Positions 1-64,000 of a stretch of 64,000 nt of DNA are shown in pieces; position 1 is the first letter of the stretch, and each line of letters opens with the position of its first letter. The notes beneath the pieces are model-generated. The model saw nothing but the letters and a program-made list of their open reading frames with translations. It was not told where the DNA came from and did no database searches. The position numbers and the translations under genes are program-made. The stretch is taken from assembly GCA_026125665.1 (NCBI GenBank), contig JAHCKS010000009.1:1-64000 (forward strand). The letters are read 5' to 3'. This DNA is from Rubrivivax sp. (GTDB taxonomy: Bacteria > Pseudomonadota > Gammaproteobacteria > Burkholderiales > Burkholderiaceae_C).

Positions 1-866
1 CGCGGGAGGACCGTGGCGAGCGTGGTGAGCGGGCCGAGCGCGGTGCCCGCGGCGACGCCGGCCGCCCGCCGCGCGCCGAGCGGGCGGAGCGGACACCCCA
101 AGCCGAAGCCGAGACCTCCGGCACGACCGAGCAGGACTTCGTCGACACCATCCCGGTCGGAGAGGCCGCCGATGGCGAACGTGAAGGCCGGCGCCGCCGC
201 CGGCGTGGCGGCCGGGGCCGTGGCAGCGAGAGCCGCGACGAGGCGGCTGCAGGCCAGGGCGCGCTCGTGCCGGCCGAGGACACACCCGCGAGCGAGCAAC
301 CCGCGGCCGGCCCGGTCGCCGAGAGCCAAGGGGCTGAAGCCAGCGAGCGGCGCGGCTTCGACGACCGGCTCGACGGGCGCGGCGGCGAGCGCAGCGAGGA
401 ATCGGAGCGCGGCCGCCGTCGCGGCAGCCGCGGCCGCCGCGAGGAAGGCACCGGCGACGTCGAACGCGGCGTGCAGGGCCAACTGGACATGGGCCATGCC
501 GCCGCGGCCGAGACCGCCGCACCGGCCCAGCCGGTCACTGCGGTCGAGTTGCCCGCCGTGCGCGGTGAAGCGCCACGTGCTGCGGAACCGATCCGGCTGG
601 AGCCTTACGTTCTGCCGGCCTCGGACCTGGAGGCCATCGCCAGCGCCGCGGGCCTCGAGTGGGTCGGCAGCGACGCCGACAAGGTGGCCGCGGTGCAGGC
701 GGCCATGGCTGCCGAGCCGAAGCCCGTGCATGTGCCGCGCGAGCCGAAGCCGGTGGTCCTCGTCGACGAAGGTCCGCTCGTGCTCGTCGAGACGCGCAAG
801 GACCTGTCGCAGTTCAAGCTGCCGTTCGAGCAGGCCGGGAGCGCGCAGGCCCCGCACCAGGGCTGA
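1..866 (+). CDS. rne: Ribonuclease E/G, C-terminal part (5' truncated by window edge)
   Basis: This is the 3' end of the RNase E gene; the reading frame is set by base 3 and stops with TGA at 864-866. RNase E is the endoribonuclease of mRNA decay and rRNA processing. What is visible is the low-complexity, Arg/Glu/Gly-rich tail (runs such as RRRRRRGGRGRG), which in the family binds RNA and degradosome partners. It is followed by the conserved C-terminal block typical of betaproteobacterial RNase E, containing AAEPKPVHVPRE and EGPLVLVETRKDL. The catalytic S1 and RNase E/G domains lie outside the window. The identity rests on the conserved terminal block, since the repeat-rich part alone would not be diagnostic. 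Confidence 0.85.
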   Translation, partial: REDRGERGERAERGARGDAGRPPRAERAERTPQAEAETSGTTEQDFVDTIPVGEAADGEREGRRRRRRGGRGRGSESRDEAAAGQGALVPAEDTPASEQPAAGPVAESQGAEASERRGFDDRLDGRGGERSEESERGRRRGSRGRREEGTGDVERGVQGQLDMGHAAAAETAAPAQPVTAVELPAVRGEAPRAAEPIRLEPYVLPASDLEAIASAAGLEWVGSDADKVAAVQAAMAAEPKPVHVPREPKPVVLVDEGPLVLVETRKDLSQFKLPFEQAGSAQAPHQG

Positions 867-932
867 GCGGCGGCGCGGCGGCCGCCGCAGCGCGGCGCAC
901 GGCGCACGGCGCTCGTTGCCGCCGGCGCGCAG

Positions 933-4421
<3,489 letters not shown>

Positions 4422-4562
4422 CGCGGTTGCACCCTGCTGAACCCTGGGGCGCGATCGTCCGGTGGTGCCGCCCCACCGCATGGGCGGGTGGGTATCGGCG
4501 CATTCTGCACCCATGCCGCGCCGGACTCGGGCCGGACCCGCGCCGGACTCGAGGCGTTCTCC

Positions 4563-4592
4563 GGCCGGGTGCGGGCAGGACCCGCGCCGGCC
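4563..4592. other. GC-rich hairpin between nagZ and the sensor kinase gene
   Basis: An inverted repeat pairs GGCCGG with CCGGCC and, inside it, GCGGG with CCCGC around a 5-nt loop. It lies 10 nt beyond the nagZ stop in the direction of nagZ transcription. No T-run follows, so it is not a classical intrinsic terminator. It could aid Rho-dependent termination or stabilise the 3' end. The neighbouring 4515-4560 stretch carries two copies of the direct repeat GCGCCGGACTCG. Confidence 0.3.
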
Positions 4593-4601
4593 GCCCGGCC
4601 G

Positions 4602-5663
4602 TCAGGGCAGGCGCTCGAGGGCGTGCTGGTATGCCGGCTCGTGCATCAGCGCTTCCCAGCCGAGCGGCGGTGTCAGCGGCAGCAGCGCGCGGCGGCGTGC
4701 TTCGCCGTCGGGGTCCGGTCGCCAGGCATCGGCCTCGGCGGCCCACACCAGGCCTTCGAGCAGCTCGTCGACGGCCGCGCCACCGTCCACCGACTGGTTG
4801 CACAGCAGCACGAGGTCGCACCCGGCGCCGAGCGCCAGCGCCGCCGCCTCGGTGAAGGTGAGCTCCGCGCCATCGAGCTCACGCGCGCCGGCCATCGAGA
4901 GGTCGTCGCTGAAAACGGCACCGGTGAAGCCGAGCTGCTCGCGCAGGATCTCCTTCAGCCAGCGCTCGGAGAAGCCGGCCGGCCGGTGGTCGACGCGCGG
5001 GTACACGACGTGCGCCGGCATCACCGCGGCGAGCGTGGCGCTCAGCCAGCCGTAGGGCGCCGCGTCGTCGCCCAGGATCGCCTTCAGGCTGCGCCGGTCC
5101 ACCGGCACCGCCACGTGGCTGTCGGCCTTGACGTAGCCGTGGCCGGGGAAGTGCTTGCCGCAGTGCGCCATGCCGGCGCGCAGCATGCCGTGCGCCACGC
5201 CCTTCGCGAGCATCGTCACGACACGCGCGTCGCGGTGGAAGGCGCGGTCGCCGATGACGCTGCTGCCGCCGTGGTCGAGGTCGAGCACCGGCGCGAACGA
5301 GAGATCCATGCCGCAGGCACGCAGCTCGGCAGCGAGCACGTGGCCGAGCGCGGTGGCGGCGTCGGTGGCGCGCAGCGCGTCGGTCATCCACAGCTCGCCC
5401 AGCGCGCGCATCGGCGGCAGCGCCGTGAAGCCGTCGGTGCGGAAGCGCTGCACGCGGCCGCCTTCGTGGTCGACGCAGACCAGCAGGTCGGGGCGGATCG
5501 ACTTGATCTCGGCCGTCAGCTCGGTGAGCTGGCGCCGGCTCTCCCAGTTGCGCGCGAAGAGGATGAGGCCGCCGGTGAGCGGGTGCGCCAGGCGGCGGCG
5601 GTCGTCGGCCGTGAGCGCGAGGCCGGCGATGTCGAGCACCACCGGCGCATGGGTTTCACTCAA
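4602..5663 (-). CDS. nagZ: Beta-N-acetylhexosaminidase NagZ
   Basis: NagZ is a cytosolic family 3 glycoside hydrolase that removes N-acetylglucosamine from anhydromuropeptides during peptidoglycan recycling. The predicted 353-residue protein has the family motif [14 protein letters not shown], the early [12 protein letters not shown] block and FSDDLSM with the catalytic aspartate. The start appears to be TTG at 5663 (reading [13 protein letters not shown] after the initiator). It is preceded by a strong Shine-Dalgarno AGGGAGG, overlaps the acpS stop as TTGA, and no in-frame ATG lies nearby. It is the last gene of the run lepA to nagZ. The length matches the family, where 340-350 residues is usual. 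Confidence 0.93.
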
Positions 5664-6076
5664 GGCGCGCCTCCCTGCGGTTGCGTGGCCACTTCGACGA
5701 CGACGAACGCGGCCACGTAGTCGCTCTCGTCGGTGACGCTGACATGCGCGACCAGGCCGCGCGCGGTGAACCAGTCGGCCAGCGCGCCGCCCAGCCGCAC
5801 CACCGGCTTGCCGCTCGGCTCGTTCAGGATCTCGCACGCCGACCACGTCATCGGCGTTCGGATGCCCAGGCCGATGGCCTTGGAGAAGGCCTCCTTGGCC
5901 GAGAAGCGCGTGGCAAGGAAACGCAGGCCGCGCGCCGGGTGACGCGCCCGGCGCGCGCGGAAGACGCGCAGCTCGGCCGGCCCGAGCACACGTTCGGCGA
6001 AGCGCTCGCCGCGGCGCTCCAGGGTCTGCGCCATGCGGCGCAGGTCGCAGAGGTCGGTGCCGATGCCGTAGATCAC
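5660..6076 (-). CDS. acpS: Holo-[acyl-carrier-protein] synthase AcpS
   Basis: AcpS transfers 4'-phosphopantetheine from CoA to the serine of acyl carrier protein, activating the AcpP encoded at 19310-19549. The 138-residue product starts [14 protein letters not shown] after a GTG initiator at 6076. It contains the family hallmarks GTDLCD (Mg-binding Asp) and [14 protein letters not shown]. The frame stays open upstream, but only the GTG start gives the usual N-terminus; the Shine-Dalgarno match is weak. The stop overlaps the TTG start of nagZ by 4 nt, and the pdxJ stop lies 34 nt upstream, in keeping with the conserved pdxJ-acpS pairing. Confidence 0.93.
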
Positions 6077-6110
6077 GCCGCGCTGGCTGCGGATGGCCGC
6101 GCCTTCGGGG

Positions 6111-6899
6111 TCAGTGGGGCGCGCCCGCGGCGCGGATGACGCGCAGGTACGCGCGCACCGTCTCCGGCAGCCCGAGCTCGAGCGCATCGGCGATGAGCGC
6201 ATGGCCGATCGAGACCTCGAGCACGCCGGGCACGCCGCGCAGGAAGTCGGCGAGGTTGGCGCGGTTCAGGTCGTGCCCGGCGTTGACGCCCAGGCCCGCT
6301 GCCGCCGCGGCGCGCGCGGCGGCGGCGAAACGTTCGAGCTGCGCCGACAGCGCCGGCGTGCCATGCGCCGCGGCGTAGGGCTCGGTGTAGAGCTCGACAC
6401 GGTCGGCGCCGACCTCACGCGCCAGCGGCATCGCCGCCGGCTCGGCGTCCATGAAGAGGCTGACGCGCACACCGAGCGCGCGGCACTCGTCGACGAGCGG
6501 CTTCACGCGAGCGCCGTCGGCCGCGAGGTTCCAGCCGTGGTCGCTCGTGAACTGGCCTTCGCTGTCGGGCACGAAGGTGGCCTGGTGCGGGCGCACGGCG
6601 CGCACGAAGTCCATCAGGTTGTGGAACGGATTGCCCTCGATGTTGTATTCGGCCGCCGGCCAGCGGCGCATCAGGTCGGCGAGCTCGTGCACGTCGTGCG
6701 CGCGGATGTGACGCTCGTCGGGGCGCGGATGCACGGTGATGCCCTGCGCCCCGGCTTCCAGCGCCAGCGTCGCGGCGCGCACGACGCTCGGGATGCCGAG
6801 GTGGCGCGTGTTGCGCAGCAGCGCCACCTTGTTCACGTTGACCGACAGCGCCGTGCCGCCGTGCCGGGCAGCACCTTCGGGAGCGACGAGCGGGTTCAT
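6111..6899 (-). CDS. pdxJ: Pyridoxine 5'-phosphate synthase PdxJ
   Basis: PdxJ condenses 3-amino-1-hydroxyacetone phosphate with 1-deoxyxylulose 5-phosphate to give pyridoxine 5'-phosphate in the DXP-dependent vitamin B6 pathway. The 262-residue protein carries [15 protein letters not shown], the [13 protein letters not shown] motif, EYNIEGNP and GHDLNRANL, all typical of this TIM-barrel enzyme. The start at 6899 ([10 protein letters not shown]) overlaps the recO stop by 4 nt, which suggests translational coupling. The recO-pdxJ-acpS order is common in proteobacteria. Confidence 0.95.
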
Positions 6900-7732
6900 C
6901 GGTCGGGCAGGTCTTGGTCGGCAGGGTCGGCGGCCAGCCGCTGCATCTGCTGTCCGAGGCGGCGCGTGCGCAGTTGCGGCGTGGACAGATGATAGTGAAC
7001 GAGGTTGCGCAGGGCCGCGCGCAGCACCGACCCTTCGGCCGCCCGGACCGCGCAGGCCTGGCGCAGCGCACCCAGGCTGCCGTGCTGCAGCGCCGCCTGC
7101 ACCGCCACCCAGGTGCGGCCGGGCACGCCGGCGCTGTCGGCGACGACGCCGGACTCGGGCCGGAGCGTGTAGCGGCGCTCGGCAACCAGCGGCTCGGCGC
7201 TGGCGGCGACGCTGTCGAGCTCGGGCAGCCAGCCGCATTCGCGCAGCAGCACGAGCTCGAAGGCGCGCAGCAGCGCGGCGTCGGCCTCGGCGGATGCGGC
7301 ACCCGCCGCGACGGCCGCATCGCCGCGGCCCGGGCCGAGCGCGGCCAGCGCGGCCAGCGTGTCGGCGTAGGCGTCGAAGAGGGCGGGGTGAGGATCCTGC
7401 CGCGGCAGGCTCTTCATCAGCAGCTCGTTGAGATAGAAGCCCGACAGCAGCGCCGCGACGGGCAGCGGCACGCCACCGACCCACTCGGCGGCGCGCACCG
7501 TGCGCACCTCGCCCTGCTCGTCGGCCGGCTGCCGCGACAGCCACACCGAGAGCGGATGGAACGGCAGCAGCAGCGGCCGGAAGCCGGACGTCGGCCGCTT
7601 GGCGCCCTTGGCGATCGCCACGACCCGGCCCTGGCTGCGCGTGAACAGGTCCAGCACGAGGCTGGACTCGCTCCAGTCGTAGCTGTGCAGCACGTAGGCA
7701 GCCAGCGGCGGGGCGGTGCGATGCGTGGCCAT
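6896..7732 (-). CDS. recO: DNA repair protein RecO
   Basis: RecO acts in the RecFOR pathway, helping to load RecA onto SSB-coated single-stranded DNA. The 278-residue product begins with an OB-fold region containing YVLHSYDWSESSLVLDLFTR and GRVVAIAKGAKRP, both typical of RecO N-termini, followed by a helical C-terminal part with LRECGWLPEL. It lies downstream of era in the usual rnc-era-recO order and overlaps pdxJ. No truncation is apparent. Confidence 0.93.
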   Translation of the reverse strand: MATHRTAPPLAAYVLHSYDWSESSLVLDLFTRSQGRVVAIAKGAKRPTSGFRPLLLPFHPLSVWLSRQPADEQGEVRTVRAAEWVGGVPLPVAALLSGFYLNELLMKSLPRQDPHPALFDAYADTLAALAALGPGRGDAAVAAGAASAEADAALLRAFELVLLRECGWLPELDSVAASAEPLVAERRYTLRPESGVVADSAGVPGRTWVAVQAALQHGSLGALRQACAVRAAEGSVLRAALRNLVHYHLSTPQLRTRRLGQQMQRLAADPADQDLPDR

Positions 7733-7771
7733 GCCGTCAGCGGCGCGCGGTGGCGTCGGTCACGTCGGCGT

Positions 7772-8737
7772 TCAGTCGTAGCCGTAGCTGCGCAGGTGCG
7801 CCTCGTCGTCGGCCCAGCCGGAGCGCACCTTCACCCACAGCTCGAGGAAGACGCGCGCGCCCAGCAGCTTCTCCAGCTCCCGGCGCGCCTCGCTGCCGAT
7901 GCGCTTCAGGCGCTCGCCGCCCTCGCCGATGACCATGCCCTTGTGCGCGTCGCGCTCGACGACGATGCTGGCAGCGATGCGCACGCGCCGCGGCGCGCCG
8001 CCGTCCCCTTGGCCTTCCTCGCCGCCCTGCTCCTCGAAGGTCTCGACGACGACGGTGGAGGTGTAGGGCAGTTCGTCGCCGGTGAGGCGGAACAGCTTCT
8101 CGCGCACGATCTCGCCGGCGAGGAAGCGCTCGCTGCGGTCGGTGAGCGCGTCGGGCTCGTGCTGCCACGGCCGCACCGGCAGGTGGGGTGCGACGACGGC
8201 CAGCAGGCGCTCGACGTCGGCCGCGCGCCGCGCCGACATCGGCACGAACTCGGCGAAGGGGTGGCGATCCTGCATCTGCCTGAGCCACGGCAGCACCTCC
8301 TCGCGGCGCGCCAGCGCGTCGAGCTTGTTGGCCACCAGCAGCACGGGCTTGGCGTTCATCGACGCGTCCTGCAGCAGCGCCAGAACCTTGGCGTCCTCGA
8401 GCGTGAAGCGGCCGGCTTCGCAGACGAAGAGCACGACGTCGACGTCGGCGAGCGTGGCGAGCACGGTGCGGTTCAGCGTGCGGTTGAGCGGCTTCTGCTG
8501 GCGCGTCTGGAAACCCGGCGTGTCGACGAAGACGAACTGGTCATCGCCGACCGTGCGCACGCCGGTGATGCGGTGGCGCGTGGTCTGCGCCTTCTTCGAC
8601 GTGATGCTGATCTTCTGGCCGACGAGAGCGTTGAGCAGCGTGCTCTTGCCGACGTTCGGCCGGCCGACGATGGCCACCAGGCCGCAGCGCTGCGCGGCGG
8701 GCGGGTCCGGGGCCCGGGCTGACTTAGCCAAGCGCAC
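7772..8737 (-). CDS. era: GTPase Era
   Basis: Era is an essential GTP-binding protein that binds the 3' end of 16S rRNA and assists 30S subunit maturation. The 321-residue protein shows the G1 loop GRPNVGKST, the switch region [13 protein letters not shown]3 DTPGF and G4 NKLD. A C-terminal KH domain includes [17 protein letters not shown]. The start is GTG at 8737; the N-terminus before [11 protein letters not shown] is variable in the family, so the start is uncertain by a few codons. It follows rnc with a 117-bp spacer and precedes recO. Confidence 0.95.
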
Positions 8738-8854
8738 ACCGCGGAGCCGACCTTGCCGGGCCGCCGGTGTTGCCCACTCGGGGGGCCGAGCGGCGCCCGG
8801 GAACGATCCGGGAGACCGTTCGCCCCGCGAGGGCCGAAGGCCGCTTCGGGGGGG

Positions 8855-9583
8855 TCATGATCTCAGCGGCCCGCCCGGCCGGTCGCTGGCCTTCAGCGCG
8901 TCGAGCATGCGGCGCGCCGCCTCCTGCTCGGCGGCACGGCGCGAGCGGCCCTCGCCACGCTCGACCAGCGCCAGCGTCGGCACCGAGCACTCGACGTCGA
9001 AGGTCTGCGCGTGCTTCTCGCCGCGCGTGGCGGCGATCCGGTAGGCGGGCACCGGCAGGCGGCGCGCCTGCAGCCACTCCTGCAGCTCGGTCTTGGCGTC
9101 CTTGCTCCAGGACTCGGCCTCGGTCGCCTGGATGACCTCGCCGAACAGCCGCTGCACGACGGCGAAGGCGGCCTCGTAGCCGCGCTCGAGGAAGACGGCG
9201 CCGATGACCGCTTCGAGTGCATCGGCGAGGATGGACGCCCGCTGCGCGCCGCCGCCGCGCGCTTCACCTTCGGAAAGACGCAGCACCTCGGGCAGGCCGA
9301 GCGCGAGTGCGGCGCGGTGCAGGCTGTCCTCGCGCACGAGGTGCGCACGCACGCGCGTCAGGTCACCCTCGTCGCTGTCGCCGAAGCGGTCGTAGAGCAG
9401 GCGCGACGTCGCCAGGCTCAGCACCGCGTCACCGAGGAACTCGAGCCGCTCGTTGTGCGCCGCGCCGAAGCTGCGGTGCGTGAGCGCGCGCTGGAGCAGC
9501 GCTTCGTTCTCGAACTGGTAGCCGAGGCGACGCTGCAGCGCTAGCAGCGGCGGCAGGTGGGCGGGCGGCGGTTGGGCAGGCAT
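8855..9583 (-). CDS. rnc: Ribonuclease III
   Basis: RNase III cleaves double-stranded RNA in rRNA precursors and selected mRNAs. The 242-residue protein has the catalytic signature NERLEFLGDAVL near residues 43-54, a second acidic cluster around ASILADALEAVIGAVFLE and a C-terminal double-stranded RNA-binding domain (about 160-230, KTELQEWLQAR to EQEAARRMLDAL). It sits between a DUF4845 gene and era, the order common in Betaproteobacteria. In other bacteria such operons are often autoregulated by RNase III cleavage of the leader, but no such structure was identified here. Confidence 0.95.
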   Translation of the reverse strand: MPAQPPPAHLPPLLALQRRLGYQFENEALLQRALTHRSFGAAHNERLEFLGDAVLSLATSRLLYDRFGDSDEGDLTRVRAHLVREDSLHRAALALGLPEVLRLSEGEARGGGAQRASILADALEAVIGAVFLERGYEAAFAVVQRLFGEVIQATEAESWSKDAKTELQEWLQARRLPVPAYRIAATRGEKHAQTFDVECSVPTLALVERGEGRSRRAAEQEAARRMLDALKASDRPGGPLRS

Positions 9584-9610
9584 CGGGGGCGGCGCCGCGG
9601 CCGTGCGGCC

Positions 9611-9994
9611 TCAGCGCGACTGGACCTGGGAACGCCCCTCGTACTTGATCAGCAGGTACACGGGGCCGGCGATCGGCACTTCCTTGTCGTAGGCGAAGCC
9701 GATGACGACGCGGTCGTTCTCCTTCGTGATGGAGAGGTCCTTGCCGCTGATCGAGCTGATCGCGTACTCGATGTCCTTTTGCCGGTCGAAGGCAGCGCGC
9801 GCCTCGGCCACGGTGGACGGGCTGGTCGCGGCGATCTTGGTGACGGCGCGCTGGATCGTCATGTACTCGTTGACGGTGGGCAGCGTTCGCACCAGCAGGT
9901 AGCCGAGAAAGCCGATGACGATGCCCCAGAACATCAGCCCGAACAGCGTGATGCCGCGCTGCGCGCGGCGCCCCCTCGATGACGATTGCTTCAT
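9611..9994 (-). CDS. DUF4845 family single-pass membrane protein
   Basis: This 127-residue protein of unknown function has one N-terminal hydrophobic segment (about residues 15-37, ITLFGLMFWGIVIGFLGYLL) preceded by an Arg-rich cytosolic tail, then a periplasmic-type domain of about 90 residues. The tail RRAQRGITLFGLM resembles a prepilin-like N-terminus. Position and size match the DUF4845 family encoded between lepB and rnc in Betaproteobacteria. No catalytic motif is visible. A link to signal peptidase I or to envelope assembly would be a guess from position only. Confidence 0.8.
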   Translation of the reverse strand: MKQSSSRGRRAQRGITLFGLMFWGIVIGFLGYLLVRTLPTVNEYMTIQRAVTKIAATSPSTVAEARAAFDRQKDIEYAISSISGKDLSITKENDRVVIGFAYDKEVPIAGPVYLLIKYEGRSQVQSR

Positions 9995-10051
9995 GGCTTT
10001 CGCACGTGCCTCTTGTGGACCCGGGCGGCGCGCCTCATGCCTTGCGGGCTC

Positions 10052-11023
10052 TCAGTGGAAGGCGCCGATGCGGGAGAGATTGCCGAAGTTCATCCAGACG
10101 AAGAATGCCTTGCCGACGAGATTCTGGTCGGGAACGAAGCCCCAGAACCGTGAATCCATCGAATTGTCGCGGTTGTCGCCCATGACGAAGTAATGCCCGG
10201 GCGGCACCTTGCAGGTGATGCCTTCGGGTGCGTAGCGACAGTTGTCGGCGTACGGGAAGCGCTTCGGGAACGGGCCGTAGCCGCCGAGCCGCTTGGGGTC
10301 GACGCGGATCAGGTGCTCGACGTCGCCCAGCTTCTCGGCGAACTGCGGCGCGTAGCTCAGGCTCTCGTCGTCGTAGTGCTCGCCCTTGGCCACGAGCGGC
10401 ACCGGCTGGCCATTGATGATGAGCCTCTGGTCGAGGTAGGCCACCTCGTCGCCGGGCAGCGCCACGACTCGCTTGATGTAGTCCACCCACGGCTCCGGCG
10501 GGTAGCGGAAGACGATGACGTCGCCGCGCTTCACCGGGTTGTTGTCGACGACCTTCCGGTTGATGACCGGCAGGCGGATGCCGTAGTGGTACTTGTTGAC
10601 CAGGATGAGGTCGCCGACGACGAGGGTGGGCACCATCGAGCCGGAAGGGATCTTGAAGGGTTCGAACAGGAACGAGCGCAGCAGGAAGACGATGAGGATC
10701 ACCGGGAACAGGCCCGCCGTCCAGTCCAGCCACCAAGGCTGCATCAGCAGCTTGTGGCGCGCCTCCTGCACGTCGCCGTCGACCTTCTCGATGCCCTGGC
10801 GGGCGAGCTCGGCGCGGCGCGCCGCATGCTGCTGCTCGAGGTTCGCGGCCGCGGCCACGCGGGCCGGCCTGAAGTGGAACCGCTCGGCCAGCCAGTAGGC
10901 CAGCGTGACGACGGTGAGCACGAACAGCAGCAGCGAGAAGTTGCCGGTCCAGGCGCCGACGAACCAGCCGCCGAGGTAGACGACGAGCACGCCGTACAGC
11001 GCGCCGGTGAGGGAACTCATCAT
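10052..11023 (-). CDS. lepB: Signal peptidase I LepB
   Basis: LepB removes signal peptides from exported proteins at the outer face of the inner membrane. The 323-residue protein has an N-terminal membrane segment (about 5-45), a second one ending near residue 120, then the catalytic serine motif PSGSMVPTL (Ser129) and the general-base lysine in YIKRVVALPGD (Lys184). The later GDNRDNSMDSRFWG box is also intact. Two adjacent ATG codons at the 5' end make the start uncertain by one residue. It lies 33 nt downstream of lepA, the classical lepA-lepB pair. Confidence 0.96.
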   Translation of the reverse strand: MMSSLTGALYGVLVVYLGGWFVGAWTGNFSLLLFVLTVVTLAYWLAERFHFRPARVAAAANLEQQHAARRAELARQGIEKVDGDVQEARHKLLMQPWWLDWTAGLFPVILIVFLLRSFLFEPFKIPSGSMVPTLVVGDLILVNKYHYGIRLPVINRKVVDNNPVKRGDVIVFRYPPEPWVDYIKRVVALPGDEVAYLDQRLIINGQPVPLVAKGEHYDDESLSYAPQFAEKLGDVEHLIRVDPKRLGGYGPFPKRFPYADNCRYAPEGITCKVPPGHYFVMGDNRDNSMDSRFWGFVPDQNLVGKAFFVWMNFGNLSRIGAFH

Positions 11024-11056
11024 GGGTGGATTCAGGCGTGCCCGCGGTGTTGTTCT

Positions 11057-12865
11057 TCAGTCCTCGACCTGCAGGATGGCGAGGAACGCCTCCTGCGGCA
11101 CCTCGACGGTGCCGATCTGCTTCATGCGCTTCTTGCCGGCCTTCTGCTTCTCGAGCAGCTTGCGCTTGCGGGTGATGTCACCCCCATAACATTTTGCCAG
11201 CACGTTCTTGCGCAGCGCCTTGATGTTCTCCCGCGCGATGATGTTGGCGCCGATGGCCGCCTGGATGGCCACGTCGTACATCTGGCGCGGGATCTGCTCG
11301 CGCATCTTGGCCGCCACGGCGCGGCCGCGGTACTGGCTCTGCGCGCGGTGCACGATCATCGCCAGCGGGTCGACGCGGTCGCCGTTGATCAGAAGGTCGA
11401 CCTTCACGACGTCGGCCGCGCGGTACTCCTTGAACTCGTAGTCCATGCTGGCATAGCCGCGCGAGACGCTCTTCAGCTTGTCGAAGAAGTCCAGCACGAT
11501 CTCGGCCAGCGGCAGCTCGTAGGTCAGGTGCACCTGCTTGCCGTGGTAGGCCATGTTCAGCTGCACGCCGCGCTTCTGGTTCGCCAGCGTCATCACCGGG
11601 CCGACGCAGTCCTGCGGCATGTACAGCTGCACCGTGACGATCGGCTCGCGGATCTCGCGGATGCGCCCGGGGTCGGGCATGCGGCTCGGGTTCTCCACCA
11701 GCTGCACGCTGCCGTCGTTCAGCTCGACTTCGTAGACCACGGAAGGCGCCGTGGTCACGAGGTCCTGGTCGAACTCGCGCTCCAGCCGCTCCTGCACGAT
11801 CTCCATGTGCAGCAGCCCCAGGAAGCCGCAGCGGAAGCCGAAGCCGAGCGCCTGGCTCACCTCGGGCTCGTAGCGCAGGCTCGAGTCGTTGAGCTTGAGC
11901 TTCTCGAGCGCGTCGCGCAGCGAGTCGTACTCGCTCGCCTCGGTGGGGTACAGGCCGGCGAAGACCTGCGGCTTGATCTCCTTGAAGCCGGGCAGCGGCT
12001 CGCTCGCCGGGCCGGCGTTGTTCGGCAGCTTCTTCTCCAGCGTGACGGTGTCGCCGACCTTGGCCGCCTGCAGCTCCTTGATGCCGGCGACGAGGAAGCC
12101 GACCTCGCCGGCGCCGAGCTCGTCGCGCTGCACGCTCTTGGGCGTGAAGACGCCGATCTGCTCCAGCGGATAGACGGCGTTCGTCGCCATCAGGCGGATG
12201 CGGTCGCCCTTGCGCAGCACGCCGTCGACCACCCGCACCAGCATGACGACACCGACGTAGTTGTCGAACCAGCTGTCGATGATCATCGCCCGCGGCGGCC
12301 CCTCGGGGTTGCCGCGGGGCGCCGGCATCCGGTGGATGACCGCCTCCAGGATCTCGTCGATGCCCATGCCGGTCTTGGCCGAGCAGGGAATCGCCTCGGC
12401 GGCATCGATGCCGATCACGTCCTCGATCTCGCGCTGGGCCTCCTCGGGGTCGGCCTGCGGGAGGTCCATCTTGTTCAGCACCGGCACGACTTCGACGCCG
12501 AGATCGAGCGCGGTGTAGCAGTTGGCCACCGTCTGCGCCTCCACGCCCTGGCTGGCGTCCACCACCAGCAGCGCGCCCTCGCAGGCCGAGAGCGAGCGGC
12601 TGACCTCGTAGCTGAAGTCGACGTGACCCGGCGTGTCGATCAGGTTGAGCAGGTACGCCTGCCCGTCGCGCGCCGTGTAGGTCAGGGCCGCCGTCTGCGC
12701 CTTGATGGTGATGCCGCGTTCACGCTCGATGTCCATCGAGTCGAGCACCTGCTCCTCCATCTCGCGCTCGGTGAGGCCGCCACAGCGCTGGATCAGCCGG
12801 TCGGCCAGCGTGCTCTTGCCGTGGTCGATGTGGGCGATGATGGAAAAGTTGCGGATCAGGTTCAT
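11057..12865 (-). CDS. lepA: Elongation factor 4 (LepA)
   Basis: LepA is a ribosome-dependent translational GTPase that can back-translocate stalled ribosomes and assists 30S assembly. The 602-residue product is full length, with G1 [15 protein letters not shown]3 DTPGHVDF, G4 NKMDLP, EF-G-like domains and the LepA-specific C-terminal domain ending with [16 protein letters not shown]. It is the first gene of the minus-strand block that continues into lepB, the DUF4845 gene, rnc and era. No convincing promoter was recognised in the leader between its start and the terminator at 13048-13080. Confidence 0.97.
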
Positions 12866-13047
12866 CGGGCTCGGTGGGTGGCTTCGGCGGCCCGCTCACG
12901 CGGCGCGAGTTTGAATGCACGTGGCGCGGCTGCCGCGCTTCGCGCGGGTGAGCGGACGCCTTCGACGCATGAACGGACGCTTCCGACGGGTCGCCCGCGC
13001 TTGTCGATGAAGCGAACGGCGCCCATCGCGCGGGCGCGACTCGCGGC

Positions 13048-13080
13048 AAAAAAAAGGCGCGTCCAAGTGCGAGACGCGCC
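13048..13080 (-). terminator. Rho-independent terminator
   Basis: On the minus strand the sequence forms an 8-bp perfect stem, GGCGCGTC paired with GACGCGCC, around a 9-nt loop, directly followed by eight consecutive T residues (the A-run at 13048-13055 on the plus strand). The stem can extend by two more A-T pairs. It ends minus-strand transcripts coming from the mucD side and so separates the rpoE-rseA-rseB-mucD unit from lepA. Confidence 0.85.
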
Positions 13081-13112
13081 TTCCAACAGAACGTTTGGCA
13101 ACTGCTTGTTGG
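13048..13112 (-). ncRNA. Candidate small RNA ending at the 13048-13080 terminator
   Basis: A minus-strand TAGAAT hexamer at 13119-13124 would place a start near 13112 and give a transcript of about 65 nt ending in the strong terminator. The 5' part contains a possible stem built from CCAACA and TGTTGG. No good -35 element is visible, and no known RNA family was recognised. The alternative is that the terminator simply ends the mucD transcript. Confidence 0.22.
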
Positions 13113-13568
13113 GCTGCCATTCTATTCCAAAGGACCTCGCCGGAACCCGCGCCAGTGCTTGATTTCCGGCCGTTGCGGCGATCCGACATCGGCCATTCAT
13201 GCACAGTTTGTCCACAGGCCTTCGTGGCCACCCGGGGCCTGTACCGCGCAGACCGCCGGCGGGCATTTGTCGGCCGGAAAGCGCCCAAAGTCGGTCATCT
13301 GGATCGAAATTCTAGACAGCGCTCGCGGCAATGCTCCCGCCGCCGAAATGAAGTGACCAACCGCTAACCAAAGCGACCGAAACCGGTCCTTGAACAGGGA
13401 CTGAGGCGGCAGCCAAGGCGGCCGGTCATCCTTCCGCAATGCAGAAAGACCCGGCTCGGCGCTCAACTTGCGCCGGCTCGATCGCCGGATCCGGGACGAG
13501 CCCGCCCGCCAGCCGGGCCGGCGCCGCGGAGCCAGCAGGGCGGCGCGAGCCGCCCCGCCAGACCGCAC

Positions 13569-15101
13569 TCAGCGACTCGGACGGATCACGAGGTAGTTGA
13601 CCCACTCGCCACGACGCACCAGCACGCTGACGGCGCGCGAGCGCTCGACCTTGCTGACGATGCTGGCGAACTGCTTCGTGTCGCTGACTTCGGTGTTGTC
13701 GACCGAGAGGATGACGTCGCCCTCGCGCAGGCCGGCACGTGCCGCGGGGCCTTCGACGGCATCCACGCGCACGCCGCCGCGCACGCGCAGGTCGCGCTTC
13801 TGGGCGTCGGTCAGGTCGGTCACGGTGACGCCGAGAACACTCCTGGAGGTCTGGGGTCCGGCGCCCGGCTCCAGCGAAGTCGGTCGCCGCGCGCTGCGAT
13901 CGGGCTCGAACTCGGCCACCGTCACGACCACGTCGCGCGTGTTGCCGCGGCGATAGACCTGCAGCGTGCTGCGCGACCCCGGCTTGGTGCCGCCGATGAT
14001 GCGCGGCAGGTCGCCGGACTTCTCGACCACCCGGCCATCCACGCGCACGATGATGTCGCCGGCTTCGACGCCGCCCTTGTCGGCCGGGCCGTCCTTCTCG
14101 ACGCTCTGCACCAGCGCGCCGCGCGGCTGGCCGAGGCCGATGGACTCCGCCACCTCCTTCGTCACCGGCGCGATCTGCACGCCGATGCGGCCGCGCACGA
14201 CACGGCCGTGCGTGCGCAGCTGCTCGGCCACGCGCATCGCCTCGTCGATCGGAATGGCGAAGCTGATGCCCATGAAGCCGCCGCTGCGGCTGTAGATCTG
14301 CGAGTTGATGCCGACCACCTCGCCACGCAGGTTCAGCAGCGGCCCGCCGGAGTTGCCGGGGTTGATGGCGACGTCGGTCTGGATGAACGGCAGGTACTCG
14401 CCGGTGTCGCGCTGCTTGGCGCTCACGATGCCGGCGGTGACGGTGTTGTCCAGCCCGAACGGCGATCCGATGGCCATCACCCACTCGCCGACACGCAGCT
14501 TGTTCACGTCGCCGATGCGCACGGCGGGCAGGCCGGAAGCCTCGACCTTGATCACCGCGACATCGGTGCGGCGATCGGGCGTGCCGACGACCTTGGCCTT
14601 CAGCTCGCGCTTGTCGGTGAAGGTGACGACGACCTCGTCGGCACCTTCGACGACGTGGGCGTTGGTCATGATGAAGCCGTCGGGCGAGATCACGAAGCCC
14701 GAACCGACGCCGCGCTGCTGCGGCGCGGAGTCGTCGTCGCCGCCGCGCGGGCCGCGTCGCGGGTCGGGCCGGCCGGGCAGCGGGATGCCGAAGCGGCGGA
14801 AGAACTCCTCGACGCTCGGGTCGCCCTCGGCGCCGGAGGCCACGCGGCTGCGCTCGGTGGTGCGGATGTTCACCACGCTGGGACTGATGCGCTCGGCCAG
14901 GTCGGCGAAGTCCGGCAGCTGGGCAATCGATTGCGCGTGGACCGGCGCCGGCGAGAGCGCCGTGCCGGCCACGGCCAGCGCGAGCGCCGCGCCGGCGAAC
15001 GCGACGACGAGGCGCCGGCCGAGGCGGCGCGGCCCGGTGGTCAGGGCGGCTGGCGGGGCGGAGGCGCGGTTCGCCTGGGCGACGTGGATCGAGCTGTTCA
15101 T
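13569..15101 (-). CDS. mucD: DegP/MucD-type periplasmic serine protease
   Basis: This is a Do-family (HtrA) protease and chaperone of envelope protein quality control. The 510-residue protein has an N-terminal signal peptide (hydrophobic core about 31-50, likely cleavage after PAPVHA), a trypsin-like domain with His149 (NAHVVEGADE), Asp180 (TDVAVIKVEA) and Ser251 (NPGNSGGPL), then two PDZ domains (about 300-390 and 410-500). The ATG at 15101 gives the better signal peptide; an upstream in-frame start at 15149 would add 16 residues. It closes the sigma-E unit rpoE-rseA-rseB-mucD, so control by RpoE is likely by analogy with Pseudomonas mucD. The terminator at 13048-13080 lies downstream. Confidence 0.95.
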   Translation of the reverse strand: MNSSIHVAQANRASAPPAALTTGPRRLGRRLVVAFAGAALALAVAGTALSPAPVHAQSIAQLPDFADLAERISPSVVNIRTTERSRVASGAEGDPSVEEFFRRFGIPLPGRPDPRRGPRGGDDDSAPQQRGVGSGFVISPDGFIMTNAHVVEGADEVVVTFTDKRELKAKVVGTPDRRTDVAVIKVEASGLPAVRIGDVNKLRVGEWVMAIGSPFGLDNTVTAGIVSAKQRDTGEYLPFIQTDVAINPGNSGGPLLNLRGEVVGINSQIYSRSGGFMGISFAIPIDEAMRVAEQLRTHGRVVRGRIGVQIAPVTKEVAESIGLGQPRGALVQSVEKDGPADKGGVEAGDIIVRVDGRVVEKSGDLPRIIGGTKPGSRSTLQVYRRGNTRDVVVTVAEFEPDRSARRPTSLEPGAGPQTSRSVLGVTVTDLTDAQKRDLRVRGGVRVDAVEGPAARAGLREGDVILSVDNTEVSDTKQFASIVSKVERSRAVSVLVRRGEWVNYLVIRPSR

Positions 15102-15171
15102 GGCGTGGTCTGCAACGGTGGGGACGGGAGACAGGCGGTTGACGGGCATCCCAGCTGGCGCAACGGCGGCT

Positions 15172-16152
15172 TCACGGCCGACGTTCGAGTGCCTGGGAGA
15201 AGTGTTTCAGCGTCGCTGGCGGCACGTCGCCCACGACCGTGATCCAGTGCTCGCCCAGGCGCCGCATGGCCGTGCCGGTGGCCCCGCGCCGCGCCTGGAC
15301 CTCGGAACGATGGCGTTCGGGGCTGAAGCGCTCCACGAACACTGAAACGTGCGTCACGCCGTCGGAGAAGACAGCCTGCAGCATCGGCGCGTCGCCCGCA
15401 CCAGGCTCCAGGCCACGGAGCACGCAGCCCGCCAGCCCGAAGCCCGCCACCGGACGCGCCAGGGCCCAGCCCTCGGCCTCGAGCGTCGTGCGACGCTGCT
15501 GCGGCCGCACGATGCGCAGGCCGGCGTCCTGCCGCATGGCCTGCAGCACCGCCTGGGGCTGCGCCTTCACTTCGAGCTCGACGGCACTGAAGGCGGAACT
15601 CTCGACCAGGGTGCCGTCGTGCGCGACGACGTCGGCGCGCAGCATCAGGCCCGTCGCGCGGTCGGCCCACAGGCGCTGCATGAAGCGCAGCCTGTCGCGC
15701 GGCGTCAGCACGAGCATCGCCGCCTCGCGCCCGGCGACACGTGCCGTGCCTTCGTGCCGGATGTCGTAGTTGTCGGCGGCGCGCGGGTCCACGGCCAGCG
15801 GCGTGGTCGACCAGGCGGCGAGCGTCTCGCGCTTCTCGATCACGGCCGTCGCCGACTGCGGCCACACCGTGCGGACCTGGTCGTTGTGGCGGTAGATGCG
15901 CTGCTGGCGCCCGTCCTGCGCCTCCAGGCGCTCGTAGGTGTCCTCGCCCACGCGGTAGTGCCAGACGCGCGAGCTGGACATCTCCCCGCCGGCGCTGAAG
16001 ACCAGCGTGCCTTGATAGTTGATGCCGGTGGCGGCAGCCTGGATGCGGGCCAGCCAGGCCCGCGCGTCCTGCTCCCCGGCCGCCGCAACCGGCAGGAAGC
16101 CGGCCCACAGGGCCGTGCACAGGAGCCAGGGACAGGCTCGTCCGGGCGACAT
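15172..16152 (-). CDS. rseB: Sigma-E regulatory protein RseB/MucB
   Basis: RseB is the periplasmic protein that binds the anti-sigma factor RseA and protects it from cleavage until envelope stress is sensed. The 326-residue product has a signal peptide (likely cleavage after LPVAAA) and the MucB/RseB lipid-binding fold, with INYQGTLVFSAGGEM near the N-terminus and ALARPVAGFGLAGC and LGEHWITVVGDVPPATLK near the C-terminus. Its ATG overlaps the rseA stop (TGATG), which suggests coupled translation. No odd features were noticed. Confidence 0.93.
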   Translation of the reverse strand: MSPGRACPWLLCTALWAGFLPVAAAGEQDARAWLARIQAAATGINYQGTLVFSAGGEMSSSRVWHYRVGEDTYERLEAQDGRQQRIYRHNDQVRTVWPQSATAVIEKRETLAAWSTTPLAVDPRAADNYDIRHEGTARVAGREAAMLVLTPRDRLRFMQRLWADRATGLMLRADVVAHDGTLVESSAFSAVELEVKAQPQAVLQAMRQDAGLRIVRPQQRRTTLEAEGWALARPVAGFGLAGCVLRGLEPGAGDAPMLQAVFSDGVTHVSVFVERFSPERHRSEVQARRGATGTAMRRLGEHWITVVGDVPPATLKHFSQALERRP

Positions 16153-16853
16153 CAGCGCGGCCCGGACCCTGCCGGCGCCACCTGCAGCACGGAGGGCACC
16201 GGCACGACGACGATCTCCGCATTGCGCATGCCGCCGCCGGGCAACGCGGCCGGGGCGACACCGCGCGCCGCCTGGTGCGCACGCAGGTAGGCATCCAGCC
16301 GCGCGTCGCGGATCATGCGCCCCTCCGCCACGAGCGGGCCGCCGGCCGACGGGTGCGAATTGGCGACTGCGCGCACGCCGTCTCCGGCCGTCGAGGCCGC
16401 GCGGCCGGCCGCATCCGCCCCGGCCAGCTGCGGACCGCCGACGGAACTGCCCGGCGCCTCGGGACGCATCAGCACCAGCGCTGCCGCGACCGCCGCGACG
16501 CCGGCAGCCATCGCCGCCGGCGCACGCCAGCCCAGACGCCTGATCAGCGGCCGCGCCGCGGTGGACGGGGCCGGGCCGAGCGGCACGGGCTCGCCGGCGA
16601 GGCGCACCCGCAGTGCGGCCACGAAGGCCGCGTCACGCGTTGCCGACGAGGCCAGCTCGTCGGAGCGCATGACGTCGCCGATCAGGTGGTACATGTGCCA
16701 GGACGCCCGCGCGTCCTCGTCGTCGCGCCAGGCCCGCGCCGCATGCGCCAGTGCGTCGCTCTGGCCGTCGGCAAGCGCCGACATCCACTGGCGCGGCGCC
16801 GACCCGGCGCCGGCATCTTCGTGGCCCGGGGACTGGGGTGAGGGGGAAGTCAT
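16152..16853 (-). CDS. rseA: Anti-sigma-E factor RseA
   Basis: RseA is the inner-membrane anti-sigma factor that holds RpoE inactive. The 233-residue protein has the cytosolic RseA domain at the N-terminus (QWMSALADGQSD, WHMYHLIGDVMRSDEL), one membrane segment (about 110-128, Ala/Val-rich) and a periplasmic C-terminal region that would contact RseB. The start chosen is the ATG at 16853 (MTSPSPQSPG). A GTG at 16907 that overlaps the rpoE stop as GTGA would add 18 residues and cannot be excluded. Position between rpoE and rseB supports the call. Confidence 0.9.
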   Translation of the reverse strand: MTSPSPQSPGHEDAGAGSAPRQWMSALADGQSDALAHAARAWRDDEDARASWHMYHLIGDVMRSDELASSATRDAAFVAALRVRLAGEPVPLGPAPSTAARPLIRRLGWRAPAAMAAGVAAVAAALVLMRPEAPGSSVGGPQLAGADAAGRAASTAGDGVRAVANSHPSAGGPLVAEGRMIRDARLDAYLRAHQAARGVAPAALPGGGMRNAEIVVVPVPSVLQVAPAGSGPR

Positions 16854-16903
16854 GGCAGTGCTCTGCTTCTTGGCTCGGAGTGGGATGAACTGCGCAGGCG
16901 GCC

Positions 16904-17512
16904 TCACCAGCGCCGGCCGTCGCGCGTGTCCAGCAACGGCCGCAGGCGAGCGGCGATGGCTTCGCGGGCGCGGAAGATGCGCGAGCGCACCGTACCGATC
17001 GGGCAGTTCATGACGTCGGCGATCTCTTCGTAGCTGAGGCCTTCGATCTCGCGCAGGGTGATCGCCTGCCGCAGGTCCTCGGACAGCGCCTCGATGGCAG
17101 CGTTCACGGCGGCGGCGATCTCCTTGCTGGCCAGCACGGCCTCGGGGGTTTCGCCGTCGCTTAGTTCGTTCTCGGCGCGCGAAGTTTCGTCGCCGTCATC
17201 CCCCGAACCGAGAGTCGACTCGGGCACGAGGAGGTCGCGCTTCTGCTCGACGAGCGCCTTCTTGGCGGTGTTGACGGCGATCCGGTACAGCCAGGTGTAG
17301 AAGGCACTCTCCCCCCGGAACTGCGGCAGGGCGCGGTAGGCACGGATGAAGCTCTCCTGGGCGATGTCCTGCACCTGGTCGGCGTCGCGCACCATGCGGC
17401 CCACCAGCCGCTCGATGCGGCGCTGGTACTTGACCACCAGCATCTCGAAGGCGCGCGTGTCGCCGCGCTTGGCACGCTCGACGAGCAGGGCATCGGCATC
17501 CGCGTCGGACAT
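16904..17512 (-). CDS. rpoE: RNA polymerase sigma factor RpoE (sigma-24)
   Basis: RpoE is the ECF sigma factor of the envelope-stress response. The 202-residue protein carries the region 2 block RIERLVGRMVRDADQVQDI followed by AQESFIRAYRALPQFRGES, and region 4 with LREIEGLSYEEIADVMNC and PIGTVRSRIFRAREA. The ATG at 17512 overlaps the stop of the upstream membrane-protein gene (TGATG). The genes that follow are rseA, rseB and mucD. No clear sigma-E type promoter was recognised in the short upstream region. Confidence 0.96.
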   Translation of the reverse strand: MSDADADALLVERAKRGDTRAFEMLVVKYQRRIERLVGRMVRDADQVQDIAQESFIRAYRALPQFRGESAFYTWLYRIAVNTAKKALVEQKRDLLVPESTLGSGDDGDETSRAENELSDGETPEAVLASKEIAAAVNAAIEALSEDLRQAITLREIEGLSYEEIADVMNCPIGTVRSRIFRAREAIAARLRPLLDTRDGRRW

Positions 17513-17991
17513 CAGGGGTCGGCCCGGTCCGGGGCGCGGACGTGAGGCGGCTCGGGGGTGGGTTCGGGCGGCCGGGAATATAGCGCCGCGCGCAGCGCGT
17601 GCACGTCCCCCGCAGCCTGCCCGGAGCGGCACACCACCACCCAGCGCCGATGCGGCCGCCCGGCGCCTCCGCCCGCACGCCAGCGCAGGAGCAGCCACCG
17701 GTCGAGGTCGAGCATCACCTGCAGCGTCCCGGCTTCACCGTCGACACGCCAGGCCTCGCCGTCCCAGGCCAAGTCGGTGGCGCGCGCCGGGCCGGCTGCC
17801 GTGCGCCCGTAGAGCAGTCCCGCCGCCACGCCGGCGACGAGCGCCACGCCGGTCGCACTCGGCGCGAGTTCCAGATGGCCGGCCGCCCAGCCTGCGAAGG
17901 CCGCACCGGCGATCGACCCGAGGGCCATGCACAGGACCTGCCAGGAGCGGCTCGGCGGACACCGCAGCGCAAGCAGCGGCGCGGGCCGCAT
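17512..17991 (-). CDS. Hypothetical membrane protein between fabF and rpoE
   Basis: This 159-residue protein is not recognised. It has two adjacent hydrophobic stretches (about residues 18-38 and 46-62, rich in Ala and Gly), then a C-terminal half with WLLLRWRAGGGAGRPHRRW and a Pro-rich tail (EPTPEPPHVRAPDRADP). The pattern resembles the small two-helix membrane proteins often encoded just before rpoE in Betaproteobacteria. The stop overlaps the rpoE start as TGATG and the gene follows fabF by 15 nt, so it is probably co-transcribed. Function is unknown. Confidence 0.7.
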   Translation of the reverse strand: MRPAPLLALRCPPSRSWQVLCMALGSIAGAAFAGWAAGHLELAPSATGVALVAGVAAGLLYGRTAAGPARATDLAWDGEAWRVDGEAGTLQVMLDLDRWLLLRWRAGGGAGRPHRRWVVVCRSGQAAGDVHALRAALYSRPPEPTPEPPHVRAPDRADP

Positions 17992-18006
17992 CGCGCCGGG
18001 CGCCGC

Positions 18007-19254
18007 TCAGGCGCGCCGGAAGACCAGCGTGCCGTTGGTGCCGCCGAAACCGAAGTTGTTCTTCACTGCCACGTCGATGCGCATGGGGCGCGCTTCGTTC
18101 GCGCAGTAGTCGAGGTCGCACTCCGGGTCGGGGTTCACGAGGTTGATGGTCGGCGGCGACACTTGGTGGTGCACGGCGAGCGCCGTGAACACCGACTCGA
18201 TGCCGCCCGCGCCGCCCAGCAGGTGGCCGGTCATCGACTTGGTCGAGTTGACGACCAGCTTCCGGGCGTGCTCGCCGAAGGCGAGCTTGATGGCGTTGGT
18301 CTCGTTCACGTCGCCCAGCGGCGTGGACGTGCCGTGCGCGTTCAGGTACTGCACGTCGCCCGCCGTGACGCCGGCATTGCGCAACGCCGCCATCATGGCC
18401 CGCTTCGGGCCGTCGACGTTCGGCGCCGTCATGTGGAAGGCATCGGCCCCCATGCCGTAGCCGGCGAGCTCGCAGTAGATCTTCGCGCCGCGCTTCTTCG
18501 CATGCTCGTACTCCTCGAGCACGAGCACGCCCGCGCCTTCGCCGAGCACGAAGCCGTCGCGTTCCTTGTCCCAGGGCCGTGACGCGGTGGCCGGGCTGTC
18601 GTTGCGCGTGGACAGCGCCCGCGCGGCGGCGAAGCCACCGACGCCGAGCGGCGAGATCGTCGCCTCGGCACCGCCGGCAACCATGACGTCGGCATCGCCG
18701 TACTCGATGAGCCGGCCGGCGTCGCCGATGCAGTGCAAACCCGTCGTGCAGGCGGTGACGATGGCCAGGTTCGGCCCCGTGAAGCCGTAGCGGATCGACA
18801 CGTGGCCGCTGATCATGTTGATGATCGCCGCCGGCACGAAGAACGGCGAGATGCGTCGCGGCCCGCGTTCGCTGTATTCCTTGTGCGTGGCCTCGATCAG
18901 CGGCAGCCCGCCGATGCCCGAGCCGACGAGGCAGCCGATGCGCTCGGCCTGCGCCTCGGTGAGCGCGTCGTTCGTCGGCAGGCCCGCGTCCTGCACGGCC
19001 TGGATCGAAGCGGCCAGCCCGTACTGGATGAAGGTGTCCATGTGCCGGGCTTCCTTCGCCGGCAGGTACTGCTCGACGTCGAAGCCCTTGACCTCGCCGG
19101 CGAAGCGGCAGGCGAACGCCGTTGCGTCGAACTTCGTGATCGGCGCGATGCCCGGGCGGCCGGCGACGAGATTGGCCCAGCCCTCGGCCACGTTGTTGCC
19201 CACCGGGCACACCAGCCCGAGGCCCGTGACGACGACCCGGCGGCGGCCACTCAT
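18007..19254 (-). CDS. fabF: 3-oxoacyl-[ACP] synthase II FabF
   Basis: FabF elongates fatty acyl-ACP by decarboxylative condensation with malonyl-ACP. The 415-residue protein starts [15 protein letters not shown] behind a good Shine-Dalgarno (GAGGGTG). It has the nucleophile Cys169 in [12 protein letters not shown] and the two active-site histidines in [11 protein letters not shown] and [13 protein letters not shown]. The C-terminal NNFGFGGTN loop is intact. It is the last gene of the plsX-fabH-fabD-fabG-acpP-fabF set. Confidence 0.97.
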
Positions 19255-19309
19255 CGCGGCACCCTCGCGATGCGCATGGCGCACGTGATCGGACGGGCCC
19301 CTCGGTTCA

Positions 19310-19549
19310 TCAGCTCTTCTGGTGGCTCACCGCGTAGTCGATGGCCAGCTGCACGGTGGTGATCTTCTCGGCTTCCTCGTCGGGAATCTCGATGCCGAAC
19401 TCGTCCTCGAGCGCCATCACGAGCTCCACCGTGTCCAGCGAGTCGGCCCCGAGGTCGGCGACGAAGGCCTTCTCGTTGGTCACGTCGGACTCCGGCACGC
19501 CAAGCTGCTCGGCGATGATCTTCTTGACTCGCGCTTCGATATCGCTCAT
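19310..19549 (-). CDS. acpP: Acyl carrier protein AcpP
   Basis: AcpP carries growing acyl chains on a phosphopantetheine arm attached to Ser37 in the GADSLDTVE motif. The 79-residue acidic protein starts at 19549 behind a very strong Shine-Dalgarno (GGAGGAG), fitting its expected high expression. AcpS at 5660-6076 would modify it. A possible separate promoter lies in the 85-bp gap from fabG, at 19587-19592. Confidence 0.97.
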
Positions 19550-19586
19550 GACTCCTCCAGGAGGGGGTGCGGAAAAACAGGCGCGG

Positions 19587-19592
19587 ATTCTA
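19587..19592 (-). promoter_or_regulatory. Candidate -10 element for acpP
   Basis: A minus-strand TAGAAT hexamer preceded by GG sits about 38 nt upstream of the acpP start. It would allow acpP-fabF expression apart from the upstream fab genes, as is common for acpP. No convincing -35 hexamer is visible at the right distance, so this is a suggestion only. Confidence 0.35.
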
Positions 19593-19634
19593 CCGGGGAC
19601 GCCCTGCGGGCCCGCCCCCTCCGGCACCCGGGGC

Positions 19635-20396
19635 TCAGCTCATGTACATGCCGCCGTTGACGTGCAGCTCGGCACCGGTGATGTAGCCGGCCAGCGGGGA
19701 GGCAAGGAAGGCCACCGCATGCGCGACCTCGTCGGCCTGGCCAAGTCGGCCGAGCGGGATCTGCGCCAGCAGCGCCGCCTTCTGCGCCTCGGGAAGTTCT
19801 GACGTCATGTCGGTGGCGATGAAGCCCGGCGCGACGCAGTTGACGGTGATGTTGCGGCTGCCGAGCTCGCGCGCCAGCGCACGCGTCATGCCCGCCAGCC
19901 CTGCCTTGGCGGCGGCGTAGTTGGCCTGGCCGGCGTTGCCGCTGGCACCGACGACCGAGGTGATGTTGACGATGCGCCCGAAGCGCTGCTTCATCATCGG
20001 CCGCATCGCGGCGCGGCACAGGCGGAACACGGCCTTGAGGTTGGTGTCGAGCACCGCGTCCCAGTCCTCGTCCTTCATGCGCATCGCCAGCGTGTCGCGC
20101 GTGACGCCGGCGTTGTTGACGAGCACGTGCAGCCCGCCCTGTTCCTTCACCAGCTTCTCGATCGCGGCGTCACAGGCGGGTGCGTCGTTGACGTTCAGCA
20201 CGATGCCGCCGCAGCCGGGGAACGAAGCCAGTGCATCGTGGATGCCGGCCGCGCCGGCTTCGCTGGTGGCCGTGCCCGTGACGCGGAAACCGGCGCCGGC
20301 CAGCGCCAGCGCAATGGCGCGGCCGATGCCGCGCGACGCGCCCGTGACCAGCGCCACCTGGCCGTGGCCCGCCGCGGGGCTGCCCATGGCGTTCAT
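19635..20396 (-). CDS. fabG: 3-oxoacyl-[ACP] reductase FabG
   Basis: FabG is the NADPH-dependent short-chain dehydrogenase that reduces 3-oxoacyl-ACP. The 253-residue protein has the cofactor loop [18 protein letters not shown], the catalytic Ser147 and the Tyr160-x3-Lys164 pair ([10 protein letters not shown]), and ends with [13 protein letters not shown] typical of FabG. The ATG at 20396 overlaps the fabD stop by 4 nt and follows an AAAGGGG Shine-Dalgarno. Confidence 0.96.
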
Positions 20397-21331
20397 TGCA
20401 GCGCCCCTTTCAGTTCGGCCAGGCTCGCCGGGTCGTGCACCGTGCCCGAGGCGAGCGTGCCGTCGATGCGCTTCACGAGGCCGGCCAGCACCTTGCCGGG
20501 CCCGCATTCGATGACGTGCGACAGGCCGCGGCCGGCCAGCGCCTGCACCACCTCCACCCAGCGCACCGGGCCGAAGGCCTGGCGGTACAGCGCGTCACGG
20601 ATGGCCGCCGGATCCGCCTGCACGGCGACGTCGATGTTGTTGATCACCGGGAGGCGCGGCGCGGCAAAGGCGACCATGGCAAGCCGCTCGCGCAACCGTT
20701 CGGCGGCCGGCTTCATCAGCGCGCAGTGGAACGGTGCCGACACCGGCAGCGGCAGCGCCCGCTTCGCGCCCGCCGCCTTCAGCTTCTCGCAGGCGGCGTC
20801 GACGGCGGCCTTGGCACCGGCGATCACCGTCTGCTTCGGGTCGTTGAAGTTCGCCGGTGAAACGACCGCACCGGTTTCCGCGGCGACCGTGTCACACACC
20901 GTGTTCACCACGGCGGCATCGAGGCCGAGGATGGCGGCCATCGCGCCGGCCCCGACGGGCACCGCCTCCTGCATCGCCTGCGCACGGTAGCGCACGAGCG
21001 GCAGCGCATCGGCCAGCGTGAGCGCGCCGGCGGCGACGAGTGCCGCGTACTCGCCCAGCGAGTGCCCCGCCACCGCGGCGGGCTCCGGGCCCCCTTCGGC
21101 GCGCCAGGCGTTCAGGCAGGCGATGCCCGCCGTCAACATCACCGGCTGCGTGTTCGTGGTGAGCTCGAGCGCCTCCTTCGGGCCTTCGTGGATGAGGCGG
21201 GCGACATCCTCCGACAGCGCCGCCGACGCCTCCTCGAGCGTGCGCCGGACCGCCGGATGGTCGCCCCAGGCGTCGAGCATGCCCACCGACTGCGAACCCT
21301 GGCCCGGGAAGACGACTGCGAATGGCTTCAT
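20393..21331 (-). CDS. fabD: Malonyl-CoA:ACP transacylase FabD
   Basis: FabD loads malonyl groups from CoA onto ACP. The 312-residue protein starts MKPFAVVFPGQGSQSVGML and has the nucleophile Ser91 in AGHSLGEYAALVA and the histidine motif VSAPFHCALM. Its leader is unusual: a small hairpin (21342-21363) and then a 167-bp palindromic element separate it from fabH, although fabH and fabD are normally adjacent. No clear Shine-Dalgarno precedes the ATG. Confidence 0.96.
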   Translation of the reverse strand: MKPFAVVFPGQGSQSVGMLDAWGDHPAVRRTLEEASAALSEDVARLIHEGPKEALELTTNTQPVMLTAGIACLNAWRAEGGPEPAAVAGHSLGEYAALVAAGALTLADALPLVRYRAQAMQEAVPVGAGAMAAILGLDAAVVNTVCDTVAAETGAVVSPANFNDPKQTVIAGAKAAVDAACEKLKAAGAKRALPLPVSAPFHCALMKPAAERLRERLAMVAFAAPRLPVINNIDVAVQADPAAIRDALYRQAFGPVRWVEVVQALAGRGLSHVIECGPGKVLAGLVKRIDGTLASGTVHDPASLAELKGALQ

Positions 21332-21341
21332 GACGAGTCGA

Positions 21342-21363
21342 GAGCGCAGGCTCGCCTGCGCTC
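21342..21363. repeat. Short perfect inverted repeat in the fabD leader
   Basis: GAGCGCAGGC and GCCTGCGCTC form a perfect inverted repeat separated by two bases, so the RNA can fold a 9-bp stem with a 4-nt loop. It lies 11 nt upstream of the fabD start and adjoins the left end of the larger palindromic element. It might influence fabD translation or be part of the inserted element. Confidence 0.45.
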
Positions 21364-21527
21364 AGAAGCTGTGAATGAACCGGCCGCGCCCGAGCGGCAC
21401 GCCAAACGGCGCCCGATCTAGGCGCAAAGCGCAGCCATAGCTCGGGCTATGGCGAGCATTTGCAACGACGAGCGGGCGTCGTTTGGCGTGACGAGCGGGC
21501 GTGGAGGGTTCGTTCACAGCTTCTCAG
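21361..21527. repeat. 167-bp long-palindrome element (MITE- or REP-like) between fabH and fabD
   Basis: Two 55-bp arms, 21361-21415 and 21473-21527, are inverted copies matching at 46 of 55 positions; both outer ends contain AGAAGCTGTGAA. In the centre, 21434-21453 forms a perfect 8-bp stem, GCCATAGC with GCTATGGC, around a TCGG loop. The right arm reaches into the fabH stop codon (21524-21526) and the left arm ends 30 nt from the fabD start. No open frame inside encodes a recognisable protein. The structure suggests a non-autonomous mobile or REP-type repeat, but no second copy was seen in the window. Confidence 0.75.
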
Positions 21528-22567
21528 TAGTCGAACAGCACCGCACCCCAGGTGAACCCGCCGCCCACGCCCTCGAGCATGACGGTGTCGCCGCGCCTGA
21601 GACGGCCGCTCTTCACCGCCACGTCCAGCGCCAGCGGCACCGATGCGGCCGAGGTGTTGCCGTGCTCGTCGACGGTGGCCACGAGCTTCTCAAGCGGCAG
21701 CTTCAGCTTGCGCGCCGTGCCCTGCATGATGCGGATGTTGGCCTGGTGAGGAATCAGCCAGTCGAGGTCGGCCTCGGTGCGCCCGGCCTTCTCCAGCACG
21801 GCACGCGCCGCGCTTTCGAGCACGCCGACGGCGAGCTTGAACACGGCCGGGCCGTCCATCTTCAGCAGCGGCGTGCCGCTGACCTGGCCGCCGGCCACGG
21901 TGCCCGGCGTGCACAGGATGCCCAGGTGCCGCCCGTCGGCATGCAGGTCGGCGGCGAGGATGCCAGGCGACGAGCTCGCTTCCACGACCACGGCTCCTGC
22001 ACCGTCGCCGAAGAGCACACAGGTCGTGCGGTCGTTGAAGTCGAGGATGCGCGAGAACACCTCGGCTCCGACGACGAGGGCGCAGCGGGCGCTGCCGGCA
22101 CGCACCATCGCGTCGGCCACGGTGAGCGCGTAGACGAAGCCCGAGCACACCGCCTGCAGGTCGAACGCCGCGCAGCCGTGCACGCCGAGCTTGTGCTGCA
22201 GGATCGACGCCGTGGACGGGAACACCATGTCCGGCGTCGACGTGGCGACGATGATGAGGTCGACGTCGCTCGGCTTGCGGCCGGCCGATTCGAGCGCATC
22301 GCGGGCGGCGGGCAACGCCAGGTCGCTGGCGTTGACGCCGTCGTCGGCGAAGTGACGGGCGCGGATGCCCGTGCGCTCGACGATCCACTCGTCGCTCGTC
22401 TCGATGCCGCGCGCCGCGAGCATCGCCACCATGTCGTGGTTCGTCAGCCGCCGCGGCGGCAGGTAGCTGCCGGTGCCGGTGATGCGCGAGAAGCGCGCTC
22501 CGGTCACGGCCGGCGCGCCGTGCGAGCGCGCCGCAGTGGAGGACGGCACGGATGAAGGGGCGGTCAT
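21524..22567 (-). CDS. fabH: 3-oxoacyl-[ACP] synthase III FabH
   Basis: FabH starts fatty acid synthesis by condensing acetyl-CoA with malonyl-ACP. The 347-residue product has Cys141 in [12 protein letters not shown], the His motif [10 protein letters not shown] and the Asn motif [12 protein letters not shown], completing the Cys-His-Asn triad. The start at 22567 gives about 20 residues more than usual, but it overlaps the plsX stop by 4 nt, which supports it. The stop codon lies inside the right arm of the palindromic element. Confidence 0.96.
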
Positions 22568-23652
22568 GCGGCTTGCTCGGGCGCAACGGCCCCGGAGGGC
22601 AGAGCCGCGAGCACGGGGCCGATGCGGTCGTGCACGCGGGCCAGCAACCGGTTGCGCGCGGCATCATAAGCCCGGGCGAGCGCACTCTCGAAGGCGTAGG
22701 CATCGGCCGAGCCGTGGCTCTTGAAGACGAGCCCGCGCAGCCCCAGCAGCGCCGCGCCGTTGTAGCGGCGCGGATCGACGCGGGTCTTGAAGTGCTTGAG
22801 CACCGGCAGCGCCACGAGCGCCGCGAGCTTGGTCCACACCGAGCGAGTGAACTCCTCGCGGATGAACTCGGTCAGCATCGACGCCAGGCCCTCGCTCGTC
22901 TTCAGCAGCACGTTGCCCACGAAGCCGTCGCAGACGACGATGTCCACCGTGCCCTTGAAGATGTCGTTGCCCTCGACGTTGCCGAAGAAGTTGATGTGGC
23001 CGGCCGCGCCGGCGGCGCGCAGCAGCTCGCCGGCGCGCTTGATGGTTTCGCTGCCCTTGATGGCCTCCTCGCCGATGTTGAGCAGGCCCACCGTCGGCTC
23101 CTCCTTGCCGTCGACGGCCGAGACGAGCGCGCTGCCCATCACCGCGAACTGCAGCAGGTGCTCGGGCGTGCAGTCGACGTTGGCTCCGAGGTCGAGCACG
23201 GTGGTGAAGCTGTCCCGGCGGTTCGGCATCACGGTGGCGATGGCCGGGCGGTCGATGCCCTCGTGCGTCTTCAGCACGTAGCGCGCCACGGCCATCAACG
23301 CACCGGTGTTGCCGGCCGAGACGCAGGCGTCGGCCGCGGGGCTGCCTTCGCCGGCCGGCTTGAGCTGGGCGATTGCCACGCGCATCGACGAGTCGCGCTT
23401 CTTGCGCAGCGCGACCTCGACGGGGTCGTCCATCGCCACGACCTCGGACGCGGCGACCACCCGGCAGCGCGGCCACGCGGCGGCCGCGGCCAGCGCGGCC
23501 TCGGTGCCGACGAGCAGCAGTTCCGCAGCGGGGTGCTTGTCGAGGAACGCACGGCAGGCCGGCAGCGTGACCGCCGGGCCGTGGTCGCCGCCCATGCAGT
23601 CCACGGCAACGCGCACCGTGGCCAGCGGTGCAGGTGAGTGGTGCGGGTGCAC
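22564..23652 (-). CDS. plsX: Phosphate acyltransferase PlsX
   Basis: PlsX makes acyl phosphate from acyl-ACP for phospholipid synthesis. The 362-residue protein contains the family start [31 protein letters not shown] and [14 protein letters not shown]. The outermost start is GTG at 23652. A later GTG (reading [10 protein letters not shown]) would give a more usual N-terminus, and neither has a strong Shine-Dalgarno. The gene follows rpmF and precedes fabH, the standard order. Confidence 0.95.
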
Positions 23653-23717
23653 GGGGCTTGGGGCAGGCGGGCCCGGCCCGGGTCAGTGCGCCAGAGCCGG
23701 GCGGACGCGTTGCCGCG

Positions 23718-23900
23718 TCAGGCGTCGGCCTTCGTCTTCAGGACCTTGCGCCCGCGGTAGAAGCCGGTGGGCGAGATGTGGTGGCGCAGATGCACCTCGC
23801 CGGTGGTCGGCTCCACGGCCGTGCCGGGCGTGGCCAGCGCGTTGTGCGAGCGATGCATGCCGCGCTTGGAGGGCGACTTCTTGTTCTGCTGAACAGCCAT
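23718..23900 (-). CDS. rpmF: 50S ribosomal protein L32
   Basis: L32 is a small protein of the large ribosomal subunit. The 60-residue product [20 protein letters not shown] onwards is complete and starts at 23900 behind AGGAG. It has the conserved Lys/Arg-rich N-terminus and [15 protein letters not shown]. The zinc-binding cysteines found in some L32 forms are absent, as in most proteobacteria. It heads the plsX-fab group. Confidence 0.96.
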
Positions 23901-24229
23901 TTCGAGAATCTCCTGGGGAGCGGTGACGCGCGAAGGCCGTCGGGCGTGGCGGGCGGGTCGCTGGGACCCTTCTCCGCCCTTCTCCGGCCGGCCCGGCATC
24001 CACCGACGGGCGCGGCGCGTCCCGGCGCACGAGGGAAGGTCAGGTCGGTGCCCCTGCATTGCCGAAGGCCTGCTGCGTTGCGCAGCCGGGGCGATCTTGC
24101 CCGCGGCCGGCCATGGGGCACGTGGACGGCCGGGCGCGAAGCTGCGGAGTGTACCACCGGGGCCAGCGCGCCCGCGGGCCGGGACCGGTGGCAACCGGCA
24201 GCACCGTCACCGCCGGAGCGCGCCGCGGC
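23901..24229. other. 329-bp gap between yceD and rpmF
   Basis: The two genes are normally close together. Here the gap holds no supported gene. It contains a minus-strand TACACT hexamer (24148-24153) that may be a -10 element for rpmF, and several GC-rich inverted repeats such as GGCCGGCC near 23985. Nothing else was recognised. Confidence 0.5.
24148..24153 (-). promoter_or_regulatory. Candidate -10 element for the rpmF-plsX-fab operon
   Basis: A minus-strand TACACT hexamer preceded by GG and followed by CCGC lies about 250 nt upstream of rpmF. A start there would give a long leader. No good -35 element was found at the expected spacing, so confidence is low. Confidence 0.28.
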
Positions 24230-24871
24230 TCAGCCCTCGGTTGGCTTGGGTCGACGCAGAGCCCGCAGCGCTGCGAACGGGTGTGGCGCCGGGGACGCGT
24301 CGTCGCCCGCTCCCCGCGGTACCGCCCCGGGCGCCGCGCCGCCCTCGGCCTGCAGCGCGGCGGGCGGCTGCGGGCAGGCTTCGTGCCTGGGCACGAGCGG
24401 CATCGCCAGCAGCAACTCGTCCTCCACGAGCGCGCGCAGGTCCAGGCGCGACGGCATCGCCAGCACGTCGTCCTCCAGTTCCTCGTCCAGGCGCGCCGCC
24501 TCTTCCTCGTCGTCGACGAAGCGGATGCGGCGCTGCACCACGAGGGGCACGGCCATCGGCTGCAGGCAGCGCTGGCACTCGAGGCCGACGATTGCGTGCA
24601 GGTCCAGATCGATGGCGCAATGCTCCACACCGCCGGCCAGGCGCAGCGTCGTGCCACCGGCGCTCCAAACGACCCCATCGTCTGCCGCCGCGTCGCCGTT
24701 GGCACCGGCCGGCGCAGGTAACGGAGCGCCATCGGCCGATCGCAGCACGCTCTCGGCGAGCCTGGGCAGCTCCGCGAGGGCCCAGCGCCCGTGCAAGTGC
24801 GCCCCTTCGCGGCAGAAGGCGGCCACGTCGAGCGCCAGCGGGGCATGGGTACGGCGTGACGAACGCGCCAT
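24230..24871 (-). CDS. yceD: DUF177 (YceD) family protein
   Basis: YceD proteins are encoded beside rpmF in most bacteria and have been linked to 23S rRNA accumulation. The 213-residue product has the family core LECQRCLQPMAVPL (paired cysteines) and the acidic stretch RFVDDEEEAARLDEELEDD, followed by DLRALVEDELLLAMPLVPRH. The C-terminal tail ends FAALRALRRPKPTEG, typical of the family. The start at 24871 is only 30 bp from the divergent maf gene. A TACACT hexamer at 24882-24887 on the minus strand could be its -10 element, which would give a very short leader. Confidence 0.9.
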   Translation of the reverse strand: MARSSRRTHAPLALDVAAFCREGAHLHGRWALAELPRLAESVLRSADGAPLPAPAGANGDAAADDGVVWSAGGTTLRLAGGVEHCAIDLDLHAIVGLECQRCLQPMAVPLVVQRRIRFVDDEEEAARLDEELEDDVLAMPSRLDLRALVEDELLLAMPLVPRHEACPQPPAALQAEGGAAPGAVPRGAGDDASPAPHPFAALRALRRPKPTEG

Positions 24872-24901
24872 GATGCGGGGGAGTGTAGGCGTGATGAAAC
24901 A

Positions 24902-25573
24902 ATGCCCGGCATGCCGGCCCCTGCCCCCGCCGCCCCTGTCGGACCCGCCACGTCTGCCGCCGGCGCGGCGACGCGTACCCACGCGGCGCGGCCGCCGCTG
25001 ATCCTGGCCTCGACGTCGCCGTACCGGCGCGAGTTGCTCGGGCGGCTGCGGCTGGTGTTCGACGTGGCCGCGCCCGGCGTCGACGAGACACCGCATCCCG
25101 GCGAACGGCCGGCCGAGCTCGCCGGGCGCCTGAGCCGCGCCAAGGCGCAGGCCGTGGCGGCGCGCCACCCGGGTGCCGTCGTCATCGGCTCCGACCAGGT
25201 GTGCGAGCTCGACGGCGAGGCGCTCGGCAAGCCCGGCACGCACGAGCGCGCCGTGCAGCAGCTGCACCGGCTGAGCGGCCGACGCGCCGTGTTCCACACC
25301 TCGGTGTGCGTGCTGCGTCGCGACACCGGCTACGAGGCGCACGACGCGGCCCCGGTCGTGGTGCGCTTCCGCGTGCTTGCCGCCGACGAGATCGAGCACT
25401 ACCTGCGCACCGAACAGCCCTACGACTGCGCCGGCAGCGCCAAGTGCGAGACCCTGGGCATCGCGCTGCTGGAGGCCATCGAGTCCGACGACCCGACCGC
25501 GCTCGTCGGCCTGCCGCTGATCCGCACCAGCCGCATGCTGCGCGCGGCGGGCATCGACGTGCTGCGGCCCTGA
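24902..25573 (+). CDS. yceF: Maf-type nucleotide pyrophosphatase (YceF-like)
   Basis: Maf proteins hydrolyse non-canonical or modified nucleoside triphosphates; the YceF subgroup prefers 7-methyl-GTP. The 223-residue protein has the phosphate-binding start LILASTSPYRRELLGRLRL, the catalytic IGSDQVCELDG and the KPGTHERAVQQL segment. The SDQV form of the motif fits the YceF subgroup rather than the YhdE (SADT) type. About 30 Ala/Pro-rich residues precede the usual N-terminus, so a later start is possible. The stop overlaps the start of the next gene as TGATG. Confidence 0.9.
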   Translation: MPGMPAPAPAAPVGPATSAAGAATRTHAARPPLILASTSPYRRELLGRLRLVFDVAAPGVDETPHPGERPAELAGRLSRAKAQAVAARHPGAVVIGSDQVCELDGEALGKPGTHERAVQQLHRLSGRRAVFHTSVCVLRRDTGYEAHDAAPVVVRFRVLAADEIEHYLRTEQPYDCAGSAKCETLGIALLEAIESDDPTALVGLPLIRTSRMLRAAGIDVLRP

Positions 25574-26460
25574 TGCTGCCGGCCGCGCCGCCGCCGCCCG
25601 CACCGGGGGTCTCGTCGTCGCCCCCGCCGCCGTCCGTCACGCCGCGCGGGCATCTCTGGCTCGTGCCGAACACGCTGGACCTCGGCGCCGCGCCGCAGCC
25701 GCTGGACGCGGTGCTGCCGACGGCGGTGCTGCAGCGCGCGGCCAGGCTGCAACACTGGCTCGTCGAGGACGCGAAGACCGCACGCGCCTTCCTCAAGCGC
25801 GTGCACGAGATGGTGCCGTTGCAGCAGCCGCTGCAGGCGCTGTCCATCACCGAGCTGCCGCGGGCAGCGAAGGGCCGGCCGGTGGCGCCAGCGGCCGCGC
25901 GAACCGGCGCCATGGGTGGCCGCGGCACCCCGGGCGAACACGGAGGTGCCCGCGCCGGCCCCGCGGCGCAGCTGCTCGCGCCGGCGGTGGCCGGCCACGA
26001 CATGGGCCTGCTCAGCGAAGCAGGCCTGCCTGGCGTGGCCGACCCCGGCGCGGAGATGGTGGCAGCTGCACACGCGCTTGGGCTCGTCGTCGTGCCGCTG
26101 CCCGGCGCGAGTTCGCTGATGCTGGCGCTGGCCGCCAGCGGCCTGCACGGCCAGCGCTTCGCCTTCGTCGGCTACCTGCCGCAGGACGCGGCGGCACGCC
26201 GCACGCGCATCCGCGAGCTGGAGAGCCGTTCGCGGCAGGCCCACGAGACGCAGATCTTCATCGAGACGCCCTACCGCAACGGCGCGCTGCTGGCTGCCGT
26301 GCTCGAATGCGCGGCACCGGCCACGCAGCTGGCGGTGAGCGTCGGGCTCACGTTGCCCGAAGGCTGGAGCCGCACGGCCACCATTGCCGAGTGGCGGCGC
26401 AGCCCGCCCGGCGGCGCCCTCTCCGACCGCATGCCGGCAGTGTTCCTGCTTCAGGCTTGA
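25573..26460 (+). CDS. Tetrapyrrole-methylase family SAM-dependent methyltransferase (RsmI paralogue)
   Basis: The 295-residue protein resembles RsmI, the 16S rRNA C1402 2'-O-methyltransferase, but is a distinct paralogue found next to maf in Betaproteobacteria. Visible family features are HLWLVPNTLDLG near the N-terminus, GLLSEAGLPGVADPGAEMV, VPLPGASSLMLALAASGL and a C-terminal FIETPYRN block. The N-terminal residues 1-25 are Pro/Ala-rich, and residues 95-140 hold a low-complexity Gly/Ala insertion. Coupling to maf (TGATG) suggests a shared role in nucleotide or RNA housekeeping. The substrate is unknown. Confidence 0.8.
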   Translation: MLPAAPPPPAPGVSSSPPPPSVTPRGHLWLVPNTLDLGAAPQPLDAVLPTAVLQRAARLQHWLVEDAKTARAFLKRVHEMVPLQQPLQALSITELPRAAKGRPVAPAAARTGAMGGRGTPGEHGGARAGPAAQLLAPAVAGHDMGLLSEAGLPGVADPGAEMVAAAHALGLVVVPLPGASSLMLALAASGLHGQRFAFVGYLPQDAAARRTRIRELESRSRQAHETQIFIETPYRNGALLAAVLECAAPATQLAVSVGLTLPEGWSRTATIAEWRRSPPGGALSDRMPAVFLLQA

Positions 26461-26520
26461 TGTCGGGCATGGAGCTCCCCCGCTGCCGGCGCGCGGGGAC
26501 GGGCGGCAGGCCGGCGCGAC

Positions 26521-28001
<1,481 letters not shown>

Positions 28002-28002
<1 letters not shown>

Positions 28003-29135
28003 CAGGCGCGGGGTCCTTCGTGGTGACCAACCACCGGCGGTCGGCTGGCCAATGCCCTCATCCAGCGCGGCACCTTGAAGCGCACGATGCGCCAGTACAG
28101 GGCCACGTAGAGGATGGCGAACAGAGCGAGGAAGACGGCGTTCCAGGCGGAGCTGTCCCAGAACAGCACGGCCGGCACGACCGAGATCATGCACAGCAGC
28201 CACAGGAACGGCGAAGTCATCGAGTTGCGGCGCGTCAGCGCACGGGCGCTGGTGTCACCCACCGCCCAGCGCATCAGGCGCCGGTAGATCAGGGAATGCA
28301 GGTGAATGCCGTCAGGCATGCTCGGTGGCACCGCGCGGAGGACCCGCCGTCGGTAGATGGAGAACAGGGTCTCGAACACCGGGTAGATGCACACCAGCAG
28401 CGGGAACAGCGGCGAGACCTCGCGATTGCGCACGAGCAGCAGGATGGAGATCTCGGCAACGAAGAAGCCCAGGAAGTAGGCACCACCGTCGCCGAGGAAG
28501 ATGAGACCAGCCGGATAGTTCCAGAGGAAGAAGCCGAGCACCGCCCCGATCCCGGCCAGGGCCAGCGTGCCGACGAACGGGTCGCCCACCTGGAAGGCGA
28601 CATAGGCCAGCGCCCCCAGCATGATCATCACGCACATCGAGGCGAGGCCGTTGAAGCCGTCGATGATGTTGATCGAGTTGGCGATGCCGGCCACGGCGAA
28701 GACCGTGAGCAGTGTCGCGCCGGCCGCGTGCGCGACGAACCAGTCCAGCCCGGGGATGTCGGTGCGGACGATCGCCGAGTCCAGCACCCATATGGCCAGC
28801 AGCGCCGATACGGCCGCAGCCAGCAAGCGATGCAGCGGGCGAACCCGCTTTGTCACGTCCTCCATCAGCCCGGCCGCGAAGGCCGGCACTCCGCAGACCA
28901 GCAGTGCGGCCGCCATCTTGAACGCCGCCGGCCCAATCAGCCACAGCGGCACCAGAGCGACCAGCAGCCCACCGAAGATCCCCAGCCCCCCGACCCGCGC
29001 CACCGGACGCGCGTGGAACTTCTGGGGGCCCGACGTGTCGCTGTCCAGCATCAGCGCACCGCGCGTCTTGGTCGCGTGCACGACCAGCAGCGTGATGGCA
29101 AGTGAACAAGTGAAGGCTGTCAGCCAGGCGAGCAT
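28002..29135 (-). CDS. MraY/WecA-family undecaprenyl-phosphate sugar-1-phosphate transferase
   Basis: The 377-residue integral membrane protein should start polysaccharide repeat units by moving a HexNAc-1-phosphate from a UDP-sugar to undecaprenyl phosphate. About ten hydrophobic segments are visible. Family motifs are the acidic pair at 92-93 (GLMEDVTKR), NSINIIDGFNGLA (152-164) and FLGDGGAYFLGF (213-224). It is divergent from the large export and biosynthesis operon, so it is the probable initiating enzyme for that polymer. WecA-like and TagO-like substrate choice cannot be told apart from the sequence alone. A minus-strand TAGAAT at 29142-29147, only 6 nt before the ATG, hints at leaderless expression. 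Confidence 0.9.
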
Positions 29136-29296
29136 CCGCGGATTCTAGGTCGCAGCCCCGGGGGCGCGAGGCGGGGCCGATAGAATCGCGAGCCTTTTGG
29201 GGCCGTGGCGCCTCGCCCCGGCGCCGCACGCAGCCGACGTTGCCGTTGCCCGGCGGACGGGCGCAGCCGGCCCAGCCCTGGCCAATCGCCGATGAG
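29136..29296. promoter_or_regulatory. Divergent promoter region of the polysaccharide locus
   Basis: This 161-bp region separates the initiating transferase (-) from the export operon (+). It has one TAGAAT hexamer on each strand, 29142-29147 (-) and 29181-29186 (+), the usual form of -10 elements in high-GC Betaproteobacteria. Neither has a convincing -35 at 16-18 nt. A regulator operator was not recognised. Confidence 0.38.
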
Positions 29297-31258
29297 ATGA
29301 GCTCGTCCATGATCACCCTTTGCCTGCGCCGGCTGGCGGCCTGGGCCTTGCTGGCCGCCAGCGCCGCGGGTGCGCTCGCGCAGACGACGCTCAACCCCGG
29401 CATACCCGCTGCAGGCACGCAGGCCGAGGCCGGCCAGGACGCCTCGACCACGCGGCCCATGCGCCTGCGCCAACCTGGGCCGATTGGGCCGCAAACCAAC
29501 GAGCAGGTTCGCGGCGCGAGGCCGCCCCGGGAACTCCTGCCCGTTGATCTCGGCTACGTTCAAGGCGAATTCGAGCGGTTCGTTCAGCTCCAGGCCGGCC
29601 CGGACGTCGTCATTCGCCGGTTCGGCGCCGAGCTGGTGACGAGCCGGCCACTCGAGCAGCCGGTCCGCCCCGGGGAGCTCCCGTCTGCAGAGCCCCGGCT
29701 CGCGGAGGTTCGTTCCGCGGAACCGGCGGAACTCAGCCCGCTCGTCCCGGACGATTACCTGATCGGTCCAGGCGACGAAGTGCTGCTCACGCTGTGGGGC
29801 TCCGTCGATGCCGATCTACGACTGATCGTCGACCGCTCGGGCCGCATCAGCATCCCCCGCGTGGGCGCGGTACAGGTGTCGGGCGTGCGCATGTCCGAGC
29901 TGCCGGAGCTCATCAACCGGCGCGTGGCCCAGGTGTTCCGCAACTTCCAGAGCAGCGTCTCGCTGGGTGCGCTGCGCGGCATCCGCGTCTTCGTCACCGG
30001 CTTCGTCGTCAAGCCTGGCTCGTACACCTTGAACAGCCTGTCCAGTGTCGTCGGTGCGCTGATGCAGGCCGGCGGACCTTCGGCGGCAGGCAGCTTCCGC
30101 AACATCGAGCTTCGCCGCGGGGCGGAGGTGGTCAGCCGATTCGACCTTTATGACCTCTTGCTCAAGGGTGACCGATCGGCGGACCGCGTCGTCCAAGCAG
30201 GCGATGTCGTGCATGTCGGCGCGGTCGGCACGCAGGTCGGCTTCATCGGCAGCGTGAACAAGCCGGCCGTGCTGGAGCTCAAGTCCGGCGAGACGGTGGC
30301 CGACGCGCTGCACATGGTCGGCGGGTTCACAGCGGTGGCCGACCGCGGCCGCCTCGCCGTGGAACGGCTTCGGGAGCGCAACCTCGGGCGGGTGACTGAG
30401 CTGGCGCTTCCGCAAGACGGCGCCACCACCCTGGCCAACGGCGACGTGCTGCGGGCCTTCAGCGCGGTCGATGCCGTGTTGCCGTCACAGCAGCAGAGCA
30501 AGCGAGTCAAGGTCGAGGGCGAAGTGGCTCGGCCCGGCGACTACGTCCTGCCGGCGGGCAGCTCGCTGCGCGACGCCATCCGAGCCGCCGGTGGCTACAC
30601 ACCGGCAGCCTACTTCTATGCCGCCGAACTGACGCGCGAGAGCGTGCAGCGCACGCAGCAGGAGAACTACGACCGCGCGCTGCGCGACCTGGAGACCGAC
30701 CTCGCGAGAGCGTCCGGCACGCAGCGCGTGGCCACGGCCGAGGACGCGAGCGCGCAGACGGCGAAGGTCGCGGCGACGAGCCGACTGGTCGAGCGCCTGC
30801 GCGCGCTCAAGCCGACCGGACGCATCGTGCTGCAGATGCGACCCGAGGACACCGACCTGCCCGACCTCGCGCTCGAGGACGGCGACCGCCTGCTCGTGCC
30901 GCCGCGACCAACCACGGTGGGCGTGTTCGGCAGCGTCTTCAACGCCGCCACCTACCTGCACGCGCCCGGCCGCACGATCGGCGACTACCTGCGGCTCGCG
31001 GGCGGGCCGACCAAGGGTGCCGACGAAGGCAGCATCTTCGTCATCCGCCCCAACGGCAACGTCGTCAGCGGCAGGCAGAGCCGCGGCTGGTTCGGCAGCC
31101 AGGAGAGCCTGGCATCGCTGCGAGCCGACCCGGGCGACACCGTGTTCGTGCCAGAGGAGATGGACAAGACCACCTTCCTTCAGGCGGCCAAGGACTGGAC
31201 TCAGATCATCTTCCAGTTCGGGCTGGGGGTGGCGGGGATCGTGAGCGCCACGCGATGA
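29297..31258 (+). CDS. SLBB-domain polysaccharide export protein (OPX family)
   Basis: The 653-residue protein belongs to the outer-membrane polysaccharide export family. After a signal peptide (LRRLAAWALLAASAAGALA) it has the poly-export domain (about 150-235, LIGPGDEVLLTLWGSVDAD) and several SLBB domains, the clearest near GFVVKPGSYTLNSLSSVVGA, GEVARPGDYVLPAGSSLRD and FGSVFNAATYLHAPGRTIGD. There is a C-terminal hydrophobic stretch (WTQIIFQFGLGVAGI). Unlike Wza, no lipobox cysteine follows the signal sequence. The start at 29297 was chosen over the more upstream in-frame ATG at 29240 because it puts the signal peptide at the N-terminus. The next gene overlaps by 4 nt. Confidence 0.88.
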   Translation: MSSSMITLCLRRLAAWALLAASAAGALAQTTLNPGIPAAGTQAEAGQDASTTRPMRLRQPGPIGPQTNEQVRGARPPRELLPVDLGYVQGEFERFVQLQAGPDVVIRRFGAELVTSRPLEQPVRPGELPSAEPRLAEVRSAEPAELSPLVPDDYLIGPGDEVLLTLWGSVDADLRLIVDRSGRISIPRVGAVQVSGVRMSELPELINRRVAQVFRNFQSSVSLGALRGIRVFVTGFVVKPGSYTLNSLSSVVGALMQAGGPSAAGSFRNIELRRGAEVVSRFDLYDLLLKGDRSADRVVQAGDVVHVGAVGTQVGFIGSVNKPAVLELKSGETVADALHMVGGFTAVADRGRLAVERLRERNLGRVTELALPQDGATTLANGDVLRAFSAVDAVLPSQQQSKRVKVEGEVARPGDYVLPAGSSLRDAIRAAGGYTPAAYFYAAELTRESVQRTQQENYDRALRDLETDLARASGTQRVATAEDASAQTAKVAATSRLVERLRALKPTGRIVLQMRPEDTDLPDLALEDGDRLLVPPRPTTVGVFGSVFNAATYLHAPGRTIGDYLRLAGGPTKGADEGSIFVIRPNGNVVSGRQSRGWFGSQESLASLRADPGDTVFVPEEMDKTTFLQAAKDWTQIIFQFGLGVAGIVSATR

Positions 31259-32433
31259 GCGCTGCAGCAGGCACTGACGACACTGTCGCGCCTCTAGATG
31301 GCGAGGATGCGCGTGGCGTTGCACCGATCGATGTCCTCGTCGCGGTCGCCGGGCGGTGGCGCACGCTTATCGTGGCACCGCTCTCGGCGGGGTTGATCGC
31401 CCTGGGCGGCACCTACTTGATCGATCCCCTCTACACCGCTCGGACGTCGATCCTGGCACCGGCTTCACAAGGCAGCGCGGCCGCCAGCGCCTTGGCTGCG
31501 CTCGGCAACCTCGGGGCGCTGGCCGGAGGGGCGGTAACTGCACGCACACCGGCCGACCAGTTGGTCGCCCTGTTGGAGAGTGAGACCATCGCCGAGCGCA
31601 TGCTCGATCACTTCGATCTGGTGAAGCTGTATCGCAGTGATCTCCGTCTCGAGGCCCGCCGAGTACTGCGTGCGCGCTCACGCATCGCCGCGGGAAGGAA
31701 GGATGGGCTAATCGCCATCGAGGTCGAGGACACTGATCCGCAGCGCGCCGCGGAGATGGCCAATCGCTACGTCGAGGAGCTGCGCAGGCTGAGCGCCACG
31801 CTCGCCGTGACAGAGGCCCAGCAGCGGCGGGCCTTCTTCGAGACACATCTCGAGAAGACGCGCGACGAACTGGCGCGAGCTCAGCGCGCGCTGCAGGCGA
31901 GCGGGTTCGACTCCGGCGCACTGCGCGCCGAGCCGCGCGCCGCGGCCGAGCAGTACGCGCGAATCAAGGCCGACACCACGGCAGCTGAGGTGCGGCTTCA
32001 GATCCTGACCACCCGGCTGACGGACAACGCTCCCGAGGTGCAGCAGGCTCGGTCGGCGTTGCTGGCGCTGCGCGACAAGCTGTCCGAGTTGGAACGCGCC
32101 GACGACGCTTCGCGCGGCGCCGACTATGTCGGCCGCTTTCGCGACTTCAAGTACCAAGAGACCCTGTACGAGATGTTCGCTCGCCAGTACGAACTGGCCC
32201 GTGTAGACGAAAGCCGCGAGGGGGTGCTGATACAGGTGGTCGATCCAGCCGTGGCGCCGGAGTGGAAGTCGAGCCCCAAGCGCGCGCTGATCGCCACCGT
32301 GGCGACGATCGTCTCGACGGCGCTCCTGCTGGTTGCCGTGGCGCTGCATTGCTGGTTCCAGCTGGCGCGTGACGCCGACCCACGCGCCACGGCCGGCCTA
32401 CAACGGATCTGGCAGGCAATTCGACGCAGGTAG
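31255..32433 (+). CDS. Wzz-type chain-length determinant protein without kinase domain
   Basis: This 392-residue inner-membrane protein should control polymer length with the Wzy-like polymerase. It has an N-terminal membrane segment (about 38-56, TLIVAPLSAGLIALGGTYL), a periplasmic region with long helices (about 170-300, rich in Arg, Glu and Ala) and a second membrane segment (about 345-370). The Pro-rich motif before the second segment (VVDPAVAPEWKSSPKRA) is typical of Wzz/GumC proteins. The chain ends soon after, so the tyrosine-kinase half found in Wzc is missing. It overlaps the OPX gene (ATGA). Confidence 0.87.
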   Translation: MSAAAGTDDTVAPLDGEDARGVAPIDVLVAVAGRWRTLIVAPLSAGLIALGGTYLIDPLYTARTSILAPASQGSAAASALAALGNLGALAGGAVTARTPADQLVALLESETIAERMLDHFDLVKLYRSDLRLEARRVLRARSRIAAGRKDGLIAIEVEDTDPQRAAEMANRYVEELRRLSATLAVTEAQQRRAFFETHLEKTRDELARAQRALQASGFDSGALRAEPRAAAEQYARIKADTTAAEVRLQILTTRLTDNAPEVQQARSALLALRDKLSELERADDASRGADYVGRFRDFKYQETLYEMFARQYELARVDESREGVLIQVVDPAVAPEWKSSPKRALIATVATIVSTALLLVAVALHCWFQLARDADPRATAGLQRIWQAIRRR

Positions 32434-32496
32434 GCGCGAGGCCGCCTTGCGATTGGATCGGCGTCTACAATGCGTTCAATGCCTGAACAGGAGAAG

Positions 32497-32982
32497 ATGG
32501 ATGGGGCGGGTCCTGCTCCCGCGATGGGACTGGAGCCGTGGGCCGCGTACCACGGCGACGCCGAGGCCGCGCGCCTGGCCGTGCTGCGTATCCTGGCCGA
32601 GTATCCCGATCTGTCCCAACGGGCGCTTTCCACCGCGCTGGGGTTGAGCCTGGGCAAGACCCACTACGTGCTGCACGCGCTGCTCGACAAAGGGCTCGTG
32701 AAGGTGCGCAACTTCCAACGCAGCGAGAAGAAGCTGCACTACGCCTACGTGCTGACGCCGTCCGGTATGAGCGAAAAGTTCCGCTTGACGATGCGCTTCC
32801 TCGCCCGCAAAGAGGCTGAGTTCAAGGCCCTGCAGAAGACGATCGCGACGTTGCGGCTGGAGTTGCGCCGCGAAGCCGACCCTCACGCTATGGATCCTGC
32901 GCATCCCGGCGGGCCCAGCCACTGTCGCGTCGAACGATCCGGTGCCACCCCGCCTTCGGGCCCCCGGGAAGACGTGAAGTGA
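32497..32982 (+). CDS. MarR-family EPS-associated transcriptional regulator
   Basis: This small winged-helix protein belongs to the MarR-like group found in exopolysaccharide clusters. The helix-turn-helix region is LSQRALSTALGLSLGKTHYV, followed by the wing KVRNFQRSEKKLHYAYVLTP and a C-terminal helix (LARKEAEFKALQKTIATLRL). The start is uncertain: the ATG at 32497 follows AGGAG at close spacing, while in-frame ATGs at 32470, 32479 and 32524 are alternatives. A TACAAT hexamer at 32466-32471 could be a -10 element for this gene and the leg genes. The tail is Pro/Gly-rich and overlaps the possible GTG start of the next gene. Confidence 0.82.
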   Translation: MDGAGPAPAMGLEPWAAYHGDAEAARLAVLRILAEYPDLSQRALSTALGLSLGKTHYVLHALLDKGLVKVRNFQRSEKKLHYAYVLTPSGMSEKFRLTMRFLARKEAEFKALQKTIATLRLELRREADPHAMDPAHPGGPSHCRVERSGATPPSGPREDVK

Positions 32983-33014
32983 AGCTGGACGGTACGGCCC
33001 GGCAAGTCGATCAC

Positions 33015-34025
33015 ATGCAACTGTCCGGCAAGAAGATTCTCGTCACCGGTGCCGATGGCTTCATCGGCTCGCACCTGACCGAGCACCTCGTGCGCAGCGG
33101 GTACGACGTGCGGGCGTTCGTGCTCTACAACAGCTTCAACTCTTGGGGCTGGCTGGACGAGAGCGAGGCGGCGGTCAAGGCGTCGCTCGATGTCTTCGCG
33201 GGCGATGTCCGCGATCCTCACGGCGTGCGCGCCGCGATGCGCGGCTGCGACGTGGTGCTGCACTTGGCAGCGTTGATCGCCATCCCCTACTCGTACCACT
33301 CGCCCGACACCTACATCGACACGAACGTCAAGGGCACGCTGAACATCGTGCAGGCGGCACGCGAGCTCGGCGTGCAGCGCGTCGTTCACACGTCGACGAG
33401 CGAGGTCTACGGCACCGCCCGCTTCGTGCCGATGACCGAGGAACACCCGCTGCAGGGCCAGTCGCCCTATTCGGCCAGCAAGATCGGCGCCGACCAGGTC
33501 GCGCTGAGCTTCCACCTCTCGTTCGGTACGCCGGTGGCGGTGATCCGCCCGTTCAACACCTACGGGCCGCGCCAGTCGGCGCGCGCCGTCATCCCCACCA
33601 TCATCACGCAGATCGCCGCCGGGGAGTCCCAGGTCCGCCTCGGCGCCACGCATCCGACGCGGGACTTCAACTACGTACAGGACACGGTACGCGCCTTCGT
33701 CGCCGTCGCCGAGAGCGACGCCGCGGTCGGCCGCGTCATCAACGCCGGCAGCAACTACGAGGTTTCCATCGGCGAGACGGCGCGGACGATCGCGCGCCTG
33801 ATGAACCGGACCATCGAAGTACGAAGCGACAGCGAGCGCCTGCGCCCCGCCGAAAGCGAAGTCGAGCGGCTGTGGTCCGACAACCGCCTGGCGCGCCAGC
33901 TGACGGGCTGGACGCCGCAGTACGCCGGCCTCGATGGCTTCGAGCGCGGCCTGCGCGAGACCATCGAGTGGTTCTCGGCCCCGGCTCATCTGGCCCGCTA
34001 CAAGGCCGCTCGCTACAACGTCTGA
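33015..34025 (+). CDS. legB: NAD-dependent 4,6-dehydratase LegB
   Basis: LegB is the first dedicated enzyme of legionaminic acid synthesis, converting GDP-GlcNAc (UDP-GlcNAc in some species) to the 4-keto-6-deoxy sugar. The 336-residue protein has the Rossmann loop TGADGFIG (11-18), the LegB-specific stretch RAFVLYNSFNSWGWLDE, HTSTSEVYGTA and the Tyr152-x3-Lys156 pair (PYSASK). The ATG at 33015 gives the usual N-terminus MQLSGKKILVTG. A GTG at 32979 that overlaps the regulator stop (GTGA) would add 12 residues. The following genes supply all later steps. Confidence 0.92.
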   Translation: MQLSGKKILVTGADGFIGSHLTEHLVRSGYDVRAFVLYNSFNSWGWLDESEAAVKASLDVFAGDVRDPHGVRAAMRGCDVVLHLAALIAIPYSYHSPDTYIDTNVKGTLNIVQAARELGVQRVVHTSTSEVYGTARFVPMTEEHPLQGQSPYSASKIGADQVALSFHLSFGTPVAVIRPFNTYGPRQSARAVIPTIITQIAAGESQVRLGATHPTRDFNYVQDTVRAFVAVAESDAAVGRVINAGSNYEVSIGETARTIARLMNRTIEVRSDSERLRPAESEVERLWSDNRLARQLTGWTPQYAGLDGFERGLRETIEWFSAPAHLARYKAARYNV

Positions 34026-34033
34026 GGTTCCGG

Positions 34034-35218
34034 ATGAGTGCGCGCCCCTCCTCGACCGATCCGGTGCCCGCCGTGCTCGAGGCCGTGCGCTCGGTGCTGG
34101 GCACGCCGAGCGGGTCGATCGCGCTGCACGAGCCCGAGTTCGGCGCGCGCGAGTGGAAGTACGTCAAGGAGTGCCTCGACACGGGCTGGGTATCGTCCGT
34201 CGGCTCCTACGTCGACCGCTTCGAGCGCGACCTGGCCGCTGTCACCGGCGCCCCGCATGTGGTGGCCACCGTCAACGGCACCGCGGCGCTGCACGTGTGC
34301 CTGAGGCTGGCCGGGGTCCGGGCGGGGGACGAGGTGCTGATGCCCTCGCTGACCTTCATCGCGACGGCGAATGCCGTCTCCTACACGAGCGCGATACCCC
34401 ACTTCGTCGACGTGGAACCGGCTTCCCTCGGCGTCGACGCGCACGCGCTGGAGGCGTACCTGCGCGACGTGGCCGAGCGCCGCGACGGTGGCGCCTTCAA
34501 CCGCCGCACGGGGTCGCGCTTGCGCGCCCTCGTCGTGATGCATGTCTTCGGCCACCCCTGCGACCTCGACGCGCTGGGGGCCCTGGCCGAGCGCTGGAGC
34601 CTGGTCCTGATCGAAGACGCCGCGGAGTCGCTCGGCGCCAGCTACAAAGGGCGGCACACGGGCAACGTCGGTCGGCTGGCCGCGCTCAGCTTCAACGGCA
34701 ACAAGGTCGTCACCACCGGGGGTGGCGGTGCCGTACTCACGGGCGACGCACAGCTCGGCAGGCACGCCAAGCACCTGACCACCACGGCGCGCGTGGCCCA
34801 TCGCTGGAGCTTCCTGCACGACGAGGTGGCCTACAACTACCGGCTGCCCAACCTGAATGCGGCACTCGGCTGCGCACAGCTCGAACAGCTGGCGAGCTTC
34901 GTCGAACGCAAGCGCCGCCTTGCCGAACGCTACGCCGGCGCCCTTGCCGGCGTGGCTGGCGTCGAGTTCCTGCGCGAGCCGCCGCACACGCGAAGCAACT
35001 ACTGGCTCAACACACTGGTGCTGGCGAAGGAGCAGGCGGCGAAGCGCGACGCTCTGCTTGCCTCGCTCAACGACGCCGGCTACATGTCGCGCCCGCTGTG
35101 GACGCCGATGCACCGGCTGCCGATGTACGAAGGCTGCCAGCGCATGCCGTTGCCGGTGACGGAGTCGCTGGAGGCGCGCATCGTGAACGTGCCGAGCAGC
35201 GCGCGGCTGGCATCGTGA
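34034..35218 (+). CDS. legC: LegC-family PLP-dependent aminotransferase
   Basis: LegC transfers an amino group to C4 of the 4-keto-6-deoxy sugar made by LegB. The 394-residue protein is of the DegT/DnrJ/EryC1 type, with TVNGTAALHVCLRLAGV, the PLP-contacting IEDAAESLGASYKG and the Schiff-base lysine Lys224 in SFNGNKVVTTGGGG. The N-terminal VKECLDTGWVSSVGSYV is typical of the LegC group. It lies 8 nt after legB. Confidence 0.92.
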   Translation: MSARPSSTDPVPAVLEAVRSVLGTPSGSIALHEPEFGAREWKYVKECLDTGWVSSVGSYVDRFERDLAAVTGAPHVVATVNGTAALHVCLRLAGVRAGDEVLMPSLTFIATANAVSYTSAIPHFVDVEPASLGVDAHALEAYLRDVAERRDGGAFNRRTGSRLRALVVMHVFGHPCDLDALGALAERWSLVLIEDAAESLGASYKGRHTGNVGRLAALSFNGNKVVTTGGGGAVLTGDAQLGRHAKHLTTTARVAHRWSFLHDEVAYNYRLPNLNAALGCAQLEQLASFVERKRRLAERYAGALAGVAGVEFLREPPHTRSNYWLNTLVLAKEQAAKRDALLASLNDAGYMSRPLWTPMHRLPMYEGCQRMPLPVTESLEARIVNVPSSARLAS

Positions 35219-35250
35219 GCGCCGACCCAACACCCATCGGTCACCCGACC

Positions 35251-36411
35251 ATGCCGAAGCGCCAGCGCATCTGCGTTGTCACCGGCAGCCGCGCCGAGTA
35301 CGGCCTACTGCAGTGGATGTTGCACGACCTGCAGGGGGACGCCGCGTTCGAGCTGCAGCTCGTCGTGACCGGCATGCACCTGGCACCCGAGTTCGGCCTC
35401 ACCGTGCGCGCGATCGAGGCAGACGGGTTCACGATCACGCGCCGGGTCGACATGCTCGTCTCGGGCGACGGCGCGGCGGCCATCTGCAAGTCCACGGCCC
35501 TCGGCCTGCTCGGCCTGTCCGACGCGCTCGAAGCGCTGACTCCCGACGCCGTCGTGGTGCTCGGCGATCGTTTCGAGATCCTGGCCGTCGCGGTGGCCTG
35601 CCTGATGCACCGCGTCCCGCTCGTGCACATCGCCGGCGGCGACGTGACCGAAGGGGCGATCGACGAGTCGATGCGCCATGCGATCACGAAGATGGCCCAC
35701 CTGCATCTCGTCACGAACGAGGAGGCCGCCCGTCGCGTGCGCCAGATGGGCGAGGACCCGCAACGCGTGCAGGTGGTCGGCAGCCCGGGACTTGATCACC
35801 TGCGCCGGCGTCCGCTGCTGGACCGCATCGCGCTTGAGGAGGCACTCGGCGCGACGCTCGGCGCGGTCAATCTCCTCGTCACCTTCCACCCCGTGACGCT
35901 GGCGCCCGACGAAGGCGTCGGCGAGCTCGACGAGATGCTGGCCGCGCTGGCCGAGGTGGACGCGGGCACAGCGATCTGGCTCACGCGGCCCAACGCCGAC
36001 ATGGGAAGCCGCATGTTCGCCCGCCGCGTCGACGAGTTCGCCGCCGCGCGCCCGGGGCAAGTGCATGTCTACGCCTCGCTCGGCCAGCTGCGCTATCTGA
36101 GCCTGATGGCGCTCGCCGACGCGGTGGTGGGCAACTCGTCCAGTGGGCTGTACGAAGCGCCGTCGCTGAAGGTTCCCACCGTGAACATCGGCGACCGGCA
36201 GCGCGGCCGGCTGGCTGCGGCATCGGTGCTGCACTGTGCGCCCGAACGGCAGGCGATCCGGCGCTGCCTGTCCCAGGCACTGGGTCTGGACTGCCGAGAT
36301 GTCGTCAATCCCTACGGCGACGGCCACAGCAGCGAACGCATCGTAGCCGCGCTGCGCGCGCTGCCGCCCAGGCAGGCGCTGCTGCGCAAGCCCTTCTTCG
36401 CAGCGGCTTGA
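35251..36411 (+). CDS. legG: Hydrolysing UDP/GDP-sugar 2-epimerase LegG (NeuC family)
   Basis: This enzyme removes the nucleotide and inverts C2 of the diacetylated sugar to give 2,4-diacetamido-2,4,6-trideoxymannose, the precursor of legionaminic acid. The 386-residue protein has the NeuC start ICVVTGSRAEYGLLQWML, the VVLGDRFEILA block, HIAGGDVTEGAIDESMRHAI and a C-terminal NSSSGLYEAPSLKVPTVNIG. A GTG at 35215 overlapping the legC stop (GTGA) is a possible alternative start that adds 12 residues. The position between legC and legI fixes its role as LegG rather than NeuC of sialic acid synthesis. Confidence 0.92.
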   Translation: MPKRQRICVVTGSRAEYGLLQWMLHDLQGDAAFELQLVVTGMHLAPEFGLTVRAIEADGFTITRRVDMLVSGDGAAAICKSTALGLLGLSDALEALTPDAVVVLGDRFEILAVAVACLMHRVPLVHIAGGDVTEGAIDESMRHAITKMAHLHLVTNEEAARRVRQMGEDPQRVQVVGSPGLDHLRRRPLLDRIALEEALGATLGAVNLLVTFHPVTLAPDEGVGELDEMLAALAEVDAGTAIWLTRPNADMGSRMFARRVDEFAAARPGQVHVYASLGQLRYLSLMALADAVVGNSSSGLYEAPSLKVPTVNIGDRQRGRLAAASVLHCAPERQAIRRCLSQALGLDCRDVVNPYGDGHSSERIVAALRALPPRQALLRKPFFAAA

Positions 36412-36426
36412 CGAGGAACGATCCCG

Positions 36427-37503
36427 ATGGGCGAGCGCTGCCTCTTCATCGCCGAAGCCGGCGTCAATCACAACGGCTCGCTCGAACTGGCGCTGCAGCT
36501 GGTCGATGCCGCTGCCGACGCGGGCGCGGACATCGTCAAGTTCCAGACCTTCCGTGCCGACCGGCTCGTCACCGCCGACGCCCGCAAGGCCGACTACCAG
36601 GTGGCCAACACCGGCGAAGCCGGCGCGCAGCTCGAGATGCTGCGCCGCCTCGAGCTCTCGCCGGATGCACACCACCGAGTCTTGGCGCGCTGTCGCGAGC
36701 GCGGCATCCGCTTCATGTCCACCGCCTTCGACGCCGAAAGCCTGGCCTTCCTGGCCACGCTGGAGATGCCGGCCGTGAAGATCCCTTCGGGCGACATCAC
36801 GCACGGGCCGCTGCTGCTGCAGGCCGCGCGCCTCGAGCTGCCGCTCATCGTCTCCACGGGGATGTGCACGCTGGCCGATGTCGAGGCCGCGCTCGGGGTC
36901 ATCGCCTACGCGCTCACGCAGCCCGGCGAGCCCCGCGACCGCGCCGCCTGCGAACGGGCCCGCCGCTCCCCACGCGGCGCCTCGGCGCTTGCGGCACGCG
37001 TGACGCTGCTGCATTGCGTGACGCAGTACCCGGCTCCACCCGAAGCCATCAACCTGCGCGCCATGGACACGCTCGCGCGGGCGTTCGGGCTGCCGGTCGG
37101 CTACTCCGACCACACCATGGGCATCGAGGTCGCCCTGGCCGCCGCGGCGCGCGGGGCGCGCGTGATCGAGAAGCACTTCACGCTGGACCGCGAGCTCCCC
37201 GGCCCGGACCACGCGGCCTCGCTGGAACCGCAGGAGCTGCGCCAGCTCGTCGCCGGCGTGCGCAGGGTGGAGACGGCGCTCGGCAGCCCCGTCAAGGCGG
37301 CTTCCGAGGCAGAACTGGGCAACCTCGCGACCGCCCGGCGCAGCATCGTGGCGGCACGCCCCATCCGACGCGGCGAGGCCTTCACCCTCGACGATCTGGC
37401 GTTCAAGCGGCCTGGCGAGGGCCGCTCGCCGCTGGACACCTGGGCCCTGCTCGGCCAGGCGGCCAAGCGCGACTACCGAGCCGACGAGGCGATCGACGAG
37501 TGA
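36427..37503 (+). CDS. legI: N,N'-diacetyllegionaminate synthase LegI (NeuB family)
   Basis: LegI condenses the diacetamido-trideoxymannose with phosphoenolpyruvate to form legionaminic acid. The 358-residue protein shows the NeuB start IAEAGVNHNGSLELALQLVD, the KFQTFRADRLVT motif, KIPSGDITH, LHCVTQYPAPPEAINL, GYSDHTMG and IEKHFTLDRELPGPDH, followed by a C-terminal SAF (antifreeze-like) domain from about residue 295. A short insertion (around 165-185, Arg/Ala-rich) is not in the usual family pattern. Its stop overlaps the legH start (TGATG). Confidence 0.94.
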   Translation: MGERCLFIAEAGVNHNGSLELALQLVDAAADAGADIVKFQTFRADRLVTADARKADYQVANTGEAGAQLEMLRRLELSPDAHHRVLARCRERGIRFMSTAFDAESLAFLATLEMPAVKIPSGDITHGPLLLQAARLELPLIVSTGMCTLADVEAALGVIAYALTQPGEPRDRAACERARRSPRGASALAARVTLLHCVTQYPAPPEAINLRAMDTLARAFGLPVGYSDHTMGIEVALAAAARGARVIEKHFTLDRELPGPDHAASLEPQELRQLVAGVRRVETALGSPVKAASEAELGNLATARRSIVAARPIRRGEAFTLDDLAFKRPGEGRSPLDTWALLGQAAKRDYRADEAIDE

Positions 37504-38159
37504 TGAGCCCATCCGTCATCGTCGTCGGTGCCGGCGGGCACGGCGTCGTCGTCGCCGACGCGCTGCTTGCCGCGGGCGTGCCCGTGCTCGGGTTCACCGA
37601 CGATGACAGCCATCGGCATGGGCAGCGCGTTCTCGGCCTGCCGGTGCTGGGCGGGGACGAGGCGCTCGCCGCGCCCGATGCGCCGGGCCTGCAACTCGCC
37701 AACGGCATCGGCGGCACGGGGCTGGCGCGGACTGCACGGCGGGGCCTGCGCGCCGAGCTGCAGCGGCGCCTCGAGGCCATCGGCTTCCGCTTCTGCACGG
37801 TCGTGCATCCGGCAGCGATCGTCTCGCGCCATGCCGAGGTCGGCGCCAGCGCGCAGCTGCTGGCCGGCAGCGTCGTGCAGCCGCGCGCGCGCATCGGCGC
37901 GGGAGCGATCGTCAATACGCGTGCGATCGTCGAACACGACGTGATGCTCGGCGAGTTCGTGCATGTCGCGCCGGGCGCCGTCCTGTGCGGTGGCGTCAGC
38001 GTCGGCGAACAGGCCCACGTGGGCGTCGGCGCGGTCGTGCGCCAGGGCCTGCGCATCGGGCCGGGCACCATGATCGGTGCGGGAGCCGCGGTGGTGTGCG
38101 ACTGCGACGGTGGCGTGTGGGCGGGCGTGCCCGCTCGGCAAATCGGAGGCGCGGCGTGA
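37503..38159 (+). CDS. legH: NeuD/LegH-type sugar acetyltransferase
   Basis: The 218-residue protein has the NeuD N-terminal PglD-like domain (VIVVGAGGHGVVVADALL) followed by a left-handed beta-helix of hexapeptide repeats (about 95-200), ending in GVWAGVPARQIGG. In this context it most likely N-acetylates the 4-amino group of the LegC product using acetyl-CoA. O-acetylation of the finished nonulosonate, as done by some NeuD proteins, is an alternative. It is coupled on both sides, to legI by TGATG and to the next gene by GTGA. Confidence 0.87.
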   Translation: MSPSVIVVGAGGHGVVVADALLAAGVPVLGFTDDDSHRHGQRVLGLPVLGGDEALAAPDAPGLQLANGIGGTGLARTARRGLRAELQRRLEAIGFRFCTVVHPAAIVSRHAEVGASAQLLAGSVVQPRARIGAGAIVNTRAIVEHDVMLGEFVHVAPGAVLCGGVSVGEQAHVGVGAVVRQGLRIGPGTMIGAGAAVVCDCDGGVWAGVPARQIGGAA

Positions 38160-39205
38160 AACGCTGGGAACAAGTCCTGATCGGCCCGCACTGCAGCCTG
38201 CGCGACGCCTTGGCCGTGATCGATCGCACCGGCGGCCAGATGGCGCTCGTGGTCGACGACGATCGCCGGCTGCTCGGCACGCTGAGCGACGGGGACGTGC
38301 GGCGCGCGTTGCTCAAGGGAATGGTCCTTGCGGACGGCGTCGCCGGCGCGATGCATCGCTCGCCGGTGTGCGCCCGTTCCGGCGAGGACCGCGAGAGCAT
38401 CGTCGGGACGATGCGGCGTCGCGGCCTGCACCAGATGCCGGTGCTCGATGAGCAGGGGCGCGTCGTCGGCCTGCAGACCTATGTCGACTTCTTCGACACG
38501 CCGCGGCGGGCGAACTGGGTCGTCATCATGGCCGGCGGCCTCGGCACGCGGCTGGGCGAGCTGACGCGCGAGACGCCGAAGCCGATGCTGCCGATCGGCT
38601 CGCGCCCGCTGCTGGAGACCATCGTGCGCGGCATCGCCGAGCATGGCTTCGAGCGCATCTACCTCGCCGTGCACTACAAGGCGGAGCAGATCGAGGCGCA
38701 CTTCGGCGACGGCAGCGCGCTCGGCCTGGACATCCGCTACCTGCGCGAGGATCAGCGCCTGGGCACCGCGGGGGCGCTCAGCCTGCTTCCGGAACGACCG
38801 GCGCTGCCGCTGGTGGTCACGAACGCCGACCTGCTGACCAAGGAGGACCTGGGCCTGATGGTGGAACGCCACGTCGAGTCGGGTGCCGACGCGACGATGG
38901 CCGTGCGCCCCTACGAGATGCAGGTTCCCTTCGGCGTCGTGCGCGAACGCGACGGGCAGATCGCCGGCATCGAGGAAAAGCCTCTGCAGCGCTTCGTCGT
39001 CAGTGCCGGCATCTACGTGCTCTCGCCGCAGGTGATCGAGCTGGTCCCGCGTGGGCAGTGCTTCGATATGCCTGCGCTGTTCGAGGCGCTCATCGCCGGG
39101 GGTGGGCGCGCGCGCTGCCACCACGTGCGCAGCTACTGGCTGGACATCGGGCAGCCCCCCGACTACGAACGCGCCAAGCGCGAGTACCGCGAGGTCTTCC
39201 CGTGA
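38156..39205 (+). CDS. ptmE: PtmE-like CBS-domain sugar-1-phosphate guanylyltransferase
   Basis: In Campylobacter PtmE makes GDP-glucosamine from GlcN-1-phosphate and GTP for the legionaminic acid route. The 349-residue protein has two N-terminal CBS-type repeats (about 8-115) and a nucleotidyltransferase domain with the activation loop MAGGLGTRLGELTRETPKP (125-143) and NADLLTKEDLG as the metal-binding Asp site. The start is GTG at 38156, overlapping the legH stop. Its presence argues that the pathway uses GDP-linked intermediates. The assignment rests on domain order and neighbours, since other NDP-hexose synthases share the catalytic domain. Confidence 0.85.
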   Translation: MKRWEQVLIGPHCSLRDALAVIDRTGGQMALVVDDDRRLLGTLSDGDVRRALLKGMVLADGVAGAMHRSPVCARSGEDRESIVGTMRRRGLHQMPVLDEQGRVVGLQTYVDFFDTPRRANWVVIMAGGLGTRLGELTRETPKPMLPIGSRPLLETIVRGIAEHGFERIYLAVHYKAEQIEAHFGDGSALGLDIRYLREDQRLGTAGALSLLPERPALPLVVTNADLLTKEDLGLMVERHVESGADATMAVRPYEMQVPFGVVRERDGQIAGIEEKPLQRFVVSAGIYVLSPQVIELVPRGQCFDMPALFEALIAGGGRARCHHVRSYWLDIGQPPDYERAKREYREVFP

Positions 39206-39939
39206 TCGAGGGCCGCCGGGTACTGGCACTGGTGCCGGCGCGGCGAGGCTCCAAGGGCCTGCCGCTGAAGAACATTCGGCCCCTGCACGGCAAGCCGCTG
39301 CTTGCCTGGCCGATCGCGGCGGCGCGAGCGTCGCGCCATGTCGATCGCGTGGTCCTCAGCACCGACGACGCCGGGTTTGCCGAGTTGGGGCGCCAGGCCG
39401 GCGCCGACGTGCCCTTCCTTCGCCCGGCCGAACTCGCCAGCGACGACGCGCCGAGCATCGGCTTCATCCTGCACGCCCTGGATGCGCTCGACGCCGCCGG
39501 CGATCGCTTCGACTACCTGGTGCTGCTGGAGCCCACGTCGCCGCTGACCGAGGGCAGCGACATCGACGCTGCGCTGGCGGCGCTGCATGCCGCCTCGCCG
39601 CGGGCGCAGGCGCTGGTGGGCGTGAGTCCGATCGTGAACGCACATCCGGCCTTCGCTGTCCGCCTCTCGGCCGATGGGCTGCTGCGACCGTACGCGGCCG
39701 GCGCCTTCGATCAGCTGCCGCGGCGGCAGGACATCGAGCCGCTGTACGCGCTGGACGGCAGCCTGTACATCTCCACTGTCGCCTCGCTGCGGGCGCGGCG
39801 CGCCTTCTGCCACGGCGGCACGCTGCCCCACGTGATGCCCAGGTACAAATCCTTCGAGATCGACGACCTCGTCGACTTCATCTGCGTCGAGGCCCTGCTC
39901 GCCCACCGCGCGCTGCTCGACGAAGCGCCCAGCCAATGA
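39202..39939 (+). CDS. legF: CMP-legionaminic acid synthetase LegF (NeuA family)
   Basis: LegF activates legionaminic acid with CTP to CMP-Leg, the donor for glycosyltransferases. The 245-residue protein begins LALVPARRGSKGLPLKNI, the NeuA nucleotide-binding loop, and has VVLSTDDAGFAELGRQ and LVLLEPTSPLTEGSDID. The start is GTG at 39202, overlapping the previous stop as GTGA. Together with legB to ptmE it completes the pathway in one uninterrupted run. CMP-sialic acid or pseudaminate synthetase activity is less likely given LegB and LegC. Confidence 0.9.
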   Translation: MIEGRRVLALVPARRGSKGLPLKNIRPLHGKPLLAWPIAAARASRHVDRVVLSTDDAGFAELGRQAGADVPFLRPAELASDDAPSIGFILHALDALDAAGDRFDYLVLLEPTSPLTEGSDIDAALAALHAASPRAQALVGVSPIVNAHPAFAVRLSADGLLRPYAAGAFDQLPRRQDIEPLYALDGSLYISTVASLRARRAFCHGGTLPHVMPRYKSFEIDDLVDFICVEALLAHRALLDEAPSQ

Positions 39940-39967
39940 GCCGCCCCCGTTTCCCGGAGACCCATCC

Positions 39968-41158
39968 ATGAAGCGATGCACGAAGTGCCTGACCAAGGAG
40001 ACCGTCGACACGATCACGTTCGACGAGTTCGGGGTCTGCAGCGTCTGCCGCCAGGTCGAGTTCAAGAAGGAGAAGATCGACTGGGCGGAGCGCGGTCGCC
40101 AGCTGCAGGCCATCGTCGAGCGGCACAAGGGCCGCGGCCTGTACGACTGCATCGTGCCCTACAGCGGCGGCAAGGACAGCACTTTCCAGCTCTGGTACAT
40201 CGTCAGGCAGCTCGGGCTCAAGCCTCTGGTCGTGCGCTACAACCACTGGGGCTACCGGCCGCTGGTGGACGAGAACAACACCAGCGTCTTCAAGCAGCTG
40301 GGCGTCGACGTCGTCGAGTTCACGACCAGCTTCCAGGTCGTGCGCGAGCTGATGCTCGAGTCGCTGAAGCGGCGCGGCGACTTCTGCTGGCACTGCCACA
40401 CCGGCATCTATGCGGGCGTCATGCACATGGCGGTGCGCTTCGACACGCCGCTGATCTTCTGGGGCGAATCCACGGCGGAGTACCACAGCTGGTACACGTT
40501 CGAGGAGATGGAGGAGGTCGACGAGAAACGTTTCAACCGCGTCATGAACCAGGGCATCACCGCCGACGACATGTTCGAGTTCCTGCAGGGGCGCGTGGCC
40601 CGCCGCGACCTGTGGATGTTCGACTACCCGAAGCGGCAGGACCTGATCCGCCTGAAGGTCGAGTCGATCTGCCTGGGCAACTACATCGAGTGGAACACCA
40701 AGCGCCAGGTCGAGATCATCAAGCGCGAACTCGGCTGGAAGGGACAGGCGGTCGAGGGCGTGCCGCCCGAGTACGACTACGAGAAGATCGAGTGCACCTT
40801 CCAAGGCATGCGCGACTACGCCAAGTACGTCAAGCGCGGGTACGGCCGCACGAACCACCTGGCCTCGATCGACATCCGCAACGGCGTGCTCGACCGCGAC
40901 AGCGCGCTGCAACTGGAGGCGCGCTACGACGGCAAGCGGCCGGCCTCGCTCGACTGGTTCCTGAGGATCCTGCAGATCAGCGAGGCCGAGTTCTACGAGA
41001 TCCTGGCCAAGCACCAGGTCCATCCCTGGAAGTTCGACCCCGCCGCGGTCCAGACCGGGCCGCCGCTGCCCGACATGCCACGCTGGGACGCGACCCCGCT
41101 CGAAGGCCCCGTCGGTCCGCCGCGCGACGACCAGGGGCGCATGAAGAAGTACGTGTGA
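39968..41158 (+). CDS. N-acetyl sugar amidotransferase, copy 1 (PP-loop family)
   Basis: These ATP-dependent enzymes turn an N-acetyl group into an acetamidino (amidine) group with ammonia delivered by HisH/HisF-like partners. The 396-residue protein has the PP-loop SGGKDST (66-72), an N-terminal zinc-type cysteine set (Cys4, Cys7, Cys24, Cys27) and a further WHCH motif near residue 142. The hisH- and hisF-like genes follow directly. The location right after legF suggests the substrate is the legionaminic acid intermediate, giving a 5- or 7-acetamidino form as known in Legionella and Campylobacter. That substrate choice is inference. Confidence 0.88.
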   Translation: MKRCTKCLTKETVDTITFDEFGVCSVCRQVEFKKEKIDWAERGRQLQAIVERHKGRGLYDCIVPYSGGKDSTFQLWYIVRQLGLKPLVVRYNHWGYRPLVDENNTSVFKQLGVDVVEFTTSFQVVRELMLESLKRRGDFCWHCHTGIYAGVMHMAVRFDTPLIFWGESTAEYHSWYTFEEMEEVDEKRFNRVMNQGITADDMFEFLQGRVARRDLWMFDYPKRQDLIRLKVESICLGNYIEWNTKRQVEIIKRELGWKGQAVEGVPPEYDYEKIECTFQGMRDYAKYVKRGYGRTNHLASIDIRNGVLDRDSALQLEARYDGKRPASLDWFLRILQISEAEFYEILAKHQVHPWKFDPAAVQTGPPLPDMPRWDATPLEGPVGPPRDDQGRMKKYV

Positions 41159-41165
41159 GCCCGTC

Positions 41166-41810
41166 GTGAACCCCGCAGATCGCCACGCCGGCCCGGTCGC
41201 CATCGTCGACTACGGCATGGGCAACGTGCGCTCGCTGCGCAATGCGCTCGAGTACATCGGCGCCGAGGTCGTCATCACGGCCGACGACGCCGAGCTCGAC
41301 CGTGCCGCGCGCATCGTGCTGCCCGGCGTCGGCGCATTCGGCGACGCGATGCAGGCGATCCGCGAGCGTGGCCTGGACCGGGCGCTCACGCACCAGGCGC
41401 TCGAGCGGCACAAGCCCGTGCTTGGCATCTGCCTGGGCATGCAGCTGTTCGCGCGCAGCAGCAACGAACACGGAGAGCATGCCGGGCTCGGGTGGATCGA
41501 CGCCGACGTGCGCCGGCTGCAGGTCGAGCGCCCGCTGACCGTGCCGCATGTGGGCTGGAACAACGTCGAGTTCGATGCCGGCGAGGGGCTCTTCGCCGGC
41601 ATCCGGCCGCCGGAGTCGAACTTCTACTTCGTGCACAGCTACCACATGGTGTGCCACGAGCCCGGCGACTGCGTCGCGACGACGCGCCACGGGTCGGCGG
41701 TCACGGCCGCCGTGCGCCGCGGCAACCTGGTGGCCACGCAGTTCCACCCGGAGAAGAGCCAGGACAACGGGCTCAGGCTGCTCGCCAACTGGCTGGCGGC
41801 CACGCCGTAG
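41166..41810 (+). CDS. hisH: HisH-like glutamine amidotransferase, copy 1
   Basis: This class I glutaminase releases ammonia for the amidotransferase encoded just upstream. The 214-residue protein has the complete triad: Cys89 in GICLGMQLF, His194 and Glu196 in TQFHPEKS. The N-terminal VAIVDYGMGNVRSLRNALEY and PHVGWNNV are standard for HisH. The start is GTG at 41166. No other histidine genes (hisA, hisB, hisG) are near, so the role is sugar amidation rather than histidine synthesis, as for WbuY in E. coli O145. Confidence 0.88.
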   Translation: MNPADRHAGPVAIVDYGMGNVRSLRNALEYIGAEVVITADDAELDRAARIVLPGVGAFGDAMQAIRERGLDRALTHQALERHKPVLGICLGMQLFARSSNEHGEHAGLGWIDADVRRLQVERPLTVPHVGWNNVEFDAGEGLFAGIRPPESNFYFVHSYHMVCHEPGDCVATTRHGSAVTAAVRRGNLVATQFHPEKSQDNGLRLLANWLAATP

Positions 41811-41823
41811 CGGTCTCAAGCAC

Positions 41824-42600
41824 ATGCTCAAGAAGCGCATCATCCCGAAGTTCCTGGTACGCGACGGCCGGCTCGTGAAGGGCGTGCGGTTCCACGAGGA
41901 CTTCCGCGAGGCCGGCAATCCGGTGTCGACGGCCAAGGTCTACGACGCCTACGGGGTCGACGAGCTGATGTTCGTCGACATCGAGGCCACGCCGAAGGGC
42001 CGGCCGGCCAGCGGCACGATCGTCGAGCGCGTATCCGAGGAGGTGTTCATGCCCTTCACGGTGGGCGGGGGCATCCGCACGCTGGCGCACATCGAGTCGC
42101 TGCTGGCCAGCGGCGCCGACAAGGTGTGCATCAACTCCGCGGCGGTGGAGGACCCCTCGTTCGTGCGGCGGGCAGCCGCTCGCTTCGGCGACCAGTGCAT
42201 CGTCGTGGGCGTCGACTACAAGCGCCTGGAAGACGGGTCCCTGCGCGTGGTCGCGCACTGCGGGCAGCGCCTGACGGAGCACGAGCCGCTCGACTGGTGC
42301 CTGCGCATGCAGGACCACCACGCCGGCGAGGTGCTGCTGGTGTCGATCGACCGCGACGGCACGATGAGCGGCTTTGATGTCGAGCTGATCGCGCGCGCGA
42401 GCGAGCGACTGCAGATCCCGCTCATCGCCTCCAGCGGTGCCGGCACCTTGCAGCATTGCCGCGAGGCGCTCGAGGCCGGCGCCTCGGCAATCACGATCAG
42501 CAGCATGTTCCTGTTCTCGGACCACAGCCCGATCAAGGTGCGCACGTTCCTCGCCACCAACGGTGTCGCCGTGCGTTCGCAGCGGGGCAGCCACAGCTGA
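41824..42600 (+). CDS. hisF: HisF-like ammonia-channel subunit, copy 1
   Basis: The 258-residue TIM-barrel protein pairs with the HisH-like glutaminase. It keeps FTVGGGIRTLAHIES, DKVCINSAAVEDPSF, the second catalytic-type aspartate (VVGVDYKRLEDG) and LVSIDRDGTMSGFD. In true HisF the first strand carries the catalytic Asp11 in CLDVKDG. Here the aligned segment is KFLVRDG, so residue 11 is leucine and Cys9 is lysine. Loss of this acid suggests it no longer makes imidazole-glycerol phosphate but still channels ammonia. It lies 13 nt after the hisH-like gene. Confidence 0.87.
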   Translation: MLKKRIIPKFLVRDGRLVKGVRFHEDFREAGNPVSTAKVYDAYGVDELMFVDIEATPKGRPASGTIVERVSEEVFMPFTVGGGIRTLAHIESLLASGADKVCINSAAVEDPSFVRRAAARFGDQCIVVGVDYKRLEDGSLRVVAHCGQRLTEHEPLDWCLRMQDHHAGEVLLVSIDRDGTMSGFDVELIARASERLQIPLIASSGAGTLQHCREALEAGASAITISSMFLFSDHSPIKVRTFLATNGVAVRSQRGSHS

Positions 42601-42624
42601 ACGCGCGGGCTTGCGGGAGCGCAC

Positions 42625-43302
42625 ATGGGCTTGAAGGTCAGCAGCACCCTCACGGCAGCCGAGCTTGCGGCGCTCGCCGCCGCGCAGGCCAACGCCTTCT
42701 TCCCCGACCGGGACCCGGTCGCCGCGGCCGGCTTGGCCGCCGCCGCCGAGGGCGCGCTGGCGCGCCTGGAACACTGCTTCGTGCACATCGACAGCAAGTA
42801 CTTCTTCGACGGCCGCCGGGCCGTCTTCGACCACCTGCACGGCGACCAGTACACGATGTGGCTGTACTGGCTGGCCAGCGAGCACCACCGCCGCGGCGGC
42901 GACCCAGGCGAGTGCAAGAAGCTGTTCCTGCTGAACAAGGCGCTGCACGGCTGCGACCTGTTCTACGAGGTCGAGCTGCCGCGCATCTTCCTGCTCGTGC
43001 ATCCGCTGGGCACCGTGCTCGGCCGCGCCCGTTACGGCGACTACCTGATCGCCTACCAGCGGGTCGGCGTGGGCAGCAACCACGACGTCTATCCCACCCT
43101 CGGCGAGCACCTGACGCTGCGGCCGGGCAGCTCGGTGCTCGGACGCTGCCAGGTTGGCAGGCAGTGCACCATCGCCGCCGAGTCGCTGCTGCTCGATCGC
43201 GACCTCGGGCCGGGCAGCGTTTACATCGGCAACCCGCGCGCCTGCGTCATCCGCGCGCAGGCGGAGCCCCAACCGCTGTGGCGCACTTCACCGCAACCAT
43301 GA
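42625..43302 (+). CDS. Hexapeptide-repeat (CysE/LbetaH-type) acyltransferase
   Basis: The 225-residue protein has a helical N-terminal half (about 1-110, including HCFVHIDSKYFFDGRRAVFD) and a left-handed beta-helix C-terminal half (about 125-210: GTVLGRARYGDYLIAYQRVG, GSSVLGRCQVGRQC, GSVYIGNPRACV), an arrangement like serine acetyltransferase. It probably adds an acetyl or other acyl group to an amino sugar made by the next two genes. Its stop overlaps the following aminotransferase start (ATGA). The exact acceptor is unknown. Confidence 0.72.
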   Translation: MGLKVSSTLTAAELAALAAAQANAFFPDRDPVAAAGLAAAAEGALARLEHCFVHIDSKYFFDGRRAVFDHLHGDQYTMWLYWLASEHHRRGGDPGECKKLFLLNKALHGCDLFYEVELPRIFLLVHPLGTVLGRARYGDYLIAYQRVGVGSNHDVYPTLGEHLTLRPGSSVLGRCQVGRQCTIAAESLLLDRDLGPGSVYIGNPRACVIRAQAEPQPLWRTSPQP

Positions 43303-44681
43303 ACCCATCCGACGACGAGACGACGCAGCTGCGTGCGCGGCTGCACCGCGCGATTCCCGGGGGCGCGCACACCTACTCGCGCGGCGACGACCAGTTCCCC
43401 GGCAACGCGCCGCCGCTGCTGGTGCGCGGCGAGGGCGCCCATGTCTGGGACCACGCCGGCCGTCGTTACCTCGACTACGGCATGGCGCTGCGCGCGGTGA
43501 CCCTCGGCTACGCCGATGCCCGCGTCAACGCCGCCGCCGCCGCCGAGATGGCCAAGGGCGTCAACCTGACCCGCGCCTCGCTCACCGAGCTCGAGGCGGC
43601 CGAGGCGCTGATCGCCACGGTGCCTTCGGTGGAGATGGTCAAGTTCGGCAAGAACGGCTCGAACGTCACGACGGCGGCGGTGAAGATCGCGCGCGCCTAC
43701 ACCGGCCGGCGCTTCGTCTGCATCCCCCGCCAGCACCCCTTCTTCTCGTTCGACGACTGGTTCATCGGCACTACCGTCATGCGCCGCGGCGTCGTGCGCG
43801 AGCATGCGGCGACGACCCTCGTCTTCGACTACGGGAACGTCGCCTCGCTCGAGGCGCTGTTCGAGGCGCACCCGGGCGAGATCGCGGCGGTCATGCTCGA
43901 GCCCGCGACGACCCTCACGCCCTGCCCCGCCACGTGCGCCGGCCCGGCCGCGTGGCCCGCGACGCCCTGCGCCGGGTGCCCGCACAACGCGGGCAGCTTC
44001 CTGCACCGCGTGCAGCAGCTGTGCCGCCGCCACGGCACGGTCTTCATCCTCGACGAGATGATCACCGGCTTCCGGTGGCACCTGGCGGGCGCGCAGCGCT
44101 TCTTCGGCGTCGAGCCCGACCTGACGACCTTCGGCAAGGGCATGGCCAATGGGTTCTCGGTCGCCGCGGTTGGCGGGCGGCGCGAGCTGATGGCCGTCGG
44201 CGCCATCGACCGCGCGGGCATGGAACGCACCTTCCTGCTGTCGACTACGCACGGCGCCGAGATGCCCGGCCTCGGCGCCTTCCTGGCGACGCTGCGCATC
44301 TACCGCGACGAGGACGTCGTCGGCCACCTCTGGCGCTACGGCGCCGCGCTGCGCGACGGCATCCGCGAAGTCGCCGCGAGGCACGGGCTGTCCGCGCACG
44401 TCGCCACCGATGGACCGGCGATCAGCCTCAACGTCGTGACCCGCGGCAGCGACAGCCAACCCTCGCTCGAGCTGCGCACGCTGCTGGCGCAGGAGTTGCT
44501 CGAACGCGGGGTGATGATGCCCTGGATCGCGATCTCGCAGTCCCACGGCGAGACGGAGCTGCGGCAGACGCTGGATGCCCTGGACGGCGCGCTCGGCGTG
44601 TACCGGCAGGCGCTGGACGGTGGTGTGCAGCGCTTCCTGCGCGGCCCGGCCATCCGGCCAGTGTTCCGCGCCACGAACTGA
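43299..44681 (+). CDS. Class III aminotransferase (glutamate-1-semialdehyde aminotransferase-like) with four-Cys insert
   Basis: This 460-residue PLP enzyme resembles glutamate-1-semialdehyde aminomutase: AIPGGAHTYSRGDDQFPG at the N-terminus, FGKNGSNVTTAAVKIARAYT, FILDEMITGFRWHLAGAQ and the PLP lysine Lys280 in TTFGKGMANGFSVA. An insert after EPATT has four cysteines at 209, 213, 224 and 227, spaced C-x3-C-x10-C-x2-C, which may bind zinc or an iron-sulphur cluster. Location in a sugar cluster between an acyltransferase and an SDR points to amination of a keto-sugar or a sugar-derived substrate rather than tetrapyrrole synthesis. The substrate is unknown. Confidence 0.82.
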   Translation: MNPSDDETTQLRARLHRAIPGGAHTYSRGDDQFPGNAPPLLVRGEGAHVWDHAGRRYLDYGMALRAVTLGYADARVNAAAAAEMAKGVNLTRASLTELEAAEALIATVPSVEMVKFGKNGSNVTTAAVKIARAYTGRRFVCIPRQHPFFSFDDWFIGTTVMRRGVVREHAATTLVFDYGNVASLEALFEAHPGEIAAVMLEPATTLTPCPATCAGPAAWPATPCAGCPHNAGSFLHRVQQLCRRHGTVFILDEMITGFRWHLAGAQRFFGVEPDLTTFGKGMANGFSVAAVGGRRELMAVGAIDRAGMERTFLLSTTHGAEMPGLGAFLATLRIYRDEDVVGHLWRYGAALRDGIREVAARHGLSAHVATDGPAISLNVVTRGSDSQPSLELRTLLAQELLERGVMMPWIAISQSHGETELRQTLDALDGALGVYRQALDGGVQRFLRGPAIRPVFRATN

Positions 44682-44697
44682 GGCCCGGCCCGCGACG

Positions 44698-45501
44698 ATG
44701 GACGCACTGCAACGCTTCCGCCTCGACGGCAAGGTGGCGCTGCTCACCGGCGGCTGCGGCATTCTCGGGCGGCACTTCGCCCAGGGCCTGGCCGCCGCCG
44801 GCGCCCACGTGGCCGTGGTCGACGTCGACGCGGCCGCGGCGCAGGCGCTGGCCGCGCAGCTGCCTACGCGCTCGATCGGGTTCGCCTGCGATGTCGCCGA
44901 CGCCGAGGCGGTCGAGCGCTGCGTGCAGGCCGTGGTCGACCACTTTGGTCGCCTCGACGTGCTGCACAACAACGCCGCCAGCAAGTCGCGCGACCTGCAC
45001 GCCTTCTTCGCGCCCTTCGAGGAGTATTCGTTGGCCACCTGGCGCGAAGTGATGTCCGTCAACATCGACGGCATGTTCCTGATGGCGCAGGCCGCCGGCA
45101 AGCGCATGGCCGCCGCCGGCAGCGGCTCCATCATCCAGACCTCGTCGATCTACGGGCTCGTCGGGCCCGACAACCGCATCTACGAGGGCTCCGAGTACCT
45201 CGGCGGCCCGATCAACACGCCGGCGGTCTACGCCGCCTCCAAGGCGGCGGTGATCGGCCTGACGAAGTGGCTCGCCACCTACTGGGCGGCGCGCGGCGTG
45301 CGCGCCAACTGCCTGGTGCCCGGCGGCGTGTCGAGCGGCCAGAACAGCACCTTCTCGGAGCGCTACGCCGAGCGCGTACCGATGGGTCGCATGGCCCGGG
45401 CCGACGAACTCGTGCCGGCGCTGCTGTACCTGGCCTCGGACGCGTCGAGCTACGTCAACGGCCAGGTGCTGGCCATCGACGGCGGCTGGACCGCCTGGTA
45501 G
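44698..45501 (+). CDS. Short-chain dehydrogenase/reductase (PtmA-like)
   Basis: The 267-residue classical SDR has the cofactor loop TGGCGILGRHFAQGLA, the NNAAS motif, catalytic Ser and the Tyr-x3-Lys pair (VYAASKAAVIGLT), and ends with LAIDGGWTAW. The segment SIYGLVGPDNRIYEGSEY resembles SDRs such as PtmA found with Campylobacter flagellar glycosylation genes. It may act with the preceding aminotransferase on one sugar precursor. Cofactor preference and substrate cannot be told. Confidence 0.78.
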   Translation: MDALQRFRLDGKVALLTGGCGILGRHFAQGLAAAGAHVAVVDVDAAAAQALAAQLPTRSIGFACDVADAEAVERCVQAVVDHFGRLDVLHNNAASKSRDLHAFFAPFEEYSLATWREVMSVNIDGMFLMAQAAGKRMAAAGSGSIIQTSSIYGLVGPDNRIYEGSEYLGGPINTPAVYAASKAAVIGLTKWLATYWAARGVRANCLVPGGVSSGQNSTFSERYAERVPMGRMARADELVPALLYLASDASSYVNGQVLAIDGGWTAW

Positions 45502-45504
45502 CCC

Positions 45505-47022
45505 ATGGAGCTGATCCGCAAGCTGGGCAGCGGCTCGGCCATCTACGCCGGCACGAACCTGCTGCAGAAGGGCACGGCCCTGCTGCTGCTGCCGCTGTAT
45601 ACGACCTTCCTCGAGCCGTCGGCCTACGGCGTGCTGGCCATCGTGACGGCGACGAACGGGCTGCTCACGATCGTCTTCACGCTCGGCCTGACCGGGGCGG
45701 TGACCCGCTTCTACATGGAGTACCGCGGCGACGCCGAGCGCCTGGCGCGGTTCTGGGGCTCCATCCTGACCTTCGTGCTGCTGCTGTCGGCGCTGCTGGC
45801 CGCGGCCTTGCTGGTCGTGGGCGATGTCGTGCTCAAGCCGCTCATCGGCGACGTGCCCTTCTGGCCCTACGTGGCGCTGGGCGTGATGGCCACGTTCTTC
45901 CAGCCCTTCTTCACCACCTTCCTCGTCGTGCTGCAGACGCGCAACGAAGCGGCGCGCTACGCACGCATCTCGCTCGCCCACTTCGCGCTGACGACCGGCC
46001 TGACGGTGGCGCTGATCGTCTTCCTGGGGTGGGGGGTCACGGGCGCGCTGGCGGCCACTCTGAGCGGCGCGGTCGTGTTCTTCGCGCTGTCGTTCTGGCT
46101 CCTGCGCGGCGAGCTGCGCTTCGGCCTGCGGCGCGCCGACCTGCGCATCGCGTTCGGCTACAGCCTGCCGCAGGTCCCGCACGCGGTGGCCAGCCAGGCC
46201 AGCGCCATCACCGACCGCATCGTCATCAACGGCCACATCGGCACCGCCGCCGCGGGCGTCTACGCGCTCGGCGCCATGGTCGCGCTCGGCGTCGACATCG
46301 TCGCGCAGAGCATGAACCGCGCCTACGTGCCACTCGGCATGGCGGCCCTGAAGGGTGGCTCGCCCGACGATCTCGAGCAGCTGCGCGCCGTCGGTGCGGT
46401 GGTGGTTGCGTCGTTCTGCCTGCTCGGCGCGGCAGTGGGCGCCTTTGCCGCCGACCTCGTGTGGCTGCTCGCGACGCCCCGCTACGCCGACGCGGCCCAG
46501 GTCGTGCCGTTGCTCGCCTTTGCCGGGGTCGCCAGCGCCGTCTACTACCTGCTCGTCAACGTCATGTACTTCGACTTCCGGGCCAATCGGCTGCTGCCGC
46601 TGGCGGCCTTCGCCGGCGCGGGGCTGAACGTGGGGCTGGCATTGGCCATCGTGCCGTGGCTGGGGCTGATGGGCGCCGCGCTGTCCGCGCTGCTCGCGCA
46701 GTGCCTCAGCACGCTGCTGATCGCGGCGATGGCCTACCGGTTCGAGAAGGTGCGCTGGCAGTACGGCCGCTATGCCGTCGCCTTCGTGCTGGCGCTGGCC
46801 ACGGCATTGCTGCTGTCGCGCCTGCCCGCGGGCAGCGGCGTCGTGGCCGGCACGATCGGCATGGGCGCCAAAGCCATCGGCGTGGCCCTGCTCGCAGCGG
46901 CCCTCGGCCAGCTGTTCTGGGGCCAGGGAACGATCCTCGGGCGGGCCCTGCTGCTCGGCGTGCGCCGGCGGCCGGCGGAAGCGGCGGCGCTTTTCGTCGC
47001 GCCGCGCCGGATCGGCGCATGA
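45505..47022 (+). CDS. wzx: Wzx-type lipid-linked oligosaccharide flippase
   Basis: This 505-residue inner-membrane protein has about 12-14 hydrophobic segments and the start SAIYAGTNLLQKGTALLLLP typical of the polysaccharide transporter (MOP) superfamily. It would flip undecaprenyl-linked repeat units to the periplasm for the polymerase encoded at 49918-51204. The motif ITDRIVINGHIGTAAAGVYALG is common in Wzx proteins. Its stop overlaps the next start (ATGA). Confidence 0.9.
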   Translation: MELIRKLGSGSAIYAGTNLLQKGTALLLLPLYTTFLEPSAYGVLAIVTATNGLLTIVFTLGLTGAVTRFYMEYRGDAERLARFWGSILTFVLLLSALLAAALLVVGDVVLKPLIGDVPFWPYVALGVMATFFQPFFTTFLVVLQTRNEAARYARISLAHFALTTGLTVALIVFLGWGVTGALAATLSGAVVFFALSFWLLRGELRFGLRRADLRIAFGYSLPQVPHAVASQASAITDRIVINGHIGTAAAGVYALGAMVALGVDIVAQSMNRAYVPLGMAALKGGSPDDLEQLRAVGAVVVASFCLLGAAVGAFAADLVWLLATPRYADAAQVVPLLAFAGVASAVYYLLVNVMYFDFRANRLLPLAAFAGAGLNVGLALAIVPWLGLMGAALSALLAQCLSTLLIAAMAYRFEKVRWQYGRYAVAFVLALATALLLSRLPAGSGVVAGTIGMGAKAIGVALLAAALGQLFWGQGTILGRALLLGVRRRPAEAAALFVAPRRIGA

Positions 47023-48539
47023 AGAACTCCGCCGAGGTCCTCGCGGCGATCCATGCGCTGGAAGAGGCCTTTCCGGTCGACACCTGGCACTGTGGCGACC
47101 TGCCCCTGTGGCCCTGGTATCGCGTGCGCCTGTACGTCGACGCGGTCAACGACATGCTGGCGGCGAGCCCCTCGTTGAAGCCGTTGGCACGCCTTCGGCA
47201 CCTGGCCGGCCGCGCCGCACGTGCCGTCGGCCGCGTGCCCCTGGCCAGCTGGCGTGACCGCCGCAGCAATGCCCCCGTCCGGTCGGGCGCCACGGCCGTG
47301 CTGCTCAGCGACGGCATGTCGTTCACCCGGCTGGGTGAGGCCTGGTACGACCGTGTGATGGACCCGGTCCTGCAGGGGCTGGCGGCGCAGGGACACGCCG
47401 GCCTGAAGCTGACGCCCCTGGCCGAGGCCCATGTGCCGCGGATGGTGCCCTCGCGCTTCGTGCAGCCGCGGATCGACCTGATCAAGCTGCTGGCCACGCG
47501 GCGTCCGGTGCGGCTTCACGCGCCGGGACTGGACGCGTTACGGCTGGCCGCCGCCGAGCGCTTCCGCGTCGCGGCACCGGACGAGGCCTGGCTGCGTTTG
47601 CAGGCCGCGCGCTTGCAGGCGCTGGCGAGCTGGTTCGACAAGCCGCTGCGCGCCACGGGCGCATCGCTGGCTTTCGTGAACACCTACTACTCGCTCGAGG
47701 GTCAGGCGTTTGTCCTCGCCGCGCGGCGCCTGGGGCTGCGCACGATCGACCTGCAGCATGGCATGCAGGGACCCCAGCACGTGGCCTACGCCGGCTGGAG
47801 CCGCGTTCCGGCGGGAGGCTACGCGACGCTGCCCGACGAGTTCTGGGTCTGGAGCGAGGAGGATGCCGATGTCATCCGCGCCTGGGGCGCGCGGGCCGAG
47901 GTTCCGCATCGGCCGCGCGTGACCGGCAACTACTGGCTGGACCGCTGGCGCGACGAGAGCGAGCCCCTGGTCGCGCGCTTCCTGGCCGAAGCCGCCGCCC
48001 AGCGCGGCGGCGCCGAACGGCAGGTGCTGGTCAGCCTGATCTGGGGCGTGAGCGAGGACGAAGAGATCAACCGCCTGATCGAGGCCGCCCGCCGGTGCCC
48101 ACCCTCGTTCGGCTGGTGGTGGCGGCTGCATCCGGTCGAGGCGCATCGGCGCGCAGAACTGGCGGCAAGGCTGCAGCGGCACGGGCTGGACGGCAGCCGG
48201 GTTGGCGCCGCCACCGATCTGCCGCTGTATGCGCTCGTGCGCCGCGCCGACATTGTCGTCTCGCACTCGTCGACCGTGCTGGCCGAAGCGGCACAGCTCG
48301 GTGTGCCCTGCGTCGTCACGAGCGACTACGGTGCAGGGTTGCACGAGCGGCTCGTGCGCGACGGCCTGGCGACCCATGCCAACGATGCCGCCGGCATCGC
48401 TCGCGCCATCGTCGCCGCGGCCGCCCGCACCAGGCCGGCGGCCCGTGCTGGCGGCAGCGCCGCGGGAAGCCTCGCGCAGGCCCTGCGGGACGTCACCTGC
48501 CAGGCACACGGTCTCGTGCCCGCGGAGGCACCAGCATGA
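47019..48539 (+). CDS. Unassigned GT-B-like protein, possible glycosyl- or polyol-phosphate transferase
   Basis: The 506-residue protein is soluble, without signal peptide or clear membrane segment, and is not firmly recognised. Its N-terminal half has IDLQHGMQGPQHVAYAGWSR, and the C-terminal half has GWWWRLHPVEAHRRAELAAR and ADIVVSHSSTVLAEAAQLG-VPCVVT, features of GT-B folds in which a C-terminal loop binds the nucleotide donor. Related patterns occur in capsule and CDP-glycerol-type transferases. The location between the Wzx flippase and the second hisH suggests a role in building the repeat unit. It overlaps both neighbours by 4 nt. Confidence 0.6.
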   Translation: MKNSAEVLAAIHALEEAFPVDTWHCGDLPLWPWYRVRLYVDAVNDMLAASPSLKPLARLRHLAGRAARAVGRVPLASWRDRRSNAPVRSGATAVLLSDGMSFTRLGEAWYDRVMDPVLQGLAAQGHAGLKLTPLAEAHVPRMVPSRFVQPRIDLIKLLATRRPVRLHAPGLDALRLAAAERFRVAAPDEAWLRLQAARLQALASWFDKPLRATGASLAFVNTYYSLEGQAFVLAARRLGLRTIDLQHGMQGPQHVAYAGWSRVPAGGYATLPDEFWVWSEEDADVIRAWGARAEVPHRPRVTGNYWLDRWRDESEPLVARFLAEAAAQRGGAERQVLVSLIWGVSEDEEINRLIEAARRCPPSFGWWWRLHPVEAHRRAELAARLQRHGLDGSRVGAATDLPLYALVRRADIVVSHSSTVLAEAAQLGVPCVVTSDYGAGLHERLVRDGLATHANDAAGIARAIVAAAARTRPAARAGGSAAGSLAQALRDVTCQAHGLVPAEAPA

Positions 48540-49156
48540 TCGCCATCATCGACTACAAGGTCGGCAACCTCGGCTCGATCCGCAACATGTTCAAGAAGAT
48601 CGGGATCGACAGCGCGATCACAGACGATGCCGCCACGATCGCCGCCGCGCCGCGCCTGGTGCTGCCGGGCGTGGGCGCCTTCGATCGCGGCATGGAGGCG
48701 CTGCACGACAGCGGCCTGATCCCGCTGCTCGAGCGCCGCGTGCTCGCCGAACGCGTGCCGATCCTCGGCATCTGCCTGGGCATGCAGCTGATGGCCCGCC
48801 GCAGCGAGGAAGGGGCGCGCCCGGGCCTGGGCTGGATCGACGCCGAGGTGGTGCGCTTCCGCCCGGCCGATGCTGCGCTGAAGGTGCCGCACATGGGCTG
48901 GAACCGCATCGTGCCGACGCGCGAATGCGCGCTCATGCGCAACCTGCCGGAGCAGCCGCGGTTCTACTTCGTGCACTCCTACCACGTGCGCTGCCGCGAT
49001 GACGACGACGTCATCGCCACCACGCCCTACGGCGAGACGTTCCACTCGGCCTTCCACCGCGCCAACGTCTGGGGTGTGCAGTTCCACCCCGAGAAGAGCC
49101 ACAAGTTCGGCATGGGCCTGCTGCGCAACTTCGCGGCCTGGAGCCCCGCATGCTGA
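48536..49156 (+). CDS. hisH: HisH-like glutamine amidotransferase, copy 2
   Basis: The 206-residue glutaminase has Cys80 in GICLGMQLM and His184 with Glu186 in VQFHPEKSH, so the triad is intact. It starts IAIIDYKVGNLGSIRNMFKK and differs clearly from copy 1 at 41166-41810, so the two are not a recent duplication. It should feed ammonia to the hisF-like partner that overlaps it by 7 nt and to the amidotransferase encoded at 51201-52337. Confidence 0.88.
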   Translation: MIAIIDYKVGNLGSIRNMFKKIGIDSAITDDAATIAAAPRLVLPGVGAFDRGMEALHDSGLIPLLERRVLAERVPILGICLGMQLMARRSEEGARPGLGWIDAEVVRFRPADAALKVPHMGWNRIVPTRECALMRNLPEQPRFYFVHSYHVRCRDDDDVIATTPYGETFHSAFHRANVWGVQFHPEKSHKFGMGLLRNFAAWSPAC

Positions 49157-49908
49157 GCCTGCGTGTCATCCCCTGCCTGCTGCTGCGCGGCAGCGGCCTC
49201 GTGAAGACCGAGAAGTTCAAGGGCGGCAAGTACATCGGCGACCCAGTCAATGCCATCCGCATCTTCAACGAGAAGGAGGTCGACGAGCTGGTACTGCTCG
49301 ACATCGCCGCCTCGCGCGAAGGCCGCGCGCCTTCGTTCGCCAAGATCGAGGAGGTGGCGAGCGAGTGCTTCATGCCCCTGGCCTACGGCGGCGGCATCCG
49401 CACCGTGCAGGAGGCGGCTCGCATCCTCAAGCTTGGCGTCGAGAAGGTCATCTTCAACACCACGGCCTGGCGCTCGCCGCAGGTTCTGACGGATGCGGCG
49501 CGCGAGTTCGGTGCGCAGGCCGTGGTAGCGTCGATCGACGTGCGCCGCAGGATGTTCGGCCGCTTCGAGGTGATGGTCGAGGCCGGCACGCGCGCCACGG
49601 GCATCGACCCCGTCGAGTACGCCAGGCGCATGGAGACGGCCGGTGCCGGCGAGATCCTGCTCACGTCGATCGACCGCGACGGCACGATGAGCGGCTACGA
49701 CCTGGAGCTGGTCAGCGCCGTCTCGGGCGCGGTGGGCATCCCCGTCATCGCCTCTGGCGGCGCCGGCAGCGTGCAGGACTTCGCGGCCGCCAGGCGCAGC
49801 GGCGCCGCCGCCGTGGCCGCGGGCGCGATGTTCGTCTTCCAGGGACCGCATCGCGCCGTGCTGATCACCTATCCGGGTCCGGGTGAGCTGGCGCGTGCCC
49901 TCGGCTGA
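49150..49908 (+). CDS. hisF: HisF-like ammonia-channel subunit, copy 2
   Basis: The 252-residue TIM-barrel protein keeps LAYGGGIRTVQEAARILK, EKVIFNTTAW, the aspartate in VVASIDVRRRMFG and LTSIDRDGTMSGYD. In place of the catalytic Asp11 segment of HisF (CLDVKDG) it has CLLLRGSG, so residue 11 is leucine, and the next motif is KTEKFKGGKYIGDPVNA, a form seen in WbuZ-like sugar-amidation proteins. It overlaps the hisH-like gene by 7 nt and precedes the Wzy-like polymerase. Histidine synthesis is unlikely. Confidence 0.88.
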   Translation: MLSLRVIPCLLLRGSGLVKTEKFKGGKYIGDPVNAIRIFNEKEVDELVLLDIAASREGRAPSFAKIEEVASECFMPLAYGGGIRTVQEAARILKLGVEKVIFNTTAWRSPQVLTDAAREFGAQAVVASIDVRRRMFGRFEVMVEAGTRATGIDPVEYARRMETAGAGEILLTSIDRDGTMSGYDLELVSAVSGAVGIPVIASGGAGSVQDFAAARRSGAAAVAAGAMFVFQGPHRAVLITYPGPGELARALG

Positions 49909-49917
49909 TCGAACGCC

Positions 49918-51204
49918 ATGCCGCTGCGCCTGATGCTCCTGTTCGTGCTGCTCACGCCGCTGGCCGGGGTGGTGCAGATGGAGCTGGGCAACTACGGCCC
50001 CAGCACGGGCCTGGTGGGTGACCGCAACGGCGCCTCGTGGGCCTTCCTGGCCTATGCCCTGCTCGTGCTGCTCGCGGCCTGGGCCGTCGCCGGCAACGCG
50101 CTGATGCTCGAGCGCGGCGACGCCGCCGGCCTCCGCCGGCGCCTGGACCCGGCAACCGCCCGCCGTGTCGCGCGCTGGGTGCTCGCCTTCAACCTGGGCT
50201 TCATGCTGCTCACGCTCTACCTCTTCGGCGGATTCGACGTGCTCACCGGCGATGTCGGCAAGGGCGAGTTCCGCACCACACTCGGCGGGCTGGGCGCGTT
50301 CGCGTATCTGACGCTGAAGTGGTTCGCCCCCTCGCTGTTCGCGCTCGCGTGCACCACGCACCTGCTGGCCGGGCGGCCGTCCGAGAACCGGCGCCGGCTG
50401 TTCGCCGGGGCGGCGGTCACTTTCGTGACCGGGCTCGCCTGGGGCTTCAAGACGAGCGGCCTGTTCATCATCCTGCCGGGCATGTTCGTGCTGCTGTGGT
50501 CCGCCAGCCCGCTGCGCACGATGGGTTACTTCTTGCTGGCGCTGGGGCTGATGGTCGCGTCTTTCGCCCTGTTCGACACGCTGGAAGGCACGGTCTACGG
50601 CAGCGTCTTCGAGTTCCTGCTCGCCAGGTTCACTGTATTCCAGGGCGAGGTGTCCTGGTACCTGTGGGACCTGTGGGTGTCGGGCACGCCGATGCCCGAC
50701 TACGCCGTGACGCTGCTCGCGGCGATCGGCGACCGCCTGTTCTCGCTGCTCAGCGGCATCACGCGCGCCGACTCCGAGCAGTGGATCCTCGCCCACTACG
50801 GCAGCCTGCTCACCTACACGATTGGCCACCCCATCGAAGGCATTGAGGGCGGCCACAGCGTCACGGGCACGCCATTTTCAGAAGGCCTGATCGCTGGCGG
50901 CCTGGCCGGCGCACTGCTGTTCGGCGTGCTGGCGGGCGTGATCTTCGGTTTCGTCTTCCGGCGTCTGCGCTCAGCCCTTCGGCGCGGGCGCCCGGTGGCT
51001 GTCGCGCTGTGGAGCAACTACTCGGTGTGGTTCCTCTTCGCATGGCTGAACAGTGGGGAGATCGTGCAGCTCTTCCACATCTCGGTCTTCTTCGGCGCGG
51101 CCTTCTGCTGGGGCATGCTGCACGCCGTGCTGTGGCTGGCGAAGCCGCAGGGAAGACTCCGCCGCGCCGCGCGCGCCACGACCCTGACCCCTTCGACACC
51201 ATGA
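49918..51204 (+). CDS. wzy: Wzy-type O-antigen/oligosaccharide polymerase
   Basis: This 428-residue integral membrane protein has about ten to twelve hydrophobic segments with a larger periplasmic loop (about 230-300, including YLWDLWVSGTPMPDYAVTLL and IGHPIEGIEGGHSVTGTP). The topology and place in the cluster fit a Wzy polymerase that joins repeat units in the periplasm. Wzy proteins share little sequence, so the assignment rests on topology and context. The last codons overlap the amidotransferase start (ATGA). Confidence 0.75.
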   Translation: MPLRLMLLFVLLTPLAGVVQMELGNYGPSTGLVGDRNGASWAFLAYALLVLLAAWAVAGNALMLERGDAAGLRRRLDPATARRVARWVLAFNLGFMLLTLYLFGGFDVLTGDVGKGEFRTTLGGLGAFAYLTLKWFAPSLFALACTTHLLAGRPSENRRRLFAGAAVTFVTGLAWGFKTSGLFIILPGMFVLLWSASPLRTMGYFLLALGLMVASFALFDTLEGTVYGSVFEFLLARFTVFQGEVSWYLWDLWVSGTPMPDYAVTLLAAIGDRLFSLLSGITRADSEQWILAHYGSLLTYTIGHPIEGIEGGHSVTGTPFSEGLIAGGLAGALLFGVLAGVIFGFVFRRLRSALRRGRPVAVALWSNYSVWFLFAWLNSGEIVQLFHISVFFGAAFCWGMLHAVLWLAKPQGRLRRAARATTLTPSTP

Positions 51205-52337
51205 ACGCGAACACTTCTCATCGCCACCTCCACCAGGTCTGCACGCGCTGCGTGATGGACACCACCGACGTCGATATCACCTTCGACGCGGCGGGCGTGT
51301 GCAGCCACTGCCACCGCTACGACCGAGTCGCCCGAGAGCGGCTCATCCCCCCGGCCGAGCGGCCGGCGCGGCTGGCCGCCCTGGTCGCCGACATCAAGGC
51401 GGACGGTCGAGGCAAGCCCTACGACTGCATCATCGGCGTCAGCGGCGGCGTCGACAGCACCTATGTCGCCTGGCTCGTGAAGGACCTCGGCCTGAGGCCG
51501 CTGGCGGTGCATCTGGACAACGGCTGGGACTCCGAACTGGCCGTGGCCAACATCGAGAAGACACTGAAGACGCTGGGCTTCGACCTGTACACGCACGTCA
51601 TCGACTGGGACGAGTTCCGCGACCTGCAGGTGGCATTCCTGAAGGCGGCCACACCCGACGGGGAGGTACCCACCGACCACGCCATCGCTGCGCTGCTGTA
51701 CGAACAGGCGGCGCGGCACGGTTTGCGGCACGTGATCTCGGGAACCAACGTCGCCACCGAGGCGGTGCTGCCCGAGAAGTGGGGCTACGGCTACTTCGAC
51801 TGGCGCTACGTGCGCGACGTGCACCGTCGTTTCGGCAAGCGCCGGCTAACCACCTATCCGCACTTCTCGCTGCTGAAGCTGGCCTATTTCATCTTCGTGC
51901 GCCGTATCCGCATGGTCTCGCTGCTCAACCACGTCGAGTACGACAAGGCGCAGGCGATGCAGCTGCTGCAGGACAAGCTCGGCTGGGTGTACTACGGCGG
52001 CAAGCACTACGAGTCCGTCTACACGCGCTTCTACCAGGCCTATGTGCTGCCGCGCAAGTTCGCCATCGACAAGCGCAGGGCGCACCTGTCGAGCCTGATC
52101 CTGTCGCGCCAGATGACGCGCGAGCAGGCGCTCGCCGCGCTGCAGGAGCCGGTGCACCCGGAGCGCGCGCTGCTCGAGGATCGCGACTACAGCATCAAGA
52201 AGCTCGGCCTCGATGTCGAGGAGTTCGAGCGCATCATGGCCAGTCCGAACCGGACCTTCCACGACTACCGCACGAGCCGGGGCTGGTTCGCGATCGCGAA
52301 GCGCGTGCTCAATTCCGGCCGCCGCCTCATCGGATGA
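51201..52337 (+). CDS. N-acetyl sugar amidotransferase, copy 2 (WbuX/WbpG-like)
   Basis: The 378-residue protein has the PP-loop SGGVDST (81-87) and the family start CTRCVMDTTDVDITFDAAGV with the zinc-type cysteines 14, 17, 34 and 37. It is the classical WbuX/WbpG type, which in E. coli O145 makes an acetamidino group on L-FucNAc and in Pseudomonas O5 on a diamino uronic acid. It is separated from its hisH/hisF partners by the polymerase gene. Sequence differs widely from copy 1, in PP-loop and length. The target sugar is not known. Confidence 0.9.
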   Translation: MNANTSHRHLHQVCTRCVMDTTDVDITFDAAGVCSHCHRYDRVARERLIPPAERPARLAALVADIKADGRGKPYDCIIGVSGGVDSTYVAWLVKDLGLRPLAVHLDNGWDSELAVANIEKTLKTLGFDLYTHVIDWDEFRDLQVAFLKAATPDGEVPTDHAIAALLYEQAARHGLRHVISGTNVATEAVLPEKWGYGYFDWRYVRDVHRRFGKRRLTTYPHFSLLKLAYFIFVRRIRMVSLLNHVEYDKAQAMQLLQDKLGWVYYGGKHYESVYTRFYQAYVLPRKFAIDKRRAHLSSLILSRQMTREQALAALQEPVHPERALLEDRDYSIKKLGLDVEEFERIMASPNRTFHDYRTSRGWFAIAKRVLNSGRRLIG

Positions 52338-53566
52338 AACCCCTGCGCGTGCTCTACCTGCACATGATCGGACCATTCGGTGGCTCCTCGCGCAGCCTGT
52401 TCGAGGTCGTGCGGGCGTTCCCGGCCGGCGCGGTGCAGGCCCACTTCCTGACGCAGCGAGGCACCGCGACGCCGTTCTTCGCGCAGCTCGGCGAAGTCGA
52501 GGAAGTATGGGGAATGGCGCGGCTCGACCACACTCGTGCCGGCCACTACCGGGGCCTGCGCTGGCTGGTGGCACTGCGCGAGCTGGCCTATCTGCCGGTC
52601 ACGCTGGCGGGACTGCTGCGCGCCCGGCGTCGCTTCGGCGAAGTGGACGTCGTGCATGTCAACGACATCACCGGCGGCATCGTGCTCTGGCTGGCACGGC
52701 GCATCTTTGCCGCCCCGGTCCTGCTGCACGTGCGTGCCGTCGTGAACGAGGACCGCACGCTCGCGCGCACACGCTGGCTGCACCGGCTGCTCGAGAAGCA
52801 GGCCGCCTGCGTCGTGGCGATCGACGAGACCGTGCGCGCCAGCCTGCCATCGAACCTCGCGGTCCAGGTCATCCACAACACCTTCGCGCCGGCGCGCGCG
52901 GCCGGCAGCGACCCGGCATTCGAAGTGCGCCTCGGCCAGCTGCGACCCGGGTCGTTCAAGGTCGGCTTCGTCGGCAACCTGCTCAGGGTCAAAGGCATCC
53001 TCGACCTGCTGGAGGCGACGCGGCTGCTGCGCTCGCGCGGCGTCGACGTCGAGGTGCTGATCGTCGGCGACGATGCACGCGACTCGCGCGGCCTGCGCGC
53101 CCGGATCCTGCGCACGCTGTCGCTGGCCCAGGACGTACGCGCCGAAGCCGAGGCCTTCCTGCGCCGGCACGACCTGCAGGACTGCGTGCACCTGCTCGGC
53201 TTCACGAGGGAGATCGCGCTCGCTTACCGCAAGATGGACGTGCTGTGTTTCCCGTCGCACCTCGACGCACCGGGCCGGCCCGTCTTCGAGGCCGCCTTCT
53301 TCGGCGTGCCGAGCATCGTCGCGCTGCGCGAGCCGCGGGCCGACACGCTGGTGCACGACGTCACCGGCCTGGCCGTGGCGGCCCACGCGCCTCAGGCGCT
53401 GGCCGAGGCGATCGAGCGCCTCGCTCGCGACCCCGCCGCGCGCCAGCGCATGGGCGAGGCCGCGCGCCGACTCGCCGAGAGGAACTTCGACGCCCAGCAC
53501 AATGCCGGGCGGCTGCTGGCGCTGTACGAGCGGATCAGGCCCGAGGGCGCCACGCACGGCCCTTGA
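52334..53566 (+). CDS. Family 4 glycosyltransferase
   Basis: The 410-residue GT-B enzyme starts VLYLHMIGPFGGSSRSLFEV, with VGFVGNLLRVKGILDLLEA at the start of the C-terminal domain, and the donor-binding region CFPSHLDAPGRPVFEAAFFG with the E-x7-E pair (residues in PVFEAAFFGVP). It probably adds a sugar to the undecaprenyl-linked repeat unit. The ATG overlaps the amidotransferase stop (ATGA). Donor and acceptor are unknown. Confidence 0.85.
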   Translation: MKPLRVLYLHMIGPFGGSSRSLFEVVRAFPAGAVQAHFLTQRGTATPFFAQLGEVEEVWGMARLDHTRAGHYRGLRWLVALRELAYLPVTLAGLLRARRRFGEVDVVHVNDITGGIVLWLARRIFAAPVLLHVRAVVNEDRTLARTRWLHRLLEKQAACVVAIDETVRASLPSNLAVQVIHNTFAPARAAGSDPAFEVRLGQLRPGSFKVGFVGNLLRVKGILDLLEATRLLRSRGVDVEVLIVGDDARDSRGLRARILRTLSLAQDVRAEAEAFLRRHDLQDCVHLLGFTREIALAYRKMDVLCFPSHLDAPGRPVFEAAFFGVPSIVALREPRADTLVHDVTGLAVAAHAPQALAEAIERLARDPAARQRMGEAARRLAERNFDAQHNAGRLLALYERIRPEGATHGP

Positions 53567-53724
53567 TGCCCGCAGCCGGCTGCGGCCGCGCGCTGGCCCG
53601 CGCAAGGGGGCGCGACGGCGTCGCGCTCGTCGAGCGGCTCCCGGCGCCCCCACAGCAGCCTGCAGCGCCCGCCCCCGCTTCGACCGGCCCTCACCGCACA
53701 GCAGTCAAGAACGCAGAGCAACCG

Positions 53725-54858
53725 ATGGACTACACCACGCAGCGGCTTGGATTCAAGATTCGCAAGGCCGTGCGCTACGTGCGCCTCTACGGCGTCAGGC
53801 GGACCCTCGTCAAGATCAAGGGCCAGTACCACATGAAGAAGCGGTACGGCTCGCTCCCGGCACTACCGTCAACCCCTCGTCCCGGCGGCCACATCGGCAT
53901 CATCGGCTGCGGCAACCATGCGTTCAGCAACATTGCGGTTCATCTGCACAAGAGGCATGCCGGCGCGATGCGGGGCGCCATGGACATCGACGTTCACAAG
54001 GCGGCCTCGTTCTACGAGAACTACGGCTTGCGCTACTACACTGACGATGCGCAGGCGATCGTCGCCGACCCGGCCATCGACCTCGTGTTCATCGCGTCGA
54101 ACCATGCATCGCATGCGGAGTATGCGATCCGGTGCATCGAGGCGGGCAAACGTGTACACATCGAGAAGCCGCACGTAGTGTCCGAGGACCAGCTCGGCCG
54201 GCTGGCATCGGCCATGCGGTCGCATCCGGACTCCAAGGTGTTTCTGGGGTTCAACCGCCCGCACAGCGTCCTGTTCCGCAAGCTTCAGACGCTGCTCTCT
54301 GAGCAGCGCGGGCCGCTGATGGTCAACTGGTTTGTCGCGGGCCACGAGATCCCCGACGATCACTGGTACTTTGACGAGAGGGAAGGAGGACGGGTCCTGG
54401 GCAACCTGTGTCACTGGACCGACCTGAGCCTGCACATGGTGGGCATGAAGAATGCGTTTCCATGCACCATCGTTCCGGCCACGCCTCCCGGATCGAAGTC
54501 GGACTACGTCGTGTCGATGATGTTCGCCGACCGTTCCTGCGCTTCGATCACGTTTTCCGCGAAGGGCCACACCTTCGAAGGCGTCAGAGAGGTCCTGAAC
54601 GTGCACAAGGGGGACCTGCTGGCCAACCTGACGGACTTCGAGTCCCTGACGGCCGAGATCGTGGCCAGGAAGTACCGCAAGCGCCTGTTCCATCGCGACC
54701 ACGGCCAGGGACTGAACGTCCTCAACTCCGTGAGCAGCACGACCGGCGAGGATCCGGCGTACGTGGTGGCTACGGCAAAATTGTTCCTTGCGGTGAGGCA
54801 GGCGATCGACGGCGGTCGACCCGTGACCCTGACTCCCGAACAGGCCCTGACTCCGTGA
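53725..54858 (+). CDS. Gfo/Idh/MocA-family oxidoreductase of lower GC content
   Basis: The 377-residue protein has a Rossmann start GHIGIIGCGNHAFSNIAVHL near residue 55, the VFIASNHASHAEYAIRCIEAG block and EKPHVVSEDQL, then a C-terminal substrate domain. The N-terminal extension of 50 residues (MDYTTQRLGFKIRKAVRYVR) is basic and Tyr-rich. Sampled lines give about 62 percent GC against 70 percent or more in neighbours, which suggests separate origin. An in-frame ATG at 53566 overlaps the previous stop (TGATG) and would add 53 Pro/Ala-rich residues; the ATG at 53725 is preferred. It likely oxidises or reduces a nucleotide sugar. Confidence 0.8.
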   Translation: MDYTTQRLGFKIRKAVRYVRLYGVRRTLVKIKGQYHMKKRYGSLPALPSTPRPGGHIGIIGCGNHAFSNIAVHLHKRHAGAMRGAMDIDVHKAASFYENYGLRYYTDDAQAIVADPAIDLVFIASNHASHAEYAIRCIEAGKRVHIEKPHVVSEDQLGRLASAMRSHPDSKVFLGFNRPHSVLFRKLQTLLSEQRGPLMVNWFVAGHEIPDDHWYFDEREGGRVLGNLCHWTDLSLHMVGMKNAFPCTIVPATPPGSKSDYVVSMMFADRSCASITFSAKGHTFEGVREVLNVHKGDLLANLTDFESLTAEIVARKYRKRLFHRDHGQGLNVLNSVSSTTGEDPAYVVATAKLFLAVRQAIDGGRPVTLTPEQALTP

Positions 54859-54960
54859 AGCCGCCTCGCGTCGCCCGCACGCGGCGCGGGGCGTCGTGCT
54901 TCACGCGGGTGTCGACGGGCCGCATTGCCGATGCCGGCATGGAAGTGCGAGACTGAATCG

Positions 54961-55680
54961 ATGCAACGTACCTTGTCCACCAAGCAGGTCGAAGCCTTCC
55001 ATCACGACAACTTCGTCGAGGACCAGGTGCGGCACTTCGTCCAGATGCTGCCCGCCGCCGCAGCCGGCACGCAGGTACTCGACCTGGGCGGCGGCTGCGG
55101 CTTCTTCGCGCGCCGGCTGCAGCAGGTGGCGCAATGCCCGGTGCGCGTAGTCGACCTCGACGAGGCATCGGTGCGTGCCTGTCGCGAGGCAGGAATCGAC
55201 GCAGTCCTGGGCGACGCGCTCGAGCCGGCGCTGCGCGGCAACGAGACGGTGGCGACGTTCAACCTGATCCTTCATCACCTCGTCGCCGACAGCGAGGCCA
55301 GGACGCGGGCGCTGCAGGTGCGGGCGTTGGCGAACCTGCGCGGCCGGGTCGGGCGTCTCTTCGTCAACGAGTACATCTACGAGTCCTTCGTCGGCCATCT
55401 GTCGGGCCGGCTCATCTTCCAGATCACGAAGAGTCGGCTGCTTTCTGCGATCGGCCGCGTCGTCGCCACCGTGGTGCCCGCGTTCAGGGCCAACACGTTC
55501 GGTGTCGGCGTGCGGTTTCGCGCGCACGCGGAGTGGCGGTCCCTTTTCGAGCAGGCGGGCTACCACGTGCGCGACGCCCGCATCGGCTCGCCCGAGGTCG
55601 TGGCCTTGCCGCTTCGAGCGCTGCTGATCCGCACGATCCGGCGCGACAGCTTCCTGCTCGAGCCCGCGGAGTCTGCATGA
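54961..55680 (+). CDS. Class I SAM-dependent methyltransferase
   Basis: The 239-residue protein has the SAM-binding motif VLDLGGGCGFFARRLQ (motif I), VRVVDLDEASVRACREAG as the acidic loop and TFNLILHHLVAD. The C-terminal half contains FVNEYIYESFVGHLSGRLIFQ, close to a pattern in polysaccharide-cluster methyltransferases. It may methylate the repeat unit or a sugar carboxylate. The ATG at 54961 was preferred over 54925. Its stop overlaps the next start (ATGA). Confidence 0.8.
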   Translation: MQRTLSTKQVEAFHHDNFVEDQVRHFVQMLPAAAAGTQVLDLGGGCGFFARRLQQVAQCPVRVVDLDEASVRACREAGIDAVLGDALEPALRGNETVATFNLILHHLVADSEARTRALQVRALANLRGRVGRLFVNEYIYESFVGHLSGRLIFQITKSRLLSAIGRVVATVVPAFRANTFGVGVRFRAHAEWRSLFEQAGYHVRDARIGSPEVVALPLRALLIRTIRRDSFLLEPAESA

Positions 55681-57827
55681 AGCAAGTTCTGCAGCACCTG
55701 CGCCACGGCACCACCGAAGTCGCCGACATCCCCTGCCCCCGCGCCGCCCGCGGCCAGTTGCTGATCCGCACCTCGCGCACCCTCGTCTCTGCCGGCACCG
55801 AGCGCATGCTGGTCGACTTCGGCAAGGCCGGCTTCGTCGACAAGGCCCGCCAGCAGCCCGACAAGGTGCGCCAGGTGCTCGACAAGATCCGCACCGACGG
55901 CCTGGTGCCCACCCTGCAGGCCGTGCGAAACAAGCTCGACCAGCCGCTGCCGATGGGCTACTGCAACGTCGGCGAGGTCGTCGAGGTCGGCGCCGGAGTC
56001 GCCGGCTTCGCCGTGGGCGACCGCGTCGCCTCCAACGGCAGGCATGCCGAGATGGTGGCCGTGCCGGTGAACCTCTGCGCGCGCGTGCCCGATGCGGTGG
56101 ATGACGACGACGCCGCGTTCACCGTGCTCGGCGCCATCGCGCTGCAGGGCATCCGCCTCGTGCAGCCCACGCTGGGCGAAGCGGTCGTCGTCACCGGCCT
56201 CGGTCTCATCGGCCTCGTCACCGTGCAGCTGCTCAGGGCCCAGGGCTGCCGCGTGCTGGGCCTGGACTTCGACGCCGACAAGCTGGCGCTGGCCCGGCGC
56301 TTCGGCGCCGACGTCGTCGACCTGAAGAGCGGCGCCGACCCGGTGGCGGCGGCAGTGGCCTTCTCGCGCGGGCGCGGGGTGGACGCCGTGATCATCACCG
56401 CCAGCACGAAGAGCAGCGAGCCCGTGCACCAGGCGGCGCGGATGTGCCGCAAGCGCGGGCGCATCGTGCTCGTCGGCGTCACGGGGCTGGAGCTCTCGCG
56501 CGCCGACTTCTACGAGAAGGAGCTGAGCTTCCAGGTCAGCTGCTCCTACGGCCCGGGCCGCTACGACCCGGCCTACGAGGAGAAGGGCCAGGACTACCCG
56601 GTCGCTTTCGTGCGCTGGACCGAGCAGCGCAACTTCGAAGCCGTGCTGGACATGCTGGCCGAGCAGAAGCTCGACGTGGCGCCGCTCGTCTCGCACCGCT
56701 TCGGTATCGACGAGGCGGCGCGCGCCTACGAGGTGGTCGCGGGCAGCGAACCCTCGCTCGGCATCCTGCTGCAGTACCCGCCGGCCGCGCCTGTCGGTTC
56801 GGGCCGCGACTCACGCGCCGCGCGCACGGTGGCCGTGTCGGCCGCCCCCGGTGCACGTGCAACAGGTGCGCGGGACGTGCGGCCCGCAACGGCCGGCCGC
56901 ATCAGCGTCATCGGCGCCGGTAACTACGCCGGCGCGGTGCTCGTGCCAGCCTTCAAGGCCGCCGGGGCTCAACTCGTGCGTGTCGCCTCCGCCGGCGGCG
57001 TGAGCAGCCTGCACGTGGCGCGCAAGTTCGGGTTCGCCGAGGCCACGACCGATGTCGACGCGCTCCTCGCCGATGCCGCCTGCGACGCCGTCGTCGTGAG
57101 CACGCGACACGACACGCACGCCGACTACGTGGTGCGCGCACTGGCCGCGGGCAAGCACGTCTTCGTGGAGAAGCCGCTGGCGCTGTCCACGGCCGAACTC
57201 GATCGCATCGAGGCCGCCGCGCACGCCGCGCCGGGGCGCATCGTCATGGTCGGCTTCAATCGCCGCTTCGCCCCGCAGGTCGTGCGCCTGCGCGAGCTGC
57301 TCGGCGCCGCGCCCGGCCCGAAGAGCTTCGTGATGACGGTCAACGCGGGCGCCATCCCGCGCGAGCACTGGACGCAGGACCCCGCGGTCGGCGGCGGCCG
57401 CCTGCTCGGCGAAGGCTGTCATTTCGTCGACCTGCTGCGCTTCCTGGCCGGCGCCCCGGTCGAGTCGCACACCGCCGTACGCATGGCGGCTGCAACGCCG
57501 GACACCGCCACCGTGACGCTGTGCTTCGCCGAGGGTTCGATCGGCACGATCCACTACTTCGCCAACGGCTCGAAGGCCTTCCCGAAGGAGCGGCTGGAGG
57601 TCTTTGCGGCCGGCCGCGTGCTGCAGTTGGACAACTTCCGGCGGCTCGCCGGCTTCGGCTGGCCGGGCTTCGCGAAAATGAACCTTTGGCGGCAGGACAA
57701 GGGCCAGGCCGCCTGCGCGGCGGCGTTCGTGCAGGCCGTGCGCACCGCGGGGCCTTCGCCCATCCCGCTGCCCGAGCTGCTGGAGGTCGGGCGCCTCAGC
57801 ATCGCCATCGAGGAAGGCTTGCGATGA
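55677..57827 (+). CDS. Bi-domain oxidoreductase: zinc-type dehydrogenase fused to Gfo/Idh/MocA domain
   Basis: The 716-residue protein joins two enzymes. Residues about 1-360 form a medium-chain dehydrogenase ([59 protein letters not shown]). After a linker of about 45 Ala/Arg-rich residues, residues about 407-716 form a Gfo/Idh/MocA domain (RISVIGAGNYAGAVLVPAFK, VEKPLALSTAELDRIEAAAH, GGGRLLGEGCHFVDLLRFL). Such fusions recur beside heparinase-like genes in polysaccharide clusters, as here with 59005-60678. It may carry out two steps on one sugar. Both Rossmann loops look intact. Confidence 0.88.
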   Translation: MKQVLQHLRHGTTEVADIPCPRAARGQLLIRTSRTLVSAGTERMLVDFGKAGFVDKARQQPDKVRQVLDKIRTDGLVPTLQAVRNKLDQPLPMGYCNVGEVVEVGAGVAGFAVGDRVASNGRHAEMVAVPVNLCARVPDAVDDDDAAFTVLGAIALQGIRLVQPTLGEAVVVTGLGLIGLVTVQLLRAQGCRVLGLDFDADKLALARRFGADVVDLKSGADPVAAAVAFSRGRGVDAVIITASTKSSEPVHQAARMCRKRGRIVLVGVTGLELSRADFYEKELSFQVSCSYGPGRYDPAYEEKGQDYPVAFVRWTEQRNFEAVLDMLAEQKLDVAPLVSHRFGIDEAARAYEVVAGSEPSLGILLQYPPAAPVGSGRDSRAARTVAVSAAPGARATGARDVRPATAGRISVIGAGNYAGAVLVPAFKAAGAQLVRVASAGGVSSLHVARKFGFAEATTDVDALLADAACDAVVVSTRHDTHADYVVRALAAGKHVFVEKPLALSTAELDRIEAAAHAAPGRIVMVGFNRRFAPQVVRLRELLGAAPGPKSFVMTVNAGAIPREHWTQDPAVGGGRLLGEGCHFVDLLRFLAGAPVESHTAVRMAAATPDTATVTLCFAEGSIGTIHYFANGSKAFPKERLEVFAAGRVLQLDNFRRLAGFGWPGFAKMNLWRQDKGQAACAAAFVQAVRTAGPSPIPLPELLEVGRLSIAIEEGLR

Positions 57828-58939
57828 ATGCTCCGAAGACCGCGCTCGTCGACGTCATCGCCGGCGCGCGGCCGAACTTCATGAAGATCGCGCCGATCCT
57901 GCGCGCCATCCGTGCGCGGCAAGGCGAGCACGGCAGCGGCCTGCGCTACCGCCTCGTGCACACCGGCCAGCACTACGACGCGCGCATGTCGGGCGACTTC
58001 TTTACGCAGCTCGGCATTCCCGAGCCGGACGTCAACCTCGAGGTCGGCTCGGGCACGCAGGCCGAGCAGACGGCCGGCATCATGACGCGCTACGAGCGGC
58101 TGCTGCTCGACGCACGCAGCGACCTGTGCCTCGTGGTGGGCGACGTCACCTCGACGATGGCCTGCGCCATCGCGGCGCAGAAGCTGAAGGTGCCGGTGGC
58201 GCATGTCGAGGCCGGTATCCGTTCGGGCGACTGGAGCATGCCCGAGGAGATCAACCGCCTCGTCACCGACTCGATCACGAACTGGTTCTTCACGACGAGC
58301 GAAGTCGCCAACCGCAACCTTCGCGCGGCCGGGGCACGCGACGCGCAGATCTTCTTCGTCGGCAACACGATGATCGACACGCTGCTCGCGAACCTCGAAC
58401 GGCTGCGCCCGCCGCCGTTCTGGGCCGAAGCGCAGCTGCAGCCCGGCGGCTACTTCGTGATGACGCTGCACCGGCCGGCCAACGTCGACGACCCTGCGGG
58501 CTTCGCGCGCCTGATCGAAGCCGTGGGCCGCGCCACACGCGGGCTGCCGGTGGTGTTCCCCGTGCACCCGCGCACCGCGAAGACGCTGGCCAACCTGCCG
58601 AACCGGCCGGCCGCGCTGCTGACGGTGGAGCCGCAGCCGTACCTCGAGTTCAACCACCTCGTGCGCCACGCCAAGGGCGTGATCACCGACAGCGGCGGCG
58701 TCACCGAGGAGACCACGGTGCTCGGCATCCCCTGCGTGACCTTGCGCAACACGACCGAGCGCCCGGAGACCGTGACCGTGGGCACCAACGAGCTGATCGG
58801 CACCGACCCCGCGGCGCTCGAGCCGGCGCTGGCGAAGCTCTTCGCCGGGGAGTGGAAGAAGGGTGGCATTCCCGAGCTCTGGGACGGCCGCACGGGCGAG
58901 CGCATCGCCGAGGCGCTAGACAGTCTGCTCCTCGGCTGA
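57824..58939 (+). CDS. wecB: Non-hydrolysing UDP-GlcNAc 2-epimerase WecB
   Basis: WecB interconverts UDP-GlcNAc and UDP-ManNAc. The 371-residue protein has DVIAGARPNFMKIAPILRAI, HTGQHYDARMSGDFF, VVGDVTSTMACAIAA, HVEAGIRSGDWSMPEEINR and the C-terminal DSGGVTEETTVLGIPC and RNTTERPETV blocks. It thus supplies ManNAc or a derived sugar for the polymer. No WecC-type dehydrogenase to make ManNAcA was seen within the window. The start overlaps the previous gene (ATGA). Confidence 0.92.
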   Translation: MNAPKTALVDVIAGARPNFMKIAPILRAIRARQGEHGSGLRYRLVHTGQHYDARMSGDFFTQLGIPEPDVNLEVGSGTQAEQTAGIMTRYERLLLDARSDLCLVVGDVTSTMACAIAAQKLKVPVAHVEAGIRSGDWSMPEEINRLVTDSITNWFFTTSEVANRNLRAAGARDAQIFFVGNTMIDTLLANLERLRPPPFWAEAQLQPGGYFVMTLHRPANVDDPAGFARLIEAVGRATRGLPVVFPVHPRTAKTLANLPNRPAALLTVEPQPYLEFNHLVRHAKGVITDSGGVTEETTVLGIPCVTLRNTTERPETVTVGTNELIGTDPAALEPALAKLFAGEWKKGGIPELWDGRTGERIAEALDSLLLG

Positions 58940-59004
58940 GGCCGCGCGGGCCTCCAGGCTGGGAAGTCGCCCGCCCGCGGTCCCACTAGGACTTCTTGTC
59001 ACGG

Positions 59005-60678
59005 ATGCAGGTCGGTCGCTTCTGGCGCACCATTCGCTGGCTGAAGCCGGCGCAGGTCATCGGCCGTGCGCGCTTCAAGCTCCACCGGCCCCGGCCCGAC
59101 CTGCGCCCGCCGCCGCCGGCGCTCGAGCTTCCCGCTGCGGCGCGTGCCGGCGCCTGGGCGGCACCACCGCGCCGCGAACGCAGCCTCTTGTCGCCGACGC
59201 GCCTGCGCTTCCTCGGCGTCGAACACGACCTGGAAGAGGTCGGCTGGGACGACGAGACGCTACCCTTGCTGTGGCGCTACAACCAGCACTACTTCGACGA
59301 CCTCAACGCCGAGGGCGCAGAAGGGCGCCGCGAGTGGCATCGGGCGCTCGTGGCGCGCTGGATCACCGAGAACCCGCCCGGCCGAGGCACCGCGTGGGCA
59401 CCGTACCCGGTGAGCCTGCGCATCGTGAACTGGATCAAGTGGTTCTGCGCCGGCCAGCCGCCGGCCGGGCCCTGGCTGGCGAGCCTGGCCGTGCAGGCCC
59501 GCTGGCTGACGCGGACACTCGAGTGGCACCTGCTCGGCAACCACCTCTTCATCAATGCCAAGGCGCTCGTCTTCGCCGGCCTGTGCTTCCAGGGCGAGGA
59601 GGCCGGCGCCTGGCTCACCACTGGCCTGCGCATCCTCGAGCGCGAGCTGCCCCGGCAGATCCTGGCCGACGGCGCGCAGTTCGAACGCTCGCCGATGTAC
59701 CACGCCCTGGCGCTGGAGGACCTGCTCGACCTGCTGAACATCGTCGAGGCCCTGGCGCCCGCGGCCTCCCCGGTGCGGCGGATCGGACCCGACCTGCGGC
59801 AGCGGGCGAGCGCGATGCTGCACTGGCTGCGCTGCCTTCGTCACCCGGGCGGGGCGCTGGCCCGCTTTAACGACACGGCCGAGGGCATCGCACCGCCGAT
59901 CGACGCCATCGAGGCGTACGCAGCCGGCCTGGGTGTCACCGCGCCGCCGCCCCTCGGTGAAGGTGTGCAGGTGCTGCGGCCCAGCGGATATGTGCGCGCC
60001 GTGCGCGGCCCGCTGGTGCTGTTGATCGACGTTGCGCCGATCGGCCCGGACTACCAGCCGGGTCATGCACACGCCGACACGCTGTCGTTCGAACTGTCGC
60101 TCGGAGACCGGGAGCTCGTCGTCAACCGGGGCACCTCGGTGTACGGCGACGGCGCGCGCCGCCAGCTCGAGCGCAGCACCGCGGCGCACAGCACGGTGCA
60201 GATCGGCACGCACGACTCGTCGGAGGTGTGGGCCGGGTTCCGCGTGGGTCGGCGCGCGCGGCCGCTGGACGTCGCCGTCGATGGGTGGCGGGTCCATGGC
60301 GCGCACGACGGCTACGCGCATCTGACGGGCCGACCGGTGCACCGGCGCGAGTGGCTGCTCGACGGCGAGGCGCTGCTCGTTCGCGATCGCGTCGCGCCGA
60401 CACCCGGCCAGCCCTGCATCGCCCGCTACCATCTCGCGCCCGGCCTCAGCTGCGAGCCCCGCGGACGCGCCGAGTGGCTGGTCCACCGGGATGGCGAGGC
60501 GCTGGCCACGGCCAAGGTACTCCACGGCAGCGGCGCGCTCGAACCATGGCAACATGCGCGCCGCTTCGGCGAGCTCGTCCCCGCGCAGACACTCGCCGTT
60601 CGACTCGACGATGGGGCAGCCGACGTGCTCTGGACCCCGGTGCCGGGGCCACCACTACATGCTGGGAGTGACGCATGA
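59005..60678 (+). CDS. Heparinase II/III family protein
   Basis: The 557-residue protein has an all-helical N-terminal toroid region (LPLLWRYNQHYFDDLN, WHLLGNHLFINAKALVFAGL) and the heparinase II/III C-terminal domain (about 320-540: GHAHADTLSFELSLGDRELV, NRGTSVYGDGARRQLERSTA, AHSTVQIG, EVWAGFRVGRRAR). No signal peptide is visible, so it may act in the cytosol or on the growing repeat unit. It follows WecB and the bi-domain oxidoreductase, a common trio in polysaccharide clusters. The ATG at 59005 was chosen. A TTG at 58996 has a closer AGGA Shine-Dalgarno and may be the real start. Confidence 0.87.
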   Translation: MQVGRFWRTIRWLKPAQVIGRARFKLHRPRPDLRPPPPALELPAAARAGAWAAPPRRERSLLSPTRLRFLGVEHDLEEVGWDDETLPLLWRYNQHYFDDLNAEGAEGRREWHRALVARWITENPPGRGTAWAPYPVSLRIVNWIKWFCAGQPPAGPWLASLAVQARWLTRTLEWHLLGNHLFINAKALVFAGLCFQGEEAGAWLTTGLRILERELPRQILADGAQFERSPMYHALALEDLLDLLNIVEALAPAASPVRRIGPDLRQRASAMLHWLRCLRHPGGALARFNDTAEGIAPPIDAIEAYAAGLGVTAPPPLGEGVQVLRPSGYVRAVRGPLVLLIDVAPIGPDYQPGHAHADTLSFELSLGDRELVVNRGTSVYGDGARRQLERSTAAHSTVQIGTHDSSEVWAGFRVGRRARPLDVAVDGWRVHGAHDGYAHLTGRPVHRREWLLDGEALLVRDRVAPTPGQPCIARYHLAPGLSCEPRGRAEWLVHRDGEALATAKVLHGSGALEPWQHARRFGELVPAQTLAVRLDDGAADVLWTPVPGPPLHAGSDA

Positions 60679-62072
60679 CACGAATCGGCCCCACGCGACG
60701 AGCAGTGCTGCTGGCGGGTGCCGCGATGGCAGCTTGCGGCGGGGGCGGCGACGACGACACGCCCGATGTGCGCTCGGTCGTCGTCAACGATCACGGGCCG
60801 ATCTTCCGCAGCCTGACGATCGAACTCACCGGGCCGGCGGACGTCGAGGTGGAGTACGGGACGACCTCCGGGGAGCGACTGCGCATACAGACCTCGGCGC
60901 CCGCGCAGTCGCGCCACGACATTCCGCTGCCGCGACTGCGCGCGCAGAGCACGTACTCCTACCGCCTGCGCATCCGCCCCAGAGCGCGCCAGCCATGGAG
61001 TGCCGTGGTCGGCGAGTTCACGACGGCCGCCCTGCCCGCGGACCTGGCGGCTCTCACCTTCGTGCGCACGGGAACCCTGTCGACGCCGCTTCTCTTCCTC
61101 TCGGTCCGCTCGGCGTTCACCGGCGGCGTCATCGTCGACCGCGAGGGCCAGATCGTCTGGTACGGGCGGTCGAACGGCGCACCGCAAGGCGCGTTCGGGC
61201 GCGCCAACGGCCACTGGGTGATGGTGAACGGCCCAGGCGGCCTCGAGGAGTTCGACATCCACGGCCGCGTGGCGGCATCGCTGGCCCACACCGACCTCGC
61301 CGCGCAGAGCGGCATCATCCACCACGGGCTTGCCGAGACGCACGACGGCAAGATCCTGCTGCTGGCGTTCGATCCCCGCACGATCAACGGTCTGACGCGA
61401 TACGGCGAGAACCTGTGGTTGTGGAGCGGCGACTCGACGCCGCCCGTCAAGGTCTGGAGTGCCTTCGACCACCTCGACCCCGCCGTCTACTTCGGCCCGC
61501 GCTCGGTCCCGACCGACTGGTTCCACGCCAACCACGTCTCGATCGGGCCGCAGGGCGATGTCTACGTCTCGTTCCACTTCCTCGACAAGGTCATCTCGAT
61601 CGCCCCGGACTTCGGCTCCATCCGATGGCAGCTGGGCGGGCTGAACAGCACTTTCGCGCTCGACGCGGACCAGGTCTTCTCCGGCCAGCACTCCGCACGC
61701 GAAGTCGGACCGAACCGCGTTCTGCTGTTCGACAACGGGTTTGCGCGCGCCGACGCCTCGCGCTGGTCGCGCCTGATCGAGTTCGAGGTGAATGTCGCCA
61801 TGGGACGAGCCCGCATTGCCTGGCAGTACCGGCCCGAACCGGACATCTGGGCATCGATCATCAGTTCGGTCCGGCGCCTGGCCAACGGCAACACGCTCGG
61901 CACGTTCGGCACCCCGGCCGGCCTGCAGGGATCGACCGGACCGATCAGCGTGCACGAGGTTTCACCCGCGGGTCAGCTGCTCGCCCGCATCGACATCAGC
62001 GGACCCGGCGTGACTTCGGTGTTCCAGGGTGATGCCGTCGCGTCGATCGGCGGTGAGTCCGCGGTCGCGTAG
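60675..62072 (+). CDS. Arylsulfotransferase (ASST)-like lipoprotein
   Basis: The 465-residue protein has a lipoprotein signal with lipobox AAMAACGGGG (Cys21) and then a possible fibronectin-like domain (about 30-130). A propeller-type domain follows with HHGLAETHDGKILLLAF, TDWFHANHVSIGPQGDVYVS, VSFHFLDKVISIA and GQHSAREV, as in the arylsulfotransferase family. The family moves sulfate between phenolic esters without PAPS. It may therefore modify the exported polymer with sulfate, but a binding or structural role is also possible because the catalytic histidine cannot be placed with confidence. It overlaps the heparinase gene (ATGA). Confidence 0.75.
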   Translation: MTRIGPTRRAVLLAGAAMAACGGGGDDDTPDVRSVVVNDHGPIFRSLTIELTGPADVEVEYGTTSGERLRIQTSAPAQSRHDIPLPRLRAQSTYSYRLRIRPRARQPWSAVVGEFTTAALPADLAALTFVRTGTLSTPLLFLSVRSAFTGGVIVDREGQIVWYGRSNGAPQGAFGRANGHWVMVNGPGGLEEFDIHGRVAASLAHTDLAAQSGIIHHGLAETHDGKILLLAFDPRTINGLTRYGENLWLWSGDSTPPVKVWSAFDHLDPAVYFGPRSVPTDWFHANHVSIGPQGDVYVSFHFLDKVISIAPDFGSIRWQLGGLNSTFALDADQVFSGQHSAREVGPNRVLLFDNGFARADASRWSRLIEFEVNVAMGRARIAWQYRPEPDIWASIISSVRRLANGNTLGTFGTPAGLQGSTGPISVHEVSPAGQLLARIDISGPGVTSVFQGDAVASIGGESAVA

Positions 62073-62234
62073 CGGCGGCCGGTTGCCTTGCCGGTGGCGC
62101 GTTGCGCGCCGCGGCATCGATGTGACCGGCGGCCCCGCGCGCGACGCGGCCGCAGGCAACGCCCGCCGCGCCGGACGCCCGCCCGTGAGTCGCCCGTGCG
62201 TTCCGACACTCGAGACTCTGCCGCGGCGCCACCG

Positions 62235-63476
62235 ATGCACATCCTGTTCCTCACCGACAACTTCCCACCCGAGGTCAACGCCCCGGCGAGCCGTACGCAC
62301 GACCACACGCGCCAGTGGGCGGCAGCCGGCGAGCAGGTGACCGTGATCACCTGCGCCCCGAACTTCCCCACCGGCCGCGTGCTGCCCGGCTACCGAAACC
62401 GCCTGTGGCAGCAGGAGCAGGTCGACGGCGTTCGCGTCATCCGCGTGTGGAGCTACATCACCGCCAATGAAGGCTTCGCGCGGCGCGTGCTCGACTACCT
62501 GAGCTACATGCTGATGGCCTTCGTCGCGGCGCTCTTCGTGCGGCGGGTGGACATCGTCGTCGCCACGTCGCCGCAGTTCTTCACGGCCGTGGCCGGCTGG
62601 GCCGTCGGTGCCGTGAAGCGCGTGCCGTTCGTCTTCGAGCTTCGCGACCTGTGGCCGGAGTCGATCAAGGCCGTCGGCGCGATGAAGGAGTCGGCTGTCA
62701 TCCGCTGGCTCGAGCGGCTGGAGCTGTTCCTCTACCGTCGCGCCGCGCTCATCGTCTCGGTCACGCACGCCTTCCGCGAGACGCTGGCGCGGCGCGGCAT
62801 CGACGTCGCGAAGATCGAAGTCGTCACGAACGGCGTGGACATCGGCCGCTTCTCGCCGCGGCCGAAGGACGCCGCCCTCGAGGCCGAGCTCGGCCTGCAG
62901 GGCTGCTTCGTTGCCGGCTACATCGGCACACACGGCATGGCGCATGCGCTCGAGACGCTGCTCGCGGCGATGCGGCGGCTGCGCGAGCATCCTGACCACC
63001 CGGAAGGGCGCGATATCCGGCTCGTGCTGCTGGGTGACGGCGCCCGCAAGGCGGCGCTGCGCGAGGAGGCGAAGCGGCTGGGCGTGATGGACGCCGTGCG
63101 CTTCATCGACACCGTGCCGAAGGAACAGGTGGCACGCTACTGGTCGCTGCTGGACGTGTCGATCATCCATCTGCGGCGCACCGAGCTCTTCACGACCGTG
63201 ATTCCGAGCAAGCTCTTCGAGTGCATGGGCATGGGCATCCCGGTGCTGCACGGCGTGGCCGGCGAATCGGCCGGCATCGTCGAGCGCGAGGGCTGCGGCG
63301 TCGTGTTCGAGCCGGAGAGCGTGGATCAGCTGGTCGAAGGCCTGCTGCGGCTGCAGGCCGACGCCGCGCTGCGCGGGCAGATGCGGTCGGCGGGCTTGCG
63401 AGCCGCACGCGGCTATGACCGCACGGCGCTCGCGTCGCGCATGCTCGAGGCGCTGCGCAGGGTGGCCGGCGCGTAG
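62235..63476 (+). CDS. Family 4 glycosyltransferase, WbuB-like
   Basis: The 413-residue GT-B enzyme begins [20 protein letters not shown] and has [58 protein letters not shown] and the donor site [20 protein letters not shown]. The pattern is typical of WbuB-type transferases, which in E. coli O26/O145-like loci add L-FucNAc. The C-terminal 64 bp overlap the 3' end of the convergent dehydratase gene. The 162-bp gap before it (62073-62234) has no supported gene. Confidence 0.87.
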
Positions 63477-64000
63477 CCCTGCACCAGCTCCTGAAGCAGC
63501 GCCAGCACGCCGTCCGCATCACCCGCCGCGCTGGCCACCTCGAACTCGCGCAACCTGCGCTCCAGCTCCGCCCACGGCAAGAACCCCTCGCGCGCCTTCA
63601 TGATGCGCGGGTGATCGGTCGGTTGCGGGTTGTCGCCGATCAGCAGCTCCTCGTAGAGCTTCTCGCCGGGCCGCAGGCCCGTGACGACGATCTCGATGTC
63701 GCCGCCGGGGTGCTCGGTGTCGCGCACGGCCAGGCCCTGCAGCTCGATCATGCGCCGCGCCAGGTCCATGATGCGCACGGGCTGCCCCATGTCGAGCACG
63801 AAGACCTCGCCGCCACGCGCCATCGCGCCGGCCTGCACGACGAGCTGCGCCGCTTCGGGGATGGTCATGAAGAAGCGTGTCACCTCGGGGTGCGTCACCG
63901 TCACCGGGCCGCCGTTCCTGATCTGCTGGCGGAAGAGCGGCACCACCGAGCCCGACGAGCCGAGCACGTTGCCGAAGCGCACGGCCGAGAAGCGTGTCGG
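63413..64000 (-). CDS. WbpM/CapD-type nucleoside-diphosphate-sugar 4,6-dehydratase, C-terminal part (5' end beyond window)
   Basis: The visible 195 residues are the C-terminal end of a FlaA1/WbpM/CapD dehydratase: [60 protein letters not shown] and [16 protein letters not shown]. Such enzymes make UDP-4-keto-6-deoxy-GlcNAc for FucNAc, QuiNAc or bacillosamine-type sugars. The rest, including the N-terminal membrane domain expected in WbpM, lies outside. The 3' end overlaps the WbuB-like gene by 64 bp in tail-to-tail orientation. Confidence 0.88.

Follow-up and report, generated by a model that had tools for sequence, protein, structure and literature searches.

The question raised by this locus is why a single run of polysaccharide genes should carry two complete amidotransferase-HisH-HisF sets, and whether the two sets act on the same sugar. 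The window, the whole 64,000-nucleotide stretch of Rubrivivax sp. DNA that was analysed, contains one co-directional run of 27 genes, on the + strand throughout from 32979 to 63476. Intergenic gaps measure −7 to 32 bp from a regulator at 32470 to the glycosyltransferase gene GT4a, and up to 162 bp downstream of GT4a. All six set genes are open frames: AT1 (39968..41158), HisH1 (41166..41810, GTG start) and HisF1 (41824..42600) in set 1, and HisH2 (48536..49156), HisF2 (49150..49908) and AT2 (51201..52337) in set 2. A preliminary description of two separate modules in one operon is borne out by these frames and by the family scores, and the difference it saw between the PP-loops, SGGKDST in AT1 versus SGGVDST in AT2, is present. 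AT1 and AT2 are 27% identical over 268 aa, the two HisH proteins 46% and the two HisF proteins 41%; identities this low rule out a fresh duplication, as had been claimed, and the two sets are, by this measure, old and different from each other. We predict that the locus is a bacterial surface-polysaccharide operon with two three-gene kits, each of which would convert a sugar's N-acetyl group to an amidine that bears a positive charge.

Both amidotransferases score above the cut-off (203.2 bits) of the NCBIfam WbuX model TIGR03573, AT1 with 363 and AT2 with 291.9 bits, and both contain the SGGxDS PP-loop and a CxxC..GxCxxC tetracysteine motif; a PP-loop and a tetracysteine zinc motif are listed as features of N-acetyl sugar amidotransferases in an excerpt of PMC10607449. 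The amidotransferase tree (100 rows: 99 of 175 segments and one typed reference) divides with full support into two superclades, I with AT1 and Legionella LpNASAT, and II with AT2 and E. coli O145 WbuX, to which AT2 is 40% identical. AT1 belongs to a five-row group of its own within superclade I, outside the subclade that holds LpNASAT. HisF2 falls in the E. coli WbuZ clade (support 100; 78 of 135 segments in the tree) and HisH2 in the WbuY clade (support 98; 80 of 133), so that both track AT2; most scan loci, short segments and duplicate segments were left out of these trees. With trimmed rows included, the PP-loop pattern is missing from 8 and the tetracysteine pattern from 21 of the 100 amidotransferase rows. 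The sets thus fall in different clades, and their sugar contexts differ; different clades with different substrates were what the preliminary description had named as support.

The homology of HisH and HisF to enzymes of histidine biosynthesis could mean that one or both sets are additional histidine genes or inactive leftovers, a reading that we consider barely conceivable. Both HisF1 and HisF2 have leucine at position 11 and retain D130, and thus lack the pair of catalytic residues, D11 and D130, of imidazole glycerol phosphate synthase HisF (for their roles, see the excerpt of PMC11350729). The two residues occur together in 0 of 77 glycan-type HisF rows. The genome's own HisF, the sole true HisF in the tree, has both and adjoins a 21-row NulO HisF clade. 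The genome's own his genes lie elsewhere, on contig C242. On the strength of the trees, these genes and the cyclase residues we reject a histidine-enzyme reading, the case in which the original proposal was to fail. Against inactive leftovers, the frames are open, the catalytic Cys is present in HisH1 and kept in all 80 HisH rows, and orthologous sets occur in other genomes. Both HisH proteins pass TIGR01855 (HisH1 232 bits, HisH2 235 bits, cut-off 105). HisF1 is under all equivalog cut-offs (WbuZ, 273.6 versus 299.7; hisF, 254.3 versus 294.55; AglZ/HisF2 model NF038364, 231.2 versus 310), and HisF2 passes NF038364 with 352.4 bits and is narrowly under the WbuZ cut-off (298.3 versus 299.7).

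The genes upstream of AT1 bear on the substrate of set 1. A LegB-type NAD-dependent 4,6-dehydratase (32979..34025; TIGR04180, 523 bits, cut-off 475), a LegC-family aminotransferase (34034..35218; TIGR04181, 529 bits, cut-off 420), a NeuC/LegG-type hydrolysing epimerase (35251..36411; TIGR03568, 436 bits, cut-off 236) and a NeuB/LegI-type nonulosonate synthase (36427..37503; TIGR03569, 460 bits, cut-off 400) place the legionaminic acid pathway, above NCBIfam cut-offs, in one block. They are followed by a NeuD-family acetyltransferase (37503..38159; TIGR03570, 210 bits, cut-off 161), by a CBS-domain nucleotidyltransferase (38156..39205; sugar-1-phosphate nucleotidyltransferase matches all below cut-off) that recurs in NulO blocks and is presumably PtmE-like, and by a CMP-nonulosonate synthetase-like gene (NeuA/LegF; 39202..39939; TIGR03584, 135 bits, below the cut-off of 206) with several possible starts. 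A NeuA/LegF-like gene adjoins AT1 also in two other genomes, G005 and G477. Downstream of HisF1 are AcT, a serine-acetyltransferase-like gene (42625..43302; NF041874, 48 bits, below cut-off) whose orthologue adjoins HisF1 in the same two genomes; ATIII, a class III aminotransferase (43299..44681; NF004856, 609 bits, cut-off 486; PF00202) with 54–73% homologues in G005, G477 and G327; and a short-chain dehydrogenase (44698..45501; best NCBIfam match 185 bits, below cut-off) with 71% homologues in G005 and G477. These genes give set 1 a strong Leg context, and set 1 probably amidinates a sialic-acid-like sugar (nonulosonic acid). Of the Leg/Pse precedent cited earlier, the part that stands is that AT1 shares a superclade with Legionella LpNASAT/ORF28 (CMP-Leg5Am7Ac), next to which Leg genes lie according to an excerpt of PMC3766260; the likeness stops short of the LpNASAT subclade, where the partner HisF is mostly D11 and E130 (20 rows). 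Campylobacter PtmG (CMP-Leg5Am7Ac) is, by its description, a comparable system.

Set 2 is interleaved with putative assembly genes. Upstream of HisH2 are a Wzx-like flippase (45505..47022), named by eye from its hydrophobic sequence and position and 58% identical to a syntenic gene of G588, and GTx, a candidate nonulosonate glycosyltransferase (47019..48539; PF13692, 27.9 bits, cut-off 27); in 11 of the 12 dual loci a gene of 430–511 aa directly precedes HisH2, though some of these genes show no recognisable similarity. A putative Wzy-like polymerase (49918..51204), likewise named by eye, separates HisF2 from AT2. GT4a (52334..53566), a glycosyltransferase, is a recurrent AT2 neighbour, with 37–62% homologues no more than two genes away from AT2 in G027, G588, G589, G593, G598 and G580. 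Further downstream, a PDB search found no specific relative for a Gfo/Idh protein (53725–54858); a bi-domain oxidoreductase (ADH plus Gfo/Idh; 55677..57827) has 69–72% homologues beside or near set 2 in G327, G365 and G588; a WecB/WbpI-type 2-epimerase (57824..58939; TIGR00236, 285 bits) matches UDP-GlcNAc 2-epimerase best in the PDB (1.5e-76) and UDP-2,3-diacetamido-glucuronate 2-epimerase second (1.9e-68); and GT4b, a glycosyltransferase (62235..63476), has homologues in G327 (66%) and G588 (77%).

Set 2 should amidinate a sugar other than that of set 1. In this genome we infer UDP-2,3-diacetamido-uronic acid as the leading candidate and UDP-L-FucNAc as the second. The first is favoured by the presence, on this contig, of genes resembling WbpB, WbpD and WbpE; their distance from AT2, some 23 kb, and their position on the other strand speak against it. 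These genes were recognised by PDB matches, the NCBIfam search having returned no WbpB, WbpD or WbpE equivalogs. The PDB entry for the aminotransferase names WbpE; the others are entitled "dehydrogenase/oxidoreductase" and "lipopolysaccharides biosynthesis acetyltransferase", and we take them to be WlbA/WbpB and WlbB/WbpD. A TviB-like dehydrogenase, a WbpA-type candidate, is on another contig, C214 (485 bits, below the cut-off of 592). In P. aeruginosa O5, WbpG-HisH2-HisF2 acts in D-ManNAc3NAmA synthesis (WbpG role in the excerpt of PMC10607449), and the HisF2 of the window passes the model named after that HisF2; the O5 system differs in that a second set and an off-contig WbpA-type candidate are found here. 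By description, cluster B of Sphingomonas sp. LM7, a surface-polysaccharide cluster, combines WbuX, AglZ/HisF2 and HisH with a nucleotide-sugar dehydrogenase, a PLP aminotransferase, a WxcM acetyltransferase and an MviM dehydrogenase; the insertion sites listed in the excerpt of PMC11340318 have a single HisF/HisH pair and no Leg genes.

The nearest relatives of AT2 favour L-FucNAc instead. One possible hypothesis, which we regard as somewhat unlikely, is that set 2 makes L-FucNAm, its FucNAc genes being either missing from the assembly or supplanted by those for the bi-domain oxidoreductase and the epimerase. LfnA of P. aeruginosa O12 reportedly makes L-FucNAm. AT2, GT4a and HisF2 are close to their counterparts in the G027, G589, G598 and G593 loci, where FnlA and FnlC follow, with FnlB in three of the four, and among the matches listed most of the closest long-flank relatives of AT2 have FnlA and FnlC. 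A set of 74 AT2-type loci was drawn from the best 80 of 584 confirmed stretches (79 scan loci, 5 of them exchanged for longer stretches from the genome concerned, those under 15 kb dropped). Among these, FnlA and FnlC exceed thresholds in 6 of the 19 loci that have NeuB and in 1 of the other 55, counts that rest on fixed, rough identity thresholds that misjudge at least G588 (WbpB/WbpE) and L161 (FnlA). The E. coli O145 locus itself combines neuB, wbuXYZ and FnlABC, and all three set 2 proteins fall in the superclade or clades of its L-FucNAm enzymes. However, the 18 kb of O145 examined contains a single set, with FnlABC adjacent, whereas two sets are present here and neither FnlA nor FnlB was found in a genome that is 88.6% complete, so that the absence is not final. 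The best FnlA candidate, on C236, was rejected, as it scores as PseB (517 bits), and the best FnlB match reached 34 bits against a cut-off of 500. In the closest relative among the matches listed, G588, the 40 kb examined lacked FnlC, and its sole FnlA relative was PseB-like and distant from AT2. The WbuXYZ precedent invoked in the preliminary description thus stands for the clades of set 2 but not for the FucNAc genes.

Dual sets are uncommon but recurrent, which qualifies the earlier remark that the arrangement looks unusual: complete dual sets occur in 4 of 399 genomes of the order sample, that of the window counted, and, among the matches listed, in 11 genomes besides it. Across the order and family surveys, 12 of 12 loci with two amidotransferases of the same superclade had a single HisH-HisF pair, and 7 of 7 loci with amidotransferases of different superclades had two pairs (Fisher, 2e-5; 3e-4 once near-duplicates were merged by eye). 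The stretches from which this sharing rule derives span about 17–40 kb, and rows outside the tree were assigned to a superclade by best BLAST hit; related genomes are non-independent, and a few genomes occur in both surveys. A hand-picked scan of 27 genomes, drawn from the 79 scan loci partly for interesting context and hence no survey of frequencies, contained three cross-superclade loci with a single HisH-HisF pair: in G590 the contig ends about 1 kb away from the type I amidotransferase, in G603b a third amidotransferase is under the cut-off, and in G599 a stop splits the type I amidotransferase. Two genomes encode a HisF-amidotransferase fusion in a single open frame. The rule suggests that each HisH-HisF pair is specific to one amidotransferase superclade, and therefore that two kinds of amidine sugar would require two full sets.

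Location of both sets within one gene run might instead be taken to mean that they serve a single nonulosonic acid, for example by amidinating two of its positions or by each acting under its own conditions. We think that this is highly unlikely: among the matches listed, 55 of the 74 AT2-type loci had no NeuB match in the stretch examined, superclade II includes the E. coli O145 WbuX, for FucNAm, and two superclade I enzymes had a single HisH-HisF pair in common in the loci examined. Alternatively, the sets might belong to two glycans encoded side by side, such as an O-antigen and a second polysaccharide or a glycoprotein. At 63–78 kb the same contig does carry further glycan genes on the opposite strand, among them one for an initiating sugar-phosphate transferase-like protein and one that was judged flippase-like by eye. 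However, the tight + strand run has a single Wzx-like and a single Wzy-like gene, flanked by both sets, and the group formed by Wzx, GTx, HisH2, HisF2, AT2 and GT4a is linked in G588 as well, which makes this alternative unlikely. The earlier claim of two amidine sugars gains from the different clades and sugar contexts and from the Leg context of set 1; their joint presence in one polymer we infer. In the O-antigen of Plesiomonas shigelloides O51 (GlcNAc3NRA-FucNAm-QuiNAc), a 2,3-diamino-uronic acid and an amidino sugar occur together; the unit as printed in the excerpt of PMC3210612 has one amidino sugar and is without a nonulosonic acid. The open-licence literature searched described neither dual sets nor a two-amidine polymer, weak evidence given that most structural papers are outside it.

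We therefore consider it probable that the locus encodes two dedicated acetamidino-forming systems for two different sugars, probably of one polymer, and that two full sets are needed as HisH-HisF is matched to superclade. In each set, HisH would hydrolyse glutamine, and the ammonia would travel through a HisF whose cyclase centre is lost. The PP-loop amidotransferase, using ATP, would activate the N-acetyl group of the sugar, whose oxygen would be replaced by ammonia to give N-C(=NH)CH3. The substrate of set 1 would be the nonulosonic acid that the neighbouring Leg genes produce, probably CMP-Leg5,7diNAc, converted to its 5-acetamidino form, and that of set 2 another nucleotide-linked N-acetyl sugar. 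HisF-HisH pairs would be matched to one amidotransferase superclade and never common across superclades.

The structure and function of the amidotransferase family are described as little known (excerpt of PMC10607449). For this family, the sharing rule provides a testable claim on partner specificity and a genome-level predictor, in which the count of HisH-HisF pairs would give the number of amidine sugar kinds, and the natural fusions point to a direct hand-over of ammonia from HisF to the amidotransferase. More tentatively, HisH-HisF pairs may be obligate, non-crossing, superclade-matched ammonia adaptors, hence the repeated joining of whole sets, and the AT1 lineage, with its acetyltransferase, class III aminotransferase and dehydrogenase conserved in three genomes, may make an undescribed nonulosonate amidine. 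Amidine sugars lend the cell surface positive charge, and an effect on adhesion has been proposed for the acetamidino group in P. aeruginosa O12 (excerpt of PMC11637443). In the same tentative vein, this organism may build a polymer in which carboxylated sugars are combined with two cationic amidine sugars of different chemistry, which would give it a strongly zwitterionic surface.

The two amidotransferase-HisH-HisF sets are located where the preliminary description placed them, and all of their genes are intact. In set 1 (39968-42600), the genes for AT1, HisH1 and HisF1 adjoin as a tight trio, while in set 2 a Wzy-like gene stands between HisH2-HisF2 (48536-49908) and AT2 (51201-52337). Both sets lie in the window, bases 1-64000 of contig C258 (99,777 bases) of a 6.28-Mb assembly of 268 contigs with a completeness of 88.6%. 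The intergenic gaps from the regulator at 32470 through the glycosyltransferase gene GT4a are only −7 to 32 bp, which makes it plausible that these genes would form a single transcript. The polysaccharide operon also encodes a heparinase II/III-like protein (58996-60678) and an arylsulfotransferase-family protein (60675-62072); the heparinase-like gene adjoins a bi-domain oxidoreductase gene in genome G327 and is near one in G365.

We considered whether the two sets could be histidine biosynthesis enzymes, the grouping that would have been contrary to the preliminary description. The genome carries, in addition to both sets, a his cluster (HisH, HisA and HisF) on contig C242. The HisF cyclase residues are D11 and D130, according to PMC11350729. 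In a 78-row HisF alignment, these two residues occur together in the HisF of the genome's own his cluster and in 0 of the 77 other rows. An aliphatic residue at position 11 accompanies D130 in 54 rows, including HisF1 and HisF2, and D11 accompanies E130 in 20, the amidotransferases of whose loci all fall within a 26-row clade of the Legionella enzyme; the remaining 3 rows are odd at these positions. The nucleophilic Cys of HisH is retained in 80 of 80 rows. HisH, which keeps this Cys, would thus still be able to make ammonia, while the glycan HisF proteins have lost the D11/D130 pair by at least two routes, one giving an aliphatic residue 11 with D130 and the other D11 with E130. The separate his cluster and the cyclase residues make it very unlikely that the sets are histidine enzymes.

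An amidotransferase tree of 100 rows is divided by a long branch with full support into superclade I (55 rows) and superclade II (45 rows). The former includes AT1, LpNASAT (PDB 8wex; PMC10607449) and enzymes adjoining NeuB in many genomes; AT2 belongs to the latter, as does the E. coli O145 enzyme WbuX. HisF2 falls in a 35-row clade with WbuZ (support 100) and HisH2 in a 35-row clade with WbuY (support 98), and HisF1 and HisH1 lie outside these clades. The three trees, which are of a quick kind with some long branches, thus place set 1 and set 2 apart, as had been expected of two modules in different clades.

Located 5′ of AT1 are LegB, LegC, NeuC, NeuB and NeuD, each above its NCBIfam cut-off. 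NeuD is followed by a nucleotidyltransferase gene that we take to be PtmE-like and then by a NeuA-like gene, both under the cut-offs. Orthologues of AT1 in G005 and G477 (81-83%) have the same neighbours, namely HisH1, HisF1, NeuA and the serine-acetyltransferase-like gene AcT. Genes for a class III aminotransferase and a dehydrogenase are immediate neighbours of AcT in G005, and in G477 some 13 kb separates them from it. The Leg genes of G477 share 57-75% identity with those of the window. Remoter relatives of AT1 (51-53%) are found in G411, adjoining a NeuB-like gene, and in G478, on a contig too short for context. Set 1 is also found without set 2, since the whole genome of G005 has one above-cut-off WbuX and G477 has no AT2 match at 1e-20. 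The product of set 1 is most likely a legionaminic-acid amidine. The Campylobacter and Legionella counterparts convert CMP-Leg5Ac7Ac to CMP-Leg5Am7Ac, as stated in PMC3766260; however, AT1 falls outside the Legionella (LpNASAT) subclade, and for this reason we infer the position of amidination and the exact substrate. In G327 (L096), a nonulosonate block with a class III aminotransferase is joined to a block of set 2-type amidotransferase, HisH, HisF and bi-domain oxidoreductase; an AT1-type set is absent from the 20 kb covered. Elsewhere in the Rubrivivax genome, PseB (C236:20088-21059, above cut-off) adjoins NeuB-like and NeuA-like genes in a separate pseudaminic-acid-like block, the target of which is perhaps flagellin.

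The nearest relative of set 2 among the matches listed (the best 80 of 584) is in a Burkholderiaceae MAG, G588 (L110), in which eight genes, from Wzx to GT4b, stand in the order that they have in the window. The identities are 58% for Wzx, 54% for GTx, a candidate nonulosonate glycosyltransferase, 66% for HisH2, 72% for HisF2, 76% for AT2, 62% for GT4a, 72% for the bi-domain oxidoreductase and 77% for the glycosyltransferase GT4b. The far flank in both genomes carries WbpE-WbpD-WbpB-like genes and then a lysS-like gene (named by eye). The set 1 slot of G588 is occupied by another block, pseudaminate-like by eye, with a different superclade I lineage; set 2 is therefore kept between the two genomes, whereas set 1 differs.

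Two identities of the set 2 sugar can be weighed. In the other close relatives G027, G589, G593 and G598, FnlA and FnlC follow GT4a, which points to L-FucNAm, but no FnlA or FnlB match was found in the 88.6% complete Rubrivivax assembly, and FucNAc seems rather unlikely. The region C258:75185-78018 encodes enzymes with PDB matches of 1e-182, 4e-92 and 9e-128, presumably WbpB-like and WbpD-like in the first two cases and WbpE-like, as named in the PDB entry itself, in the third. The epimerase at 57824 is of the WecB/WbpI type, and a TviB-like dehydrogenase, under its cut-off, is encoded on C214. A similar combination of genes appears in cluster B of Sphingomonas LM7 (PMC11340318). A 2,3-diacetamido-uronic acid is our leading candidate, at slightly under an even chance, and the remainder, FucNAc apart, goes to some other sugar.

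Other amidotransferase-like genes were observed in the same genome. A third above-cut-off WbuX-type gene on C238 (L058:8606-10015, − strand) has no HisH or HisF nearby; its neighbours are a PF01425 amidase, then Gfo/Idh and DegT genes, and the amidase may replace HisH as the ammonia source. All four genes recur in G243 at 51-63% identity, with a fifth at 37%, and G243 is the only other one of the 399 order-sample genomes with a match at this level, six more having matches of 37-40%. Past the window end, C258:70558-72708 encodes a 716-aa protein that combines a glutamine amidotransferase domain with similarity to WbuX over residues 353-478 (105 bits, under cut-off); partial WbuX matches in other genomes score alike.

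The preliminary description regarded two modules in one locus as unusual. Among the 399 order-sample genomes, 48 have an above-cut-off WbuX, 13 have two within 13 kb, and 4 (the window's, G027, G249 and G064) have two full sets. In the family sample (200 genomes, a few common to the order sample), AT1 matches occur in 25 genomes and AT2 matches in 12, and both occur in 5, where 1.5 would be expected (one-sided Fisher 0.009). In 4 of the 5 they are no more than 13 kb apart, and in G478 they are on separate contigs. With G588, G589, G593, G598 and G607, which are Burkholderiaceae, Rhizobiaceae, Roseobacter, Rhizobiales and Chitinophagaceae records, dual sets are present in the window and at least 11 other genomes, every one pairing superclade I with II. 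The sets are thus members of a known enzyme kind, and their dual architecture is an uncommon variant, as claimed, but a recurrent one.

Across the order and family surveys, we classified 19 two-amidotransferase loci. Of those that combine the two superclades, 7 of 7 have two HisH and two HisF, whereas one HisH-HisF pair is present, within the stretch read, in 12 of 12 same-superclade loci, counting G386 and G002, in which HisF is fused to an amidotransferase (Fisher 2e-5; 3e-4 with near-duplicates merged by eye). In a hand-picked scan set, chosen partly for interesting context, no more than one pair was seen in 6 of 6 same-superclade loci, including G594, where HisH was not seen near the stretch end. 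Two pairs were seen in 5 of 8 cross loci; in the exceptions, the superclade I enzyme is near a contig end (G590) or interrupted by a stop (G599), or a third enzyme is under cut-off (G603b). The fusions, in G386 (L048:13801-15882, + strand) and G002 (L049:3370-5496, − strand), are single open frames of ~700 aa with HisF N-terminal and the WbuX-type amidotransferase C-terminal. The simplest reading of the sharing pattern and the fusions is that HisF docks onto its amidotransferase and feeds it, that one HisH-HisF pair could serve two enzymes of the same superclade, and that an amidotransferase of the second superclade would require its own pair. Campylobacter jejuni, which has PseA and PtmG and for which one such hisH-hisF pair is known, would fit this rule. 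The polymer, as judged from its genes, is likely to carry two amidines. The most useful outcome of the analysis is the sharing rule.
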